This document shows, one piece after another, positions 1 through 64,000 of a stretch of 64,000 nucleotides of DNA. Both the position numbers and the translations under genes were made by a program. The notes below the pieces were generated by a model. It was not told where the DNA came from. It did no database searches and was given only the letters and a program-made list of their open reading frames with translations. Source of the DNA: Cytophagaceae bacterium. Its GTDB lineage: Bacteria > Bacteroidota > Bacteroidia > Flavobacteriales > Flavobacteriaceae. Positions within the stretch are counted from its first letter, which is position 1. Every line of letters begins with the position of its first letter. Location of the stretch: contig PAUP01000046.1 of assembly GCA_002712765.1 (NCBI GenBank), forward strand, positions 1-64,000. The letters are read 5' to 3'.

Positions 1-140
1 ACATTTTGTCCAATATTACAGCCCTTACCTATCCGACTTTCTGGCATAATATGTGAAAAATGCCAAATTTTTACATCTTCGGCAATTTCACAGCCAGGAT
101 CTATAACAGCCGTCTGGTGGGCAAAATACTTTTGACTCAT
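1..140 (-). CDS. WbpD/WlbB-like UDP-sugar N-acetyltransferase, N-terminal part (partial)
   Basis: The first 46 codons of a leftward gene whose 3' part lies outside the window. It begins MSQKYFAHQTAVIDPGCEIA and continues through KIWHFSHIMPESRIGKGCNIGQNV, an N-terminus typical of the left-handed beta-helix (hexapeptide-repeat) acetyltransferases that acetylate the 3-amino group of UDP-2-acetamido-3-amino-glucuronate. It lies 115 bp downstream of cysQ on the same strand and behind nucleotide-sugar genes, so a role in surface-polysaccharide precursor synthesis fits. The substrate is inferred from the family only; another sugar O- or N-acetyltransferase is possible. Confidence 0.75.
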   Translation of the reverse strand, partial: MSQKYFAHQTAVIDPGCEIAEDVKIWHFSHIMPESRIGKGCNIGQN

Positions 141-255
141 ATCAACTTTTAATTAACGCAATACCCTAAGATCTGATTTACAGGCCTAAACAGGGCCAAG
201 AGCGCATTTAAACTACATTCTCATTCAAGCGACAAAAGTACGTTTTTCTTAGCGA

Positions 256-1254
256 TTAGCCATCGTTTTTAGGACGAACGACAAAGGAATTATTACGCAA
301 ATTTTTTCGGTTATATTCGATGGGTTTTTGAGTGTTTTGATCGATCACTTCAAAACCAACGGCCTCACATACGGCTTGCCCTGCAGCTGTGTCCCACTCC
401 ATGGTTGGCCCAAATCTCGGGTAAAGATCTGCTTTGCCCTCGGCGAGCATGCAAAATTTTAAAGAACTACCCACTTGAAGTAGGTCTACTTTATATCCTT
501 TTTGGGTCAAAGCTTCAATATAGGCCTTAGTTTTATCAGTCATATGAGAAACACTTGATAATACCCGCAATGGCAAAGCTGATTGATGTGCTTTATCGCT
601 GTGCTCTCCCTGCGGTCGTGAACCTCGCAAGCTCGGTGTATCGCTGGGCTCTCCCGCTGGTCGTGAACCTCGCAAGCTCGGTTTATCGCTGGGCTCTCCC
701 GCTGGTCGTGAACCTCGCAAGCTCGGTTTCGCGGAAGCGTTATGAGAATCGTTTAATGGTAGATAGGAGTTAGATATTCCATAAAGTGGAATTGCCTTTT
801 GGGTGATAGATGCTTTTATTTCATCAAAAATATCGATGGCAACACGTATAGCAGTTTGTGTTTTGGTATCCCCTAGATATAACATTTTAATCGTAGGTAC
901 ATAAATGATCCCGAAAACTGGTTTGGCATTTTCGATCAAAGCAATATTAACGGTAAATTCGCCGGTCTTTTTTACGAACTCTTTGGTGCCGTCTAAAGGA
1001 TCTACAATCCAACAGCTTTTCCAATGTGACCTTTCCTTGTATTCAGGTAGATATTCTTCTTCACTTAAGATTGGAATTTGTGTCTTTTCTAAATATGAAT
1101 TGATAATGGTCCTTGCCTTTTTATCGGCCTCGGTAATGGGAGATTTATCTGCTTTAAACAACACCTCAAAAGAACGCTCATACACATCGATTATAGGCTT
1201 TCCAGCCTGTATTGCAGCTTCAATGGCAGGCCAAATATGTGATTCAATATACAT
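256..1254 (-). CDS. cysQ: 3'(2'),5'-bisphosphate nucleotidase CysQ carrying a 45-residue repeat insertion
   Basis: An inositol-monophosphatase-fold phosphatase expected to hydrolyse 3'-phosphoadenosine 5'-phosphate with magnesium in the cytoplasm. Visible motifs are SEEE at residues 64-67, the metal-binding DPLDGT at 85-90 and the second motif WDTAAG at 287-292. The protein has 332 residues, whereas CysQ usually has about 250-270. Most of the excess is residues 177-221, three tandem 15-residue units (KPSLRGSRPAGEPSD-like) encoded by a 45-bp DNA repeat. The insert is in frame and lies between the two catalytic motifs, presumably in a surface loop. It sits 48 bp after rfbD in the polysaccharide operon, a common place for cysQ in Bacteroidota. 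Confidence 0.9.
   Translation of the reverse strand: MYIESHIWPAIEAAIQAGKPIIDVYERSFEVLFKADKSPITEADKKARTIINSYLEKTQIPILSEEEYLPEYKERSHWKSCWIVDPLDGTKEFVKKTGEFTVNIALIENAKPVFGIIYVPTIKMLYLGDTKTQTAIRVAIDIFDEIKASITQKAIPLYGISNSYLPLNDSHNASAKPSLRGSRPAGEPSDKPSLRGSRPAGEPSDTPSLRGSRPQGEHSDKAHQSALPLRVLSSVSHMTDKTKAYIEALTQKGYKVDLLQVGSSLKFCMLAEGKADLYPRFGPTMEWDTAAGQAVCEAVGFEVIDQNTQKPIEYNRKNLRNNSFVVRPKNDG
604..738. repeat. Three tandem copies of a 45-bp repeat inside cysQ
   Basis: Units start at 604, 649 and 694 and are each exactly 45 bp. The core reads GGTCGTGAACCTCGCAAGCT followed by CGGTTTATCGCTGGG. Units two and three are almost identical; unit one has CCCTGC instead of CCCGCT. The third unit runs into a degenerate form of the GCTTTCGCGAAAGC palindrome (725-738). 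Because 45 is divisible by three, all copies keep the cysQ frame open. A diverged version lies at 21900-21976. Confidence 0.9.
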
Positions 1255-1302
1255 AAAGCTATTGTTTACTTTTATCGGTATAATTTACTGATTATTAATT
1301 TA

Positions 1303-2178
1303 TTAACTATTTACTATAGATAAAATTGATGCTGCCGATTTCTTCCAATCTGGGGTTTTAACTCCAAAAGTATTTCTAATCTTGTCGCAGTTCAAAACAC
1401 TGTACTCCGGGCGTTTGGCAGGGGTAGGAAATTGAAGGGTTGCCACAGGCTCGACACTTACTTTTAGCTCACAGTTCTCAAAGATAAATTGAGCAAAATC
1501 AAACCAAGTAGCACGACCCGAATTGCTGTAGTGATACACCCCAGAGTTTGCTGGGGTAAGTTGTGGTATGATCGTAAAAATAGCTTTTGTCAAATCAATA
1601 ACCGAAGTAGGAATACCTTGTTGATCATTTACCACGTTGAGATGTGAACGTTCTTGGCCTAGCCGTAGCATCGTCTTTAAAAAATTATGCCCATGGACGC
1701 CGTACAACCAAGATGTTCTAATAATGAGAAACCTAGACAATCCAGCTTCAAGGATAGCCTCTTCTCCTGCTCTTTTGGATTGCCCGTAAACGGTTTGTGG
1801 GTTGATGGTATCATTTTCTTTATAAGGCTGCTGAGCCTGTCCATCAAAAACATAATCTGTCGATATATGAATAAGCGCAATCTCATGTTTCTTACAAACC
1901 CCTGCCAAAAGTTGAGGCCCTTGTTGATTAATCGCAAAGGCCTGCTGGCGGTTATCTTCGGCGGCATCTACAGCAGTATACGCAGCCGTATTTACGATAA
2001 TATCGGGTTGCTGCTTTGTTATCACAGCTTCCAATTGCTGGGCGTGGGTAATATCTAATTGGGTGCGACTAAGAAAAATAAAAGTGTATTGATGCTGATG
2101 AGGCGCAAGATCTGCTATGGTTTTACCCAATTGGCCTTCACTACCTGTCACCAGTATTTTAATACGCGAAGCTGCCAT
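1303..2178 (-). CDS. rfbD: dTDP-4-dehydrorhamnose reductase
   Basis: Reduces dTDP-4-keto-L-rhamnose to dTDP-L-rhamnose with NAD(P)H, the last step of the four-enzyme rhamnose pathway. This is a short-chain dehydrogenase/reductase fold: the nucleotide-binding GSEGQLG lies at residues 12-18, STDYVFDG at 106-113, and the catalytic pair is Y131/K135 (YGQSK). At 291 residues it has the normal length for the family. It starts 1 nt after rfbC ends, so translation is probably coupled. It is the last of the rfbBACD block before cysQ. Confidence 0.95.
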   Translation of the reverse strand: MAASRIKILVTGSEGQLGKTIADLAPHQHQYTFIFLSRTQLDITHAQQLEAVITKQQPDIIVNTAAYTAVDAAEDNRQQAFAINQQGPQLLAGVCKKHEIALIHISTDYVFDGQAQQPYKENDTINPQTVYGQSKRAGEEAILEAGLSRFLIIRTSWLYGVHGHNFLKTMLRLGQERSHLNVVNDQQGIPTSVIDLTKAIFTIIPQLTPANSGVYHYSNSGRATWFDFAQFIFENCELKVSVEPVATLQFPTPAKRPEYSVLNCDKIRNTFGVKTPDWKKSAASILSIVNS

Positions 2179-2179
2179 A

Positions 2180-2731
2180 TTACAGTGCTGCTATAAGTGT
2201 CTCAAAGTTGGGGTACTGCTTATCTTTTTCTGAAAGTACAAAATCTTCTTCCTCTAGTGGCCAGTTGATATTTAGACTAGGATCGTTAAAGTATAAACCG
2301 CGCTCACTTTGATTGTCATAATAATTATCACATTTGTAAAAAAAGGTGGCTGTCTCACTCAAAGTTAAAAATCCATGTGCAAAACCCCTAGGAATAAACA
2401 ACTGTGTTCTATTGGCGGCTGTGAGCATAATTTGGAAAGATTGACCAAAGGTGGGTTGATCTTTGCGCAAATCGACCACGACATCTAAGACTTCTCCTTC
2501 TAAAACGCGTACCAATTTTGCCTGTGCCATAACTCCTGTTTGAAAATGCAAACCACGCACAACTCCAAAAGTAGAGCGCGATTGATTGTCCTGAACAAAA
2601 TCTGGAGTCAGACCCGTGGTCTTTTCAAACGTATTACGATTAAAGGATTCAAAAAAATAGCCGCGATTGTCTTTATAAACTTCTGGTCTACATACAATTA
2701 GACCTTCAAAATTGGTGTGTTGTATTTCCAT
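2180..2731 (-). CDS. rfbC: dTDP-4-dehydrorhamnose 3,5-epimerase
   Basis: A cupin-fold epimerase that inverts C3 and C5 of dTDP-4-keto-6-deoxyglucose. It contains RGLHFQ at residues 59-64 with the catalytic histidine H62, the conserved RGFAHGF at 115-121 and the aromatic FFYKCDNYY around 130-138. The length of 183 residues is typical. Its start codon shares one base with the rfbA stop (TAATG), so the two are translationally coupled. Confidence 0.95.
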   Translation of the reverse strand: MEIQHTNFEGLIVCRPEVYKDNRGYFFESFNRNTFEKTTGLTPDFVQDNQSRSTFGVVRGLHFQTGVMAQAKLVRVLEGEVLDVVVDLRKDQPTFGQSFQIMLTAANRTQLFIPRGFAHGFLTLSETATFFYKCDNYYDNQSERGLYFNDPSLNINWPLEEEDFVLSEKDKQYPNFETLIAAL

Positions 2732-3585
2732 TATAAAGAATTAATATATGCCGCATAACTACCCTTGCCATAGCGCTGTGCACTTGCCTTGAGCTCGTCA
2801 TAGCTAATCCATTTCATCTTGTATGCGATCTCTTCCAAACAACTTATCATAGTACTTTGATTGTTTTGTAACACCCTGATAAACTCGGTAGCGTCGTCTA
2901 ATGAGGCCACCGTCCCGGTATCAAACCAAGACATCCCTCGGCTCATTACTCCTACTGCTAACGCATTGCGCTCCAGATAAACCTGATTGACCGCTGTAAT
3001 CTCTTTTTCACCGCGCGAAGAGGGCTCAATCTCTTTGGCTATAGCCACCACATCATTGTCGTAAAAGTACAAGCCTGGGACTGCATAATTAGATTTGGGA
3101 TGCGTTGGTTTTTCTTCAATACTCGTAGCTTGGTGTTGTTCATTAAAGGTCACTACCCCAAAACGTTCTGGATCCCTTACGGGATAGGCAAAAATTGCAC
3201 CTCCTTTTACATCTGTTTTGCTTTGTAGCAACTTACTGAGCCCATTGCCATAAAATATGTTATCACCTAATACCAAAGCCACTTTATCTTTTCCAATAAA
3301 GTCTTCTCCTATGATAAAAGCCTCGGCCAAGCCATTGGGCTGAGCCTGAATCGCATATTCAAACCGACAACCTAGCGCGCTGCCATCGCCCAATAATTTT
3401 TGAAATGAATTTTGATCTTCTGGGGTGGTAATGATTAGGATTTGGCGTATGCCAGCAAGCATCAAAACACTCAAAGGATAGTAAATCATCGGTTTGTCAT
3501 AGACAGGTAGCAATTGTTTACTCACTGCAATGGTAAGTGGATACAAGCGCGTTCCTGCACCGCCAGCTAAGATAATTCCTTTCAT
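2731..3585 (-). CDS. rfbA: Glucose-1-phosphate thymidylyltransferase
   Basis: Forms dTDP-glucose from dTTP and glucose-1-phosphate, the first committed step to dTDP-rhamnose. The N-terminal nucleotidyltransferase signature [11 protein letters not shown] is at residues 8-18, followed by [16 protein letters not shown], the LGDNIFYG metal site near residue 107, and EEKP in the middle. The length is 284 residues, close to the usual 285-295. Its ATG overlaps the rfbB stop codon by 4 bp (ATGA), so it is within the same operon. Confidence 0.95.
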
Positions 3586-4628
3586 GTGTTATACATTTTT
3601 GAATAATACTCTTGGTAAGCGCCCGAGGTAACGCGATCAAGCCATTCGGTGTTGTCTAGGTACCAATCTATGGTTGCAGCAAGGCCTTGTTCAAAATTCA
3701 CACTGGGTGACCAGCCTAACTGTTTATTGATTTTTGTGGCATCTATCGCATATCTTCTGTCATGACCAGGACGATCTTTAATATAGGTAATAAGTTGCTG
3801 GGCACTGCCTTTAGGACGCCCTAGCTTTTGATCCATTAAGGAACACAAAAGTTTAACCAAATCAATATTTTGCCATTCATTAAAACCGCCAATATTATAA
3901 GTTTCTCCTGTAACACCCTTATGAAAAACTGTATCGATAGCTCTCGCATGATCAATTACATACAGCCAGTCTCTAGTGTATTTGCCATCTCCATAAACTG
4001 GCAATGGCTTTTCTTGAACAATATTATTTATAAATAATGGAATCAACTTCTCTGGAAAGTGATTGGGGCCGTAATTATTAGAACAGTTGGTGATAATATA
4101 CGGCAAGGCATAGGTTTCTCCATAGGCTCTTACAAAATGATCTGAACTCGCTTTGGATGCCGAGTAAGGTGAATTGGGATCATAAGGGGTCGTTTCTGTA
4201 AATAAACCTGTCTCTCCCAAACTACCGTACACCTCATCGGTACTGATATGATAAAATAGCACTTTATCATGAAACGGCATCGAATGCGTTTTGAACGCAT
4301 TGAGCAAATGCACCGTACCAAACACATTGGTATTGACAAAGGCCATAGGGTCTGTAATTGACCTATCGACGTGAGACTCGGCGGCTAAGTGAATTACATG
4401 ATCAAAACGATAGCGCTCAAACAAGCTATCTATAAAATCGGCATGGGTGATATCACCTTTTATAAAGGTGTAATTAGATGCATGCTCGATATCACTGAGA
4501 TTTTCGAGATTTCCTGCATAGGTAAGTGCATCCAAATTAAAAATATGGTAATCAGGATAACTATTCACAAATAGCCGCACCACATGTGACCCGATAAATC
4601 CTGCGCCTCCCGTGATGAGTATTTTCAT
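3582..4628 (-). CDS. rfbB: dTDP-glucose 4,6-dehydratase
   Basis: Converts dTDP-glucose to dTDP-4-keto-6-deoxyglucose using tightly bound NAD+. An extended SDR enzyme: GGAGFIGSH at residues 7-15 binds NAD+, [11 protein letters not shown] is the family signature, STDEVYG and [10 protein letters not shown] supply the catalytic Thr/Asp/Glu/Tyr/Lys set. The length of 348 residues is typical. The start overlaps the upstream dehydrogenase stop by one base and the end overlaps rfbA by four, so the genes form one tight operon. Confidence 0.95.
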
Positions 4629-5908
4629 TATAACTTTGCGTTTACCTTTCCTTCTAGAACGCCTTTTACATCATATACTACACCATTCTCCTTCTTTAGG
4701 GTCTCGAGATCTAATTTATTAAATTCTTTGTGTGCTACAGCATGAACAATCGCGTCATAACGATTATCGGGTACGCTTTTGTGGGTTTCTAAACCATATT
4801 CGTGCATCACCTCCTCTGGGTTAGCCCAAGGATCGTAGATAACTACTTCGGTCCCGTATTCTTTTAAATTGTAAACCACATCTACTACTTTGGTGTTGCG
4901 CACATCAGGACAATTTTCCTTGAATGTTATTCCCAACAATAATATACGCGACCCCTTTACTCTTACATCATTTTGTAACATGAGTTTGATCACCTCTGAG
5001 GCTACATAGCTACCCATCGAGTCATTGAGACGGCGACCTGCCAAAATAATTTCTGGATGGTATCCCAACTCTTGTGCTTTTTGGGCTAAATAGTACGGAT
5101 CTACCCCAATACAATGCCCTCCTACTAAACCTGGTTTAAAGGGTAGGAAATTCCATTTGGTCCCTGCAGCCTCCAACACATCATGGGTGTCGATACCCAT
5201 GAGATTGAAGATCTTGGCGAGTTCGTTTACAAAGGCAATATTGATATCGCGTTGTGAATTTTCAATGACCTTGGCAGCCTCAGCAACTTTAATCGTTGGG
5301 GCCAAGTGGGTTCCTGCAGTGATGACACTAGCATAAAGTGCATCAATTTTCTTACCTATTTCTGGAGTACTTCCCGAGGTAACCTTTAAAATTTTCTCAA
5401 CTGTATGTTCTTTATCTCCTGGATTAATTCGCTCTGGAGAATAGCCCGCATAAAAATCTTTGTTAAAAGTTAACCCGCTTACTCTTTCCAATACAGGAAT
5501 GCATTCTTCTTCGGTAACCCCAGGATATACCGTACTCTCGTAGATAACAACATCACCTTTAGACAACACCTTTCCCACGGTCTCGCTACTTTTGTAAAGT
5601 GGTGTAAGTACGGGTCTATTATTTTTGTCAACAGGCGTAGGGACGGTGACAATATAATAATTGCAGCTTGCAATATCATTAATGTCTGAAGAGCAATACA
5701 GCCCTAATCCGTTGGTATGTGCAGGCTTGAGTACCGCTTGTAGTGTGGCATCATCAACCTCCAAGGTGCTATCGGTACCACTGTTTAACTCATTAATGCG
5801 GTCTTGATTAATATCAAAACCTATAACGTCATATTGGGTCGCGAAGAGTCGTGCTAAGGGCAGCCCGACATAGCCTAGTCCAATTATTGCAATTTTTTCT
5901 TTATTCAT
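4628..5908 (-). CDS. TviB/WbpO-like UDP-N-acetylhexosamine 6-dehydrogenase
   Basis: A UDP-glucose/GDP-mannose dehydrogenase family enzyme that oxidises a UDP-HexNAc to the uronic acid with two NAD+. It has [10 protein letters not shown] at residues 10-19, the central domain with [20 protein letters not shown] around 213-232, the catalytic Cys266 in [12 protein letters not shown], and a C-terminal UDP-binding domain with [15 protein letters not shown]. The middle domain looks most like the TviB/WbpO branch (UDP-GalNAc dehydrogenase). That agrees with the TviC/WbpP-like epimerase 50 bp upstream, but substrate preference is inferred. UDP-GlcNAc (WbpA branch) is the alternative. Confidence 0.88.
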
Positions 5909-5958
5909 TGGTAAGGGTGTGTTTTGAATATTTTGAGTGTAATAGGCGTTAGGATCAA

Positions 5959-6969
5959 TTAATTGTCAACCTTTAAATTTTTCCAATACCAAGATACGGC
6001 TTCTTTTAATCCAGCTCCTAGGTCATATTGTGGCGTGTAACCTAAAAGTTGTTTTGCTTTTTCTATAGACGCCAACGAATGCGGAACATCACCTTGTCGC
6101 TCACTACCGTAAACAATCTCAATATTGGCAATTTGAGGGTCAAACTGCGCAAGAGCCGAACGCAGGTGAGTGGTTAAAGTTGTCAAATTGGTTCGATCTC
6201 CATAAGCCACGTTGTACACCGTATTTAAGGCGTTCTCATTTTGGGTCAACATTGCCAATACATTGGCTTGAATCACATTATCAATATAAGTAAAATCACG
6301 CGAAAAGCTACCATCCCCATTTATAACAGGAGATTCGTGTTTCATGAATTGCATGACAAACTTGGGGATCACGGCTGCATAGGCTCCATTGGGATCCTGT
6401 TTTCTACCAAACACATTAAAATAACGCAGTCCAATACAATCAATCCCATAGGTCTTATGAAAAACATCGGCGTAAAGCTCATTGACATACTTGGTTACCG
6501 CATAAGGAGATAAAGGCTTACCAATGCGATCTTCTTGTTTTGGCAAACTTTCAGAATCTCCATAAGTACTTGAACTCGCTGCGTATACAAAGCGTTTTAC
6601 CCCTTCGTCTTTGGCAGCGATGAGCATATTTAAAAAGCCAGATACATTGACCTCATTAGAACGTGCTGGGTCATTAATTGATCTGGGTACACTTCCCAAG
6701 GCGGCCTGATGCAAAATATGTGTAATACCCTTTACCGCTCTTTTACAATCTTCAGGTTTTCTTATATCGCCTTCGATTAAGCCAAAACGCTCATGGGCCA
6801 TTAGATGTGCAATATTTTTGCGGTGACCTGTGGCAAAATTGTCAAGACAACGTACACTAGCCCCGTTTTCAATTAAATATTCGCACAAATTAGCCCCAAT
6901 AAAACCAGCTCCGCCGGTAACCAAAACGTGTAGATTGGGTAGTTGTGATTGTATTTCTTCAGACATCAT
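5959..6969 (-). CDS. TviC/WbpP-like UDP-N-acetylglucosamine 4-epimerase
   Basis: An extended SDR epimerase expected to interconvert UDP-GlcNAc and UDP-GalNAc. [10 protein letters not shown] at residues 19-28 binds NAD+, the [10 protein letters not shown] segment near 91-100 is typical of this branch, SSSTYG (131-136) and Y155-x3-K159 are catalytic, and [20 protein letters not shown] is near-diagnostic for WbpP/TviC/WbgU types. It is the first gene of the leftward polysaccharide operon. With the next gene it would make a uronic-acid amino sugar such as UDP-GalNAcA. The second methionine (residue 2) is an equally possible start. Confidence 0.9.
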
Positions 6970-7157
6970 AAAACTTGCTCCGATAATTGGCGCAAATATA
7001 GGGTTTCTCCCCTGTTTTTTCCTACTGCAAAGCCTTTAATCTGCCCTGTATAGCGCTGTATCAAATAGCTTTATAGTCAATTGATTAAAGCCAGTTATCA
7101 ATTCTTGTGATTCAAAAGCCCAATACTTTTCGCTTTAAGCGTTAGCATCCTATGCCG

Positions 7158-7165
7158 TATCTTTG
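7158..7165 (+). promoter_or_regulatory. Bacteroidota -7 element immediately before a start codon
   Basis: TATCTTTG matches the TAnnTTTG consensus at every fixed base. It ends only 7 nt before the ATG at 7173, so the transcript would be leaderless or nearly so. No clear -33 TTG is visible at the usual distance. Confidence 0.5.
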
Positions 7166-7172
7166 ACATCCT

Positions 7173-8045
7173 ATGCAAGAGCGTTTTATTTTTATACTAT
7201 TATTTATCCCATTAATGATACAGTGCCAAACCGATCTTGGCACCTTAACCTACCAATGTAGCGTCCCTAATTTTTTGTATGAAAATTCGGGTATGGAAAT
7301 GGAAATTGGCCAAAACCAGATCTATATGATCAATGATTCGGGTAATGCCAATAGCGTGTATGCCATCGATGCAACTACTGGTGAGATGAAACGTGAAATC
7401 ACGATCTCCAATGCTCAAAATAAAGATTGGGAAGACTTAACCCTTGTAGAAGGCGATCTTTTTGTAGGTGATTTTGGCAACAATAAAAATTACAGAAAGG
7501 ATTTGGTGATTTATTGGATTTCTGATATCAATTCTTATCAAAATGTACAAAATACCGCTTTCGCGAAAACGATCTCCTTCTCCTTTGAAGATCAATCCAA
7601 ATACCCACCAAAGAAAAAAAAGCGCAACTTTGATGTCGAAGCCTTTATAGCCAAAGATGACGCCTTATATTTATTTACCAGAAATCGATCTTCTAAATTT
7701 GATGGTACAGTAAAGTGTTACAAACTTTTGATCAAGGAAGGTAAACAGCTAGCAAAACTCGTAGGTAGTTATAGTTTTTGTGATGATTGGCCGAGTTGTC
7801 AAATTACTTCTGCCGATTACCACCCGGCATCTAACACCATTGCTTTGTTGAGTTATAACAAAGTGTGGCTGCTCAATAACTTTAAAGGAGATAATTTCTT
7901 TATGGGGCAAATAACGACTTACCATTTGGGACATAACTCTCAAAAAGAAGCCCTCTGTTTTAAAGATGCCCATACGCTTTACCTCGGTGAAGAATCTAAA
8001 AAAAATGTAGGAGGCGCTGTATATAATTTGCAGCTCAAACAATAA
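7173..8045 (+). CDS. Secreted protein of unknown function, probably a beta-propeller
   Basis: 290 residues with a signal peptide (residues 1-18, ending LIPLMIQCQ; a Cys near the cleavage point makes a lipoprotein conceivable). The body has repeated strand-turn patterns such as NDSGNANSVYAIDATTG, KDWEDLTLVEG and VGDFGNNKNYRKDLVIYWI, ending in LYLGEESKKNVGGAVYNLQL. These resemble six-bladed propeller or SdiA-regulated/phytase-like secreted proteins, but I cannot name a family. Residues 129-132 (AFAK) come from a one-base variant of the GCTTTCGCGAAAGC palindrome at 7557-7570. It stands alone, facing the acyltransferase gene. Confidence 0.65.
   Translation: MQERFIFILLFIPLMIQCQTDLGTLTYQCSVPNFLYENSGMEMEIGQNQIYMINDSGNANSVYAIDATTGEMKREITISNAQNKDWEDLTLVEGDLFVGDFGNNKNYRKDLVIYWISDINSYQNVQNTAFAKTISFSFEDQSKYPPKKKKRNFDVEAFIAKDDALYLFTRNRSSKFDGTVKCYKLLIKEGKQLAKLVGSYSFCDDWPSCQITSADYHPASNTIALLSYNKVWLLNNFKGDNFFMGQITTYHLGHNSQKEALCFKDAHTLYLGEESKKNVGGAVYNLQLKQ
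7557..7570. repeat. Palindrome variant GCTTTCGCGAAAAC
   Basis: One mismatch from GCTTTCGCGAAAGC. It is read AFAKT in the secreted protein gene at 7173. Confidence 0.7.
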
Positions 8046-8071
8046 ATAACGGCTCTAATAGACCAAGTAGA

Positions 8072-8635
8072 CTATGTGTCAAAAGGCGTGTAGCTGTACT
8101 CTGGCACCTTACCTACCGCCCCTGCAAAAAAATGATCTATCATCTCCATATCTTCTTCTAAATTTCCCGAAGGATAAAAAGGTTCTGATATACGGTGTTG
8201 TTTTTTACCAAAATCAAAGGCCACCATTATTATGGGAACACCAGCTTCTTTTGCGATAAAATAGAAACCCGTTTTGAGTTGGTCTACTTTTTTGCGCGTA
8301 CCTTCTGGTGCCAAGGTTAATCGAAATTCTTTTTTGTCGTCAAAAACTTTAGCGATCGATTTTACTTTATCTTGGCCTGGAGTGCGATCTATAGGCGCTC
8401 CACCCATAGCTCTAAAGAAAATCCCCATAGGAAATTTAAACAACTCCTTTTTGCCAATAAAACCAATTTTTACCCCTAAGGCATTACGCAATAAGACCCC
8501 CATATAGAAATCGTGCCAACTGGTATGCGGAACCGCTATTACCACACATTTTTTTACGCTATCCTGCGAAAAATCGCCAATGGCCTCCCACCCTAACACT
8601 TTTTCATATATCCATTTGTAAAAGCCTTGCATCAT
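8072..8635 (-). CDS. PlsC-like 1-acyl-glycerol-3-phosphate acyltransferase family protein
   Basis: 187 residues with the acyltransferase H(X)4D box at residues 37-42 (HTSWHD) and the glycerolipid-binding APEGTRKK block at 109-116. It is short compared with classical PlsC (about 240), as in many small Bacteroidota members of the family. The expected reaction is transfer of an acyl chain to a glycerolipid or lipid A-like acceptor at the inner membrane. Its start overlaps the kdsB stop by 4 bp (ATGA). Co-transcription with the Kdo-activating enzyme suggests an envelope-lipid role, but the acceptor is unknown. Confidence 0.8.
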
Positions 8636-9396
8636 GAGTGCTGTTGTAAGTGTTTGATTGCCTTTTCTAAATCTTCTGGGGTATCTATCCCAACAGCTAC
8701 ATTGTTAGAACGGACCATTTTAATTTTTTTGCCGTATTCCAAAAATCGGATACCTTCAATTTTTTCGGCAGCTTCTAAGGGACCCATAGGAAGGTTCGAA
8801 AAATCGATAATGGCTTGCTTTCGAAAAGCATAAATTCCCTTGTGCTTATAAATAGTAAGAGCGACTTCGAGATCTCTACGATAAGGAATGGGCGCTCTTG
8901 AAAAATAAAGCACACAATCATTTTGGTCTACGATCACTTTGACATGATTGGGATTTTCAATATCTGCCTGTGTGCTAAGCGGAGTCATCACACTTGCCAG
9001 ATCTATACTTGCGGCATCGGCTCTATAAAAGACATCGATTAGGGGCTGTAAATCGGCCTTGGTAGTAAAGGGCTCATCGCCTTGTACATTAACTACAATA
9101 TCTACGTCCAAAGCGGCCACGGCTTCGGCTATTCTATCAGAACCACACTCGTGCGGTGTTTTGCTCATAATAGCTTTTCCGCCTTGAGCGCTAATCTCTT
9201 GATAAATAATCTCGCTATCGGTCACCACATAGACCGCATCAAACAATCCAGTCGCCACGGTACTATTATACGTTCGTGTAATGACGGTTTGCCCCTGCAA
9301 ATCTTTCATGAGCTTTCCTGGAAATCGAGAAGCTGCATATCGCGCAGGTATCATAGCGATAATTTTTAAAGAGGTTTCTGGCATAATGCTAAGCAA
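8632..9396 (-). CDS. kdsB: 3-deoxy-manno-octulosonate cytidylyltransferase
   Basis: Activates Kdo with CTP to CMP-Kdo for lipopolysaccharide inner-core synthesis. The N-terminus carries the signature [16 protein letters not shown]. Downstream [19 protein letters not shown] and [12 protein letters not shown] are conserved in KdsB, and [11 protein letters not shown] follows. The length of 254 residues is normal. Two upstream methionines are available; the one at 9384 (MPETSLK) would shorten the protein by four residues. Translation is coupled to the acyltransferase by a 4-bp overlap. Confidence 0.93.
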
Positions 9397-9437
9397 TTTA
9401 GTGGCTCAAAGTGTAAAAATACCACTTCTGCTAGAAA

Positions 9438-9998
9438 TCAACCTCGCCGCAAACGTTTTACTAGCTTCCAAATAAAGAGCAAAACCAAAACCACTAGCAA
9501 AAATGCCAATAAAGGTGAAAAAATACTTGCCGTAGCGACGGTAACCGCAGCACCCGTTTCGGTTGCGGCAATAACAGGATTGGCCAAACCTCCTGTTGTT
9601 GCAGTAGCAGTGAGGCGTGTAGCCCCTGCTGTGCCAGATATAGCTGCGGCAGTTCCACCTCCGGCGATAATGGCTAGAGCCCAAGTAAATACCGGGTTCA
9701 TATCTCCCATAGTCGCCACCATTATAAGGGTACCAGCAATGGCTGCTAAGGGAATAGAGGCTGTATCCAGCAAATTATCAAACCAAGGAATAAAATAGGC
9801 AAATACCTCAAAAACAACTGCAGCCCCCAACAAGACAATAGCAGTCAAACTTCCCATCCACATCCAATCATCACTAACGCTAAACCATCCAAAGTGCGCA
9901 GACAGACTAAGTACAAACAAAGGGATAAACACCCTAAATCCTGCGGCAGCTGCAAGACTAAAGCCCAAGACAATACTAATGATGAGTTCGGAGGTCAT
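9438..9998 (-). CDS. DUF4126 family integral membrane protein
   Basis: 186 residues with about five hydrophobic segments (roughly 5-30, 45-70, 80-100, 103-130 and 155-178) and a basic C-terminus KLVKRLRRG, so the tail is probably cytoplasmic. The start GFSLAAAAGFRVFIPLFVLS and the ATTGGLANPVIAATETG segment are characteristic of DUF4126. The function is unknown. It is separated by 41 bp from kdsB and may be the first gene of that leftward group. Confidence 0.8.
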   Translation of the reverse strand: MTSELIISIVLGFSLAAAAGFRVFIPLFVLSLSAHFGWFSVSDDWMWMGSLTAIVLLGAAVVFEVFAYFIPWFDNLLDTASIPLAAIAGTLIMVATMGDMNPVFTWALAIIAGGGTAAAISGTAGATRLTATATTGGLANPVIAATETGAAVTVATASIFSPLLAFLLVVLVLLFIWKLVKRLRRG

Positions 9999-10021
9999 AG
10001 ATAAGCCATTCTAAGATTTGA

Positions 10022-11455
10022 TTAGGATGCTACAAACATGTCATTTTTAAATCCTATTAAATATAATTTATTTTTTGCTCTTGTTACAGCGGTGTACAGC
10101 CATCTAATATAATCTTTGTTCATCCCCTCTGGCAGATAGGGCTGTTCGATAAATACAGTATCCCATTGTCCTCCTTGTGATTTATGACAAGTGATAGCAT
10201 AGGAAAACTTGACTTGTAGGGCATTAAAAAATTTGTTTTCCTTGATCTTTAAAAATCGTTTGTAATTCACCTTTTCGTCTGCGTAATCTTGTTGGACTTC
10301 TTTGTACAATCTATCGCCGTCTTCATAAGATAGTGAAGGTGTTTCCATGCTAAGCACATCTAGCATTACAACGGTTTCAAAAGGTTTCATATTTGGATAG
10401 TCTACCATTTGCACTTTGACCTCGGCAAATCGAAACCCGTACAATTCTTTGATGGCAAAAATCTCGAGTATGCGTATGATATCACCATTGGCGATAAATC
10501 CAGCATCGCTTTTGGCATCTAACCAGAAATAATTGTTTTTGACCACCATCAAGTGATCTCCTGCCGAAATTTCTTCTTCCTGAAAAAGGATTCGTTGTCT
10601 AATTTGTTGATTGTAAAGATTAGCTCGTTTATTAGATCTTACGATAATGGCAGTCTCCTCTTTTCCTACTGTTTCATAGCTGTCATTAATGGCGTCCATA
10701 ATCTCGTGACCATCTACTAGGCGTATAATATCTGAAAAACCCTCAAGTTCAAATTTAAAGTCTTGATACAGCCCATCCGATAAATATTCTCGTAAACTTG
10801 TCGCATTAGAAAGTATCCCACTACCGGCAGCCTGACGCATAACTTCATCTAAAAGCATTTTATCCACCTCCTTGTTATATTGTAAGGAGAGCAAGCGGCT
10901 ATCCAAAGCTGGGGATACATCGAGTTTGACCGGCGGTAATTGTGCCTGATCTCCTATGAGCAATAATTTACATTGATGTCCAGCATATACATATTGCATC
11001 AAATCATCCAGTAAAGAACCGTTTTCAAACAATTTTGAATCACTCACGCGATCTGAAATCATCGATGCTTCATCTACGATAAAAAGACATCGCCGATGTT
11101 TATTGGGCTGTAGGGTAAATGAAACGCCTCCACCTCGTTGTTTTTTTGGGAAGTAAATTTTTCGATGAATGGTAAAAGCTTCTCGATTACTATAATTACT
11201 GATGACTTTGGCCGCTCTACCAGTAGGCGCCATCAACACAGATGAGTGCTGGGCCTTCCAGAGATTTTTGACTAAGGTTCCGATGATGGTGGTTTTTCCT
11301 GTTCCTGCAAATCCCTTTAATAAAAAAACCCTATTGTAATCCTTCTCAAACAAAAAATGACTGAGTTGTTGCAGGAGGATATCTTGCTTGCTAGTAGGTA
11401 AATACGGAAAATCTTCCTTTAATGTGCGATAAAAAGTTGGGGCATCTTTGATCAT
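10022..11455 (-). CDS. RecD-like superfamily 1 DNA helicase (AAA_30/UvrD_C_2)
   Basis: 477 residues. Walker A GFAGTGKT is at 48-55, Walker B VDEAS at 127-131, motif III LLIGDQAQLPPV follows near 160, and the C-terminal half carries ITCHKSQGGQWDTVFIEQ (motif V) and WLYTAVTRAKNKL (motif VI). This matches the compact RecD-like ATPases common in Bacteroidota, shorter than RecD2. It is expected to be an ATP-dependent 5'-3' DNA translocase or helicase; the exact cellular role is not established by sequence. It stands alone, divergent from the gene at 11572. Confidence 0.82.
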   Translation of the reverse strand: MIKDAPTFYRTLKEDFPYLPTSKQDILLQQLSHFLFEKDYNRVFLLKGFAGTGKTTIIGTLVKNLWKAQHSSVLMAPTGRAAKVISNYSNREAFTIHRKIYFPKKQRGGGVSFTLQPNKHRRCLFIVDEASMISDRVSDSKLFENGSLLDDLMQYVYAGHQCKLLLIGDQAQLPPVKLDVSPALDSRLLSLQYNKEVDKMLLDEVMRQAAGSGILSNATSLREYLSDGLYQDFKFELEGFSDIIRLVDGHEIMDAINDSYETVGKEETAIIVRSNKRANLYNQQIRQRILFQEEEISAGDHLMVVKNNYFWLDAKSDAGFIANGDIIRILEIFAIKELYGFRFAEVKVQMVDYPNMKPFETVVMLDVLSMETPSLSYEDGDRLYKEVQQDYADEKVNYKRFLKIKENKFFNALQVKFSYAITCHKSQGGQWDTVFIEQPYLPEGMNKDYIRWLYTAVTRAKNKLYLIGFKNDMFVAS

Positions 11456-11528
11456 TAGGGTGCATTAGGGCTGCTAAAGATAGGAAAGGAAAATTGTGCT
11501 CAATCCTTTTACGAATAAAAAAAAATTG

Positions 11529-11536
11529 TAGATTTG
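11529..11536 (+). promoter_or_regulatory. Candidate -7 element for the 11572 operon
   Basis: TAGATTTG fits TAnnTTTG and lies 35 nt before the ATG at 11572. No good -33 TTG stands at 17-23 nt upstream, so this is a weak call. Confidence 0.35.
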
Positions 11537-11571
11537 CGAGTATACGTAACTAACATTTAAAACTTCTGTTA

Positions 11572-12225
11572 ATGAAACTTGTGATACAACTTGTACTTTG
11601 GGTAATTATTGCTGCTTTAGGTTATTTATTATTCAACTCTGTTTACGGAGAAGTTCAATTCAATAAAATTAAAGAGAAGCGTTATATCGCGGCCATCGAA
11701 AATCTTAAAGATATCCGTGTAGCCCAACTGGCGCATAAAACGGTAACAGGAAAGTATGAAGGAGATTTTAATAAGTTGGTACGTTTTATCGACACCGCTC
11801 AGTTTACGCTTACTCAGCGTCGTGACTCTACCATAAGAGATGAAGAGCGATCTGCGCAATTGGGGGTTGATATGAATAAAGATATTGTGATCATCGATAC
11901 ACTAGGGTTTAGATCTGTAAAGGATTCATTATACAAAGGAAGTGATCGCTATAAAACGATGATCAATGTGCCCGTAGAAGGTAACGATGCCAAATTTGAA
12001 ATGAATGCTGGCTTTATCGAAAAGAACAATTTACAGATACCCGTATTTGAAGCGAAAGTATCAAAAGAAGTCTTGCTTTACGATCAGCCAAGAGATTATG
12101 TAATCAAAGAAAAACAAGTAGTATCTGTAGATGCTGTAAACGGAACACACTTAACAGTAGGTTCTATGGTAGATATTAACACCAATGGTAACTGGCCTAA
12201 GAGTTACGGTGCAAATGACGAATAA
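11572..12225 (+). CDS. Membrane-anchored protein of unknown function
   Basis: 217 residues. One N-terminal transmembrane helix (about residues 3-22) is followed by a long soluble part beginning YGEVQFNKIKEKRYIAAIENLKDIRVAQLAHKT, probably helical, then a charged region and a beta-rich end. I recognise it as a conserved Bacteroidota hypothetical without a defined function. It overlaps the following DUF3822 gene by 11 bp, so it begins a small operon ending with rsmD. Confidence 0.75.
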   Translation: MKLVIQLVLWVIIAALGYLLFNSVYGEVQFNKIKEKRYIAAIENLKDIRVAQLAHKTVTGKYEGDFNKLVRFIDTAQFTLTQRRDSTIRDEERSAQLGVDMNKDIVIIDTLGFRSVKDSLYKGSDRYKTMINVPVEGNDAKFEMNAGFIEKNNLQIPVFEAKVSKEVLLYDQPRDYVIKEKQVVSVDAVNGTHLTVGSMVDINTNGNWPKSYGANDE

Positions 12226-13006
12226 ACTAAAACAAACACACACTTTAAAGAAATTGTCCATCCAAGTACGCTTAGATGGACTTTCTTTTTTTACCCAAAA
12301 CCATCAAGACCAGGTGGTTGACTATGCGCAATTTCCTTTTGAAAAGCGTGTAGACCCCAATCAACTTTTAAAACAAATTGAGCACATATTTACAACCCAA
12401 GATGTGCTCACTGCTTCCTATAATGAAGTGGTTGTGCTTTATGTCAATAATCTATTCACCTTGGTCCCTCAGCCACTTTTTGAAGAAGCCAAGCTCACAG
12501 ATTATCTGAAGTTTAATACTAAGATGTTACAAACCGATTTTGTGACTTTTGATCTCATAGACCCCTATGAAATAGTTAATGTATATATCCCCTACGCCAA
12601 TGTCAATAACTATTTCTTTGATCAATTTGGTAGTTTTACCTATCACCATGCCCTGACACCATTACTGCAAAAGGTCATGCAAGAAGCCCAGCTAGAAGGA
12701 CCGGCTTTGGTCTGGATCAACCTACATCCACAAAGTTTTGAAATGGTGGTTTCTGAGCAGAAAAAAGTGCTTTTGGCCAATTGTTTTGATTACTTCACCA
12801 AAGAAGATTTTATCTATTATCTGCTTTTTACATTAGAACAATTAGATGTAAGTCCAGACACGGCAGATTTAAGGTGTTCGGGAACAATCACTACAGAAGA
12901 TGACCTTTACCAACTCCTATACACATACGTTAGAAATGTGACCATCGTACACACTAATAACAGCAAGATTCCCGCAAGTGATTTTTTACTTAGTACGCAA
13001 TTATGA
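12215..13006 (+). CDS. DUF3822 family protein
   Basis: 263 residues, starting MTNKLKQTHTLKKLSIQVRL with ATG at 12215. The open frame extends further upstream, but that would bury it deep inside the previous gene. The content matches DUF3822 as found next to rsmD in Flavobacteriia, with an ASKHA-like (actin-fold) look: SIQVRLDGLSFF near the start, a central VWINLHPQSFEMVV strand pair and a DLRCSGTI segment. No catalytic residues can be assigned. Its stop overlaps the rsmD ATG by 4 bp. Confidence 0.78.
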   Translation: MTNKLKQTHTLKKLSIQVRLDGLSFFTQNHQDQVVDYAQFPFEKRVDPNQLLKQIEHIFTTQDVLTASYNEVVVLYVNNLFTLVPQPLFEEAKLTDYLKFNTKMLQTDFVTFDLIDPYEIVNVYIPYANVNNYFFDQFGSFTYHHALTPLLQKVMQEAQLEGPALVWINLHPQSFEMVVSEQKKVLLANCFDYFTKEDFIYYLLFTLEQLDVSPDTADLRCSGTITTEDDLYQLLYTYVRNVTIVHTNNSKIPASDFLLSTQL

Positions 13007-13569
13007 TTAGAATTATATCAGGAAAATACAAGGGAAGACGCATTAAGGCGCCTAAAAAGTTACCCGTTCGCCCAACCACAGACATGGCCAAAGAAGCCTT
13101 GTTTAACATTCTTAGACATCAATTTCACTTTAGTGGGGTGCGCGCTTTAGACCTTTTTGCCGGTACGGGTAATATTAGCTATGAGTTGGCCTCTAGAGGT
13201 TGTCCTGACATCACAGCGGTAGATGGTAATCATCACTGTATTCGATTTATTCAAGAAACAGCACAATCTTTTGACTTTCCCATCCAAACGGTCAAAAGTG
13301 ATGTATATAGCTTTATGTCTCGCACCCATCACCAGGGTTATGATATTGTGTTTGCAGACCCACCTTATGATTTTGAGCTCGAAGCCTTCGAAAAGATTGC
13401 CACGCTATGTTTTGAGCATCAACTCTTATCAGATCAAGGACTATTGGTTATCGAACACAGCAAACACACCAAGTTGGATCACTTGCCTTATTTTGAAGAT
13501 ACCCGTCACTACGGCGGTAATGCCTTTAGCTTTTTTAGCCCAGACGCTACCGATGATAGTGAAGAGTAG
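13003..13569 (+). CDS. rsmD: 16S rRNA (guanine(966)-N(2))-methyltransferase RsmD
   Basis: A SAM-dependent methyltransferase modifying G966 of 16S rRNA during 30S assembly. It starts MIRIISGKYKGRRIKAP and PVRPTTDMAKEALFNIL, both typical of RsmD. The SAM-binding LDLFAGTGN is at residues 49-57 and the catalytic DPPY motif at 119-122. The 188-residue length is normal. It is translationally coupled to the DUF3822 gene. Confidence 0.95.
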   Translation: MIRIISGKYKGRRIKAPKKLPVRPTTDMAKEALFNILRHQFHFSGVRALDLFAGTGNISYELASRGCPDITAVDGNHHCIRFIQETAQSFDFPIQTVKSDVYSFMSRTHHQGYDIVFADPPYDFELEAFEKIATLCFEHQLLSDQGLLVIEHSKHTKLDHLPYFEDTRHYGGNAFSFFSPDATDDSEE

Positions 13570-13671
13570 CTAAGTGTTGTTTAGGTTTAGGCTTTCGCCA
13601 AAATAAACGACTGAGGTTTTATGACCTATGGAAGTACCTAGCGATAAAGCAAATACGTTTACACAAAATGC

Positions 13672-13709
13672 CATAAAAAAAACACCATATTACAAGCATA
13701 TGGTGTTTG
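13672..13709 (-). terminator. Rho-independent terminator of the RNase P RNA gene
   Basis: On the minus strand the stem AAACACCATAT/ATATGGTGTTT is followed by a run of T (the A-run at 13675-13682 on the plus strand). It lies immediately after the 3' end of rnpB. Confidence 0.8.
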
Positions 13710-13711
13710 TG

Positions 13712-14012
13712 AATAACAAATCTATAAGCCGGATTCTGTATTCTACCTAGAGAATTCTTATCATTTATCTGGATGATTTATTGCTAAATCATTCTAGCTG
13801 CCTACCCTCCCACAACGCACGGGTCGCACTTAACTGTGGGTATACTTGACATTGCACCGCATAGAGTTTACCTGGTTTCACTACAGCATGATCTGTACAT
13901 TCTTTCTGTTGCACTGGTCCTCATCTTTCGATGGACGGGGGTTACCCGCTATACTACCCTTTGGTGTCCGGACTTTCCTCCATTTGTAAACAAACAGCGA
14001 TAAGACGATTTG
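13712..14012 (-). ncRNA. rnpB: RNase P RNA, bacterial class A
   Basis: The catalytic RNA that matures tRNA 5' ends. On the minus strand the 5' region has GGAGGAAAGTCCGGACACC (13967-13985), the conserved P4/CR-I block. The 3' region reads ACAGAATCCGGCTTATAG (13724-13741), the conserved CR-V end. The terminal P1 helix can be closed by CAAATC (14007-14012) and GATTTG (13717-13722). The roughly 300-nt size suits Bacteroidota. It is convergent with rsmD and fills most of the gap 13570-14082. Confidence 0.95.
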
Positions 14013-14017
14013 TATGG

Positions 14018-14051
14018 CAAAGATAGGGATTAGCGTCCAGCTAGGCATCAA
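14018..14051 (-). promoter_or_regulatory. Promoter of the RNase P RNA gene
   Basis: Read on the minus strand, TTG (14049-14051) lies 23 nt before TATCTTTG (14018-14025), a full match to the Bacteroidota TTG/TAnnTTTG promoter. The expected start of transcription is within a few nt of the P1 helix. Confidence 0.7.
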
Positions 14052-14082
14052 AAAAAACCTAGTCCAAAGGCAACTTTGTATA

Positions 14083-14460
14083 TTATGTAAGGTTTTCGTA
14101 GAAGGTTAAGCCATTGCGATCAGGATCAAAAAAGCCAAACTCTCTCGTCCCCCAAGTAGTCACTCTCAAATCTGTATTTTGATGGTAAACACCTGCATTG
14201 GCATAGGTTTCAAACAGACGCTCTATCTGGGTGGTGACAAATCGCAAAGAAGAGGCTGTCATATCTTCCCACTCTTGCTCGGAGTGCCATTGTAAGTGCA
14301 CCTCTACTCCATCGCGACGCACACCTGCATACTTAGGATCTTTAGGATCATCGGCAAAGGCGAGAGTAAACCCTAATGAATGTACATAAAACCCTATGGA
14401 GGTCACTACATCTCTTACGGGCAATACGGGATGCACTTCTTGTAGATGGGGTGTAATCAT
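14083..14460 (-). CDS. Glyoxalase/bleomycin-resistance (VOC) family protein
   Basis: 125 residues forming two beta-alpha-beta-beta-beta modules, the vicinal-oxygen-chelate fold. The first carries VHPVLPVRDVVTSIGFYVHSLGF and VEVHLQWHSEQE; the second ends FGFFDPDRNGLTFYENL, with E121 as the usual last metal ligand. The size and ends fit bleomycin-resistance-like binding proteins or small VOC enzymes. The substrate is unknown. Its start overlaps the nitronate monooxygenase-like stop by 4 bp, so the two are co-expressed. Confidence 0.8.
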   Translation of the reverse strand: MITPHLQEVHPVLPVRDVVTSIGFYVHSLGFTLAFADDPKDPKYAGVRRDGVEVHLQWHSEQEWEDMTASSLRFVTTQIERLFETYANAGVYHQNTDLRVTTWGTREFGFFDPDRNGLTFYENLT

Positions 14461-15407
14461 AAAAAATCGGGTTGTTGTGAAAGTAGCTCTTTGGCCGCGC
14501 TGTATTCTTTAATGAGATTATCGACAATAGTTGCCGCTGGCAAAATGGTATCTATCAAACCACTTATCTGTCCTATTTCAAGTTCTCCCTCATCAAGATC
14601 TCCCTCAAACATGCCTTTTTTAGCTCGGGCACGACCTAGGAGTTCTTTTAATTCTTCAGGGGTAGTCCCTTTGGCATATAATTGAGCGACGTCTTGGTAA
14701 AATTTATTTTTGAGTAATCGTACTGGAGCGAGTTCTTTTAAGGTGAGTGTGGTATCTCCTTCTTTGGCGGCTACGATCATCTTTTTAAAAGCATGATGCG
14801 CACTAGACTCTTCACTAGCTGCAAAACGGCTCCCCAATTGAACCCCATCGGCGCCTAAGACCATCGCTGCTAGCATACCCGCTCCCGTGGCAATACCTCC
14901 AGCTGCTATGAGTGGCACCTTTAGATGTTCTTTGACCATAGGCAACAAGGTAAAAGTGGTTGTTTCTTCTCGTCCATTGTGACCTCCGGCCTCAAAACCT
15001 TCGGCAACTACAGCATCCACACCTGCATCCTGCGCTTTAATCGCAAACTTCACACTACTTACCACATGAACCACTTTGATATGATGGGCTTGTAAATGAG
15101 CGGCCCAAAGTTTAGGATTCCCTGCACTGGTAAACACTATGGGCACCTTTTGGTCTACTATGGTTTTCATGTGCTCTTCTATATTGGGATACAACATAGG
15201 CACATTAACACCAAAAGGCTTATTGGTCGCTTTTTTACATTTCTGCACGTGCTCAAGTAGTACCTCTGGATACATAGAAGCCGCACCAATTAGACCAAGC
15301 CCACCAGCATTACTCACTGCACTGGCCAGCCTCCAACCACTGTTCCATATCATTCCTCCTTGTATAATGGGATATTTGATCCCAAAGAGGTCGGTAATTT
15401 TATTCAC
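14457..15407 (-). CDS. Nitronate monooxygenase (2-nitropropane dioxygenase) family flavoprotein
   Basis: A TIM-barrel FMN enzyme of 316 residues. FGIKYPIIQGGMIWNSG at the N-terminus, VVAEGFEAGGHNGREETTTF in the middle and AAGGIATGAGMLAAMVLGADGVQLGSRF are the FMN- and phosphate-binding blocks of the family. Family members oxidise alkyl nitronates; some homologues are enoyl-ACP reductases of the FabK type, so the true substrate is open. It overlaps the protease gene start region by one base and the VOC gene by four. Confidence 0.85.
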   Translation of the reverse strand: MNKITDLFGIKYPIIQGGMIWNSGWRLASAVSNAGGLGLIGAASMYPEVLLEHVQKCKKATNKPFGVNVPMLYPNIEEHMKTIVDQKVPIVFTSAGNPKLWAAHLQAHHIKVVHVVSSVKFAIKAQDAGVDAVVAEGFEAGGHNGREETTTFTLLPMVKEHLKVPLIAAGGIATGAGMLAAMVLGADGVQLGSRFAASEESSAHHAFKKMIVAAKEGDTTLTLKELAPVRLLKNKFYQDVAQLYAKGTTPEELKELLGRARAKKGMFEGDLDEGELEIGQISGLIDTILPAATIVDNLIKEYSAAKELLSQQPDFL

Positions 15408-17005
15408 TATGATTTTATAATTTTTAAAGATTGATTTTGAGAAGGTGTCACTAATCGCGAGATATACACCCCACTAGCCAAATGACTAATATCGATCAAC
15501 TCTAGGTCCGAAGTGATGTGTTGTTGCAAAACTTGTTTCCCTACCATATCGTATAGCAACAGCGTGGCTTTGGCTACATTTTGAGGTAAGCGCACTTGAA
15601 ATTGCTGTTGTACAGGATTGGGATAGACGTCATATGCTTTCGCGAAAGCGGGATCTTCAACACTTAATAAGGTCTCTAGCAATTGACCAAAATCAGGAAT
15701 ACCATACCCTAATTGAGGCGTAGGATTGTCGTAAGTACTACTCACCGCTCTGATTAATTGCATCATCTCTGCATTGGTTTTTTGAGGAAATGATTGCCAG
15801 ATACTCGCTATAGCCCCTGCCATAATGGGCGAACTAAAACTCGTTCCGTTACTTGTGGTGACCGCGCCAGAAGCGTTAATCACAGTAGCAGACTGACCTT
15901 TGGCCATCACATCAGGTTTGACCCGACCATCACTTGAAGGGCCTATACTACTAAAACTGACATAATCGCCATTACTATCGACAGCGCCTACGGTAAAAGC
16001 CCCAACGGCATCTGCAGGTGCTGTGATCATATCGGCACCATCATTACCTGCACTAGTGACTACCATCATTCCTTTTTCAAATGCGAGGGTAGCTCCTCTA
16101 GAAATAAATGCGGTCTGACCATCCATATCTTGATAAGTATAACTGTAATTGGGATTGTCAAAAGTACGATAGCCCAAGGAGGTATTGATAATGTCTACCC
16201 CCAAACTATCGGCACGCTCTGCGGCTTCTACCCACAGGGCTTCTTCTAGGGGTGTTTCGCTATTGGTATCTTCTGTTCTAAAACAATAAATAAAGGCATC
16301 AGGGCCTGTTCCTACAAACTGATCTTGTACAAAGCCAGCGATATTACTCACCACTCTCGTCCCGTGATCGCTACCCGTAAAGGCAAACTCATCATCAGAT
16401 CGATCTACAAAATCATAACCATCGAGTAAGCGGCCATTGTCTCTAATACGCGCAAAACCCGCCTGGGTATTTACCCCAGAAAATCCAGAATCTAACACCG
16501 CTACAATCATACCATTACCGGTATAATCCTGTTGGTGTACTTCATCTATTGACAGCATGGTCACTTGATTTTCGGTATCCCCGTAAACAAAGTCTATACG
16601 CTGTTGCGGTGCCATTTTTTGAGATGGGGTGACAGCCATAGAACGGTTGAGTGAACGATCGGCGTATTGAATATCACTGACAAAATCCAAATCCCATAAA
16701 TCATTGATATCTTCTTCTCCTCCTCTGACATAGACACAATTAAACCATTTCGACTTGGCATATACCGTGATATCAGGTTGATCTTTGATCTCGTCAATAT
16801 AGGCCTGAGTAACCGGCACATCGCGCTCGTCAATAGGTGTAGCGTGCATTCCCTTGCGGTCTATAGCTTCTTGGGTTAAAATACTAATAGGGTTGTCAAT
16901 ACTTTGCTGGACATTTTCCTTATCGGTAAAATAAACCCAAGCATCTTGTTGCGCACATAGTGTCACAGGAAGTAATAGCAGTATAAATAGGACTCTTCTC
17001 ATCAT
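15407..17005 (-). CDS. Secreted subtilisin-like serine protease with T9SS sorting tail
   Basis: An S8 family protease of 532 residues. A signal peptide covers residues 1-19 (ends VTLCAQ), a propeptide-like region follows, and the catalytic triad is D172 (AVLDSGFSG), H214 (GSDHGTRV) and S389 (NGTSFSSP), with oxyanion N321 in SAGND. After residue 455 a type A T9SS C-terminal domain begins (YDVYPNPVQQQFQVRLP, ending SLKIIKS), so export by the Por system is expected. The linker before it contains AFAKA, encoded by the palindrome at 15636-15649. It shares a base with the nitronate monooxygenase-like gene and may be co-transcribed with it. Confidence 0.93.
   Translation of the reverse strand: MMRRVLFILLLLPVTLCAQQDAWVYFTDKENVQQSIDNPISILTQEAIDRKGMHATPIDERDVPVTQAYIDEIKDQPDITVYAKSKWFNCVYVRGGEEDINDLWDLDFVSDIQYADRSLNRSMAVTPSQKMAPQQRIDFVYGDTENQVTMLSIDEVHQQDYTGNGMIVAVLDSGFSGVNTQAGFARIRDNGRLLDGYDFVDRSDDEFAFTGSDHGTRVVSNIAGFVQDQFVGTGPDAFIYCFRTEDTNSETPLEEALWVEAAERADSLGVDIINTSLGYRTFDNPNYSYTYQDMDGQTAFISRGATLAFEKGMMVVTSAGNDGADMITAPADAVGAFTVGAVDSNGDYVSFSSIGPSSDGRVKPDVMAKGQSATVINASGAVTTSNGTSFSSPIMAGAIASIWQSFPQKTNAEMMQLIRAVSSTYDNPTPQLGYGIPDFGQLLETLLSVEDPAFAKAYDVYPNPVQQQFQVRLPQNVAKATLLLYDMVGKQVLQQHITSDLELIDISHLASGVYISRLVTPSQNQSLKIIKS
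15636..15649. repeat. Palindrome GCTTTCGCGAAAGC, copy 1
   Basis: Exact copy, read AFAKA in the linker between the S8 catalytic domain and the T9SS tail, a tolerant position. Confidence 0.9.
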
Positions 17006-17073
17006 GTAGTTTTAAGCCAATGAAGTTACAAAAAACCGATCAGAAAAAACAGTCGCTATGGTTGTGGGGAGTC

Positions 17074-18285
17074 TTAAGAAATAACACCAGACCCCAAACA
17101 CTCATCTTGGTCATACCAGGCTACAAACTGCCCCTCTTGTATCGCCGATTGTGGTTGCTCAAAAACGACGTATAAACCCGCGTCAACTCTAAAGAGCTTG
17201 GCTTGATCTAAAGGTTGCCTATATCTGATACGCGCGCTTACTCGCATTGATTCACCTACTGCTAGTTGCAAATCTTCCCGTATCCAATGAATCTCTTCTT
17301 CTTGAACAAAAAGCGCATGACGGTATAATCCTGGATGAGATTTACCTTGACCAGTATAAATGATATTTTCATTAACGTCTGTGTCAATAACAAATAGGGG
17401 TTCTACGGTACCACCAACGTGTAATCCCTTGCGTTGTCCTTTGGTAAAATAATGAGCCCCTTGATGTTTACCTACAACTACACCATCTTCTTGACGATAT
17501 GCTGGCTTTTGCGCCAATAGCGGCAATTCTGAGACTGATATTCCCTCTAATGTTAGTTCTTGATCAATCTTGTCATCTGATGGCACTAAGACAGGAACAG
17601 CACTTTTTGGTATTTCTACAATAAGTCCTTCCTTGGGTTTGAGCTGTTGTTGTAAAAAATCAGGCAATCTTACTTTACCGATAAAGCAAAGACCTTGAGA
17701 ATCTTTTTTACCAGCGGTGACCAGATCTTGAGCTGCTGCGATTTCTCGTACCTCGCTTTTTTGCAAATGCCCAATAGGAAATAGCGTCTTGGCTAATTGT
17801 GCTTGTGAAAGCTGGCACAAAAAATAAGATTGGTCTTTATTCATATCGGCGCCGGCGCGCAATTGATGTATTTCTTGACCTTTTACATGGATGGATGTTT
17901 TTTGACAATAATGTCCTGTAGCTACATAATCGGCACCTAGGGAGAGTGCGATTTTCATAAAGACGTCAAATTTGATCTCTCGATTACACAAGACATCGGG
18001 GTTGGGCGTGCGCCCCATTTCATATTCTCTAAACATATAGTTGACAATACGCTCTTTGTATTGTTCACTCAAATCAACTGTTTGAAAAGGTATGCCAAGT
18101 TTTTCGGCTACCAGCATAGCGTCATTACTATCATCAAGCCAAGGACATTCGTCAGAAATGGTCACCGTATCATCATGCCAATTCTTCATAAATAACCCTA
18201 TAACGTGATAGCCCTGTTCTTTTAACAAATAAGCGGTTACACTGCTATCTACTCCTCCACTAAGACCTACAACTACGGTTTTCAT
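17074..18285 (-). CDS. mnmA: tRNA-specific 2-thiouridylase MnmA
   Basis: Puts the 2-thio group on U34 of tRNA Glu/Gln/Lys using ATP and a persulfide. The PP-loop [10 protein letters not shown] lies at residues 8-17. The catalytic cysteine pair is in [12 protein letters not shown] (about residue 112) and [10 protein letters not shown] (about 205), and [10 protein letters not shown] and RKGLHVGG are MnmA signatures. 403 residues is slightly long but normal for the phylum. The C-terminal beta-barrel ends ECLGSGVIS. It is monocistronic with a 229-bp gap upstream. Confidence 0.95.
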
Positions 18286-18342
18286 TATTCTATATGCTTT
18301 ATCGCTTTGCTGCGCTCTAGGTAAATCAACTCCTTACCTCAA

Positions 18343-18391
18343 TACATTGCCTTAGCCTCGCTAGGGTGGTCAATATCGCAAGGACAATGTA
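18343..18391. repeat. Inverted repeat in the gap upstream of mnmA
   Basis: TACATTGCCTT (18343-18353) can pair with AAGGACAATGTA (18380-18391) with one bulged base. The gap 18286-18514 also holds a palindrome remnant and no visible gene. Confidence 0.45.
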
Positions 18392-18416
18392 TAGCTGCGA
18401 TCTTCCTACAATAATG

Positions 18417-18430
18417 TATTTCGCGAAAGC
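18417..18430. repeat. Degenerate palindrome TATTTCGCGAAAGC
   Basis: Twelve of fourteen bases match GCTTTCGCGAAAGC. It is intergenic, between mnmA and the MORN-repeat gene. Confidence 0.55.
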
Positions 18431-18514
18431 AGCTCTATTACCTAAATTAAAAAGTGCAAAATTACGGAATTTAATTAGTCAGACCATAGCAAGCTAGATC
18501 CCAAAACCAAAGGA

Positions 18515-19213
18515 CTAGTGATTAACGCCTATTTTGTTTTGAGGAAAGCGCACCTCCCGATCGAGTTTCCCATTTTTATAATATTTCCAGATTCCGTGTT
18601 TTTTATTGTCTTTATATTGGCCCTCGACCAATAGCTCCCCATCTACATTCCATATTTTTGATGGTCCTTCGAGACGTCCCTGTTTAAAATTAAAGATTTT
18701 TAGACGGGTACCATTTTCGGCAAAATGTTCATCCAATCCTTCTTCTTTACCATTTTTATATCCCTGGCGTTGCGCCAATTGGGAGTTGGGAAAAAATACC
18801 TTGCGCTGTCCCTCTAGAACCCCAGCCTTGTACTGCTCTATAGTCATAATGGTTTTTCCGTCTGGATGATAATAGGTCCACCTACCCACCTTTTGGCGTC
18901 CTTCCATCTGTCCTTTAGAAATAATATTCCCTTCATTAGTAAAGTAGGTGACATCTATAAGCGTGCTTCCCGGCGTATATGTTTTAGTTGCAACGGCTTG
19001 ATTTTTACTCTCAAGACTATAAAATGAAAAGGTACCTACCTCTTGACCGTGATCAAAGGTTCCTTTATAGCGCAATTGCTGACTTCCTGGATAGAATTTT
19101 TTCCAAGGACCATGGCGTTTGCCCTGTTCATCGGTTTGGTTAAAGTCTTGAGCCGTTATAAAATTGACGCAAACGATGCTAAAGATTAGCGTGAAAAAAG
19201 GGAGTCGTATCAT
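18515..19213 (-). CDS. Exported MORN-repeat (YwqK-like) protein
   Basis: 232 residues with a signal peptide (residues 1-21, ending NFITAQ) and at least six MORN-type units: GKRHGPWKKFY, GQEVGTFSFY, RQKVGRWTYYHPDGK, GVLEGQRKVFFPN, GRLEGPSKIWNVDGE and NKKHGIWKYYKNGK. Such repeats form an extended beta-sheet and often act as a binding surface. Database names such as 'YwqK antitoxin' come from similarity only, and no toxin gene lies nearby. It is divergent from the FAS1 lipoprotein gene, 75 bp away. Confidence 0.8.
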   Translation of the reverse strand: MIRLPFFTLIFSIVCVNFITAQDFNQTDEQGKRHGPWKKFYPGSQQLRYKGTFDHGQEVGTFSFYSLESKNQAVATKTYTPGSTLIDVTYFTNEGNIISKGQMEGRQKVGRWTYYHPDGKTIMTIEQYKAGVLEGQRKVFFPNSQLAQRQGYKNGKEEGLDEHFAENGTRLKIFNFKQGRLEGPSKIWNVDGELLVEGQYKDNKKHGIWKYYKNGKLDREVRFPQNKIGVNH

Positions 19214-19288
19214 TTTAACTTAACATTAATATATATTCTGTTTAATACCATTACTTTTACGTTAAACAAAAACTTAAATCCTATTACT

Positions 19289-20674
19289 ATGAAAAGATTT
19301 TTTTCAATTACAAAGATAGCATTGATTGCTATAACGCTTTTCGGTCTGGTTTCGTGTAGTGACGACGACGATAATGGAAACATTATTGATCCAGATGGAA
19401 GCAACACTATTGCAGACTTTGTCGCAGACAATGAGAATTACTCTTCTTTATTGGCCGCCCTACAAAGAACTGGACTTGATGCTACGCTAGCTGGTAGTGG
19501 TACATTTACTGTATTTGCACCAGATAATGCTGCATTTGACACCTTTTTGAATGGAACTCCTCTAGCCGATGTTGATGAAGATGCACTCACGCAAATTTTA
19601 TTAAACCACGTTTTAAATGTAGAGCGTTTATCTACAGATTTAACTACAGGCTATGTAAAAAACTTAGCCACAGAGCCAGCATCAGGCGCTAATATTGATA
19701 TGTATATCGATACGAGTTCTGGTGTTACTATTAATGGGCAATCTTCTGTTGTGACGGCAGATATCCAAACAGATAATGGTGTTATTCACGCTGTTAATTC
19801 TGTGATTGCATTACCAACCATTGTAACCTTTGCTACTACAAACCCTGCCTTGTCTAATTTGGTTGGAGCTTTGACTGCCAATGGAAACACAACTTTTACC
19901 GATTTACTATCTGATACTTCTCAAGATTTTACAGTATTTGCTCCAGTAAATCAAGCTTTTGACGAATTCACAAACCCAGCGGGTAACGATATCAATCAAG
20001 TATTATCCAATCACGTTATTGTAGGTACTGTAGGTGTATCAACTGCTTTAGCAACAGGCTACCTAAACACTGCAGCCGTTTTTAATGGCGAGGCCGACGC
20101 TCCTTTGAGTTTATTTGTGAATACAGATGGTGGTGTTACCTTAAATGGACAATCTAACGTTGCCATTGCAGACATCGTTGCCGCTAATGGTGTGGTACAC
20201 GTAGTGGATACGGTCATTGACTTACCAACTATCACCACATTTGCAACTGCCGATAGTACATTTGAGACACTTGTAGCAGCTTTAACAGCAGATGCTTCTT
20301 TTGGATATGTGGATGCCTTATCAACAGCAAACGGTACAGCTCCTGCACCTTTTACAGTATTTGCTCCTACCAATGATGCCTTTGCTAATTTGTTGACAGA
20401 CTTAGGTGCAACCGGATTAGGTGATATACCAATACCAACACTAGCTGCAACGTTAGAACTGCATGTTGTTGCAGGTGCTAACGTGCGTGCCGAAGATCTT
20501 CCAGGATTAGATGGTGCGAGTGTTACAACTTTAGGAGGTGGAGAAATTACCATCGACGCCAGCACTCCCGCGGTTATTGATCCTGACGGAGGCGTTAATG
20601 AGATCATTGTTACCAACGTACAGGCTGCCAATGGCGTGGTTCACGCAGTAAGCAGAGTATTGAGAGACCTATAA
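19289..20674 (+). CDS. Lipoprotein with three fasciclin (FAS1) domains
   Basis: 461 residues. A lipoprotein signal (LFGLVSC, Cys at 23) is followed by an acidic SDDDDN stretch, a common lipoprotein surface-export signal in Flavobacteriia. Three FAS1 domains follow at about 38-168, 172-300 and 303-460. Each has the box FTVFAP(D/V/T)NxAF and a closing ADI/NVxxxNGVVHxVxxV motif. FAS1 domains mediate adhesion or carbohydrate binding at the cell surface. It is monocistronic and ends at a clear terminator. Confidence 0.93.
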   Translation: MKRFFSITKIALIAITLFGLVSCSDDDDNGNIIDPDGSNTIADFVADNENYSSLLAALQRTGLDATLAGSGTFTVFAPDNAAFDTFLNGTPLADVDEDALTQILLNHVLNVERLSTDLTTGYVKNLATEPASGANIDMYIDTSSGVTINGQSSVVTADIQTDNGVIHAVNSVIALPTIVTFATTNPALSNLVGALTANGNTTFTDLLSDTSQDFTVFAPVNQAFDEFTNPAGNDINQVLSNHVIVGTVGVSTALATGYLNTAAVFNGEADAPLSLFVNTDGGVTLNGQSNVAIADIVAANGVVHVVDTVIDLPTITTFATADSTFETLVAALTADASFGYVDALSTANGTAPAPFTVFAPTNDAFANLLTDLGATGLGDIPIPTLAATLELHVVAGANVRAEDLPGLDGASVTTLGGGEITIDASTPAVIDPDGGVNEIIVTNVQAANGVVHAVSRVLRDL

Positions 20675-20733
20675 TAAATGGGTTATAAATTATAGTTATT
20701 ATTGGCTTTCTAAGCCTAAAATGATAACTAGAG

Positions 20734-20770
20734 AAAGCTTCGACAATTCCCCCTGTCGAAGCTTTTTTTT
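20734..20770 (+). terminator. Rho-independent terminator after the FAS1 gene
   Basis: The stem AAAGCTTCGACA/TGTCGAAGCTTT has an 8-nt loop and is followed by about nine T. The A-rich left arm is short, so use by the convergent pyrD transcript is less certain. Confidence 0.85.
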
Positions 20771-20784
20771 TGTAGTAGATTTAT

Positions 20785-21816
20785 TTAGGATTGTTGTTTA
20801 AGGATCGCTTTGTTGATGTCTTTGATAAGACCCGGACCTTCATAAATAAAACCGGTATAAAGTTGTACAAGCGTTGCCCCAGCATTGAGCTTGTCTAAAG
20901 CATCCTGTGCCGTATGAATTCCTCCTACACCAATAATTGGAAAGGACTTCTGGCTGTTTTCTGAAAGATATCTTATTACTCGAGTAGAGCGATCGGTGAT
21001 GGGTTTACCACTTAGTCCTCCATTACCTATTTCTTCTAATCGGACCTGAGGGGTTTGTAAACCCTCCCGCGATGTCGAAGTATTACTCGCGATAACCCCA
21101 TCGAGCTTTGTTTGTTGTACCAAATCAATAATTTCGTCAAGTTGATTGTTATTAAGGTCTGGAGCTATTTTTAAGACAATAGGTCTTTGTACTGCATAAG
21201 ATTGATTGGCTTTTTGTACAGCTTGAATAAGCTCGACCAAATAATCTTTGTCATTTAACTTGGCATGACTCGATACATTGGGACAGCTCACATTGAGCAC
21301 AAAATAATCAACGTATTCATGTAAGGCGTGAAAACACGTTAAATAGTCTTCGGTATAGTGTTCTGGAGCGGTATCGGTATTCTTGCCAATATTTCCTCCC
21401 AAAAGCACGCCCTTGTTCTTTTTTAATCTTGGTATGGCATCGGCAACACCAAGATTATTAAACCCCATTCTATTAATCAAACCCTCGTCTTGGGTCAAAC
21501 GAAATAAACGCTTTTTGGGATTACCCTTTTGACCTTTTGGCGTTAGTGTTCCTATCTCAATAAAACCAAAGCCAATGGCACTTAGCTCATTGTAAAGCTT
21601 GGCATCCTTATCAAAGCCAGCAGCAAGACCTACTGGATTTTTAAATGTCAATCCAAACACCTCTCTTTCTAGTCTAGAATCGTCTAGCTTGCCCCATCGC
21701 GAAATAAGACCTCCTAGCCCCCATTTATACAATCTTCGAATCCAGGCAAAAGTAAAATAATGCACCTTTTCAGGATCAAATTGGAAGAGTAATGGTCTAA
21801 TTAAGCTTTTGTACAT
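20785..21816 (-). CDS. pyrD: Dihydroorotate dehydrogenase (quinone), class 2
   Basis: Oxidises dihydroorotate to orotate with quinone as acceptor, at the inner membrane. I start at ATG 21814-21816 ([20 protein letters not shown]), giving 343 residues and the class 2 membrane-associating helix. The open frame extends 50 codons upstream, but that part is translated 45-bp repeat DNA and is not PyrD-like. FMN and substrate motifs are [47 protein letters not shown] (catalytic Ser), IASNTST and GVGGI. It is convergent with the FAS1 gene. Confidence 0.93.
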
Positions 21817-22164
21817 ATCCAGGAGTTTCTGGGATGCAAAAGTAATTGAAAAAGCCTTAATTTTGAAGAGAAATGTAGGATAGCTGTATCGCCCTTGCCA
21901 AATCGAGCCTGCGAGATTCACGACCGTAGGGAGAGTAAAGCGGTAAATCGAGCCTGCGAGATTCACGACCGTAGGGCACGCGCCGTAAAATGCTACGTGG
22001 TGTAATCGTTTTTATTTGTTTTTGTCTCATTAGGCAATTCAATAGGCAGCTCAAATGTGTAAATGCAGTATAAATACCTAGAAGATTAAACCAAAGTATT
22101 AATTTATACCAAGACACACTCGAAGTTTTTTACGGGTAATATCAAAAAGACAAAACAAGCACTC
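21817..22164. other. Intergenic region between divergent pyrD and pepT, with 45-bp repeats
   Basis: 348 bp without a convincing gene. It contains the repeat block 21900-21976 and probably the promoters of both divergent genes, though I see no clean TAnnTTTG match. The open frames across it are low-complexity translations of the repeat. Confidence 0.6.
21900..21976. repeat. Two diverged copies of the 45-bp repeat, second one truncated
   Basis: Unit one is 21900-21944; unit two, from 21945, keeps 32 bp and breaks off into a GCACGCGCC sequence. Read on the minus strand the units give CGGTCGTGAATCTCGCAGGC and match the cysQ-internal repeat at roughly 35 of 45 positions by eye. The two units here are identical to each other over 32 bp, so the array was amplified or converted locally. 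Confidence 0.85.
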
Positions 22165-23400
22165 ATGATTAACAAACAAGCTTTAATCGATCGATTTATT
22201 AGTTATGTAACCATAGACACAGAAAGTGATCCGAAAAGTACTACTACTCCTAGTACTGCCAAACAATGGGATTTAGCACGACTCTTGGCAGATCAACTAA
22301 CCGCCATGGGTATGACAGAAGTGAGTATAGACGAGAATGCTTATGTCATGGCAACCTTACCCGCTACAGTGTCGCATGAGGTCCCTGTCATAGGTTTTAT
22401 CTCCCATTTTGATACGACGCCAGATTTTACGGGCAAAGGTGTCAAACCACAAATTATTAAGAACTATGACGGAGGTGACATTATCCTTAATGCAGCCCAA
22501 AATATTGTCTTGTCTCCAGATTACTTTGAAGATCTAAAACAATACAAAGGACAAACCATAATAACAACCGATGGCACTACCCTATTAGGAGCCGATGACA
22601 AGGCAGGTATCACCGAAATTATGGAAGCCATGCAGTATTTACTCGCACACCCCGAAATTCCTCATGGTAAAATAAGAGTAGGATTTACACCTGATGAAGA
22701 AATTGGACGTGGGGCTCATAAATTTGACGTTCAAAAATTTGGAGCAGACTGGGCCTACACTATGGATGGTAGTCAAATAGGCGAATTAGAATATGAAAAT
22801 TTTAATGCTGCAGGGGCTGTAGTTCATATTGAAGGTAAGATTGTACATCCAGGTTATGCCAAAGGTAAGATGGTGAATAGCATGTATATCGCTACAGATT
22901 ATATCAACAGTTTGCCCCGTCTAGAAACACCAGAGCACACCTCAGATAGAGAAGGTTTTTTTCATCTACATCACATTGATGGCAGTGTAGATCATACTAC
23001 GTTAGAGTACATCATCAGAGATCACGATCGCGAGCATTTTGAAGCGCGTAAAGAAATGATGCATGCCTTGGCCGCAGAACTCAACGCCCAGTTTGAAAAA
23101 GAAGCCGTAAGGGTTGAGATCAAAGACCAGTATTTTAATATGAGAGAAAAAGTAGCGCCTGTAATGCATATAGTTTCTATAGCTGAAGAGGCGATGAAAG
23201 CGCTAAATATTACCCCAATTATAAAGCCTATTAGAGGCGGTACGGACGGCTCACAGCTTTCATTTATGGGGTTACCCTGCCCTAATATCTTTGCCGGTGG
23301 GCATAATTTTCATGGACGATATGAATATGTACCTGTAGAGAGTATGCTAAAAGCCGTAGAAGTTATTGTCAAAATTGCCGAGTTAACCGCCAAATCTTAA
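22165..23400 (+). CDS. pepT: Peptidase T (tripeptide aminopeptidase)
   Basis: An M20B zinc peptidase that removes the N-terminal residue from tripeptides in the cytoplasm. Of 411 residues, the metal and catalytic motifs are GFISHFDTTPDF (His/Asp near 79-81), TLLGADDKAGITEIM (bridging Asp near 141), PDEEIGRGAH (catalytic Glu plus ligand near 175) and the C-terminal GGTDGSQLSFMGLPCPNIF with GGHNFHGRYEYV. It has normal family length. The next gene starts 12 bp downstream on the same strand, so the pair is likely an operon. Confidence 0.95.
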   Translation: MINKQALIDRFISYVTIDTESDPKSTTTPSTAKQWDLARLLADQLTAMGMTEVSIDENAYVMATLPATVSHEVPVIGFISHFDTTPDFTGKGVKPQIIKNYDGGDIILNAAQNIVLSPDYFEDLKQYKGQTIITTDGTTLLGADDKAGITEIMEAMQYLLAHPEIPHGKIRVGFTPDEEIGRGAHKFDVQKFGADWAYTMDGSQIGELEYENFNAAGAVVHIEGKIVHPGYAKGKMVNSMYIATDYINSLPRLETPEHTSDREGFFHLHHIDGSVDHTTLEYIIRDHDREHFEARKEMMHALAAELNAQFEKEAVRVEIKDQYFNMREKVAPVMHIVSIAEEAMKALNITPIIKPIRGGTDGSQLSFMGLPCPNIFAGGHNFHGRYEYVPVESMLKAVEVIVKIAELTAKS

Positions 23401-23412
23401 TACCGATTGACA

Positions 23413-25116
23413 ATGCACATTAAAGATACAGAAAGACGATGGTGGAAAGAAGGCATCGTATACCAGATTTACCCCAGAAGTTTTAAAGATGCCAATGGTG
23501 ATGGCATAGGTGATTTACAGGGGATTATAAGCAAACTAGATTATATTGCTAGTTTGGGAGTAGATATTATATGGCTCAATCCTGTCTATGATTCTCCCAA
23601 CGATGACAACGGATACGACATTAGGGATTATCGCAAAATCATGGACGATTTTGGGACTATGGAAGATTTTGACAGGCTATTGGCGGGTATGAAGTCTAGA
23701 AATTTGCGTCTTATCATGGATCTAGTGGTCAATCATTGTAGTGATGAACACCAGTGGTTTCAAGAATCTAAAAAAAGTAGAAGCAATCCCTACCGCGATT
23801 ATTTTCACTGGTGGCCTGCAGAAAAAGGCTTACCGCCCAAACGCTGGAGCTATTTTGACGTGGCTGAGAATGCTTGGGCTTATGATAAGACCACCGATGC
23901 CTACTACTTGCATTATTTTGCGGTAAAGCAACCCGATTTAAAATGGGAGAACCCCAACCTGAGACGTGAAATCTACGATATGATGCATTTTTGGTTTCAA
24001 AAAGGGGTCGATGGGTTTAGAATGGATGTCATCCCGTTTATTAGTAAAGACACCTCTTATCCTGAAATTGATGCACAAGAGCCACATGAATATATCGCAT
24101 ATTATGCTAACGGTCCTCAAGTGCACACCTATTTGCATGAGCTCAATAGAGAAGTAGTCTCGCAATACGATGCCTTTACCGTGGGTGAAGGTCCGGGTAT
24201 TTCAATTGACCAAGCCTTAGATTTTGTAGATCAAAAGCGCCAAGAAATCGATATGTTCTTTCATTTTGATTTAATGTCCCTCGATCGCAAACCTGGCGAA
24301 GTTTTTACCATGCGCGAAGATGCCTGGACCCTACCCGAGTTTAAAAAAATATTTTCTGATTGGGATACCGCTTTCGCGAAAGCGGGATGGGGCAGCTTAT
24401 TTTTGGCCAATCACGACTTTCCGCGTGCTGTTAGCCGTTGGGGTAATGACTCCCCTGAACATTGGCGCAACAGTGCTACTCTTTTGCACACCTTTTTATT
24501 GACCATGCGCGGAACACCTTATTTTTATCAGGGTGATGAAATTGGTATGACCAACGCCTATTTTGATCATATTGATGACTATAGAGATATCAATACCATC
24601 AACCGATATCAATTACTGCAAAACAGCAATGGTGATCTCGAGCGCTTTATTGAAAACGAAAAGTACGCAGCACGAGAAAATGCTCGTACTCCTATGCAAT
24701 GGGATAGTTCACCACACGCTGGTTTTACGAGCGGCACACCTTGGATCAAGGTAATACAAAATTACAAGGAAGGCATAAATGTGGCGGCGCAAGAAAAGGA
24801 CAAACATTCGGTTTTGGAATATTTCAAGGAAGTGGTAGCGCTTAGAAAATCCAATCTCACCTTAGTTTACGGAGCCTATGAATGCCTCAATCCTGATGAT
24901 GAGCAGGTATATGCCTATTTGCGTACATCTACTACAGAACGGATTTTGATACTGCTCAATTTTAGCGACACCGTTGCTCATTACGTGTTACCTGCTCATG
25001 TATCATACAATAGGATTAAAAAACTCATTTCTAACGATAAGATTCTTGATGATACCACTTATAAGGAATTTAGATTATATCCTTGGCAGGCAATTGTGTA
25101 CGAATTAGAAAAATAA
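23413..25116 (+). CDS. GH13 alpha-glucosidase (oligo-1,6-glucosidase type)
   Basis: 567 residues from ATG 23413; the in-frame TTG at 23407 is a less likely start. No signal peptide, so cytoplasmic. GH13 regions: DLVVNHCSDEHQWF (region I), GFRMDVIPFISKD (nucleophile Asp), TVGEGPG (acid/base Glu) and ANHDFPRAVSRWG (region IV, NHD). QIYPRSFKDANGDGIGDLQGI near the N-terminus and the ARTPMQWD segment point to the alpha-glucosidase/oligo-1,6-glucosidase subfamily. Residues around 320-324 (AFAKA) are encoded by the palindrome at 24370, just before region IV. It should hydrolyse short alpha-glucans; exact linkage is not readable. Confidence 0.92.
   Translation: MHIKDTERRWWKEGIVYQIYPRSFKDANGDGIGDLQGIISKLDYIASLGVDIIWLNPVYDSPNDDNGYDIRDYRKIMDDFGTMEDFDRLLAGMKSRNLRLIMDLVVNHCSDEHQWFQESKKSRSNPYRDYFHWWPAEKGLPPKRWSYFDVAENAWAYDKTTDAYYLHYFAVKQPDLKWENPNLRREIYDMMHFWFQKGVDGFRMDVIPFISKDTSYPEIDAQEPHEYIAYYANGPQVHTYLHELNREVVSQYDAFTVGEGPGISIDQALDFVDQKRQEIDMFFHFDLMSLDRKPGEVFTMREDAWTLPEFKKIFSDWDTAFAKAGWGSLFLANHDFPRAVSRWGNDSPEHWRNSATLLHTFLLTMRGTPYFYQGDEIGMTNAYFDHIDDYRDINTINRYQLLQNSNGDLERFIENEKYAARENARTPMQWDSSPHAGFTSGTPWIKVIQNYKEGINVAAQEKDKHSVLEYFKEVVALRKSNLTLVYGAYECLNPDDEQVYAYLRTSTTERILILLNFSDTVAHYVLPAHVSYNRIKKLISNDKILDDTTYKEFRLYPWQAIVYELEK
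24370..24383. repeat. Palindrome GCTTTCGCGAAAGC, copy 2
   Basis: Exact copy, read AFAKA in the alpha-glucosidase, about 11 residues before the NHD motif. Confidence 0.9.
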
Positions 25117-25288
25117 TTAGCAATTATTATAAAGATTATCGATTTTACTATTTCATAACATTGCTTATAATTTGTGTCGTTTGTCGATTCCTTAATGTTT
25201 TTGGTCAATGCTTTTATGAAAAATGCTACAGTAAATCAGAGCAAAACTGTAGGAATTTATATTTTAACCTTCACATTTGCAACACTTT

Positions 25289-25333
25289 AGGGGCATTTAC
25301 CCCTTTGAAAACTAATAATTATTAGTATATTTA
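25289..25333 (+). promoter_or_regulatory. Promoter and operator candidate of the curlin gene
   Basis: TTTG (25304-25307) and TATATTTA (25326-25333, seven of eight positions of TAnnTTTG plus variant last base) are separated by 18 nt. The inverted repeat AGGGG-N6-CCCCT (25289-25304) touches the -33 box and includes the TACCCCTTT motif that also occurs twice upstream of the second curlin gene. Transcription would start near 25340, leaving a leader of about 185 nt. Confidence 0.5.
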
Positions 25334-25390
25334 CATCAACAAACAAAAGGAGATTGAATCCTTTTATTACCTCCCCCCACATTTTAAGTT

Positions 25391-25472
25391 ATTGCTAATT
25401 GCGTTTCCGTTGTGCTCTTTTGACGAGCAATAGGGTTATGCAGTGTTGACAGGGCACGAAAGTGCAACGTCA
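25391..25472 (+). promoter_or_regulatory. Structured 5' leader of the curlin gene
   Basis: Two hairpins can be drawn: TGCTC (25413-25417) with GAGCA (25425-25429), and TGAC/GTCA (25447-25450 with 25469-25472) enclosing GCAC-GAAA-GTGC (25454-25465), a GNRA-capped stem. ATTGCT at 25391 can alternatively pair with AGCAAT (25426-25431), giving two competing folds. I could not match it to a known riboswitch class. Confidence 0.4.
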
Positions 25473-25524
25473 GGCTAGTTGTGTATTTATTAACCATTTT
25501 ATATTAATTTAAACTTTCTTTATT

Positions 25525-26715
25525 ATGAAAAAAATGCTTTTATGTGCAGCAGCACTTTTCGCAGGGACCGTAGCTTTTGCTCAGTCTAACACTAGTGCTG
25601 TATTACAGACTGGTAGTGGCAACTCATCTAATGTCGCTCAAACTGGATTGATGAACAACTCTGACGTGAATCAATTAGGAGATGGTAATACTGCTATCGT
25701 TGATCAGGATGGAACAACCAATGATTCTGACAAGGATCAAATCGGGAATGACAACCAGTACAGAACAACGCAAGACGGAACAGACAACACCGCTACGACT
25801 TACCAAGAAGGTAACCGTAACTTAGGTGGTGGTTCTTCTTTGATTTGGGGTACGTACCAAACTGGTACAAACAACAACGCAGATACACAATCTGTAGGTG
25901 ATGACAACAACGCTGGTACGCGTCAAGACGGTACAGACAACCAGTCTGACATAAACCAAGATGGTAACGGAAACGTTGCTAACGGTGGTTTCTGGGGTGT
26001 TTACCAAACTGGTGATCGTAACAACGCTGATGTTGATCAAGTAGGTAACGACAACACTATGAACAACCTTCGTCAAAACGGAGCAGACAACCAATTTAAA
26101 ATTACTCAAACTGGAGATAACAACTTCGCAAGTTCTGAGCAAATTGGTGATCGTAACTTAGGTGGTGGTTTATCTCTTATCTGGGGTATCAACCAACAAG
26201 GTAACGACAACACTGCTACAAACTCTTCTGTAGGTGATGACAACAACTCAGGTTCTGGTCAGTACGGAGATTTTAACAACGGAGTTATCGAGCAAGTTGG
26301 TAACAACAATGACGCTAACGGAGGTTTCTTTGGAAACTACCAAGTAGGTAACAGCAATGATGCTTACATTGGGCAGTTTGGAGATTTCAATGACGCTCAA
26401 AACACTTCTATTGGAGATAACAACGTTGCTTCTACTACTCAAGATGGAAACTCTAACGTGAGTACTACAAACCAAAACGGAGACATGAACAACTCTGACG
26501 TAGATCAAATTGGTGATACTAACAACTCTGACGTTGATCAGATTGGTGATTCTAACGGATCAATTGTATTACAGGACGGTCTTTCTAACATGAGTACTGT
26601 TCTTCAAGATGGTAACTCTAACATGAGTAATGTTTCTCAAACTGGAACAACTCACGTGAGTACTGTTACTCAGTTAGGTAACGGAAACGGATCTATCGTT
26701 ACTCAAAACAACTAA
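25525..26715 (+). CDS. Curlin-repeat (CsgA-like) amyloid fibre protein
   Basis: 396 residues with a signal peptide (residues 1-20, ending AFAQ). The rest is built of Gln/Asn/Gly/Asp-rich units of the curlin pattern QxGxxN, mostly 11 or 22-23 residues apart. Hydrophobic inserts interrupt the ladder at 99-109 (NLGGGSSLIWG), 153-158 (NGGFWG), 211-221 (NLGGGLSLIWG) and 265-270 (NGGFFG), so the middle is a duplicated 112-residue superunit. No T9SS tail is present. It is expected to be secreted and polymerise into surface amyloid, as CsgA does, but csgBEFG-like genes are not in this window. Confidence 0.85.
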   Translation: MKKMLLCAAALFAGTVAFAQSNTSAVLQTGSGNSSNVAQTGLMNNSDVNQLGDGNTAIVDQDGTTNDSDKDQIGNDNQYRTTQDGTDNTATTYQEGNRNLGGGSSLIWGTYQTGTNNNADTQSVGDDNNAGTRQDGTDNQSDINQDGNGNVANGGFWGVYQTGDRNNADVDQVGNDNTMNNLRQNGADNQFKITQTGDNNFASSEQIGDRNLGGGLSLIWGINQQGNDNTATNSSVGDDNNSGSGQYGDFNNGVIEQVGNNNDANGGFFGNYQVGNSNDAYIGQFGDFNDAQNTSIGDNNVASTTQDGNSNVSTTNQNGDMNNSDVDQIGDTNNSDVDQIGDSNGSIVLQDGLSNMSTVLQDGNSNMSNVSQTGTTHVSTVTQLGNGNGSIVTQNN

Positions 26716-26743
26716 GATATAGTGTTATAATTAACACCATATC
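26716..26743 (+). promoter_or_regulatory. Hairpin directly after the curlin stop codon
   Basis: GATATAGTGTTA can pair with TAACACCATATC with a 4-nt TAAT loop and one mismatch. It precedes the strong terminator and could protect the message 3' end. It has no T run of its own. Confidence 0.4.
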
Positions 26744-26751
26744 AAAGTATT

Positions 26752-26784
26752 GAGAGAGGCTCCAGAAGGAGCCTCTCTTTTTTG
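26752..26784 (+). terminator. Rho-independent terminator of the curlin gene
   Basis: The 12-bp stem GAGAGAGGCTCC/GGAGCCTCTCTT has an AGAA loop and is followed by TTTTTTG. Confidence 0.9.
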
Positions 26785-26883
26785 TTTTAGGTAAAACATC
26801 CTAGACTTGCTTTTAAGGTTTTTAAGTAAATTTTATACCTCATACCCTGGGGCGTTTTGTATCTTTAATAGCAAATTCTTTAT

Positions 26884-28167
26884 ATGAATATACCCTCAAG
26901 CGATCTCCCTCGTATCGTTGTCATAGGTGCAGGATTTGCTGGGCTTCAAGTGGCCAAAAAAGTAGATACCTCTAGATACCAGCTTATTCTGTTAGACAAA
27001 AACAATTATCACCTTTTTCAACCCCTACTGTATCAGGTCTCCTCGTCTGGCTTAGAACCCGATTCTATTGCCTATCCTATTCGAAAAGTATTGCGTCAAC
27101 AAAAGAATACGCACTACCGCCTGGCCTCGGTGAAACATATTGATACCTCAACTTCTCAGATCACCACAGACATAGGACGGCTTACTTATGACAAATTGGT
27201 GATTGCCACAGGGGCAAATAACAATTTTTTTGGTATTGAAAGTGTAGCACAAAATGCGCTCACCATGAAGTCGCTCACCGATGGATTGAATATTCGATCA
27301 AAACTTCTAGGCAATTACGAAAAGGCGCTCAACACCACAGACAAAGAAGCCAAACTCTCACTAATGCGTATTGTTATCGTGGGTGGTGGGCCTACAGGTG
27401 TAGAACTAGCTGGCGCACTGGCAGAGCTCAATAACATTATACTTCCCAAAGACTTTCCAGATCTCGACTTGAGCATGACTCAAATACATTTGGTAGAAGC
27501 AGCACCTAGAATACTATCATCGATGACAGCGCAATCGTCAAAAAAAGCGACCCAAGCCTTAGAAAAATTAGGCGTGAGCGTTTACACCAATATGGAAGTC
27601 AAAGACTATCAAAATAACATAGCAACTACCAATACCGATACCATTTTTAGAACAGATACTCTTATCTGGGCGGCTGGAGTGAAGGGTCAGTTTCCCGAAG
27701 GGATTGACAAGAATCGAGTTGGAAAAGGCAATCGCATTGTGGCAGATGGCTACTGCCGCGTTAAAGGCTATACAGATGTTTACGTCCTTGGAGATGCATG
27801 TTTGATCGAGACAGACAAATACCCAAAAGGCTTACCCATGCTAGCGGCTGTAGCCATGCAACAAGGAAAATACCTCGCCCAGTTATTTAATGATCAAAGC
27901 AAACAAAAACAAACCCAACCCTTTGAATATTTGGACAAAGGATCTATGGCCACCATTGGTCGTAATAAAGCCGTAGTAGAGACCAAAGGACTAAAATTTA
28001 GCGGTATCACTGCATGGTTTGTATGGATGTCTGTACATCTCGTATTGTTAATTGGGTTTAGAAACCGATTGGTGGTACTGATAAACTGGATATGGAACTA
28101 TGTTCGATATAATAATGGTTTACGCCTTATTGTGCGTCCTTATAAAAAACAAAAACAGATCGATTAG
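26884..28167 (+). CDS. ndh: Type II NADH dehydrogenase (NDH-2)
   Basis: A membrane-associated FAD enzyme passing electrons from NADH to quinone without proton pumping. Of 427 residues, the FAD site is VVIGAGFAGLQVAKKV at 11-26 and the NADH site is IVIVGGGPTGVELAGALAEL near 162-181, followed by FRTDTLIWAAGV and VYVLGDACLIE. KGLPMLAAVAMQQGKYLA is the quinone-side signature. The C-terminal part (ITAWFVWMSVHLVLLIGFRNR) is the hydrophobic membrane anchor. It is monocistronic. Confidence 0.9.
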   Translation: MNIPSSDLPRIVVIGAGFAGLQVAKKVDTSRYQLILLDKNNYHLFQPLLYQVSSSGLEPDSIAYPIRKVLRQQKNTHYRLASVKHIDTSTSQITTDIGRLTYDKLVIATGANNNFFGIESVAQNALTMKSLTDGLNIRSKLLGNYEKALNTTDKEAKLSLMRIVIVGGGPTGVELAGALAELNNIILPKDFPDLDLSMTQIHLVEAAPRILSSMTAQSSKKATQALEKLGVSVYTNMEVKDYQNNIATTNTDTIFRTDTLIWAAGVKGQFPEGIDKNRVGKGNRIVADGYCRVKGYTDVYVLGDACLIETDKYPKGLPMLAAVAMQQGKYLAQLFNDQSKQKQTQPFEYLDKGSMATIGRNKAVVETKGLKFSGITAWFVWMSVHLVLLIGFRNRLVVLINWIWNYVRYNNGLRLIVRPYKKQKQID

Positions 28168-28181
28168 TCTCAAGCGGTTAA

Positions 28182-29774
28182 CTATACTTTTTTTTTGGGG
28201 TGTACAACAGGAGAAGGAGCTGCTATAAATTTCTCTAAAACTTTATCCATGCAATTAATACCATCTATCGCTGCAGACATAATTCCACCGGCATAACCTG
28301 CTCCTTCGGCACAGGGGTATAATCCTTTGACCTCAACGTGCTCGAGCGTGATTGGATCTCTAGGAATGGCCACAGGAGAAGATGTGCGGCTTTCTGGAGC
28401 GTGTAAGACGGCATCATTGGTAAGATACCCCTTCATGGTACGCCCAAAGGTGAGAAATGCCTTTTTTAACCGCTTTGCGATTAAGGGGGGCAGTACCGTA
28501 TTTAAATCGACACTCACAATTCCGGGTTGATAGGAGGTTTTTGGAAAGCTTTTAGAAACCGTTCCATTTATAAAGTCTCTCATACGTTGGGCAGGGACCG
28601 CCTGAGTTTTTCCGGCAGCAATCCAACAATCGTGTTCGACCTTTTTTTGAAAATCTAAACAGACAAATGGATTGTCTTTACGATAATTGGGTAAATTTTC
28701 TGGTTGCACACTTACCACAATACCAGAATTGGCATAGGGGTTATCCCTTTTACTAGGACTCCATCCATTGGTCACTACCTCATCTTGTGCGGTGGCGCAA
28801 GGCGCAATAATACCACCTGGGCACATACAAAATGAATATACCCCCATACCGTCTATTTGTGCTACAAGGCTGTAGGATGCTGGTGGTAAATAAGGATTGT
28901 CACCATCGCTGTGATATTGTATATCATCAATAAGCGATTGTTGATGTTCTACTCTTACCCCTAGCGCAAAGGGTTTGGCCTCTATTTTTACACCTCTTTT
29001 GTGTAGGAGATAAAATATATCGCGTGCCGAATGACCTGTTGCTAAAATAACCGTATCAAAAGAGTGCCAGGTATCTCCATTGATTTCTATGGCATTTATA
29101 GTATTGTTTACCACTTTGAGATCTGTCAACTTATGCTCAAAACGCACCTCCCCTCCTGCCGCGATAATGGCCTCGCGTATTTGGGTAATGATTTTGGGTA
29201 GTTTGTTGGTGCCAATATGAGGGTGAGCATCGACCAAGATTTCTGGAACTGCGCCAAAATGCACCAACCACTCTAAGGCTTTTAATACATTGCCCCGCTT
29301 TTTTGAGCGGGTGTATAATTTGCCGTCAGAGTAAGTTCCTGCCCCACCTTCGCCAAAACAATAATTCGATTCTGGGTTGACCAAGTGTTCTTTATTGATG
29401 GCGGCAAGATCTCGTCTACGGGCTCTCACATCCTTACCGCGTTCAAAAATGATAGGTTTAAGCCCTCCTTCAATAGCGCGTAAGGCAGCGTATAATCCTG
29501 CAGGTCCAGCACCAATAATCGCAATTTCTTTGGCTTGTGATACCTCTTGCGCTTCAAAAGGTGGGATGTCTTCTTGCGCTTCTCCTTTTTTAAAAAATTG
29601 AATCTGAAGTGATATTTTAACTGGTGACTTCCTAGCATCAATACTGCGCTTACGAATACGCCAGGAGGCCACTTCTTCTGCGCGTAATTTTGCTTTCGCG
29701 AAAGCGAGCTCTGCAATAAAATCGGTGTCTTCTACCTGATGAGGCAACACATTTATTTGTACAAGTATGGACAT
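28182..29774 (-). CDS. Uncharacterised FAD-dependent dehydrogenase (COG2509-like)
   Basis: 530 residues. An N-terminal 90-residue domain precedes the FAD-binding IAIIGAGPAGLYAALRAIEGG (about 88-108). Downstream come GEGGAGTYSDGKLYTRSKKRG and PHIGTNKLPKIITQIREAII, then VILATGHSARDIFYLL, and at the end LYPCAEGAGYAGGIMSAAIDGI. These are the landmarks of the COG2509 family, whose substrate is not known. AFAKA near residue 24-28 is encoded by the palindrome at 29692. It is convergent with ndh, with 14 bp between stops. Confidence 0.85.
   Translation of the reverse strand: MSILVQINVLPHQVEDTDFIAELAFAKAKLRAEEVASWRIRKRSIDARKSPVKISLQIQFFKKGEAQEDIPPFEAQEVSQAKEIAIIGAGPAGLYAALRAIEGGLKPIIFERGKDVRARRRDLAAINKEHLVNPESNYCFGEGGAGTYSDGKLYTRSKKRGNVLKALEWLVHFGAVPEILVDAHPHIGTNKLPKIITQIREAIIAAGGEVRFEHKLTDLKVVNNTINAIEINGDTWHSFDTVILATGHSARDIFYLLHKRGVKIEAKPFALGVRVEHQQSLIDDIQYHSDGDNPYLPPASYSLVAQIDGMGVYSFCMCPGGIIAPCATAQDEVVTNGWSPSKRDNPYANSGIVVSVQPENLPNYRKDNPFVCLDFQKKVEHDCWIAAGKTQAVPAQRMRDFINGTVSKSFPKTSYQPGIVSVDLNTVLPPLIAKRLKKAFLTFGRTMKGYLTNDAVLHAPESRTSSPVAIPRDPITLEHVEVKGLYPCAEGAGYAGGIMSAAIDGINCMDKVLEKFIAAPSPVVHPKKKV
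29692..29705. repeat. Palindrome GCTTTCGCGAAAGC, copy 3
   Basis: Exact copy, read AFAKA on the minus strand near the N-terminus of the COG2509-like protein. Confidence 0.9.
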
Positions 29775-29833
29775 ACCGACCTTTTATAAATTACTATTAT
29801 GCCAAAACAACACTTTGACGTTAAAAAAAACAA

Positions 29834-31219
29834 CTAAGCCCTAAACTTTTTGATAAGCGCTGAAACGGTCATCGTATGCTGTTCTCCTAGCCTCATATCT
29901 TTGACCGTGAGGGTTTGATCTTGAATTTCTTGACTGCCTGCTAAGACTACAAACGGTATATCCCGTTTGTGGGCATAGGTCATCTGTTTTTTCATCTGTT
30001 TGTTTGAAGTCACAGCATCTGGATACAGCTCGGCGGCCACGCCTGCTTTGCGTAAAGCTGTAATGGCCTTCATAGCGTAAGCGGCTTCGGAATCTCCAAA
30101 ATTGACAAAAAAGACCTGTGTGCCTTGTATGGCTTCTTCTGGAAAGAGCTCAAGCTCATCCATAACCAGATAGATACGATCCAATCCAAACGATATACCT
30201 ACCCCACTCATATCCTTGAGCCCAAAAATACCTGTTAAGTCGTCATAGCGACCCCCACCTCCAATACTTCCCATGGCAACACCTTCTGGTGCGCTTACCT
30301 CAAAAATGGCACCTGTATAATAGTTCAATCCTCTAGCCAGGGTGACATCCAATTGCAAGCTCGCAGTTTCTAGTCCTAATTCTGATATAGCGGTATCGAT
30401 AAAAGAGAGTTCTTCAATTCCTTGCATACCTGTGGCACTTTGAGCGAGTAAGTCTTTAAGCACAGACAGCTGTTGACCAAAACTTCCAGAAAGTGTAAAT
30501 AATGGTTTTACCTTGTCTATAGCAGCTGCAGGAATACCTTTGGCCAGCATTTCTTGAGTGACACCTTCTTCTCCTATCTTATCCAATTTGTCCAAGGCCA
30601 CCGTAAAATCGATAAGCAAATCTGAAGCGCCAATCACTTCGGCAATTCCAGATAATATCTTACGATTGTTCATCTTAATAGTAACACCTTCTAAACCTAA
30701 TCTAGAAAATACTGCATCATACAATTGCACAAACTCAACTTCTTGCCATAGCGAGGCACTTCCTACCACATCGGCATCACATTGATAAAATTCTCTAAAG
30801 CGACCCTTTTGAGGACGGTCGGCACGCCATACGGGTTGAATTTGATAGCGTTTAAAAGGAAAGACGATATCGTTTTGGTGCTGAACGACATAACGTGCAA
30901 AGGGTACAGTGAGATCATAACGCAGGGCTTTTTCTGAAATTTGAGGGGTAAGCGCACCGCTATCTGCATTTGCCAGTATATTTTTATCGGCTTTACGCAA
31001 GTAATCACCACTGTTCAAAATCTTAAAAATTAGCCGATCACCTTCTTCTCCATATTTGCCCATTAGGGTGCTACTATTTTCAAAACTTGGAGTTTCTATA
31101 GGCTGAAAGCCAAAATGCTTAAATTGTGTACGTATAGTATTGATGACATAGCTTCGCTTTGCCACTTCTGTAGGAGAGAAATCGCGAGTTCCTTTTGGTA
31201 TTGATGGTTTTTGAGCCAT
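29834..31219 (-). CDS. hisS: Histidine--tRNA ligase
   Basis: A class II aminoacyl-tRNA synthetase charging tRNA-His. I start at ATG 31217-31219 ([20 protein letters not shown]), giving 461 residues; the longer open frame adds 51 residues unlike HisS. Motif 2 is [23 protein letters not shown], the histidine-A loop [15 protein letters not shown] follows, then GGGGRYDDL, and motif 3 [13 protein letters not shown]. The C-terminal anticodon-binding domain starts around 370 ([10 protein letters not shown]). It is divergent from the hydrolase at 31382. Confidence 0.95.
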
Positions 31220-31381
31220 AAAAGTATTGCTGTTTTTAACATTTATGTCACCCAACACCCAAGATTGAGTAACAGCCCCGCAAATATCATAAAAATTGAG
31301 GGTATAGGATAATTTTTTGAGAAGTAACGTAACTTTTTTGGCACTTAGAAGTCTTATGTATAAACCCATCAACGTCGATCT

Positions 31382-32788
31382 ATGAAACCTTTGCTACAAC
31401 TGCTTTTACTTCTATTGTGCGTTCCAGTTTTTGGACAGCAAATCACTGGAGACTGGAATGGTCTTCTCAATGTAGGTCAAGAACTTCCTATCGTCTTACA
31501 TATCGAAAAAACTGAAAGTGGCTATAGCGGTACACTAGACAGCCCTGCTCAAAAGGCTTTTGGTATGGAAATGAGCACTATCTCCTTCAAAAAAGACTCG
31601 CTTACTTTTTCGATTGCTCGAATAGGTATGAGTTATGCTGGTGTTTTATCCAATGGTGAAATTAGTGGTGTTTTTCAGCAAGGAGGGATACAGATGCCTT
31701 TAGGGTTTAGCCGAGGCGCTGCCAAAGCCGCTACTCAAAACAGACCACAAGAACCCAAAAAACCCTATCCCTACAAGGAGGAAGAAGTGGTGTTTACCAA
31801 TACTAAGGGTGGTCATACCTTGGCTGGCACCTTAACTCTTCCCAAATCAATCATGCCAGGCAAAAAGAAATATCCTGCGGTCATTCTTATTACAGGCTCT
31901 GGCGCACAAGACCGAAATGAAGCCCTATTAGGTCACAAACCATTCTTAGTGCTCTCTGATTATCTCACACGCCAAGGCATTGCAGTCTTGCGTTATGACG
32001 ATAGAGGGACAGGTCAAAGTACGGGGGTATTTGAAGGGGCGACGAGTTATGATTTTTCTTATGATGCCGAAGCGGCATTTACATTTTTAAGACAGCATCC
32101 AGAAATCAATCCAGATCAAATAGGATTTGCAGGACATAGTGAAGGCGGATATATCGCCCCAATGATTGCTGCGAGGAACAAGGATGTTGCTTTTATCGCG
32201 CTACTGGCCGGTGTGGGACAACCTGGAGATGAATTGTTGGTAAGTCAAGGCTACCTTATAGGAAAAGCCCAAGGGCTTGATGAGAGCATGCTTCAATCCA
32301 ATAAACTAGCACAACAAAATGTTTTTGCTATCATTAAAACGCATTATGGAGATACTCCTCGTATTGAAAAAGAGGTAGAAGCTTACCTCAGGACTATGTT
32401 TGAGAAAAATCCAGATGTGCTTCCAGAGGGTTCTAGCATAGAAGAGTTATTAGATCAACAATTGAGTTCTGTCAAGGGAGACTGGTTTCAATATCTCATT
32501 ACAACTCCAGCAGCTCCATTTTTAGAAAAAGTAGCCTGCCCTGTACTGGCTATCAACGGTTCTTTAGACCTTCAAGTTCCTGCTCAAGAGAACTTGCAAG
32601 CCATTGCCACTGCCCTAAAAAAAGGAGGTAATACAGATGTAACTACCGTAGAACTTCCCCAGCTCAATCACCTTTTTCAACATGCAGAAACAGGGAACCC
32701 TTCAGAGTATGCTATAATAGAAGAAACCTTTGCTCCCATTGCGCTACAAACCATTGGAGATTGGATCAAGAAAAAAACGACAAAATAA
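31382..32788 (+). CDS. Secreted alpha/beta hydrolase with N-terminal accessory domain
   Basis: 468 residues with a signal peptide (residues 1-19, ending PVFGQ). Residues 20-110 form a beta-rich domain common in Bacteroidota hydrolases ([21 protein letters not shown]). The hydrolase domain follows: [13 protein letters not shown] (oxyanion region), [10 protein letters not shown], nucleophile S253 in GHSEGG, acidic residue in NGSLDLQVP and the catalytic His in LPQLNHLFQ. It is a periplasmic esterase or peptidase-like hydrolase with unknown substrate. Confidence 0.85.
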
Positions 32789-32811
32789 CACCGACTCCCC
32801 TAGACTTCGCT

Positions 32812-32819
32812 TAGATTTG
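32812..32819 (+). promoter_or_regulatory. Candidate -7 element for the MacB-like permease gene
   Basis: TAGATTTG fits TAnnTTTG and lies 24 nt before the ATG at 32844. It suggests a promoter separate from the upstream hydrolase. Confidence 0.4.
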
Positions 32820-32843
32820 TAGTAAGGGTTAAACCAAGATAAG

Positions 32844-34082
32844 ATGTTTGCACTTTTTAGAGAAAATTTTAGAATTGCCTGGGATAGTATTCGTAGCCAA
32901 TTATTAAGAACACTCATTACCGTTTTTATTATTGCCATTGGTATAACTGCTTTGGTTGGTATTTTAAGCCTGATCAATGCATTAACGGTAAGTTTAACTG
33001 GAAATTTATCTGATATGGGAAGTAATACCTTTACCATTCAGCGCTATGAGCGGCAATCCCAACGCAGTGACGAGAAACGCAAAGTAAATCCTGTGATAAG
33101 TTATCAGCAGGTTAAACAGTTTAGCGAAGAGTTTAATTACCCAACGGCCAATACCTCTATCTCTTTTACAGGAACCTCTGGGGCCGAAGTTAAATTTGAA
33201 AATGAAAAGACAGATCCTGAAATAACCGTAATAGGTGCCAATGAGAATTTTTTGGACAATACGGGACTCAAACTAGATGACGGTAGAAATTTTACTGTAT
33301 TTGATGTATCCAATAATAGTAATGTTTGCATCCTAGGAAGTGATTTTAGAAAAAACTTATTCAAGAGTGAAAGTCCTATTGGCAAGAAAATAAGTATACG
33401 AGGTACCAAGTTTAGAGTGATCGGTATTTTAGAAGAAAAGGGATCTACTTTTGGTAATCGTGTAGATTTGCGGGTAATTATACCCATTCAGGTGGCGCGA
33501 TCGATGTTTACCCAACCAAGAATTAATTATGATGTAAGTGTAAAGGTAGTAGATGCCGATTTGATGGATGATGCCCAAGATGAAGCGATAGCCGTATTTA
33601 GAAACGTTAGATCACTTACTCCCATAGAGGTTAACGATTTTGGGATGCAACGCAGTGATGATCTTATTCAACGTATCAAAGAAGATACCGCTACCATTAA
33701 TGCCGGCGCGTGGGTTATTAGCCTATTAACCATTTTTGGTTCATGTATTGCCCTACTTAATATCATGCTTGTATCGGTTACAGAACGCACCAGAGAAATA
33801 GGCGTGCGAAAAGCCTTAGGGGCCAAAAAATCAACGATTGCTTTTCAGTTTTTATACGAGGCCATCTTGGTAGGACAAATGGGAGGTGCCTTAGGTATCT
33901 TGCTGGGCTGTATTATTGGATATGTCATATCCGTATTTCTATTTAAAATAGATTTTACCATCCCTTGGGGCGCTATTATTGCAGCAACAACGATCACCTT
34001 TGTCGTAGCACTTATTTCTGGAATTGTACCCGCATTAAAAGCGGCCAGACTCGATCCTATAGAATCATTGAGATACGAGTAG
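32844..34082 (+). CDS. MacB-like ABC transporter permease (FtsX family)
   Basis: 412 residues with the MacB/LolC architecture: one N-terminal helix (about 22-45, LITVFIIAIGITALVGIL), a 200-residue periplasmic MacB-PCD domain (IGANENFLDNTGLKLDDGRNF), and three C-terminal helices (about 285-310, 338-362 and 370-398) forming the FtsX domain, with TREIGVRKALGAKK between the first two. It ends AARLDPIESLRYE, the standard family end. No ATPase gene is adjacent, so its partner must be encoded elsewhere. Confidence 0.9.
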   Translation: MFALFRENFRIAWDSIRSQLLRTLITVFIIAIGITALVGILSLINALTVSLTGNLSDMGSNTFTIQRYERQSQRSDEKRKVNPVISYQQVKQFSEEFNYPTANTSISFTGTSGAEVKFENEKTDPEITVIGANENFLDNTGLKLDDGRNFTVFDVSNNSNVCILGSDFRKNLFKSESPIGKKISIRGTKFRVIGILEEKGSTFGNRVDLRVIIPIQVARSMFTQPRINYDVSVKVVDADLMDDAQDEAIAVFRNVRSLTPIEVNDFGMQRSDDLIQRIKEDTATINAGAWVISLLTIFGSCIALLNIMLVSVTERTREIGVRKALGAKKSTIAFQFLYEAILVGQMGGALGILLGCIIGYVISVFLFKIDFTIPWGAIIAATTITFVVALISGIVPALKAARLDPIESLRYE

Positions 34083-34108
34083 TAACCGAGTAATGTAACA
34101 AAACATGT

Positions 34109-34137
34109 AAAAGCCCGATCTTTCGATCGGGCTTTTA
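34109..34137. terminator. Bidirectional terminator hairpin
   Basis: The stem AAAAGCCCGATC/GATCGGGCTTTT has a tight loop and is flanked by A on the left and T on the right, so it can serve both the permease gene and the leftward sigma-factor transcript. Confidence 0.9.
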
Positions 34138-34144
34138 ACAAAGT

Positions 34145-34246
34145 TTAGTTGAGAAGCGCTTCAAACTTCATCGATTTATATGGTATAACACTTAAAGCCT
34201 TAGAGTAACTAAGAAGAAACTGTATTGTTTCTAATTTTGGGTTCAT
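34145..34246 (-). CDS. Possible small protein of 33 residues
   Basis: An ATG-started frame reading MNPKLETIQFLLSYSKALSV and ending KSMKFEALLN, with an amphipathic helix-like pattern. It lies downstream of the sigma-factor gene on the same strand and stops 8 bp before the bidirectional terminator, so it would be transcribed. No homologue is claimed. Reading by eye cannot exclude a chance frame. Confidence 0.35.
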   Translation of the reverse strand: MNPKLETIQFLLSYSKALSVIPYKSMKFEALLN

Positions 34247-34322
34247 ATTGTTTGCCTTTTTGCCCGGCGTGGGCTGAGAGTAAGTTTTTGCCATGTACGT
34301 TTTGATTTGATATTGGTTTCAT
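34209..34322 (-). CDS. Possible small protein of 37 residues
   Basis: The ATG-started frame MKPISNQNVHGKNLLSAHAG then QKGKQYEPKIRNNTVSS is basic and Asn/Lys-rich. It overlaps the 33-residue frame by 38 bp in another phase. Its position, 82 bp after the sigma-factor stop, allows co-transcription. The evidence is only the open frame and its place. Confidence 0.25.
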   Translation of the reverse strand: MKPISNQNVHGKNLLSAHAGQKGKQYEPKIRNNTVSS

Positions 34323-34404
34323 ATCCTAAACGCACATCTTTTACTCTTATTGTATGTCTAACAAAAATTTTCGCAAACCCAATTTTTTGTAGACAGCTCT
34401 CTCC

Positions 34405-34989
34405 TTAATTGGTGAGTACAATATTGTGTTTTTCAATCACCTTACGCAAATTGATAAGGGCGTAGCGCATACGACCCAAAGCCGTATTGATGCTCACTCC
34501 TGTACGTTCAGAGATTTCTTTAAAACTCATTTCTTGATACACTCTCATGTGTAATACTTCTTTTTGATCGGCCGGTAACTCTTCTATCAAACGTCGTACA
34601 TCACTTTCGACCTGATCTTTACACATCTGCTTCTCGGCATTGAGACTAGAATCACTCAAAACCGAAAAAATGCTAAACTCCCCATCGTTGTCAAACTTTG
34701 GCATACGGTTATTTCTTCTAAAATGGTCGATCACAAGATTATGAGCAATACGCATTACCCAGGGCAAGAATTTACCTTCTTCGTTATAACGACCTCTCTT
34801 GAGTGTATTGATTACTTTGATAAAAGTGTCTTGGAAAACATCTTCTGCCACATCGCGATCATAAACCTTAGAATAAATAAAGCTGTAGATGCGTTGTTTA
34901 TGTCTAGCGATTAAAACAGCGAGTGAATTTTCGTCTCCTTGGATGTAGTTTCGTACGAGCGTAGCGTCGTCTGTTAACACTTTTTTCAT
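34405..34989 (-). CDS. ECF-type RNA polymerase sigma factor
   Basis: 194 residues. Sigma region 2 is about 22-92 (FIYSKVYDRDVAEDVFQDTFIKVINT and PWVMRIAHNLVIDHFRRNN), and region 4 is about 130-185 with a helix-turn-helix (MSFKEISERTGVSINTALGRMRYALINLRK). No anti-sigma gene follows, which is common for this widely conserved flavobacterial sigma factor. It is divergent from uvrA with a 234-bp AT-rich gap. The target promoters are unknown. Confidence 0.9.
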   Translation of the reverse strand: MKKVLTDDATLVRNYIQGDENSLAVLIARHKQRIYSFIYSKVYDRDVAEDVFQDTFIKVINTLKRGRYNEEGKFLPWVMRIAHNLVIDHFRRNNRMPKFDNDGEFSIFSVLSDSSLNAEKQMCKDQVESDVRRLIEELPADQKEVLHMRVYQEMSFKEISERTGVSINTALGRMRYALINLRKVIEKHNIVLTN

Positions 34990-35223
34990 AATATAACTTT
35001 TGTAGGTTTAAGAGTATGCTTAGGGATACTCCGATAAAATTTCTAAAAAGTAATATTATGCTATAGGCAGTTGTCTATTATTGTGTTACGATGTGGTAAA
35101 TATAAACTAAATCATGTTAAAAATACAAAGACAATATAATATTTCTTTATAAATAATCGTTTAGCCCTTTATTTTCGGTGTGCCACAGAAGTGTTATCTT
35201 TACTACTTTTCTAAAAAATTGCA

Positions 35224-38025
35224 ATGCAACAAGACATTTCGGCGGTAAATCCTAAAGAAAATATCATCATAAAGGGTGCCAAACTTCACAATTTAAAAAA
35301 TATAAATGTCGTCATCCCTAGAAACCAATTGGTTGTCGTAACGGGGCTTTCTGGTTCAGGAAAATCAAGTTTAGCTTTTGACACCCTATATGCCGAAGGA
35401 CAGCGCAGGTATGTAGAGAGTCTGTCGTCTTATGCCAGACAGTTTTTGGGTCGTCTAAATAAACCCAAGGTCGAATATATCAAAGGTATCGCCCCTGCTA
35501 TAGCCATCGAACAAAAAGTAAATAGTACCAATCCGCGTTCTACAGTAGGCACTACCACAGAGATTTATGATTATCTCAAATTGTTATTTGCGCGTATCGG
35601 CAAGACCATCTCTCCTATTTCGGGTAATGAGGTTAAAAAAGATACCGTTGCCGATGTGGTTGATTATGTAAACGCTTTCGCGAAAGCGCAAAAATTACTA
35701 TTACTGGCCCCTGTACACTTAGAAGAAGGCCGAAAATTAGAAGATAAATTAAAAGCCCTTTTACAACAAGGCTACGCCCGTATCAAGATTAAGGATACTG
35801 TCAAACGCCTAGATGCCTTGGATGATGCATTAAAAGGTGTTGCGTTTAGCGATATTTTTTTGGTGGTAGATCGCATCGTGACCAATCCAGGTGACGACGA
35901 TTTTAGCAATAGGCTAGCCGATGCCGTGCAAACCGCGTTTTTTGAAGGTAAGGGAACTTTATACATCGAAGAACTGGCTTCGGGAGAGCAACGTCAATTT
36001 TCTAATAGCTTTGAACTGGATGGGATGAGCTTTTTAGAACCCAATGTGCATTTGTTCTCCTTTAACAATCCGTATGGCGCTTGTCCTACCTGCGAAGGGT
36101 ATGGAGATGTTATAGGGATCGATGAAGATTTGGTGATCCCCAATACAGGTCTGTCGGTTTATGAGAATGCGATATTTCCGTGGCGGGGTGACAGTATGAG
36201 TGCCTACAGAGATGCCTTGGTCAATTCGGCCTATAAATTTGACTTCCCTATTCACAAACCCTATTTTGAATTGACAGAAGCCCAAAAACAATTGATCTGG
36301 GATGGCAATTCTCATTTTAAAGGATTGCATCAGTTTTTTGCCATGCTTGAAGCCAAAGCCTATAAAATTCAAAACAGAGTCATGCTCTCGCGTTACCGTG
36401 GCAAAACCAAATGTCAAACCTGTAAAGGAAAACGCTTGCGTCCCGATGCTAGTTATGTGCATATAGGAGGAAAAACCATACTAGATCTTGTGACCTTACC
36501 TCTAGACGAAGTGGCTGCCTTTTTCAAACAATTGAGCTTGAGCGAGCATGATGCGACGATTGCAAAACGTTTACTACAAGAAATAAACAGTCGTTTGGAG
36601 TTTCTATCAAAAGTGGGACTTACCTACCTCACCCTCAATCGCAAATCCAATACGCTTTCTGGGGGAGAATCCCAACGTATTAATCTTGCAACTTCCTTAG
36701 GTAGTAGCCTGGTTGGCTCTATGTATATTCTAGACGAACCCAGTATAGGTTTACACCCCAAAGACACCGAAAAGTTAATTGAAGTCTTGGCTTCGCTTCG
36801 TGATCTGGGCAATACTGTTATCGTGGTAGAGCATGACGAAGACATTATGAAAGCCGCCGATACCATAATTGATATTGGTCCAGAAGCAGGCACTTTAGGC
36901 GGGCATGTGGTGGCCTCGGGTAGCTATAAAGATCTTTTAAAAAGTAAATCGCTAACGGCCCAATACCTCAATGGCAATCTAGAAATAGCCGTTCCTAAAA
37001 AACGCAGAAGTACAGATTGGTATATCGATATAATTGGAGCACGAGAAAACAATCTCAAAAATATTGATGTTCGGTTTCCTTTGGGTGTATTTACAGCTGT
37101 TACTGGAGTTTCAGGAAGTGGTAAAAGTACGCTGGTCAAAAAACTACTCTATCCCGCCTTATTAAAAGCTGTAGGTGGCTATGGGCAAAAAGCGGGTCAG
37201 TTTACCGAGATTAAAGGCAAATATGATCTAATTAAAACGGTAGAATTTGTAGATCAAAATCCTATTGGGCGTTCTTCGCGTTCTAATCCGGTAACCTATA
37301 TCAAAGCCTACGACGATATCCGTAAACTTTATGAAAGTCAAAAGCTGAGTAAAATCAGGAATTACAAGACCAAACATTTCTCCTTTAATGTAGACGGAGG
37401 TCGCTGTGAGACTTGTAAAGGAGAAGGTGAAGTGACTATAGAAATGCAATTTATGGCCGATGTGCACTTAGAATGTGAAACCTGTAAAGGCAAACGTTTT
37501 AAGAAGGAAATTCTCGAAGTTACTTTTCAAGATAAAAATATCGACGATATCCTCAATATGACTATTGATGATGCTGTTGCCTTTTTTGAAGCGCATCAAG
37601 AATCTAAAATTACACGTAAACTCAAACCGCTTCAGGATGTTGGGCTGGGTTATGTTACCTTAGGTCAAAGCTCTTCTACCCTATCTGGAGGCGAAGCCCA
37701 ACGTATCAAACTTGCCTCATTTCTAGTAAAAGGAAACACCAAAGAAAAAGCGCTCTTTATCTTTGATGAGCCTACGACTGGTTTGCACTTTCACGATATC
37801 AAAAAGCTATTGGCCTCCTTTGAGGCGCTTATTGCCAAAGGCCACAGCATCGTTGTTGTAGAACACAATATGGATCTGGTCAAATGCGCCGATCACATCA
37901 TCGATATGGGACCTGAAGGTGGAAAAAACGGTGGTAATGTAGTAGCCTCAGGCACTCCAGAAGCAGTTGTTAAGCAAAAGTCGTCAATTACAGGTCGCTA
38001 TCTCCAAGAGAAATTGGAAGTGTAA
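35224..38025 (+). CDS. uvrA: Excinuclease ABC subunit UvrA
   Basis: The damage-recognition ATPase of nucleotide excision repair, 933 residues. It has two ABC ATPase modules, Walker [20 protein letters not shown] near 41-59 and [14 protein letters not shown] near 627, and two LSGGE signatures. Zinc modules show as [16 protein letters not shown] and CETCKGEG with CETCKGKRF. Palindrome copy 4 is read AFAKA around residues 151-155, outside the ATPase motifs. It is monocistronic. Confidence 0.96.
35674..35687. repeat. Palindrome GCTTTCGCGAAAGC, copy 4
   Basis: Exact copy, read AFAKA in UvrA within the signature/UvrB-binding region (VNAFAKAQK). Confidence 0.9.
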
Positions 38026-38118
38026 AGGCATGTTGTATGCTTGTAATAATGACTCAAAATTAGATGGATATACCCTACTAGTCTTATTCAAAAAAAGTAG
38101 AAGGATCTGTCATTATTT

Positions 38119-38132
38119 GCTTTCGCGAAAGC
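38119..38132. repeat. Palindrome GCTTTCGCGAAAGC, copy 5
   Basis: Exact copy and the only intergenic one, 35 bp before the start at 38167. A TATCTTTA -7-like element follows at 38145-38152, so the palindrome could lie over the promoter of that gene. Confidence 0.9.
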
Positions 38133-38166
38133 GGTCATATGCCTATCTTTAGTCAAAACAATCAAG

Positions 38167-39348
38167 ATGCGTTTTATAATCGGTTTATTTTTTTTGACCT
38201 CCTTTTACAGTTATGGTCAAAGTGACACAGAGGTATATGTATTTGACCTTGAGCTAGATCAGGATTCATACCAATTGACAAATCAAAGAAATGTGTCTAA
38301 TAATCCTGGATACGATAATCAACCCTCATTTTTTAATGATAATCAATTGTTATTTGCCAGTACTCGCAATGGGCAAACTGACATTGCCTCCTACAACTTG
38401 AGAGACGCCCAAACCAACTGGATTAGCGACACACCCAATGGTAGTGAATACTCTCCAACCAAGATTCCTGCTGCGATGGCAGTATCGGCTATACGGCTAG
38501 ATAGCGATGGCCTGCAACGACTATATCGTTACGATTTTAAGACAGGTACTTCTACCCTATTGCTCAAGGATCTCGTAGTAGGCTATCACCTTTGGTTTAA
38601 CGATCACATTATACTTAGTGCTGTCTTGGCCGATGGTGGTCTCGATTTGGTTCGTTCTGATCTTACCGATGGTAGTCATGTAACCCTACAAAAGAAAATT
38701 GGACGGTCATTACACAAAATTCCAAATACTAATCTGATAAGTTATGTGAGTAAGGAAACAGACACTTGGCAGATCAAATCACTAGATCCAATCTCGGGCG
38801 CTACCGATGTTATCACTACTATTTCTAAAGATAGTGAAGATTATTGCTGGCTCTTAAACGGCACCATCGTAAGGGGATATCGCAACGCTTTACTCCAGTT
38901 TAACCCTAAAAAGGACAGTAGCTGGTCTGCGTTTAAAACTTTTAATGATGGTGTTATTTGGAATATATCCAGAGTGGCTACCAATAGTATCAATACCCAA
39001 TTTGCTCTTGTTTCAGAAATAGCGCCAGATGCAATTGTTCAAAAGCACATAGAAGCCTTCAACAAAAAAGATAGGGCAGCTTATTTTGACTGTTTTTCTG
39101 ATGATGTCAAAGTGATAGATTATCCTAATACATTGCGGTATCAAGGTATAGCAGCCCTCAAAAAGGACTACAATCAATTCTTTGATACTCATGATCAGAT
39201 GAAGGTTGAAGTGCTTACCAAAATGACTTCAGGCAATAAAGTCGTTTATGAAGAAGCTACAACTATAGATGGGAAACAAAGACGACAAGCCACCATTTTT
39301 GAGGTGGCCAATGGCAAGATTACCTCTATGACTTTTATTTATAGATAG
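38167..39348 (+). CDS. Secreted TolB-like propeller fused to a SnoaL-like domain
   Basis: 393 residues with a signal peptide (residues 1-17, ending YSYGQ). Residues about 20-285 show WD40/TolB-type blades (DNQPSFFNDNQLLFASTRNGQTDIASYNL). Residues about 287-393 form a SnoaL/NTF2-like domain starting IVQKHIEAFNKKDRAAYFDC and ending ATIFEVANGKITSMTFIYR. The next gene ends in a clearly related SnoaL domain and starts 4 nt after this stop, so the two are an operon and probably act together. The role is unknown. Confidence 0.8.
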   Translation: MRFIIGLFFLTSFYSYGQSDTEVYVFDLELDQDSYQLTNQRNVSNNPGYDNQPSFFNDNQLLFASTRNGQTDIASYNLRDAQTNWISDTPNGSEYSPTKIPAAMAVSAIRLDSDGLQRLYRYDFKTGTSTLLLKDLVVGYHLWFNDHIILSAVLADGGLDLVRSDLTDGSHVTLQKKIGRSLHKIPNTNLISYVSKETDTWQIKSLDPISGATDVITTISKDSEDYCWLLNGTIVRGYRNALLQFNPKKDSSWSAFKTFNDGVIWNISRVATNSINTQFALVSEIAPDAIVQKHIEAFNKKDRAAYFDCFSDDVKVIDYPNTLRYQGIAALKKDYNQFFDTHDQMKVEVLTKMTSGNKVVYEEATTIDGKQRRQATIFEVANGKITSMTFIYR

Positions 39349-39351
39349 ATT

Positions 39352-41067
39352 ATGAAAAAAATATACGCCCTCTTATCGCAATTCTTGTGTTGTTGTACCA
39401 TCATGGCACAAACAGTACTTATTCAAAATGTCACAACCATTGATGTAGAAAACGCAACCGCAACACCAGGTCAATATATACTGATACGCGATGGTTTGAT
39501 CCAGAAAATTTCCGATCGGCCTATATCGGCTCCAAATGCAACCCTGATTGAGGGTAGCAATACATATGTGCTTCCTGGTTTTATTGACACTCATATTCAC
39601 TTTTTTCAGACAGGCAGTTTATACACCCGTCCAGACGCACTCGACATGACTGCCTATGTCCCTTATGAAAAGGAAATGGCCTTTGCTCAAGAATTAGCCT
39701 TTGACAGTTTTAAACGCTATTTGCGCCTTGGGATCACCACAGTGATGGATGTGGGTGGTCCTTTCCAAAATTTTAAAGTAAGAGACCAGATGGCAACCGC
39801 AACGGTGGCACCCAATGTGCTGGTTACCGGGCCTTTGTTTTCGCCTTATCAACCCAAAGCATTTGCTAAACTAGAAGATCAACCTATAGCCAAAATTACC
39901 TCAATTGCAGATGCCGATGCACTGTTTGATCAAATGCTACCTAAAAATCCTGATTTTATAAAAATCTGGTATATCGACAGTCCTGAGACACCAGCGGCCC
40001 AATTTTTTCCTATCGCACAACATATTGCCCAACGCGCACATCAAAACAATCTCAAGCTCGCCGTACATGCCACCCAGCTCAAAACTGCGCGATTAGCGGT
40101 TAAAGCAGGCGCCGATATACTGGTACACAGTGTAGACGATCAAAGGGTTGATATGGCTTTCGCGAAAGCGTTAAAAGACAAGGATGTTTTATACATCCCA
40201 ACACTGATAGTCTCCAACAACTACATCAAAGCCTTTGCTGCACAGCCGGCCGATCACCCACAAGATCTAGCTTTTGCCAATCCAAAAGCGTACGGCAGCC
40301 TAAAAGATGTCTTACATTACTCAGAACAAGAACTACCCGCTGTAATACCTATGGTTAGGGACAATTTTGAAATGCTACAACAACGAAATGCTAGAAAAGA
40401 CAGTATCATGTTCAACAACCTAAAGTTTCTTGTAGATCAAGGCGTTCGTATAGCTACTGGTACAGATGCCGGCAATATCGGTACTATGCATGCCGCTTCC
40501 TATTTGCAAGAATTGGAATTGATGCAACAAAGTGGCTTAACTCTTCCTCAAATTTTAAAAGCATCTACTATTGACGCTGCGCATGGTTTTGGTCTAGCAC
40601 ACAAATTAGGAAGTATTAAAGAAGGTAAACAAGCAGATCTTGTCTTATATCGCAACAATCCTTTAGAGGCTCTGGCTCATCTCAATAGTATGACCCACAC
40701 CATTGTGGCTGGTAAGGTGCTAGCAGTAAGCAGCTTGATACAAGAAACCCCAGAGCAAATCGTACAACGTCAGCTCAACGCCTATAATGCAAGAGACATC
40801 GAAGCGTTTTTAAACACCTATGCTGATGATATCGAACTGTACAATTTTCCTGATGAGCTGCGCAGTAAAGGAAAACAGGCAATGAGAGAAGGCTATGCCA
40901 GTTTTTTTGAAAACACCAAAGACCTACATTGTGAAATTAAAAATAGAATTGTTCTAGGTAATAAAGTCATTGATCAGGAATACATCACTGCCAATGGCAA
41001 TAATTTTGGTGCTGTTGCCATCTATGAAGTCGATAAAGGAAAAATAGTAAAAGTCACTTTCTTGTAA
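39352..41067 (+). CDS. Exported amidohydrolase fused to a C-terminal SnoaL-like domain
   Basis: 571 residues with a signal peptide (residues 1-19, ending TIMAQ). The amidohydrolase barrel has PGFIDTHIHFF (HxH), the KIWYID segment, AVHAT and LVHSVDD (metal His), GTDAGN (metal Asp), and the closing GSIKEGKQADLVLYRNNPL: the imidazolonepropionase/prolidase-like branch. Residues about 464-571 add a SnoaL domain (IVQRQLNAYNARDIEAFLNT and AIYEVDKGKIVKVTF). Palindrome copy 6 is read AFAKA near residue 269. It may hydrolyse dipeptides or other amides in the periplasm. Confidence 0.87.
   Translation: MKKIYALLSQFLCCCTIMAQTVLIQNVTTIDVENATATPGQYILIRDGLIQKISDRPISAPNATLIEGSNTYVLPGFIDTHIHFFQTGSLYTRPDALDMTAYVPYEKEMAFAQELAFDSFKRYLRLGITTVMDVGGPFQNFKVRDQMATATVAPNVLVTGPLFSPYQPKAFAKLEDQPIAKITSIADADALFDQMLPKNPDFIKIWYIDSPETPAAQFFPIAQHIAQRAHQNNLKLAVHATQLKTARLAVKAGADILVHSVDDQRVDMAFAKALKDKDVLYIPTLIVSNNYIKAFAAQPADHPQDLAFANPKAYGSLKDVLHYSEQELPAVIPMVRDNFEMLQQRNARKDSIMFNNLKFLVDQGVRIATGTDAGNIGTMHAASYLQELELMQQSGLTLPQILKASTIDAAHGFGLAHKLGSIKEGKQADLVLYRNNPLEALAHLNSMTHTIVAGKVLAVSSLIQETPEQIVQRQLNAYNARDIEAFLNTYADDIELYNFPDELRSKGKQAMREGYASFFENTKDLHCEIKNRIVLGNKVIDQEYITANGNNFGAVAIYEVDKGKIVKVTFL
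40156..40169. repeat. Palindrome GCTTTCGCGAAAGC, copy 6
   Basis: Exact copy, read AFAKA (DMAFAKALKD) in a helix of the amidohydrolase barrel. Confidence 0.9.
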
Positions 41068-41121
41068 TATCTTACCACCGTGTAAGAGTTTTATATCAAA
41101 CACTTTAAAAAATAAACCATC

Positions 41122-41541
41122 ATGAAAAAGATTCTCACGCTTTGTATTTGTTTTATAGCACTGCAACTCTTAGGGCAGACTCCTTCTCAAGAAGATCTTG
41201 TTGGAACTTGGAAGGTCAAAACCGCTACGGTTACTGTGGGCGAAAATACCCCTGCCCAACAACAAATTAGAAATGAAATCAAACAAGGTCTGACCAATGC
41301 CGAATTTGAATTTGGACCACAACAAGGTTTTCGCTTTAGAATGCCTGCCTCGAGACCAGCATCACTAGCAGAGATGGAAAGTATTTCTGGAAGTTCTTGG
41401 AAATGGGATGCCGCCTTAGAGATGGTCATGATAGGAAGTGAGCTTGATGGATATAACTTACTTCATCTCAAAGTGGTACGCAAAGATAACGCGGTAACCT
41501 TTAATTTACCTGGCATTGCCCTTAGTATGAAAAAAATATAA
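41122..41541 (+). CDS. Small secreted lipocalin-like protein
   Basis: 139 residues with a signal peptide (residues 1-19, ending QLLGQ). The mature part begins SQEDLVGTWKVKTATVTVG, the opening strand of lipocalin-like (DUF4488/5004-type) proteins, and is beta-rich to the end. It follows the amidohydrolase by 54 bp on the same strand. The ligand is unknown. Confidence 0.65.
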   Translation: MKKILTLCICFIALQLLGQTPSQEDLVGTWKVKTATVTVGENTPAQQQIRNEIKQGLTNAEFEFGPQQGFRFRMPASRPASLAEMESISGSSWKWDAALEMVMIGSELDGYNLLHLKVVRKDNAVTFNLPGIALSMKKI

Positions 41542-41548
41542 GGCGTTT

Positions 41549-42343
41549 ATGAAGTATGTTTACTTAGCCTTGTTTTCCCTAATGCTTATTGGGTGTGGTT
41601 CAAAAGATAAGCAACCTGCTACAGGCACTCCCGATGTGAGTGATACTAAAACTGTTCAAGCCTTTTCTCCAAAAACCGACCAGCAGTTGCGCAAAGTGGC
41701 AAAAGCGGTCATTGCACCCCAATTAGACGGGCTGGCCAACGACCCTGCCTGGGAAAGCGCATCTTGGTATCCTATAGATCAAAATTGGCTGGGTAAACCC
41801 TATGAGGCCAATGATTTTCAAGGTCGATATAAGCTAGCTTGGACTCCTGAGGCCTTGTATATACTCGCCCAGATCACCGATGATGTGCTTTATGATCAAT
41901 ATGAAGATCCCTTGACCTTATGGTGGGATGATGATTGTCTTGAAATATTTGTTGATGCCGATAATTCTGGTGGGCCACATCAATTCACCCACAACGCCTT
42001 TGCCTATCACGTTGCCCTTGACGGAAATGTAGTCGATATTGCTCCTGGAGAGGTACCTACGCTCTACAACAGTCACGTACGTTCAAAAAGACAAACTACA
42101 GGAAATATCACCATTTGGGAATGTGCTGTTACCTTATACAATGACAACTATACCGACGGCGGTGTTAATGATCAAATGATCTTGGCTGTAGGCCAAAAAG
42201 TAGGCTTTGCCTTGGCCTATTGTGATAATGATGACAGTGTAGAACGCGAAAACTTTATTGGATCTATCGCTGTAGCTGGAGAAGATAAAAACAGAGGATG
42301 GATCGATGCCTCAATTTTTGGCACGCTATTACTAGAAGAATAA
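41549..42343 (+). CDS. CBM9-like carbohydrate-binding lipoprotein
   Basis: 264 residues. A lipoprotein signal (LMLIGC, Cys at 16) is followed by a linker. The domain APQLDGLANDPAWESASWY, then YKLAWTPEALYILAQITDD, DDCLEIFVDADNS, WECAVTL and VGFALAYCDND matches the family 9 carbohydrate-binding-like (DOMON-like) fold found on Bacteroidota surface enzymes. Here it is stand-alone, 7 bp after the lipocalin-like gene. Sugar specificity cannot be read. Confidence 0.82.
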   Translation: MKYVYLALFSLMLIGCGSKDKQPATGTPDVSDTKTVQAFSPKTDQQLRKVAKAVIAPQLDGLANDPAWESASWYPIDQNWLGKPYEANDFQGRYKLAWTPEALYILAQITDDVLYDQYEDPLTLWWDDDCLEIFVDADNSGGPHQFTHNAFAYHVALDGNVVDIAPGEVPTLYNSHVRSKRQTTGNITIWECAVTLYNDNYTDGGVNDQMILAVGQKVGFALAYCDNDDSVERENFIGSIAVAGEDKNRGWIDASIFGTLLLEE

Positions 42344-42493
42344 AGACCGTTTTATAGCTGTCTTTTTTATGTACACTTTCAAAAGAGGCATAAGTGCTTT
42401 AAAAATCTCGATAAGAATAGTATTTTTAAGCTTTCGCCATAGCGTACACCGCTAGCTACTAATTGTTCAAACCATACTCAAACCTCAACGCTT

Positions 42494-43858
42494 ATGAATT
42501 TTTCTTCATGTATTACGCGCAACTTACAAAATAGCTTGCTTATAACTTTAGTCCTTACCACACTCACTACTACAGCTCAAATGGACCAAAGGATGTATGA
42601 CATAATTGATGCCGTATCTCCCGAGCGCATCAAAGAAGATGTTAAGACCTTAGCCAATTTTGGTACGCGCCACACTTTGAGCGATACGGTTTCTGACACC
42701 CGTGGTATTGGCGCAGCGAGGCGGTGGATTAAAAAAACATTTGAACAAACAGCCTCCAATTGTAAGGGTTGTCTGGAGGTGTTCTACCAGAAAGATTTGG
42801 TGACTAAGGGCACAAACGGTCGTATTTTTAAGGATGTAGAAGTGGTTAATGTGGTGGCTATACAAAGGGGAAGTAAATACCCCAATAGATTTATCATTAT
42901 GAGCGGCGATATCGACAGCCGTATTTCCGATCCAACCAATGCCGTAGACGACGCTCCCGGTGCCAATGACAATGCCAGTGGTATGGCTGGCACTTTAGAA
43001 GCAGCGCGCGTTCTTTCTCAATACAGTTTTGAAAATAGTATTATGTACGTAGGGCTTTCTGGCGAAGAACAAGGGCTTTTTGGAGGTAAGGGTCTGGCAG
43101 CTTTCGCGAAAGCAAAAGGTTGGGAAATCATCGGTATATTAAACAATGATATGATTGGAAACATCCAAGGCGTCGACGGGGTGATTGACAATAGGAGCTT
43201 TCGTATATTTTCTGAACCCGTCCCTCCTACCGAAACAGAGCGCCAGCGCAGAGCCAGACGTTTTTATGGAGGCGAAGTTGACGGTATTTCGAGGCAGCTC
43301 GCTAGACATGTACATAAAACGGTACAGTCGTATATGCCCGAGATGAACCCTATGATGATCTATCGCTTGGATCGTTTTGGTCGGGGTGGGCATCATCGTC
43401 CTTTTAATGATGCTGGCTATGCAGGTATTCGCATTATGGAAGCTCACGAGAATTACACCCAACAGCATCAAGATATTCGTACCGAAAACGGAATAGCGTA
43501 TGGAGATACCTTTGAGCATGTCAACTTTGGGTATGCAGCCAAGCTCACGGCTGTTAATGCCATTAGTCTTGCAAGTATTGCATGGGCACCTCCTGCGCCT
43601 TTAGAAGTAGGTATAGGCGGTATAGTACAACCCAGTGCCAAGTTTGAATGGACGGCCGTTGATGGCGCTGTTGGATATAAGATTTACTGGCGGGATACCA
43701 CAAGTCCTACCTGGGATCATTCGCGATACGTAGGCGATGTGACCCAATATACTCTAGAAGGTATCGTAGTCGATAATTTCTTTTTTGGAGTGGCAGCCGT
43801 AGGGCCTGATGGGCATGAGAGCATGGTCACTTTTCCCAATACCATCATTAGAAATTAA
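42494..43858 (+). CDS. Secreted M28 family zinc aminopeptidase with fibronectin III domain
   Basis: 454 residues with a signal peptide (about 1-29, ending TTTAQ). Family motifs are GANDNASG (bridging Asp159), GLSGEEQGLFGG (catalytic Glu and ligand Glu), NNDMIGN (ligand Asp) and ENYTQQHQDI (last His). The first ligand position, normally GHxDS, reads GDIDS with Asp139 in place of His. Residues about 365-454 form an FN3-like domain (KFEWTAVDGAVGYKIYWR). Palindrome copy 7 is read AFAKA near 203. It should cleave N-terminal residues from peptides outside the cytoplasm, if the altered site is functional. Confidence 0.87.
   Translation: MNFSSCITRNLQNSLLITLVLTTLTTTAQMDQRMYDIIDAVSPERIKEDVKTLANFGTRHTLSDTVSDTRGIGAARRWIKKTFEQTASNCKGCLEVFYQKDLVTKGTNGRIFKDVEVVNVVAIQRGSKYPNRFIIMSGDIDSRISDPTNAVDDAPGANDNASGMAGTLEAARVLSQYSFENSIMYVGLSGEEQGLFGGKGLAAFAKAKGWEIIGILNNDMIGNIQGVDGVIDNRSFRIFSEPVPPTETERQRRARRFYGGEVDGISRQLARHVHKTVQSYMPEMNPMMIYRLDRFGRGGHHRPFNDAGYAGIRIMEAHENYTQQHQDIRTENGIAYGDTFEHVNFGYAAKLTAVNAISLASIAWAPPAPLEVGIGGIVQPSAKFEWTAVDGAVGYKIYWRDTTSPTWDHSRYVGDVTQYTLEGIVVDNFFFGVAAVGPDGHESMVTFPNTIIRN
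43100..43113. repeat. Palindrome GCTTTCGCGAAAGC, copy 7
   Basis: Exact copy, read AFAKA (LAAFAKAKGWE) in the M28 peptidase between the catalytic Glu and the NNDMIGN motif. Confidence 0.9.
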
Positions 43859-43948
43859 TTGCATCTTTGATAAGCGGCTTTAAGCTTCAAAAAACTATGG
43901 CATCCTAATTGTATTTTGAGCTTGAGACTTCTTTTTTAAATTTTTTAT

Positions 43949-45583
43949 ATGACCAATAAACTTCACCTCATTGTTGTTTCCTTTGTACTTATTATGAGTT
44001 GCAGCAGTTTAAGCGCCCAAAAATTTAGTAGGCAAGATTCGTTACGAGGCGGTCTAACCCCGCAACGCATCTGGTGGGATTTGAACCATTACGATCTCAA
44101 GGTCGCTGTAGATCCTGAAAAGCGATATATAAAGGGATCTAATACCATTACCTATACTCCACTAAAAAAAGGCCAAAACGAATTACAGCTCGATTTGCAA
44201 GCGCCTATGACTATTGTACAAGCTTCTCAAAGCGGTAGTACGCTCAAGGTACGATCTGAAGGGAGTGCTCATTTTATTCAATTAGAAAGTCCTATTGTAG
44301 TGGGTACGCCAAGCCAGCTTACTATTAGCTTTGAAGGCGCTCCTAGAGTGGCTCAAAATGCCCCTTGGGATGGCGGTTGGGTTTGGAAAAAGGATCAAAA
44401 TGGCAATCCTTTTATCGCCACGGCCAATCAAGGTATTGGTTCTAGTGTATGGTGGCCCAATAAAGATCACCCAGCAGATGAAGTAGACAGCCTAGCGATA
44501 AGTATTAGCGTTCCTAAGGACCTGACTGCAGTTTCTAATGGCCGCTTAACCACAGTCGAAACAACGGCCACTACTAAAACCTACCATTGGAAAGTAGTTA
44601 ATCCTATCAATAATTATGGGGTCAATATAAATATTGGCGATTATGTCCACTTTGATGAAATCTATAAAGGCGAAAAAGGAGCCTTAGATATGGATTATTG
44701 GGTATTGAGAGACGACTTGGCAAAGGCCCAAAAACAATTTGCCCAAGCCCCAATGATGATGGCCGCCTTTGAGCATTGGTTTGGCCCTTATCCTTTTTAT
44801 GAAGACAGTTTTAAATTGGTCCAAGTGCCTTATTTGGGTATGGAGCACCAAAGCTCGGTCACTTATGGGAATCAATTTAAAAATGGCTATTTAGGGCGAG
44901 ATCTCTCCCGAAGCGGTTGGGGTTTAAAATTTGATTTTATTATTATACACGAAGCTGGACATGAGTGGTTTGCCAATAATATCACCAACAATGATGTTGC
45001 CGATATGTGGATACACGAAGGTTTTACGGCCTACTCAGAAGGCCTTTATCTCGACTACCATTACGGCAAGCAGGCCGCTCGAGAATACGTATTGGGTACC
45101 AGAGCTATGGTTCAAAACGACCGTCCGGTAATTGGACAATACAAGGTAAATCATCGCGGTAGTGGGGATATGTATTACAAGGGTGCCAATATTTTGCACA
45201 TGCTTAGAACAATAGCTCAAGACGACAAGGTTTGGAGGTCTATACTTAGAGGATTAAACAAAGACTTCTATCATCAAACCGTAAGTTCTCAAAGGGTTGA
45301 AGATTATATAGCCGCTGCCTTAGGCTTAGATCTCTCACCGTTTTTTGATCAATATTTACGTACCAATAAGATTCCAACCTTAGAATATCGATTAACCAAG
45401 AATGGCATAGCCCACCGTTTTACAAACGTCATCCCCAATTTTACCATGCCCTTAGACCTTAGGATAGACAAAAAAAATTATCGCATTACCCCTACTTCCC
45501 AATGGCAAGTGACACCTCTTGATCAGAAACCAAAGAAAGTGAGCCTACCCGCAGATTATTATGTAACACTTTCTAAAGGATAA
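43949..45583 (+). CDS. Secreted M1 family zinc aminopeptidase
   Basis: 544 residues with a signal peptide (about 1-24, ending SLSAQ; a Cys at 18 makes a lipoprotein possible). The zinc site is HEAGHEWFANNITNNDVADMWIHEGFTAYSE (HExxH-x18-E), and the substrate-binding GMEHQSSVTYGN replaces the GAMEN motif, as in other Bacteroidota M1 enzymes. It has the N-terminal beta domain and the catalytic domain but lacks the C-terminal helical domain of PepN. It probably trims peptides in the periplasm. Confidence 0.9.
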   Translation: MTNKLHLIVVSFVLIMSCSSLSAQKFSRQDSLRGGLTPQRIWWDLNHYDLKVAVDPEKRYIKGSNTITYTPLKKGQNELQLDLQAPMTIVQASQSGSTLKVRSEGSAHFIQLESPIVVGTPSQLTISFEGAPRVAQNAPWDGGWVWKKDQNGNPFIATANQGIGSSVWWPNKDHPADEVDSLAISISVPKDLTAVSNGRLTTVETTATTKTYHWKVVNPINNYGVNINIGDYVHFDEIYKGEKGALDMDYWVLRDDLAKAQKQFAQAPMMMAAFEHWFGPYPFYEDSFKLVQVPYLGMEHQSSVTYGNQFKNGYLGRDLSRSGWGLKFDFIIIHEAGHEWFANNITNNDVADMWIHEGFTAYSEGLYLDYHYGKQAAREYVLGTRAMVQNDRPVIGQYKVNHRGSGDMYYKGANILHMLRTIAQDDKVWRSILRGLNKDFYHQTVSSQRVEDYIAAALGLDLSPFFDQYLRTNKIPTLEYRLTKNGIAHRFTNVIPNFTMPLDLRIDKKNYRITPTSQWQVTPLDQKPKKVSLPADYYVTLSKG

Positions 45584-45629
45584 TTTTATTCCTTAATGAG
45601 ATCGAGCTGGGGTTTGTTTACAAAACAGT

Positions 45630-46229
45630 ATGAAACCTGAACGACCAGAATTGTATTTTCCGCGTGATGTCGAGTGGCGCCAATGGCTCGACCAATATCA
45701 CCAGCAGTACACCAACGGTGTTTATCTCATTTTTTACAAACTCGAAACCGCTATACCTAGTATGCGATGGGAAGAAGCAGTAAAAGTAGCCTTGTGTTAT
45801 GGCTGGATTGACAGTACTGTTAAAAGTCTTGGCAATGGCAAGCGCAGGCAGTACTTCTGTAAGCGAAACCCTAAGAGCAACTGGAGCAAACTCAACAAAT
45901 CATATATTAAAGAATTAGATACCCAAGGACTTATACATAGAAGTGGTTGGGAAGCTATCAACCTAGCCAAAAAGACTGGTACCTGGAATGCTATGGATGA
46001 TGTCGAGAATGGCGTCATTCCTGAGGAGCTACAAAAGGCTTTTGATGTGCACCCTAAAGCCTTCCATAACTATTTAGAATTTAGTCCGGGATATAGAAAA
46101 GCCTATTTATCTTATTTACATAGTGCCAAACGCGCTACGACCCGCCAAAAAAGAATCGCAGAAATCATTTATTATTGTGCTATAAATAGTAAGACAAGAG
46201 ATGGTTCCTGGTCTTCAAACCAAAAATAA
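45630..46229 (+). CDS. YdeI/OmpD-associated family protein
   Basis: 199 residues without a signal peptide. The content MRWEEAVKVALCYGWIDSTVK, KRRQYFCKRNPKSNWSKLNK and the C-terminal HSAKRATTRQKRIAEII match the YdeI-like family ('bacteriocin-protection protein'), of uncertain biochemical function. It starts 47 bp after the M1 gene and ends 1 nt before the next start, so it sits within a rightward operon of exported hydrolases, although it appears cytoplasmic. Confidence 0.8.
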   Translation: MKPERPELYFPRDVEWRQWLDQYHQQYTNGVYLIFYKLETAIPSMRWEEAVKVALCYGWIDSTVKSLGNGKRRQYFCKRNPKSNWSKLNKSYIKELDTQGLIHRSGWEAINLAKKTGTWNAMDDVENGVIPEELQKAFDVHPKAFHNYLEFSPGYRKAYLSYLHSAKRATTRQKRIAEIIYYCAINSKTRDGSWSSNQK

Positions 46230-46230
46230 T

Positions 46231-47628
46231 ATGCCTATGAAAACCCCGTCGCTCTATCACATCCTCATACTAGGACTCAGTCTATTTATAGGTAGTTGTG
46301 CTCACGAACCTAAAGAGCCCCTTTATGACCTACACATCAAAGACGTTCAAATTATAGACGAAAAAGGAAAACTGCTCAAAGAACAACATCTCTTTATTCA
46401 AAGCGACACCTTTGCGGCTATTATAGATTCAGAAGAAGCCTCACTACCCCAAGCAAGAGAAGTTATTGACGCAAAAGATCAATTTTTGATGCTGGGGCTG
46501 TGGGACAACCATGTGCATTTTCGCGGAGGCGCAGATCTGATCCCTCAAAACAAAAAATTTCTTGATACCTACCTCAAATATGGTGTCACTACAGTTAGAG
46601 ATGCGGGAGGAGATCTCACTCCAGAGGTATTGAATTGGAATAAACAAATTGCCGCCAATACCGCTTTAGGCCCCAAGATATACACCTCTGGTCCAAAAAT
46701 TGACGGCCCCAAGGCCAGATGGGCTGGATCGATTGCTGTGGGCTCACAACAGGATATTACTAATGCGCTTGACAGTCTACAAACACTAGGTGTAGACTAT
46801 GTCAAATTATACGATAGCACAATAGATGGGACGCTATATCTAAAAACCATCGCCGCTGCCCACGAGCGAGGAATGATTAGTTCGGGTCATATGCCATTTT
46901 CTGTAACTCTCGGACAAACCGTTGAGGCTGGTATTGGTAATATTGAACACTTGTATTACATTTTAAAAGGGTGTTCTAATAAAGAAGCCGAGATTACCGA
47001 ACAAATTAGAACGGGAGCTTTAGGTTTTTGGGATAGCATGCAAGCCCTTATTGATTCTTATGATCCTGCTGTAGCTCAAAGCACCTTTGCCAATTTGAAG
47101 GCAAATAATGTTTGTGTAACACCCACTTTGCATATTGGGAGCATATTGAGTAATCTCGACCAGGTAGACCACAGTCAAGACCCGCAATTACAAGAACTCT
47201 CTACGGCATTTAAGGCCACCTATCAAGGGAGGATTAATAGTGCCTTAGCCGCTTCGGCTACAGCAAAATCAAATCGAAAAAAACTACAACAATTTTTTAT
47301 GACCCTTACTCAGGATCTCAATGAGGCAGGGGTTTGTTTGTTGGCAGGTTCTGATGCAGGGGCCTATAATTCATACGTCTACCCCGGTATTTCGATTCAC
47401 AAAGAGTTAGAACAACTGGTTGCCGCTGGTCTTAGCCCTGCCCAAGCTTTACAAACGTCCAGCCTTAACGGCAGTACCTTTTTAAATGTATCTGGATATC
47501 AAATGCAAGTAGGTGGTAAAGCCAATCTGGTTTTATTAGACAAGAACCCACTTCGTAATATCTCCAATACCCAAAGTATTGCGCTAGTGATCCAGCAAGG
47601 AAAAGTCATTGATAAAGAGATCAAATAG
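46231..47628 (+). CDS. Amidohydrolase lipoprotein
   Basis: 466 residues from ATG 46231; the ATG at 46237 is equally possible, while the frame open from 46201 overlaps the previous gene. A lipoprotein signal (LFIGSC, followed by AHEP) anchors it. Amidohydrolase motifs are MLGLWDNHVHFRGG (HxH), YVKLYDS (the carbamylated-Lys position), SSGHMPFS and NIEHLYY (metal His), and AGSDAGAYN (metal Asp). It ends with GKANLVLLDKNPL. It is related to, but diverged from, the amidohydrolase at 39352 and lacks the SnoaL domain. Confidence 0.87.
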   Translation: MPMKTPSLYHILILGLSLFIGSCAHEPKEPLYDLHIKDVQIIDEKGKLLKEQHLFIQSDTFAAIIDSEEASLPQAREVIDAKDQFLMLGLWDNHVHFRGGADLIPQNKKFLDTYLKYGVTTVRDAGGDLTPEVLNWNKQIAANTALGPKIYTSGPKIDGPKARWAGSIAVGSQQDITNALDSLQTLGVDYVKLYDSTIDGTLYLKTIAAAHERGMISSGHMPFSVTLGQTVEAGIGNIEHLYYILKGCSNKEAEITEQIRTGALGFWDSMQALIDSYDPAVAQSTFANLKANNVCVTPTLHIGSILSNLDQVDHSQDPQLQELSTAFKATYQGRINSALAASATAKSNRKKLQQFFMTLTQDLNEAGVCLLAGSDAGAYNSYVYPGISIHKELEQLVAAGLSPAQALQTSSLNGSTFLNVSGYQMQVGGKANLVLLDKNPLRNISNTQSIALVIQQGKVIDKEIK

Positions 47629-47664
47629 CATACTACTTAACACAAGACCAAAAAAGCGCTGCGT

Positions 47665-48669
47665 TTAAGACATAATTTTGACCAATACTTCCTTTAAGAT
47701 ATCTTGAGAAGCATGAGCACTGGCGCCCACTCCTTTACTCTGTACATCGGCCTGTCGCAATAGCGTTATAGCCTGACTTACTTTTTTCATGGGGTAGTGA
47801 CGCGCCGCTGTTACATACTCGCCTACAAAGTAGGGATTGATACCCAAGGTTTTTGAAACGGTGTCTTTATCCTTTTTGGGTAGACCATGATACATGATAA
47901 GGTTGCTAAAAAAACCATACAAGGATGCCATAGTGAGCACTATAGGATGTTCTTTGGGATTTTGAATAAAATATTGTGCAATGCGCTGCGCCTTGACCAC
48001 ATCACGCTCTGCTATCGCTTTGCGCAATTCAAAACTGTTGAAATCTTTGCTGATACCGATGTTCTCTTCTATAGCTTCTGGGGTGATCTCACTTCCCTTG
48101 GGTAAAACAATCATCAATTTTTGAAGCTCATTTTTTATTTTTCCGAGACTCGTACCCAAATAATCGACCAAAATTTGAGCTGCCTTGGGCTGTATGTGAT
48201 AGCCTTCATCTATCAATACTCTGCGCAACCAGTCACTTACTTGATTGTCGTATAATTTTTTACTCTCGTAATGAACACCATTTTTCTTTAACGCTTTGCC
48301 AAGAGCTTTGCGTTTATCGAGTTTTTTGTATTTATAACAAATTACCAATACGGTACTAGGCTGTGGGTTTTCTACATAAGCGGCCAATTTATCGATGGTC
48401 CTAGATAGCTCCTGTGCCTCTTTTACAATAACGACCTGTCTTTCGGCCATCATGGGGTAGCGTTTGGCATTGCCAATTATGTCTTCTACAGTTACATCAC
48501 GACCATATAATACCACTTGATTAAAACCCTTGTCGGCTTCATCCAACACGTGATCTTCAATATAATCGGCGATTTGATCTATAAAATAAGGCTCTTCCCC
48601 GCTAAGAAAATATATCGGTTTAATAAGCCCTGATTTGATATCGGCTACTATAGATTTGGCGTGCTTCAC
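47665..48669 (-). CDS. holA: DNA polymerase III subunit delta
   Basis: The clamp-loader subunit that opens the sliding clamp, 334 residues. I start at GTG 48667-48669 (VKHAKSIVADIKSGLIKPIY then FLSGEEPYFIDQIADYI), because HolA proteins begin at this point. The open frame continues 54 codons upstream, but that part overlaps the start of the divergent gene at 48706. The AAA+-like N-terminal domain, KALKKNG segment, LGTSLGKIKNELQKL and the C-terminal collar helices (ITLLRQADVQSKGV) are typical. Confidence 0.9.
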   Translation of the reverse strand: MKHAKSIVADIKSGLIKPIYFLSGEEPYFIDQIADYIEDHVLDEADKGFNQVVLYGRDVTVEDIIGNAKRYPMMAERQVVIVKEAQELSRTIDKLAAYVENPQPSTVLVICYKYKKLDKRKALGKALKKNGVHYESKKLYDNQVSDWLRRVLIDEGYHIQPKAAQILVDYLGTSLGKIKNELQKLMIVLPKGSEITPEAIEENIGISKDFNSFELRKAIAERDVVKAQRIAQYFIQNPKEHPIVLTMASLYGFFSNLIMYHGLPKKDKDTVSKTLGINPYFVGEYVTAARHYPMKKVSQAITLLRQADVQSKGVGASAHASQDILKEVLVKIMS

Positions 48670-48705
48670 GGTTGTGATTTCTTTTGAGAACCTGTATTTT
48701 GCGCT

Positions 48706-49161
48706 ATGCAAAATTTGGCATTTCCCTCTTATAATTTTCGTCTCAAAAGTAGCGAAAACAAACCGTTTATATTTGACCTTGTTCGCAAAAAATTTGTCAG
48801 TTTGGCCCCAGAAGAATGGGTGCGTCAACATGTTTTACATTATTTAATTTACACCAAGTCCTATCCAAAACACCTGATCAATGTCGAAAAGGAAATTAAG
48901 GTAGGGCAAACAAAAAAACGCTACGATATCGTGGTGTACCAACCCGATGGCTCGCTTTTTCTCATGGTAGAATGCAAGGCCCCAAGCATTCCTATATCTC
49001 AAGCTGTTTTTGATCAAATCGCCCGCTACAACTTACCCTTGCAAGCTTCATACCTGATGGTAACAAATGGTTTGGCACATTATTATTGTACTATGGATTA
49101 TCAAAATGAGCAGTATTCCTTTTTGAGAGCCCTCCCCGATTATACCCCATCAAAAGCATAA
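48706..49161 (+). CDS. HsdR N-terminal-like PD-(D/E)XK protein
   Basis: 151 residues matching the type I restriction enzyme R protein N-terminal domain in isolation. The nuclease-like core is D74 (KRYDIVVY) with E89-C-K91 (LMVECKAP), a D-x14-ExK arrangement, followed by QAVFDQIARYNLPLQASYLMVTNG. There is no helicase domain and no hsdM/hsdS nearby, so it is not a restriction system. This stand-alone form, divergent from holA, is common in Bacteroidota. It may act in DNA repair or recombination; that is inference. Confidence 0.82.
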   Translation: MQNLAFPSYNFRLKSSENKPFIFDLVRKKFVSLAPEEWVRQHVLHYLIYTKSYPKHLINVEKEIKVGQTKKRYDIVVYQPDGSLFLMVECKAPSIPISQAVFDQIARYNLPLQASYLMVTNGLAHYYCTMDYQNEQYSFLRALPDYTPSKA

Positions 49162-49210
49162 ATTACAAATTGGCTAAGCTTCATTTTAAATTATATCTCA
49201 TCTTTGCTGT

Positions 49211-50215
49211 ATGAAAATTGCGGTGGTCATATTAAATTGGAACGGACGAGCACTACTAGAAGCCTATTTGCCTTCGGTAGTGACACATTCTCAGGATATG
49301 GCTAGGGTTTATCTCGCCGATAATGCCTCGACAGATGACTCGGTGGCTTTCTGCAAATCCCGCTTTCGCGAAAGCGTAACAATCATACAAAATGCACAAA
49401 ATGGCGGATATGCCAGAGGCTACAACCAAGCCCTGAAAAACATAAAAGCTGATATTTTTGTCTTGCTCAACAGCGATGTGGCGGTTACTCCTGGATGGTT
49501 AACTCCAGTCATAGCAGCGTTTGAAGCTCACCCAGACATTGCAGCGGCACAGCCTAAAATAAAAGACGTAAAGCGAAAAGACTATTTTGAGTATGCAGGA
49601 GCTGCTGGGGGGTTCTTGGACGGTTTGGGATATCCCTACTGTCGCGGCCGTATCTTTGATCGCTGCGAAAAAGATACTGGTCAATACGACAATACTATTG
49701 ATATACAATGGGCGAGCGGTGCTTGTTTGTTTGTACGCTCTCAGGTGTTTTGGGAGGTAGGCGGCTTAGACGAAGACTTTTTTGCTCATCAGGAAGAAAT
49801 TGATCTTTGCTGGCGAATAAAAAATAAGGGACACCGCATCATAGCCTGTGGATCAAGTGAGGTGTTTCACCTTGGTGGTGCGACTTTAGCCGCGGCACAT
49901 CCCAAAAAAACGTTCTACAACTTTAGAAACTCACTTTTTGCCTTGGTAAAGAATGTCTCCTCTCCTAGGGTATTTTTTTGTCTGTTTCTAAGACTAGTTT
50001 TGGATGGCGTAGCTGGTCTAAAATTTTTAACAGAAGGCAAACCTTCACACTTTATGGCCATTATAAAAGCCCATTTTAGTTTTTATGGTTACTTTTTAAA
50101 AATGTGGCACAAACGGGCACAGCAACTTAGCTCAGCGGGGAGCTATTACACTGTAAATAGTATCGTCGTAGCATATTTTATACGGCAGAAAAAAAACTTT
50201 CGCGATCTCGAATAG
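49211..50215 (+). CDS. Family 2 glycosyltransferase
   Basis: 334 residues. The GT-A nucleotide-binding start VVILNWNGRALLEAYLPSV, DNASTDDSV near 38-46 and the DxD-like LNSDVAV near 88 are GT2/rhamnosyltransferase-like. WASGACLFVRSQVFWEVGGLDEDFFAHQEEIDLCWR is the acceptor-side ED motif. The C-terminal third is hydrophobic and membrane-associated. Palindrome copy 8 is read RFRES near residues 51-55. It is remote from the polysaccharide operon; the donor sugar is unknown. Confidence 0.9.
   Translation: MKIAVVILNWNGRALLEAYLPSVVTHSQDMARVYLADNASTDDSVAFCKSRFRESVTIIQNAQNGGYARGYNQALKNIKADIFVLLNSDVAVTPGWLTPVIAAFEAHPDIAAAQPKIKDVKRKDYFEYAGAAGGFLDGLGYPYCRGRIFDRCEKDTGQYDNTIDIQWASGACLFVRSQVFWEVGGLDEDFFAHQEEIDLCWRIKNKGHRIIACGSSEVFHLGGATLAAAHPKKTFYNFRNSLFALVKNVSSPRVFFCLFLRLVLDGVAGLKFLTEGKPSHFMAIIKAHFSFYGYFLKMWHKRAQQLSSAGSYYTVNSIVVAYFIRQKKNFRDLE
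49362..49375. repeat. Palindrome GCTTTCGCGAAAGC, copy 8
   Basis: Exact copy, read in a different phase as RFRES (KSRFRESVT) in the GT2 gene. Confidence 0.9.
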
Positions 50216-50297
50216 AAAGTATAAAAATGTGTTAATCGCTATTTTAACATTTTGCAATTGTATACTTTTACAGTATCCATTTTAAAACAATCTAGAA

Positions 50298-51155
50298 ATG
50301 AAAAATATGTTAATTGTGTCGGCATCTGCCCTTCTATTGATGACTTCTTGCGTATCAAAGAAAGAGTATGCTGCCTTAGAAGCTCGTCAAAAAGAAACAC
50401 AGGACCTGTTAAATTCGGCTACGGTAAAGCTCAATAGTTGTTTGGAAGAAAAAGCAAGTGCCACAGCAACGGTAGACGCGCTTAAAGACCAAGTTGAAAC
50501 CTTAAAGAAAACCAATAACGATTTAATTAATACTCAGGGTAATTTGACGACGCTCACTACCCAAGGTGCGCAAACGCTTGAAAAGTCACTAGAGCAAATC
50601 AGAGAAAAAGATTTACAAATCAAAACCATGCGAGATGCGATTACCAAAAAGGATAGTGTCACACTTGCCTTGGTTACTAGTCTTAAAGGCGCCTTAGGAA
50701 ATATTTCTGACGAAGACATTGAAGTTAATGTCGAGAAAGGAGTGGTCTACGTCTCTATCTCGGATAAACTACTATTCAAAAGTGGGCAATATAATATCAC
50801 CTCTGCACGAGCCAAAGAAGTGCTAGGCAAAGTAGCTACAGTGGTAAAAGCCAAGCCAGAGCTCGAATTTATGGTAGAAGGCCATACAGATGATAAACCT
50901 ATCAAAAATGCAGTCTTACAAGACAATTGGGATTTAAGTGTGAAAAGAGCGACCTCGGTAGTTCGAATTTTACAAGAAGATTTTGGTGTGCCACCACAAC
51001 GAATGGTAGCTGCAGGACGTAGTTACTATGTACCTTTAGAAAGTAATGACACTGCTTCTGGTAGAGCCAGAAATAGACGTACACGAATTGTAGTACTTCC
51101 TAAATTAGATCAATTTTATAAATTGGTAGAGGACGGAATGAAAAAAGCCGAATAA
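50298..51155 (+). CDS. OmpA/MotB-domain lipoprotein with coiled-coil
   Basis: 285 residues. A lipoprotein signal (LLMTSC, Cys at 18) is followed by a coiled-coil of about 100 residues (YAALEARQKETQDLLNSATV) and the OmpA C-terminal domain at about 150-270. The peptidoglycan-binding signature is FMVEGHTDDKPI with DLSVKRATSVVRIL and GRARNRRTRIVV. It should tether the outer membrane to peptidoglycan. It is monocistronic and followed by a terminator. Confidence 0.92.
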   Translation: MKNMLIVSASALLLMTSCVSKKEYAALEARQKETQDLLNSATVKLNSCLEEKASATATVDALKDQVETLKKTNNDLINTQGNLTTLTTQGAQTLEKSLEQIREKDLQIKTMRDAITKKDSVTLALVTSLKGALGNISDEDIEVNVEKGVVYVSISDKLLFKSGQYNITSARAKEVLGKVATVVKAKPELEFMVEGHTDDKPIKNAVLQDNWDLSVKRATSVVRILQEDFGVPPQRMVAAGRSYYVPLESNDTASGRARNRRTRIVVLPKLDQFYKLVEDGMKKAE

Positions 51156-51183
51156 CTATCAGTTATAGTTTTCCAAAAAAATG

Positions 51184-51210
51184 AGCCGCTCTTACAAGCG
51201 GCTTTTTTTT
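51184..51210 (+). terminator. Rho-independent terminator of the OmpA-like gene
   Basis: The stem AGCCGCT/AGCGGCT has a 5-nt loop (CTTAC region) and is followed by TTTTTTTT. Confidence 0.88.
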
Positions 51211-51229
51211 GTGAGAAATATTAAATTTT

Positions 51230-51311
51230 ATCGATGAAATACACAAATAGTAAAGAGTTATATCGACCAAATACACAATAGAAAGAAATCAAACATCGAT
51301 GAAATACACAA
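51230..51311. repeat. Three direct repeats spaced 32-33 bp upstream of the LRR gene
   Basis: ATCGATGAAATACACAA starts at 51230, ATCGACCAAATACACAA at 51262 and ATCGATGAAATACACAA at 51295. The spacings of 32 and 33 bp are close to three helical turns, placing the sites on one face of DNA. Further ATCGAT sites follow at 51346 and 51366. Confidence 0.75.
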
Positions 51312-51389
51312 TACAACATCATTATGTTAAAATTATATGTATTATATCGATTATATCGTGTTTTTAATCGATTTATGTGTCGTTCATCC

Positions 51390-51397
51390 TATATTTG
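51390..51397 (+). promoter_or_regulatory. -7 element of the LRR gene
   Basis: TATATTTG is a full match to TAnnTTTG. It ends 21 nt before the ATG at 51419, which supports that start over the ATG at 51407. Confidence 0.55.
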
Positions 51398-51418
51398 ATT
51401 TAAACAATGCCAACCGAT

Positions 51419-52183
51419 ATGAAAATCATTACCTCTTTTCTTCTTTTAGCGATGCTCTCGTTTTCTGCGATTGCTGGTGTTTCTCCCAAAGAGAAACAAG
51501 CGTTAATTGATTTGTATACTGCGACCAATGGTGCACAATGGAATACCACTTGGAATCTTGATGCCGAAGTAGCTACTTGGAAAGGAGTAACAGTTTTTAA
51601 GGATAAAGTAATTGCACTACACCTTGTTGATAATAATCTTAATGGAACACTTCCTGAGAGTATTGGTGATTTGCAAAACCTAAAAGTGATCAATCTTCAC
51701 AAAAACAATATAACAGGTAATATCCCTGTGTCAATAACATCTATTAAAGGATTAAAAAGCGTCAATCTTTCATTTAATAAACTGGATGGAGCCATTCCTT
51801 CTCATATAACGAATTTGACAAATTTAGAATATGTTGATTTATTCTTTAATAACCTCTCGGGTCAATTACCAGAAAATATAGGCGCCCTAACCAAATTGCG
51901 TCGCCTTAGTATATACAGCAATCAAATTACAGGGACATTACCTAGTTCTATTACAGCCTTAACCAATCTTAGAGATTTACAAGTGAGCAGTAATAAGTTA
52001 TCTGGAACTTTACCAGAAGGTATGGATGCTATGATAGCATTAGAACGTATTAGTCTTTTTGACAATGATTTTTCAGGAATGATTCCTCAACGTATAGAGC
52101 AAATAGTTGGTTTGAATCAAATCGAAGTTGCTGGCAATAATTTTAAGGCGCCTTCAGCAGGTGTGATTGCGGCCAATGAATAA
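51419..52183 (+). CDS. Secreted plant-type leucine-rich-repeat protein
   Basis: 254 residues from ATG 51419 with a signal peptide (about 1-18, ending SAIAG). An N-cap region KEKQALIDLYTATNGAQWN then TTWNLDAEVATWKGV precedes about seven 24-residue LRRs of the plant-type pattern LxxLxLxxNxLxGxIPxx, e.g. LEYVDLFFNNLSGQLPENIG. It has no T9SS tail or anchor in view, so it is probably a soluble or surface-associated binding protein. It is monocistronic, with an unusual repeat-rich upstream region and its own terminator. Confidence 0.88.
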   Translation: MKIITSFLLLAMLSFSAIAGVSPKEKQALIDLYTATNGAQWNTTWNLDAEVATWKGVTVFKDKVIALHLVDNNLNGTLPESIGDLQNLKVINLHKNNITGNIPVSITSIKGLKSVNLSFNKLDGAIPSHITNLTNLEYVDLFFNNLSGQLPENIGALTKLRRLSIYSNQITGTLPSSITALTNLRDLQVSSNKLSGTLPEGMDAMIALERISLFDNDFSGMIPQRIEQIVGLNQIEVAGNNFKAPSAGVIAANE

Positions 52184-52231
52184 TGATTTTTACACTTGTT
52201 AACCCCAAATCATAATAACAGGTAAGTAGAG

Positions 52232-52258
52232 AAGCCTCCATCACGGAGGCTTTTTTTG
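52232..52258 (+). terminator. Rho-independent terminator of the LRR gene
   Basis: The stem AAGCCTCC/GGAGGCTT has an ATCAC loop and is followed by a T run. Confidence 0.88.
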
Positions 52259-52355
52259 TGAACCATTTTAAAGCAGCGCAGAGGGAAATCATATAGCAGT
52301 ACACTACCCTACACAGTATTGTATTTCTAGCTAATGTCTAGAAGGGAAATAGGAA

Positions 52356-52973
52356 TTAAATGTCAAGACTCCCTTTGCCTTCACGAATCAAAACGGGCTC
52401 ATTGGCTGTGAGATCTATAACTGTTGAGGCTACATTATCACCATAGCCTCCATCAACTACCACATCGACCAAATTTTGCCATTTTTCAAAAATAAGCTCG
52501 GGGTCTGTCATATACTCGATCACCTCATCCTCATCATATATTGAAGTACTCACAATTGGATTTCCTAGCTCGCGTACAATAGAACGAGTTATTTCATTAT
52601 CTGGAACACGTATACCTACCTCCTTTTTCTTTTTAAAAACGGTAGGCAAATTATTATTACCTGGTAAAATAAAAGTATAGGGGCCTGGCAGTGCTCTTTT
52701 GAGTATTTTAAACGTTCTGGTATCAATTTGTTTGACATAATCGGATAAGTTGCTCAAATCTTCACAAACAAACGAAAAATTAGCTTTCTCTAATTTGACC
52801 CCTTTGATCTGAGCCAGTTTTTCTAGTGCCCTGTTGTTGGTAATATCACAGCCTAGGGCATAAACCGTATCACTTGGGTAAATGACCAAACCGCCATCTC
52901 TAATAATGTCCACTACCCGTCGTACTTCTTTGGGGTTAGGATTTTCTTCATATAATTTTATAAGTACCGCCAT
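52356..52973 (-). CDS. Sua5/YciO/YrdC family protein (threonylcarbamoyl-AMP synthase-like)
   Basis: 205 residues with a YrdC fold. IIRDGGLVIYPSDTVYALGCDITN is the nucleotide/threonine-binding start; KRALPGPYTFILPGN, VGIRVPDNEITRSIVRELGNPIVSTS and VDVVVDGGYGDNVASTVIDL follow, ending LIREGKGSLDI. It resembles the YciO branch more than TsaC. Synthesis of threonylcarbamoyl-AMP for tRNA t6A is the expected chemistry, but YciO proteins may differ. Confidence 0.87.
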   Translation of the reverse strand: MAVLIKLYEENPNPKEVRRVVDIIRDGGLVIYPSDTVYALGCDITNNRALEKLAQIKGVKLEKANFSFVCEDLSNLSDYVKQIDTRTFKILKRALPGPYTFILPGNNNLPTVFKKKKEVGIRVPDNEITRSIVRELGNPIVSTSIYDEDEVIEYMTDPELIFEKWQNLVDVVVDGGYGDNVASTVIDLTANEPVLIREGKGSLDI

Positions 52974-53134
52974 CGTATTTTTTTACTCTAAGATACGTGG
53001 TTTTTTATCAAATCCGATCTCTTTTTTTAAAGCAGATAGCTGCTTTACAAGGTTTTAAGCTAGGATTTAATGCAATTGGCCATATCGTACAAACATAAAA
53101 TGTCTTTTTTTACGTTAGCTTAAAAATAGTCACC

Positions 53135-54058
53135 ATGAATAAAAGTCACTACGCCCTATTAATTTCCTTAGTTGCATTGCTGCTTTTTACTGCCTGTTCT
53201 TCTTCAGACGATGCCATTGAGATAGAAGACCAAACAGTAGAAGATACAGATACCTCAGATGATACCGATGAAAGCCTGGCGGCTTCCACCCTACTTAATG
53301 TTTCTTATGGAGAAAATGAGCAACAAGTGTATGATATCTATCTCCCTGCCAATCGCAGTGCCACCAAAACTAAAGTGATTTTGCTCGTTCACGGTGGCGG
53401 ATGGACAGGAGGAGACAAGGCAGATATGACCGAGTTTGTAAGCTTTATCACTGCGACTTATCCCGATCACGCCATCGTCAATACCAATTATGTCTTGGCT
53501 ACGTTCACGGGTATTCCCGCTTTTCCCAATCAATATGAAGATTTGGCGGCGGTAGTGGCCCAACTCAAAACACAAAGTGACGACCTTCAGATCTTTCCAG
53601 AATTTGGTATGATAGGCAGCAGTGCCGGCGCCCATCTATCTATGATGTATGATTATGTATACGACACTCAAGACGATATCAAATTTGTAGCCAATATTGT
53701 AGGACCCTCAGATTTTACAGATCCCTTTTATGCCGATGACCCAAGCTTTTCTATCGCTTTGGATCTTTTTGTAGACGAAGATGCTTTTCCTCCAGGTACA
53801 GATTATGCCGCGGCCAATAGTCCCGTTCAAGTGGTTACCGAAACAGCAAGTCCTACCTTAATGTTTTATGGTGATATGGATCCTCTGGTACCTCTTAGCA
53901 ATGGTAATAGATTAGATTCGGCCTTGTTTGCCAAGAATATTACGCACTTGTATACGATATATAATGGGGGTCACGGAGACGATTGGAGCGATGCAGACCG
54001 GGCAGATTTGACGATAAAAATTAGCCAGTATATTGACACCTATCTGCCTATTCAATAA
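53135..54058 (+). CDS. Alpha/beta hydrolase (carboxylesterase-like) lipoprotein
   Basis: 307 residues. A lipoprotein signal (LLLFTAC, Cys at 21) is followed by SSSDD and a Thr/Asp-rich linker, a pattern often seen on surface lipoproteins of Flavobacteriia. The hydrolase domain has the HGGGW oxyanion motif near 88 (VHGGGWTGGDKAD), the nucleophile Ser in GSSAGAHLS near 163, the acidic residue in FYGDMDPLVPL and the His in YNGGHGDDW. It belongs to the BD-FAE/hormone-sensitive-lipase-like group. The gene overlaps the convergent uvrD by 11 bp. Confidence 0.88.
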   Translation: MNKSHYALLISLVALLLFTACSSSDDAIEIEDQTVEDTDTSDDTDESLAASTLLNVSYGENEQQVYDIYLPANRSATKTKVILLVHGGGWTGGDKADMTEFVSFITATYPDHAIVNTNYVLATFTGIPAFPNQYEDLAAVVAQLKTQSDDLQIFPEFGMIGSSAGAHLSMMYDYVYDTQDDIKFVANIVGPSDFTDPFYADDPSFSIALDLFVDEDAFPPGTDYAAANSPVQVVTETASPTLMFYGDMDPLVPLSNGNRLDSALFAKNITHLYTIYNGGHGDDWSDADRADLTIKISQYIDTYLPIQ

Positions 54059-56384
54059 TCTTAAGTTTGGCAAAGCGCAACAACAGCTTTTTGAGTCCTC
54101 CATTTTCAAAGTTGATCTCTGCCTTTTGATCCTGACCCTTGCCTTCTAGACGGGCTACAATACCTCGTCCAAAACGAATATGCTCTACAACAGTCCCTTC
54201 GTCTATGGCTCCTACCAGACTAGGGAGAGCTTCATTTGATGCGGCTGGCTTAATTTTTCGGAGTTTACGCAATTGATCTTGCGTTGGGGTTCCTATTTTG
54301 GGTGGTGTACCACTCACTGGCTTTTTTAGTCGTAATTTACTCTTATCAATATCCCCAAATATATCAGTGTCTACTAATGGTTTATACCGATAACTATTCA
54401 CTGGTGTTTGATAATCCAAATAGACATCATCTATTTCTTCTATAAATCGAGATGGCTCTGCATCTACCAATTTACCCCATCGATATCTCGACTCGGTATA
54501 GGTGAGATAAGCTTGTTTTTCGGCGCGGGTAAGCGCCACATAAAACAAACGACGCTCTTCTTCCAATTCACTTCGGGTATTCATACTCATTGCGCTAGGA
54601 AATAAGTCTTCTTCCATCCCGACGATATACACAAAAGGAAATTCCAGCCCTTTAGCCAGGTGAATCGTCATTAGGGCTACTCTATCATCATCCCCTTTGT
54701 CATCATCCATGGTTGTGGCCAGAGCAACATCTTCCAAAAATTCGGCTAGCGACCCTGTAGTATCGGCTAGTTGTTTCTGTTCTTCGACAAAATCGCGCAT
54801 ACCATTGAGCAATTCTTCAATGTTTTCTATACGCGCAATACCTTCTGGTGTTCCATCTTTTTTAAGTTCTTGAAGTAATCCCGTCTTTTTGGCAACATGC
54901 TCGGCAAGTTCAAAGGCATCTCCAGTCTCGTTGAGAATCTGAAAACTTTTGATCATGGTCACAAAATTGGCAATACGCGTTTGGGTACCTCTATTGATAT
55001 TCATAGAAGGTCCTAACTGCTCAATTTTTTCCATGACCTCAAAAATTGAACGACCATAGTGTTTGGCCGCAACCACTAGTTTATCTATGGTTGTCCCACC
55101 TATACCACGAGTCGGGTAATTAATCACGCGTTTGAGGGCTTCTTCGTCCTTGGGATTGATCACCAATCGCAAATACCCCAGCACATCTTTAATTTCTTTG
55201 CGCTGATAAAAAGATAGTCCTCCATAAATGCGATAGGGAATATCTCTTTTTCTCAAGGCGTCTTCCATCGCTCTAGATTGCGCATTGGTACGGTACAATA
55301 TTGCAAAATCACCATTTTTGAGCTGGTGGTTCATACGGTTCTCAAAAATACTCGAGGCAACATAACGCCCTTCTTCCCCATCGGTGGGCGAGCGATGAAC
55401 AATGATTTGACCTCCGTCTTCATTGGCAGTCCAGACTTTCTTATCTAGCCGTGTTTTGTTTTTTTCGATGACAGAGTTTGCCGCTTCTACGATGTTTTTG
55501 GAAGACCTGTAATTTTGTTCCAAACGGTACATAGCCACATTATCATAATCCTTCTGGAAGTTCATAATGTTGCTAATGTTAGCTCCTCTAAAGGCATAAA
55601 TACTTTGAGAATCGTCTCCTACTACACATATATTTTGAAATTTATCGGAGAGGGCTTTTACAATCAGGTATTGTGAGTGATTGGTATCCTGATACTCATC
55701 AACCAATATATATTTAAATCGATTTTGGTATTTCTGCAACACCTCAGGAAAGCGGTTGAGCAATTCGTTGGTACGCAGGAGTAAATCATCAAAATCCATG
55801 GCACCAGCTTTAAAACATCTATCGACGTATTCGGCATAGATTTCTCCCATACGCGGTCGCTTGGCCATAGCGTCTGCTTCGACCAATTCTGGGTTATTCA
55901 TATAAGCCTTTACCGTAATTAGGCTATTTTTAAAAGAGGAAATTCGATTCTGGATCTGCTTGTATTTATACACATCCTTATCGAGTTGCAATTCTTTGAT
56001 TATTGCGCTAATGAGTCGCTGCGAATCTTGAGTATCGTAAATCGTAAAATTAGAAGGGTAGCCAAGTTTATCGGCTTCAAAGCGAAGTATTTTGGCAAAA
56101 ATGGAGTGAAAGGTACCCATCCATAAATTTTTGGCCTCACTATTCCCGACGATCCCTGCGATACGTTTTTTCATTTCACGCGCTGCTTTATTGGTAAAGG
56201 TCAAAGCCAAAATATTAAAGGCATCTACCCCTTGACTCATCAAATATGCAATACGCAAAGTAAGCACTCTGGTCTTCCCAGAACCCGCTCCTGCAATGAC
56301 AATTAGGGCACCCTCTTTGTGTAAGGTAGGTGCTCTTTGGGCCTCATTTAGCCCTTCTATATATACTTCCAGTTTTGAATCCAT
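54048..56384 (-). CDS. uvrD: UvrD/PcrA-type ATP-dependent 3'-5' DNA helicase
   Basis: 778 residues with all SF1A motifs: Walker A IAGAGSGKTRVL near 31, TFTNKAAREMKKRI (Ia), DFDDLLLR, LVDEYQDTN (II), VGDDSQSIYAFRGA (III), LEQNYRSSKNI (IV), VALMTIHLAKGLEFPFVYIVG (V) and VALTRAEKQAYLTY (VI). The C-terminal Tudor-like domain (GTVVEHIRFGRGIVARLEGKG) binds RNA polymerase in PcrA. It acts in nucleotide excision and mismatch repair. Confidence 0.95.
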   Translation of the reverse strand: MDSKLEVYIEGLNEAQRAPTLHKEGALIVIAGAGSGKTRVLTLRIAYLMSQGVDAFNILALTFTNKAAREMKKRIAGIVGNSEAKNLWMGTFHSIFAKILRFEADKLGYPSNFTIYDTQDSQRLISAIIKELQLDKDVYKYKQIQNRISSFKNSLITVKAYMNNPELVEADAMAKRPRMGEIYAEYVDRCFKAGAMDFDDLLLRTNELLNRFPEVLQKYQNRFKYILVDEYQDTNHSQYLIVKALSDKFQNICVVGDDSQSIYAFRGANISNIMNFQKDYDNVAMYRLEQNYRSSKNIVEAANSVIEKNKTRLDKKVWTANEDGGQIIVHRSPTDGEEGRYVASSIFENRMNHQLKNGDFAILYRTNAQSRAMEDALRKRDIPYRIYGGLSFYQRKEIKDVLGYLRLVINPKDEEALKRVINYPTRGIGGTTIDKLVVAAKHYGRSIFEVMEKIEQLGPSMNINRGTQTRIANFVTMIKSFQILNETGDAFELAEHVAKKTGLLQELKKDGTPEGIARIENIEELLNGMRDFVEEQKQLADTTGSLAEFLEDVALATTMDDDKGDDDRVALMTIHLAKGLEFPFVYIVGMEEDLFPSAMSMNTRSELEEERRLFYVALTRAEKQAYLTYTESRYRWGKLVDAEPSRFIEEIDDVYLDYQTPVNSYRYKPLVDTDIFGDIDKSKLRLKKPVSGTPPKIGTPTQDQLRKLRKIKPAASNEALPSLVGAIDEGTVVEHIRFGRGIVARLEGKGQDQKAEINFENGGLKKLLLRFAKLKIIE

Positions 56385-56613
56385 AGCAAGGTTCTAAAGT
56401 ACGATTTGAAGGTAAAACTCAAAACTACTTTGAGATGTTTTTCGGTCATTTTTTTAACAGGCTATCCCTAGAGTTTCTTTATAAAATTGTGGTTGTTTAT
56501 TGTATAGGACTCCACCTAGTCGCTATTTTTACGACAGCTACACAAGTACAAGGATCGACTGTTTGACACAGCACATTATTAGATTCTGTATCTTTCTCTC
56601 AAAATAGACTTTT

Positions 56614-57162
56614 ATGAAACTTAAATACCTCTTTATTATTGCCCTATTCGCTTTCGCGAAAGCCACCACAGCACAAGTTGATGCTAAAGCGACACCAGGT
56701 GAAGTCATTCCAGATTTTGGGAAGACGTACCTGATCACTGATCCAGATTTTAAAACAGATACTACCCTGACCTTTAAAGCGGTTTTTGATGTATCAAAAG
56801 CTCCAGAAGATCCGGCCCTACGCAATCCCTACATAGAGACTATTGCCCGCTTTTTGAATATGCATCAAAAAGCAGGTGTTCCCATATCACAACTAAAGGT
56901 GCGTATGGCGATGCATGGCCAGGCCTCATATGGCTTACTCAAAAATGAATTTTACAAAGAAAAATTTGGGGTAGACAATCCTAATATCGCCCTTTTAGAA
57001 GCTATAAATAACGCTGGTGTAGACATTATACTATGTGGGCAAACCGCAGGCGCTCGTAATTTACCCGAAGCCCGAAGATTACCCCTTACCCAAATGGCCT
57101 TATCGGCTATGACGATTCTGATACAATCACAAGAAGAGGGCTATCGTATGATCGCTTTTTGA
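56614..57162 (+). CDS. Secreted DsrE-like protein
   Basis: 182 residues with a signal peptide of about 21 residues that contains AFAKA, written by palindrome copy 9, and ends TTAQ. The mature part has the DsrE/DsrF-like pattern: RFLNMHQKAGVPISQLKVRM, then AMHGQASYGLLKNEFY, ALLEAINNAGVDIILCGQTA and QMALSAMTILIQSQEEGYRM. The Cys in ILCGQTA sits where sulfur-relay members carry theirs. It precedes two M20 amidohydrolase genes. The function in this context is unknown. Confidence 0.8.
   Translation: MKLKYLFIIALFAFAKATTAQVDAKATPGEVIPDFGKTYLITDPDFKTDTTLTFKAVFDVSKAPEDPALRNPYIETIARFLNMHQKAGVPISQLKVRMAMHGQASYGLLKNEFYKEKFGVDNPNIALLEAINNAGVDIILCGQTAGARNLPEARRLPLTQMALSAMTILIQSQEEGYRMIAF
56650..56663. repeat. 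Palindrome GCTTTCGCGAAAGC, copy 9
   Basis: Exact copy, read AFAKA inside the hydrophobic core/end of a signal peptide (IIALFAFAKATTAQ). Confidence 0.9.
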
Positions 57163-57211
57163 CTTGTTCAAAATGCTGTATCTTTTCAATCACAATTTAA
57201 AATGCCTACCC

Positions 57212-58489
57212 ATGACAAAAAAACGACAACTAGTACTGCTAGCGATTTTATTACCAATAATTACTTGGGCCCAAACCGATATCGACCAAGATATCGCTGC
57301 CGTTAAAGATAAGGTGATAGAATGGCGACGCGATTTTCACCAAAATCCAGAATTGGGAAACCGAGAATTTAGAACGGCCGAAAAAATTGCCAATCACCTC
57401 AAGCGACTTGGATTGGAAGTACAGACTGGGGTTGCAAAAACAGGAGTCGTAGGTATTCTTAAAGGAGACAGCCCAGGTAAGGTAGTGGCCCTTCGTGCCG
57501 ATATCGATGCCTTACCTGTCACCGAACGTGTTGAACTCCCATTTAAATCTGAGGTAACCACCACCTTTTTAGGGAAGGAAACTGGCGTTATGCATGCCTG
57601 TGGTCACGACACACATACGGCAATCCTCATGGGAGTAGCAGAAGTGCTCTCTAAAAATAAAGACAAAATAAAGGGCACGGTCAAATTTATATTTCAACCC
57701 TCAGAAGAAGGCCCACCACCCGGTGAAGAAGGCGGGGCAAAACTGATGGTCAAAGAAGGTGTTTTAGAAAATCCAGCCGTAGATGCCATATTTGGACTGC
57801 ATATCAACTCGAGCACACCAGTCAATACCATTCGTTATAAACCTGGTGGCACTATGGCGGCTACAGAGCGATTTGTAGTAAATGTCAAAGGTAAACAAAC
57901 ACACGGAAGTCAACCCTGGAGTGGTGTTGACCCTATTTATATTGCCGCCAAAATTGTAGATGGATTTCAAAGTATCATCTCCAGAGAAAGCCAGCTCACC
58001 AATGAGGCTGCAGTGATTACCGTAGGTAAAATCAGTGCAGGATTGAGATTTAATATTATCCCAGAAAGTGCCGAGATGATAGGTACGGTACGCACCTTAG
58101 ATCCTGATATGCGTACCAAAATTATCAAAAGAATGAATGAAATGGCTCGCGACATTGCTAAGGCCTATGGAGGAGAAGCCAGCATCGATTGGCAAAATAT
58201 GACCGTAGTTACGTTTAATGATCTCGACCTAACCGCGCAAATGTTACCTACCCTACAAAAAGTAGGTGGCGCCCAAAATATCCAACTTACTAAAGCGACT
58301 ACTGGAGGTGAAGACTTTTCCTTTTTTCAAGAAAAGGTACCTGGTTTTTATTTCTTTTTGGGTGGCATGACCCCAGGCAATACAACAGCTTATCCACATC
58401 ATACCCCCGATTTTTTTATCGACGAATCTGGATTTCAATTAGGGGTCAAAGCGCTTAGTCAAATGAGTATCGATTACCTTAATCAATAA
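57212..58489 (+). CDS. Secreted M20 family amidohydrolase (hippurate hydrolase-like), paralogue A
   Basis: 425 residues from ATG 57212 (MTKKRQLVLLAILLPIITWA then Q), with a normal signal peptide; the frame open from a TTG at 57164 adds non-conserved residues. M20D motifs: RRDFHQNPELGNREFRT, ALRADIDALPV, MHACGHDTHTAILMG (metal Cys/His), FQPSEEGPPPGEEGGAKLM and GLHINSS, ending GGEDFSFF and PHHTPDFFIDE. It should hydrolyse N-acyl amino acids in the periplasm. The next gene is a close tandem paralogue. Confidence 0.92.
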   Translation: MTKKRQLVLLAILLPIITWAQTDIDQDIAAVKDKVIEWRRDFHQNPELGNREFRTAEKIANHLKRLGLEVQTGVAKTGVVGILKGDSPGKVVALRADIDALPVTERVELPFKSEVTTTFLGKETGVMHACGHDTHTAILMGVAEVLSKNKDKIKGTVKFIFQPSEEGPPPGEEGGAKLMVKEGVLENPAVDAIFGLHINSSTPVNTIRYKPGGTMAATERFVVNVKGKQTHGSQPWSGVDPIYIAAKIVDGFQSIISRESQLTNEAAVITVGKISAGLRFNIIPESAEMIGTVRTLDPDMRTKIIKRMNEMARDIAKAYGGEASIDWQNMTVVTFNDLDLTAQMLPTLQKVGGAQNIQLTKATTGGEDFSFFQEKVPGFYFFLGGMTPGNTTAYPHHTPDFFIDESGFQLGVKALSQMSIDYLNQ

Positions 58490-58519
58490 TTAAACAACAG
58501 TAAAAATAAATCCATCAGC

Positions 58520-59809
58520 ATGAAAACAGTCAAACCGCTAGTCCTCGCCGTGATTATTGCTTTTTGCGCTTTCGCGAAAGCACAAACAGTAGTAAACCAA
58601 ACCATAGACAAAGACATTAACGCCATAGAAACCAAAGTCATCGACTGGCGTCGGGATTTTCATCAAAACCCAGAATTGGGAAATCGAGAATTTAAAACTG
58701 CCGAAAAAATTGCCGCCCACCTCAAATCTTTGGGTATGGATGTAGAAACGGGTATTGCCAAGACCGGCGTTGTGGGTATTTTAAAGGGAAAACGCCCCGG
58801 TCGGGTTTTGGCCCTTCGCGCCGATATTGATGGGCTACCGGTACCAGAACGTGCCGATTTACCTTTCAAATCTACGGCCAAAGGTGAATATCGTGGTAAC
58901 GAAGTACCTGTAATGCACGCCTGTGGTCATGATACGCATATCGCCATATTGATGGGCGTAGCCGAAGTGCTATCAAAAAATAATGACTTTGCCGGTACGG
59001 TCAAGTTTATCTTTCAACCCGCCGAAGAAGGAGCCCCTCCGGGAGAAGAAGGTGGCGCCGAGCTTATGGTCAAAGAGAACGTCTTAAAAAACCCAGATGT
59101 CGATGCGATTTTTGGGCTGCACATTGGTTCTGGTCAGGATATAAATACCATTGCCTATAAACCTGCAGGCATTATGGCAGCCTCTCAGAGTTTTACCATC
59201 AATGTCAAAGGAAAACAGAGTCATGGGTCTACCCCTTGGACGAGTATTGATCCGATCATGGCCGCTGTCAAAATTATTGATGGCCTGCAAACCATTATCT
59301 CTAGAGAATCACCTTTAACTAGAGAAGCAGCTGTATTATCTATAGGTAAAATTGAAGCTGGTGTACGCTCTAATATCATCCCAGAGAGCGCTCAAATTAT
59401 TGGCACCTTACGTACACTAGATTACGATATGCAACGTCAAATCAACAAACGCATGAAAGAAATGGTACCAGCTATAGCGGCAGCCTACAGAGCTGAGGCT
59501 ACTATAGATATTCCTGCAGGCTATCCCATTACTTACAATGATCCAGAACTCACCACACAAATGCTACCTACCTTTGAGCGTGTAGCAGGAAAGGATAATG
59601 TTCATTTGATTAAAGCCATTACAGGTGCCGAAGATTTTTCCTTTTTTGCCAAAGAAGTTCCCGGATTGTACTTTTTCTTAGGAGGTAAAACTCCAGGAAG
59701 TAAAGAAGCCTTCCCGCATCACACACCTGATTTCTTTATTGATGAAGGCGGGTTGTTATTAGGTGTCAAGACTTTTGTACAAATGACTTATGATTATTTG
59801 GGACAGTAA
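58520..59809 (+). CDS. Secreted M20 family amidohydrolase, paralogue B
   Basis: 429 residues, starting 30 bp after paralogue A and aligning with it end to end with the same motifs (RRDFHQNPELGNREFKT, MHACGHDTHIAILMG, FQPAEEGAPPGEEGGAELM and GAEDFSFF). The signal peptide ends CAFAKAQ, where AKA before Gln is a signal-peptidase I site created by palindrome copy 10. Paralogue A has ITWAQ there instead. Specificity differences cannot be read. Confidence 0.92.
   Translation: MKTVKPLVLAVIIAFCAFAKAQTVVNQTIDKDINAIETKVIDWRRDFHQNPELGNREFKTAEKIAAHLKSLGMDVETGIAKTGVVGILKGKRPGRVLALRADIDGLPVPERADLPFKSTAKGEYRGNEVPVMHACGHDTHIAILMGVAEVLSKNNDFAGTVKFIFQPAEEGAPPGEEGGAELMVKENVLKNPDVDAIFGLHIGSGQDINTIAYKPAGIMAASQSFTINVKGKQSHGSTPWTSIDPIMAAVKIIDGLQTIISRESPLTREAAVLSIGKIEAGVRSNIIPESAQIIGTLRTLDYDMQRQINKRMKEMVPAIAAAYRAEATIDIPAGYPITYNDPELTTQMLPTFERVAGKDNVHLIKAITGAEDFSFFAKEVPGLYFFLGGKTPGSKEAFPHHTPDFFIDEGGLLLGVKTFVQMTYDYLGQ
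58568..58581. repeat. Palindrome GCTTTCGCGAAAGC, copy 10
   Basis: Exact copy, read AFAKA, supplying the AxA cleavage motif of paralogue B. It is absent from the aligned position of tandem paralogue A. Confidence 0.9.
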
Positions 59810-59872
59810 AACGGTTAATAACACTACACATTGTAATTTAACAATCCTCTATTTGACATAGCAAACAGTTAT

Positions 59873-61453
59873 ATGGATTCAATTTTATCTTTTTTGGCAA
59901 GTATTCCTTGGTGGGGTTATCTGCTCTTCGGGCTTGTGATCATTGCCATACGAGACGTATTACAACGCAAACACACCATAAGTCATAATTTTCCAATCGT
60001 AGGCCATATAAGGTATATGCTAGAGAGTATTGGACCAGAAATGCGTCAGTATTTTGTGGCCAATAACCGTGAGGAACTCCCTTTTAATCGCATAGAGCGA
60101 GGTTGGATTTACGCCTCGGCCAAAAAAGAGAACAACTATGAAGGTTTTGGCACCGATAGAGATATTTATTCGCATCATCACATCTTTATTAATAATGCGA
60201 TGATGTCTTATAAAGTCGAGCCCGACCATCCCAACGCTAAGGACAAAACTTTTTTGCCCTGTGCCAAGGTTATAGGTAGCTATCACCATCGCAGGCGCCC
60301 TTATAGACCCGCTTCTATTATTAATGTTTCGGCTATGAGTTTTGGATCGTTGAGCGCTAGAGCTGTGGCCTCCTTAAATCAAGGTGTTCAAATCGCAGGT
60401 GCTTACCACAACACAGGAGAAGGTGGTCTTTCTCCCTATCACAGTCATGGAGGTGATGTAGTCTTTCATTTTGGCACAGGTTACTTTGGTGTGCGTACGC
60501 CAGAGGGTAATTTCTCTATGGAGAAGATGAAAGCGCTAGTAGATCAGCATCCTTTTATCAGAGCTATAGAAGTCAAATTATCTCAGGGTGCCAAGCCTGG
60601 GAAAGGTGGGGTCTTACCCGGAGCCAAAATCTCCAAAGAAATCGCAGAAATCAGAGGAGTTGAAGAAGGCAAAGACGTGCTCTCTCCTCCTATTCATAAG
60701 GCCTTTAGCAATGTCTCCGAAATGGTAGATTTTATTGAAGCTATTGCCCAAGAAACAGGCTTGCCTGTTGGTATTAAAGCTGCCATTGGCAAATTAGATC
60801 AGTGGGAAGAATTGGCCGATATTATGGTCAAAACAGGGAAAGGCCCAGATTTTATTACCATAGATGGTGGCGAAGGTGGTACGGGTGCTGCTCCACCTAG
60901 TTTTGCAGATCATGTTTCGCTGCCGTGGGTCTATGGCTTTAGTGATTTTTACAAGTTGTTTCAAGATAAAGGACTCTCAGAGCATTTGGTTTTTATAGGC
61001 AGTGGTAAACTAGGTTTTCCTGCAAAAGCAGCTATGGCCTTTGCTATGGGTGTAGACTGTATAAATGTAGCCAGAGAAGCGATGATGAGTATAGGATGCA
61101 TACAGGCGCAAATATGTCATACCAATCGCTGTCCTAGTGGAGTGGCCACACAAAGTAAATGGTTGCAACGCGGGATTGACGTACCACTCAAGGCAGACAG
61201 ACTTGCCCAGTATTTTAAAACCTTTAGAAAAGAACTGATAGAAATTACGCATGCCTCGGGCTATGAACATCCATGCCAATATACCATGGCAGATGTAGAG
61301 ATTAATGTAGATGACCACAATTTGAGCAAAAAACTCGATAAAGCCTACTTTTACGAGAAAACACCAGTCCCCTTTGAGGGGATGCAAGCCTTATACGATT
61401 GCATCCATCTGGGTGGACAAAACAAAAGAGCCATGGAGCACGAACCTGCTTAA
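59873..61453 (+). CDS. Glutamate-synthase-like FMN-binding membrane protein
   Basis: 526 residues. An N-terminal transmembrane helix (about 8-28, IPWWGYLLFGLVIIAI) precedes a domain like the FMN-binding central part of GltB: NVSAMSFGSLSARAVASLNQ, HNTGEGGLSPYH, KLSQGAKPGKGGVLPGAKIS, TIDGGEGGTGAAPPSFADHV and the Cys-rich CIQAQICHTNRCPSGVATQ. It lacks the glutaminase domain, so it is not a complete glutamate synthase. The electron donor and substrate are unknown. Confidence 0.88.
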   Translation: MDSILSFLASIPWWGYLLFGLVIIAIRDVLQRKHTISHNFPIVGHIRYMLESIGPEMRQYFVANNREELPFNRIERGWIYASAKKENNYEGFGTDRDIYSHHHIFINNAMMSYKVEPDHPNAKDKTFLPCAKVIGSYHHRRRPYRPASIINVSAMSFGSLSARAVASLNQGVQIAGAYHNTGEGGLSPYHSHGGDVVFHFGTGYFGVRTPEGNFSMEKMKALVDQHPFIRAIEVKLSQGAKPGKGGVLPGAKISKEIAEIRGVEEGKDVLSPPIHKAFSNVSEMVDFIEAIAQETGLPVGIKAAIGKLDQWEELADIMVKTGKGPDFITIDGGEGGTGAAPPSFADHVSLPWVYGFSDFYKLFQDKGLSEHLVFIGSGKLGFPAKAAMAFAMGVDCINVAREAMMSIGCIQAQICHTNRCPSGVATQSKWLQRGIDVPLKADRLAQYFKTFRKELIEITHASGYEHPCQYTMADVEINVDDHNLSKKLDKAYFYEKTPVPFEGMQALYDCIHLGGQNKRAMEHEPA

Positions 61454-61470
61454 TTCTTCTTTAAAATAGG

Positions 61471-61500
61471 AAAGCACTTCTCTTTGAGAAGTGCTTTTTT
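61471..61500. terminator. Bidirectional terminator between convergent genes
   Basis: The 12-bp stem AAAGCACTTCTC/GAGAAGTGCTTT has a TTT loop, followed by T on the right. It separates the glutamate-synthase-like gene from the leftward curlin gene. Confidence 0.88.
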
Positions 61501-61511
61501 TTGAATACCCA

Positions 61512-62471
61512 TCAATTCATAAAAATACAGGCTACATTAAAGTTTCCGGTTTGACTCAAACTCACGCTATGCGGTCCTCCTGTGGCATATTGAAATACTT
61601 TGACACAGTTATTATCTCCTAATTGTTCTACTTTGGCGATGTGATCGTTGCCTTGTTGTAAAATGGTGTTTTTATTAAAATCACCTACTTGTCTCACATC
61701 ACTCAAATGGCGGTTCCCTTGTTGATCTACAGCATTGGTATTAAAATCACCTTCTTGGTAAGAAAAATGTCTATTCTTGTTACCAAGTTGCTGTGTATCT
61801 ACCTGATTCCCATCGCCTATTTGATCGGTATCTACACGGTTGCGAATACCTTTCTGATTAGTCTCTACATTATTAATTAGGCCATTTTGAAAGGCATCGG
61901 CCACATTGCGATTTCCTTCCTGATAGGTCTCGACTTGATTAAGTAGCCCAATCTGATCTACGTCAGATCTATTTCTCTTACCAAATTGGGTAATCTGACT
62001 TCTGTTGGCTGACCCGATTTGACTAATATCAGATTGATTTTGATTACCCAATTGTATCACAGCGGTGTTATTTAAATTTCCCAACTGAAACACATCAGCA
62101 TCGTTACGATTGCCTAGCTGTTCTAGTTCACTTTCGTTATCAGAACCTATTTGATCGATATCGCTATCATTAAAATGCCCATCTTGGTACGAACTGGCAA
62201 AATTGCCTGTACCCACCTGAATCATATCTGCTCCATTTTGATTCCCAATTTGATCGACGTCTGCCTCGTTTAATTGTCCAGATTGAAAGGTGTCGGCATC
62301 ATTAAAAAAACCGTTTTGATTGATATTAGAATCATTGGGATTGGCTAGTGTTCCTCCAAACTGTGTAGCTGTAGCCGTATTGGAGAAATTACTTTGTGTG
62401 ATGCTTACACTTTGTGCGTGAAGCATACATGCGGTTAGTAGTGCGATTGCACTTAATACTGTTGTTTTCAT
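61512..62471 (-). CDS. Second curlin-repeat (CsgA-like) protein
   Basis: 319 residues from ATG 62469-62471 (MKTTVLSAIALLTACMLHAQ is the signal peptide); the frame open to 62522 adds 17 non-signal residues. The mature part consists of about 22 units of 11-12 residues with the pattern DxxQ(I/L)GxxN, much more regular than in the first curlin gene and without its LIWG/NGGF inserts. The C-terminus has two Cys (DNNCVKVFQ and FNVACIFMN) that could form a disulfide cap. No curli assembly genes are nearby. It could be a minor or nucleating subunit (CsgB-like); that is inference. Confidence 0.83.
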   Translation of the reverse strand: MKTTVLSAIALLTACMLHAQSVSITQSNFSNTATATQFGGTLANPNDSNINQNGFFNDADTFQSGQLNEADVDQIGNQNGADMIQVGTGNFASSYQDGHFNDSDIDQIGSDNESELEQLGNRNDADVFQLGNLNNTAVIQLGNQNQSDISQIGSANRSQITQFGKRNRSDVDQIGLLNQVETYQEGNRNVADAFQNGLINNVETNQKGIRNRVDTDQIGDGNQVDTQQLGNKNRHFSYQEGDFNTNAVDQQGNRHLSDVRQVGDFNKNTILQQGNDHIAKVEQLGDNNCVKVFQYATGGPHSVSLSQTGNFNVACIFMN

Positions 62472-62574
62472 AATAAAAGTTTTAAAAGGTCTTAGACCCT
62501 GGTTACAACCTATATAAGTCACATTGTCAATTTGTTACCTCCGCAATTTGACCTTTTCACAATACCGATAACAT

Positions 62575-62612
62575 AAAAAAGCACCACTGTTTTTATTAGT
62601 GGTGCTTTTAAG
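62575..62612 (-). terminator. Terminator-like hairpin in the leader side of the second curlin gene
   Basis: On the minus strand AAAGCACCACT/AGTGGTGCTTT is followed by TTTTTT. It lies 104 bp upstream of the curlin start codon on the same strand, so it would stop a transcript coming from the right, either a small RNA or an attenuated curlin leader. Confidence 0.65.
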
Positions 62613-62669
62613 AGACCATTTCCCCCAAAATGGCGCTCAGATATTAACCTTTTCTTTATTGCTTATAGA

Positions 62670-62698
62670 TACCCCTTTAACATTTTTGTTACCCCTTT
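62670..62698. promoter_or_regulatory. Pair of TACCCCTTT motifs
   Basis: Two copies, at 62670-62678 and 62690-62698, are 20 bp apart. The same nine bases occur at 25298-25306 over the promoter of the first curlin gene, suggesting a shared regulator site. Confidence 0.35.
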
Positions 62699-62814
62699 TC
62701 TTTACTTTTAGTTATCATCTGCCCTAAAAAGGCAAGAACATACCATTTCTAAATATCCAGCGTTGTATCAATGTTCAATTTCTACTACATTTACATACTT
62801 AAACCTACTAACCC

Positions 62815-63333
62815 ATGGAATTTAACCTAGTCAATCTCGCTTTTAATTTATTGCCTGCTGTTATCGTCGCTCTGATCGCATATTATTTTTTTAGTCAATA
62901 CACCAAAAACGAAGAAGGCCGTCGCAGGTTTTTATTACATAAAGACAGCCAAGCTACTGCGCTGCCACTTCGTTTACAGGCATATGAACGACTTACTCTT
63001 TTTTTGGAACGCATTGCACCTGGCAATCTTTTGCTGCGCGTCAAACCCTACAATGATAACAAAGACGACTATGAGGCGCTATTACTCCAAACGATCAATC
63101 AAGAATTTGAACACAATCTTACACAACAAGTCTATGTCACCGAAGAATGTTGGAATGTCATTAGAACAGCCAAAAGCGCGACTGTAAGTATCATTCGTAA
63201 AACAAGTATGAACGAAAAAGTGACCACAAGTGACAAATTACGGGAGACCATTTTAAGAGACCTAATGGACAATCAAGCCCCGAGTGATGCCGGTTTATCA
63301 TATATTAAACAAGAGGTCGCCGAAATCATGTAA
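62815..63333 (+). CDS. Membrane-anchored conserved hypothetical (DUF7935-like)
   Basis: 172 residues. One N-terminal transmembrane helix (about 8-28, AFNLLPAVIVALIAYYFFSQY) is followed by a charged cytoplasmic part: ALPLRLQAYERLTLFLERIAPGNLLLRV, YEALLLQTINQEFEHNLTQQ and YVTEECWNVIRTAKSATVSII. This is a widely conserved Bacteroidota protein of unknown function. It is divergent from the curlin gene. Confidence 0.78.
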   Translation: MEFNLVNLAFNLLPAVIVALIAYYFFSQYTKNEEGRRRFLLHKDSQATALPLRLQAYERLTLFLERIAPGNLLLRVKPYNDNKDDYEALLLQTINQEFEHNLTQQVYVTEECWNVIRTAKSATVSIIRKTSMNEKVTTSDKLRETILRDLMDNQAPSDAGLSYIKQEVAEIM

Positions 63334-63345
63334 AAGTGGTATTGG

Positions 63346-64000
63346 CTACAATCCAATCCTTTCCAAATAAGCTATTTGTTTCTCCTCTAATTTTGGTTTG
63401 AGGGTAATGACTTCTTTTTTCCAGCGATCGTCTTTAAGGAGTTGTTGGAGTAATTGTCTTGCGCTTTCGCGAAAGCGCCAATTGATATGAACACTCGCTT
63501 GTATCAAATGCACTAAGCTCTCGGCTTCCCATAATTGAATTTGAGCTAAGTACTGAAAGGCCTGCAGCCGGCGTTGAAAAGGCTGATCAGGAGCTGTATA
63601 CCCCTTTAACTCTTCATATCGGGCGGTCATGGCGGCTTCCTGATCTTCATATCCAGGAGTAATTAAAGATAAAGCCAGCCATAAGCTTCGCACATTGGCA
63701 TCATTAAAACCAAAAATAGCTTTGGTTTGATCCAAAATAGCCCTTTGTTGCTGCACTCCATCGGGATGGGCATTAGAGGCTATCCATAACTTGTACAGTG
63801 CTATTTCTTGAGTGACATAACTCGCATCGTCTAGCAAATTTTTAAAGCGAGGTATTTTAGGGATGTTTTCTATAGATACAGACTCGGCAACGGCTTGTCT
63901 AATAAGAAGATCAGATCGCTCAAGAGCTGCGTTATAGAGCACTGCTGTTTCAGAAATTGGTGCTTCCGACAATTGATACACGGCTTCCTGTGCTAGATAG
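63346..64000 (-). CDS. C-terminal part of a large protein, probably an M1 aminopeptidase (partial)
   Basis: A leftward frame that stays open to the window edge (YLAQEAVYQLSEAP), so the start lies beyond 64000. The visible 218 residues are helical with HEAT-like spacing (SLWLALSLITPGYEDQEAAM, FQRRLQAFQYLAQIQLWEAE, QLLQQLLKDDRWKKEVITLK). This resembles the C-terminal domain of large Bacteroidota M1 peptidases, but no catalytic motif is in view. Palindrome copy 11 is read RFRES (NWRFRESARQL). It is convergent with the 62815 gene, 12 bp apart. Confidence 0.6.
   Translation of the reverse strand, partial: YLAQEAVYQLSEAPISETAVLYNAALERSDLLIRQAVAESVSIENIPKIPRFKNLLDDASYVTQEIALYKLWIASNAHPDGVQQQRAILDQTKAIFGFNDANVRSLWLALSLITPGYEDQEAAMTARYEELKGYTAPDQPFQRRLQAFQYLAQIQLWEAESLVHLIQASVHINWRFRESARQLLQQLLKDDRWKKEVITLKPKLEEKQIAYLERIGL
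63463..63476. repeat. Palindrome GCTTTCGCGAAAGC, copy 11
   Basis: Exact copy, read RFRES on the minus strand in a helical repeat domain. Confidence 0.9.

Follow-up and report, generated by a model that had tools for sequence, protein, structure and literature searches.

Three 45-bp units within a genome-wide palindrome probably account for the insert in a Dokdonia CysQ

The tandem array that interrupts the cysQ gene of contig PAUP01000046.1 is, very probably, a set of guest 45-bp units lodged within one copy of a genome-wide host palindrome. The sequence examined (hereafter, the window) comprises the first 64,000 nucleotides of this contig, and its genome is a further species of Dokdonia, according to the genus placement made by the classification tool. 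The 14-mer of the palindrome, GCTTTCGCGAAAGC, occurs in 369–905 copies per genome in all 18 Dokdonia genomes, and this commoner element, within which the array lies, was missed by the first-pass annotation of the same DNA.

The array-bearing ORF encodes a CysQ-like protein of 332 amino acids with a match to the Pfam family Inositol_P (E = 3.9e-41; Table 1). The array consists of three in-frame 45-bp units at positions 592–726 of the minus strand, and TRF reported a 45-mer in 3.1 copies at 592–729 of the window. On the coding strand, the left half-palindrome GCTTCCGCGAAA is followed by the three units and then by GC, such that the array sits within one copy of the palindrome formed by GCTTTCGCGAAA and GC, which accounts for both the position and the reading frame of the array in cysQ. 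The product of the array, exactly 45 residues (177–221), lies between DPLDGT and WDTAAG; the residues of DPLDGT and MEWDT were invariant in an alignment of 22 sequences that included the window CysQ. The first-pass annotation had described an in-frame three-unit array that adds 45 residues between the two catalytic motifs, as the sequence and TRF bear out; the limits given (604–738) are about 12 bp out of register and include the left half-palindrome. It had also described the array as GC-richer than its surroundings, and the three model matches at the array indeed had GC contents of 0.60–0.63, against 0.41 for the whole window. Modeling of the insert, which the same annotation had proposed, was performed with AlphaFold2: the core of CysQ was predicted confidently, almost all of residues 170–224 had pLDDT values <50, and the insert is modeled as a disordered loop. 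Because the genome is a fragmented draft (107 contigs, 78% complete) with several arrays at contig ends, the unit numbers may be collapsed.

Table 1. Positions of the cysQ array, the second array, and the uninterrupted palindromes in the window
Feature	Position	Strand	Basis
cysQ (3'(2'),5'-bisphosphate nucleotidase family), array-bearing	256–1254	-	Pfam Inositol_P and alignment of 15 Dokdonia orthologues
Left half of interrupted palindrome, GCTTCCGCGAAA (1 mismatch to GCTTTCGCGAAA)	727–738	-	Sequence; position as in other arrays
Unit 1, 45 bp, encoding PSLRGSRPAGEPSDK	682–726	-	Sequence
Unit 2, 45 bp, encoding PSLRGSRPAGEPSDT	637–681	-	Sequence
Unit 3, 45 bp, encoding PSLRGSRPQGEHSDK, last letters AAA	592–636	-	Sequence
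Remaining right arm GC of interrupted palindrome	590–591	-	Sequence; compare OppC and intergenic empty sites
Second window array: two units after a degenerate half-palindrome, between divergent genes	21893–21990	+	R1 match 21893–21950 and 23-mer matches
Uninterrupted GCTTTCGCGAAAGC, coding (AFAKA)	15636–15649		
Uninterrupted palindrome, coding (AFAKA)	24370–24383		
Uninterrupted palindrome, coding (AFAKA)	29692–29705		
Uninterrupted palindrome, coding (AFAKA)	35674–35687		
Uninterrupted palindrome, intergenic	38119–38132		
Uninterrupted palindrome, coding (AFAKA)	40156–40169		
Uninterrupted palindrome, coding (AFAKA)	43100–43113		
Uninterrupted palindrome, coding (RFRES frame)	49362–49375		
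Uninterrupted palindrome, coding (AFAKA, near N terminus)	56650–56663		
Uninterrupted palindrome, coding (AFAKA, near N terminus)	58568–58581		
Uninterrupted palindrome, coding (RFRES frame)	63463–63476		

CysQ was present in 15 of the 17 other Dokdonia genomes (it was not found in G002 and G009). The array peptide was absent from all 15 of these orthologues in the alignment and from all 80 orthologues of other genera, which rules out a native CysQ domain and upholds the earlier interpretation of the repeat as an insertion. In the 80 orthologues from other genera, the corresponding loop was 14–40 residues long (median 25), compared with 80 residues in the window CysQ. The empty site that had been anticipated was recovered as a peptide-free loop in all 15 Dokdonia relatives, but an exact uninterrupted palindrome occurred in that loop in only three of them (G005, G008, and G012), and in another reading frame. 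No palindrome was found anywhere in cysQ in the other 12 relatives, or in the loop at any of the 80 loci of other genera. The palindrome of the three relatives reads LSRK and is located 14 residues ahead of an SRSH motif; the half-palindrome of the window CysQ is located 12 residues ahead of the matching SVSH when the array is excluded from the count. In G011 (L214), the CysQ loop reads SAFAKLS, which is near the palindrome peptide, in a gene without an exact palindrome. An unrelated in-frame repeat, GNQQLVTGNRQPATG-like, was observed in the same loop in L062 (Flammeovirgaceae UBA2371), as if the CysQ loop were a general landing place.

The palindrome is perfect over 14 bp and extends symmetrically (TACGC...GCGTA) to 20 bp in the consensus, TACGCTTTCGCGAAAGCGTA. 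The 14-mer was absent from all 21 other genomes searched alongside those of Dokdonia, as was a backward-read control. Among 299 genomes of the family, 61 had any match to the palindrome; beyond the two Dokdonia genomes in this sample, hundreds of copies were found in three genomes of two genera (578, 664; 408), and the remainder had ≤19. Among 296 genomes of the phylum, 16 matched, all with ≤4 copies except the window's own genome, and the backward control gave ≤1. In 520 kb of G016, there were 141 exact palindromes and 11 with one mismatch, whereas 0.0085 were expected from an order-4 Markov model and 2.1 from an order-5 model, the latter being fed by the motif itself. Several coding palindromes were located 12–16 residues from the N terminus (in G016, near 5025, 34106, 249658, 349482, and 418553; in the window, at 56650 and 58568), where the AFAKA sequence resembles the final part of a signal peptide. 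A near-duplicate stretch with an offset of 16.7 kb, at about 285–322 kb of G016, contained few palindromes.

No viral contig carried the pattern of the element, and an 18-bp form of the palindrome was found in only three IMG/VR stretches (L384–L386), so known viral contigs are nearly free of the palindrome. As positions 1–25000 of the window also had no megablast match in plasmids, a phage or plasmid vehicle was rejected. Small clusters of exact palindromes were observed in a shared gene run in genera without the genome-wide palindrome (L374 in G110 and L378 in G246); these genes appear by eye to encode copper/heavy-metal efflux, and a spacing of 933 bp recurred in five genomes. Donors resembling Dokdonia may have supplied this DNA, the palindrome then being a mark of its origin.

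The order of events was evident in an OppC-like permease, which was matched in all 18 Dokdonia genomes. In the window's genome, an array adds exactly 45 residues to this protein, which is 412 amino acids long, compared with 362–372 in the relatives. The exact 14-mer palindrome was present at the array site in all 16 comparable relatives (G006, with a fragment of only 60 amino acids, was excluded), with variable codons adjacent to it, which makes the units in OppC younger than the palindrome. Intergenic sites differed in the same manner. At one site, G010 had one unit and G014 none, the insert being exactly 45 bp between flanks that were 93–97% identical; at another, G014 and G010 had one unit and G013 none (flanks 72–78%); and at a third, G010 had two units and G014 one. 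The guest site is thus AAA/GCG within the palindrome, occupied in some copies and some species by zero, one, or more head-to-tail units. AAAGCG-like repeats occurred at both ends of the insert, and could be either a target duplication or part of the unit.

The core 23-mer of the array had five matches in the window with ≤3 mismatches (0.00 expected), two of which, at 21903 and 21948, fall in the second array and confirm the report that the same repeat family occurs elsewhere in the window. Beside this array, the minus-strand gene has a likely ATG near 21817 by our reading, and the next gene is at 22165; a mechanically called ORF (20785–21966) continues through the array from a GTG. The 33-bp tandem repeats at 26488–26672 of the window, in the ORF at 25525–26715, appear by eye to be unrelated to the cysQ array. 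When its own genome was searched with the array, 28 matches were obtained at E ≤ 10, of which 24 reached E ≤ 1.3e-6; they represent about 21 places (three arrays were matched twice), and the set is incomplete, the second window array being absent from it. The left array end began with GCTTTCGCGAAA or a near variant in 17 of the 20 cases examined in this genome; degenerate ends were found at L013, L017, and the second window array. Two contig ends, L019 and L020 (G000:C40 and C79), have a flank and an array start in common, and the draft therefore contains arrays that enter the count more than once.

A typical single unit in the relatives has the form TACGCTTTCGCGAAA, 45 bp ending in TAAA, and GCGTA, and removal of the 45 bp leaves TACGCTTTCGCGAAAGCGTA. 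When a sequence model of this 65-bp form (TACGCTTT...AAAGCGTA), built from 17 copies, was applied with a cut-off of E ≤ 0.001, there were at least 150 matches in G010, at least 104 in G014, at least 76 in the window's genome G000 (tandem units being counted separately), and at least 53 in each of G006 and G017; nine of the other 13 Dokdonia genomes had at least 1–9 matches and four had none among the candidates scored, which were capped at 150 for each genome. This spread of copy numbers within a single genus points to recent amplification of the 45-bp unit. Six of 12 chosen non-Dokdonia genomes matched the model at E ≤ 0.01, including G222 with 23 matches. Within the window's genome, units at the same locus were more similar to one another than units at different loci (identity 0.844 versus 0.773; reached in 0 of 2000 label permutations), indicating that some of the growth was local. 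The left half-palindrome contained a mismatch in nine of 17 array ends inspected in this genome (L019 and L020 look like one locus), whereas 28 exact and two one-mismatch uninterrupted palindromes were found in 152 kb; this comparison, between samples that were chosen differently, suggests that the constraint on the palindrome was relaxed after interruption.

ORFs of ≥170 amino acids crossed the element at 17 of the 42 loci examined in Dokdonia and a few other genera, after 11 of 53 loci without the core motif used had been left out; a few of these ORFs may be chance end extensions. At 14 of the 17 loci, the element was read on the same strand in the AFAK frame, yielding peptides of the AFAK-SxxRDSRPxGExS type. 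The search for the family across genomes that the first-pass annotation had recommended therefore yielded a repeat that is patchy between species and located in frame in genes.

Among 119 distinct aligned units, two mini-hairpins were recognized, each with a GA...GA column pair flanking a two-pair stem, and 94.8% of the hairpin cells were paired. Forty-eight cells retained pairing after a change on both sides, compared with 9.9 ± 2.5 after shuffling (0 of 500 shuffles reached this number) and 1–7 when the pairs were slid, the tested pairs having been chosen from this alignment itself. One of the five covariation measures, the number of further pair types, was not in excess (12 versus 11.1 shuffled; 178 of 500 reached), RNAalifold detected no structure in the same alignment, and the folding of one element as a single sequence was similar to that of its shuffles (z = −1.33 as RNA and −0.58 as DNA). 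We infer that the GA columns form sheared pairs. An Rfam scan of five sources identified only RNase P, including the RNase P RNA at 13709–14015 (−) of the window, and no match for the repeat. In some units (L140, L153, L154, L379, and L380), a second palindromic repeat, CCTGCCTGCCGGCAGGCAGG-like, was nested in the first hairpin.

In three genomes, the palindrome accounted for 35 of 36, 30 of 31, and 32 of 34 occurrences of the peptide AFAKA, and nine permuted peptides occurred 0–1 times each. The palindrome in oppC reads AFAKA in the genus of G222 and, at the same place, RFRES in the genus of G042 and G273; in this search of 22 genomes, nine of which had no OppC match, it was absent from ten matched genomes that have no palindrome genome-wide. 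When the sites of G016 were located in G007, 70 of 141 could be placed, of which 50 were exact, 11 degenerate, one ungapped but unlike, six gapped, and two too far apart; in the reverse comparison, 59 of 98 were placed (49, 6, 0, 3, and 1 in the same classes). Several of the non-conserved coding palindromes were ungapped substitutions that left the peptide unchanged, and several intergenic ones were gapped, where insertion and substitution are indistinguishable. These observations imply that the DNA, and not the protein, has been kept.

The palindrome was flanked by A/C-rich sequence on its right side and by T/G-rich sequence on its left. When both orientations were pooled, the right flank was G-poor for about 18 bp in and between genes alike, except at position +8 in genes. 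Of the 327 sites classified in three genomes, 153 were located in ORFs; the density was higher between genes than within them, at 1.89 per kb between convergent, 1.18 between tandem, and 0.93 between divergent genes. The palindromes were about 3.7–4.5 kb apart and are spaced more evenly than chance. Gaps of <1 kb accounted for 3.6%, 3.4%, and 5.2% in 520, 400, and 400 kb of the three genomes, compared with 24%, 20%, and 22% for random sites and 21%, 17%, and 20% in a gene-aware control that combined one site per intergenic gap with random coding sites and relied on crude ORF calls. The coefficients of variation of the spacing were 0.700, 0.739, and 0.626, versus 0.971, 0.962, and 0.964 in the same control (P = 0/3000, 0.005, and 0/3000). 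The number of palindromes showed no clear relation to genome size (Spearman 0.32, P = 0.31; 12 genomes ≥95% complete), as if accessory DNA often lacked the palindrome.

We propose that the first unit entered by being copied into the palindrome, perhaps through template switching directed by the hairpins or by a trans-acting recombinase, and that later units would have arisen partly by local slippage or unequal recombination, given the greater likeness of units that share a locus. The cysQ loop that separates the catalytic motifs would have had a palindrome before gaining its three units, and the palindrome of the three relatives, in another frame, is a candidate counterpart. The guest would survive in genes because its 45 bp correspond to 15 codons that are stop-free in the AFAK frame and because the palindromes were already located in tolerant loops. 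A transposase or recombinase of its own, one that targets the palindrome and generates a 6-bp AAAGCG target duplication, may have moved the guest instead of template switching, and we regard this as a real possibility that falls somewhat short of being probable. The precise 45-bp difference, the fixed site and junction, and the covarying hairpins would be expected of a dedicated transposase, but no Y1 (RAYT/IS200-type) enzyme was found in four of the many-copy genomes: searches for Y1_Tnp (PF01797) detected it in four of 18 genomes (G006, G009, G011, and G015), including two matches in G006, which is also rich in copies, and not in the array-rich G000 (78% complete), G010, G014, or G017. The description of the repeat as mobile or amplifying is therefore supported with respect to amplification, by the patchy counts and the likeness within loci, but not with respect to transposase-driven mobility in these four genomes.

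REP/BIME elements also form hundreds of palindromic copies, some in arrays. They differ in their association with RAYT, the four array-rich genomes having no Y1_Tnp, and the Dokdonia palindrome is, in addition, frequently located in ORFs; a REP/RAYT origin was rejected for these four genomes, but not for G006. In-frame tandem units that are more alike within than between loci are also a feature shared with minisatellites or VNTRs in ORFs, from which the Dokdonia array is distinguished by the recurrence of one unit family at many loci and by left ends that mostly start at the half-palindrome.

Genome statistics suggest that the host palindrome could be a self-DNA mark like a DNA uptake sequence, a reading that we hold tentatively; otherwise, it is a putative chromosome-organizing binding site. 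Like the USS and DUS of Pasteurellaceae and Neisseriaceae, it has hundreds of copies in and outside ORFs and is evenly spaced. The available part of PMC1939737 states that uptake sequences occur in ORFs and more often than expected outside them, and cites their even spacing, but also argues that this spacing is too uneven to serve compaction, so that evenness is disputed within that source; in the same part, the known uptake sequences are not palindromes. The Dokdonia motif is palindromic and, at about 3.7–4.5 kb, more widely spaced than USS, for which the portion of PMC7811141 consulted gives a spacing near 1 kb. In a literature search that covered few subscription papers, no paper contained the palindrome string, none dealt with highly iterated or overrepresented palindromes in Flavobacteriaceae, and, as judged by title, none reported the palindrome in Dokdonia or an uptake sequence for Bacteroidota. 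The available part of PMC5217627, on spaced motifs, makes no mention of the group, and the paper on D. donghaensis DSW-1 refers to added sequence from highly repetitive intergenic and intragenic sequences, unnamed there (PMC4974333).

The nearest known palindrome is HIP1 of cyanobacteria, an 8-mer (GCGATCGC) that, in the part of PMC4390886 available, is highly iterated, has palindrome-preserving extensions, and is linked to methyltransferases. The Dokdonia palindrome likewise occurs far above expectation and has a palindromic extension, and the same part of PMC4390886 describes HIPs as accompanying matching methyltransferases, which would favor a HIP1-type motif whose maintenance depends on a repair system or a cognate DNA methyltransferase and not on uptake. 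We consider this unlikely, although not negligibly so: unlike HIP1, the Dokdonia motif is GCTTTCGCGAAAGC within TACGC...GCGTA, 14–20 bp long, with a G-poor right flank and a C-poor left flank, and it is evenly spaced, a figure obtained for the Dokdonia palindrome alone.

It is improbable that the 65-bp form is itself a MITE-like or RPE-like transposable element, mobilized by a transposase in trans, and that the 14–20-bp palindromes are its deletion remnants. The inverted ends, the patchy copy number, and the AAAGCG-like repeats flanking the insert are compatible with such an element, but the inverted ends are those of the host palindrome, and all 18 genomes have many palindromes, although seven of them have zero or one match to the 65-bp form. 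Moreover, most of the palindromes placed between G016 and G007 were conserved and several non-conserved coding ones were ungapped substitutions; the consensus flanks of uninterrupted palindromes are unlike the unit; and in OppC, with uninterrupted palindromes in all 16 relatives, the array came second. The first-pass annotation had likened the repeat to Rickettsia palindromic elements, which, in the available part of PMC10969869, are small repeats located in frame inside unrelated genes, adding a peptide and keeping the ORF open. The likeness holds for behavior, as the Dokdonia unit lies in frame in protein genes (cysQ and oppC), but membership was rejected on length and host genus, this being a distinction by description: the Rickettsia elements are about 150 bp long, whereas the Dokdonia unit is 45 bp, often tandem, and fixed in place inside a genome-wide palindrome. 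A role of the palindromes in transcription termination or regulation is very improbable, despite their higher density between genes and above all between convergent ones, considering the 153 copies in ORFs and flanks whose composition is opposite to that of a T-run terminator and does not differ between genic and intergenic sites. Misassembly, or contamination in a draft of metagenome-like character, to which the fragmentation and the many arrays at contig ends might point, is practically dismissed by the same element in other genomes, including the single-contig G004 and G222, and by states of zero, one, and two units between relatives.

Returning to guest units within a host palindrome, it is conceivable, although doubtful, that Dokdonia and at least two other genera mark their own DNA with an evenly spaced 20-bp palindrome, which would make it the first palindrome of the uptake-type or chromosome-organizing kind in Bacteroidota, and that a 45-bp hairpin element parasitizes this mark by inserting into it and thereby reaches the interiors of genes in a safe frame. 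The odd insert in one enzyme leads to a two-layer system in a marine genus that can be cultured: an evenly spaced palindrome, and the guest repeat for which it is a landing site. Should the palindrome prove to direct DNA uptake or the folding of the chromosome, gene exchange among marine flavobacteria could be approached through it, and the guest unit illustrates a stepwise gain of disordered loops by proteins, 15 residues at a time.
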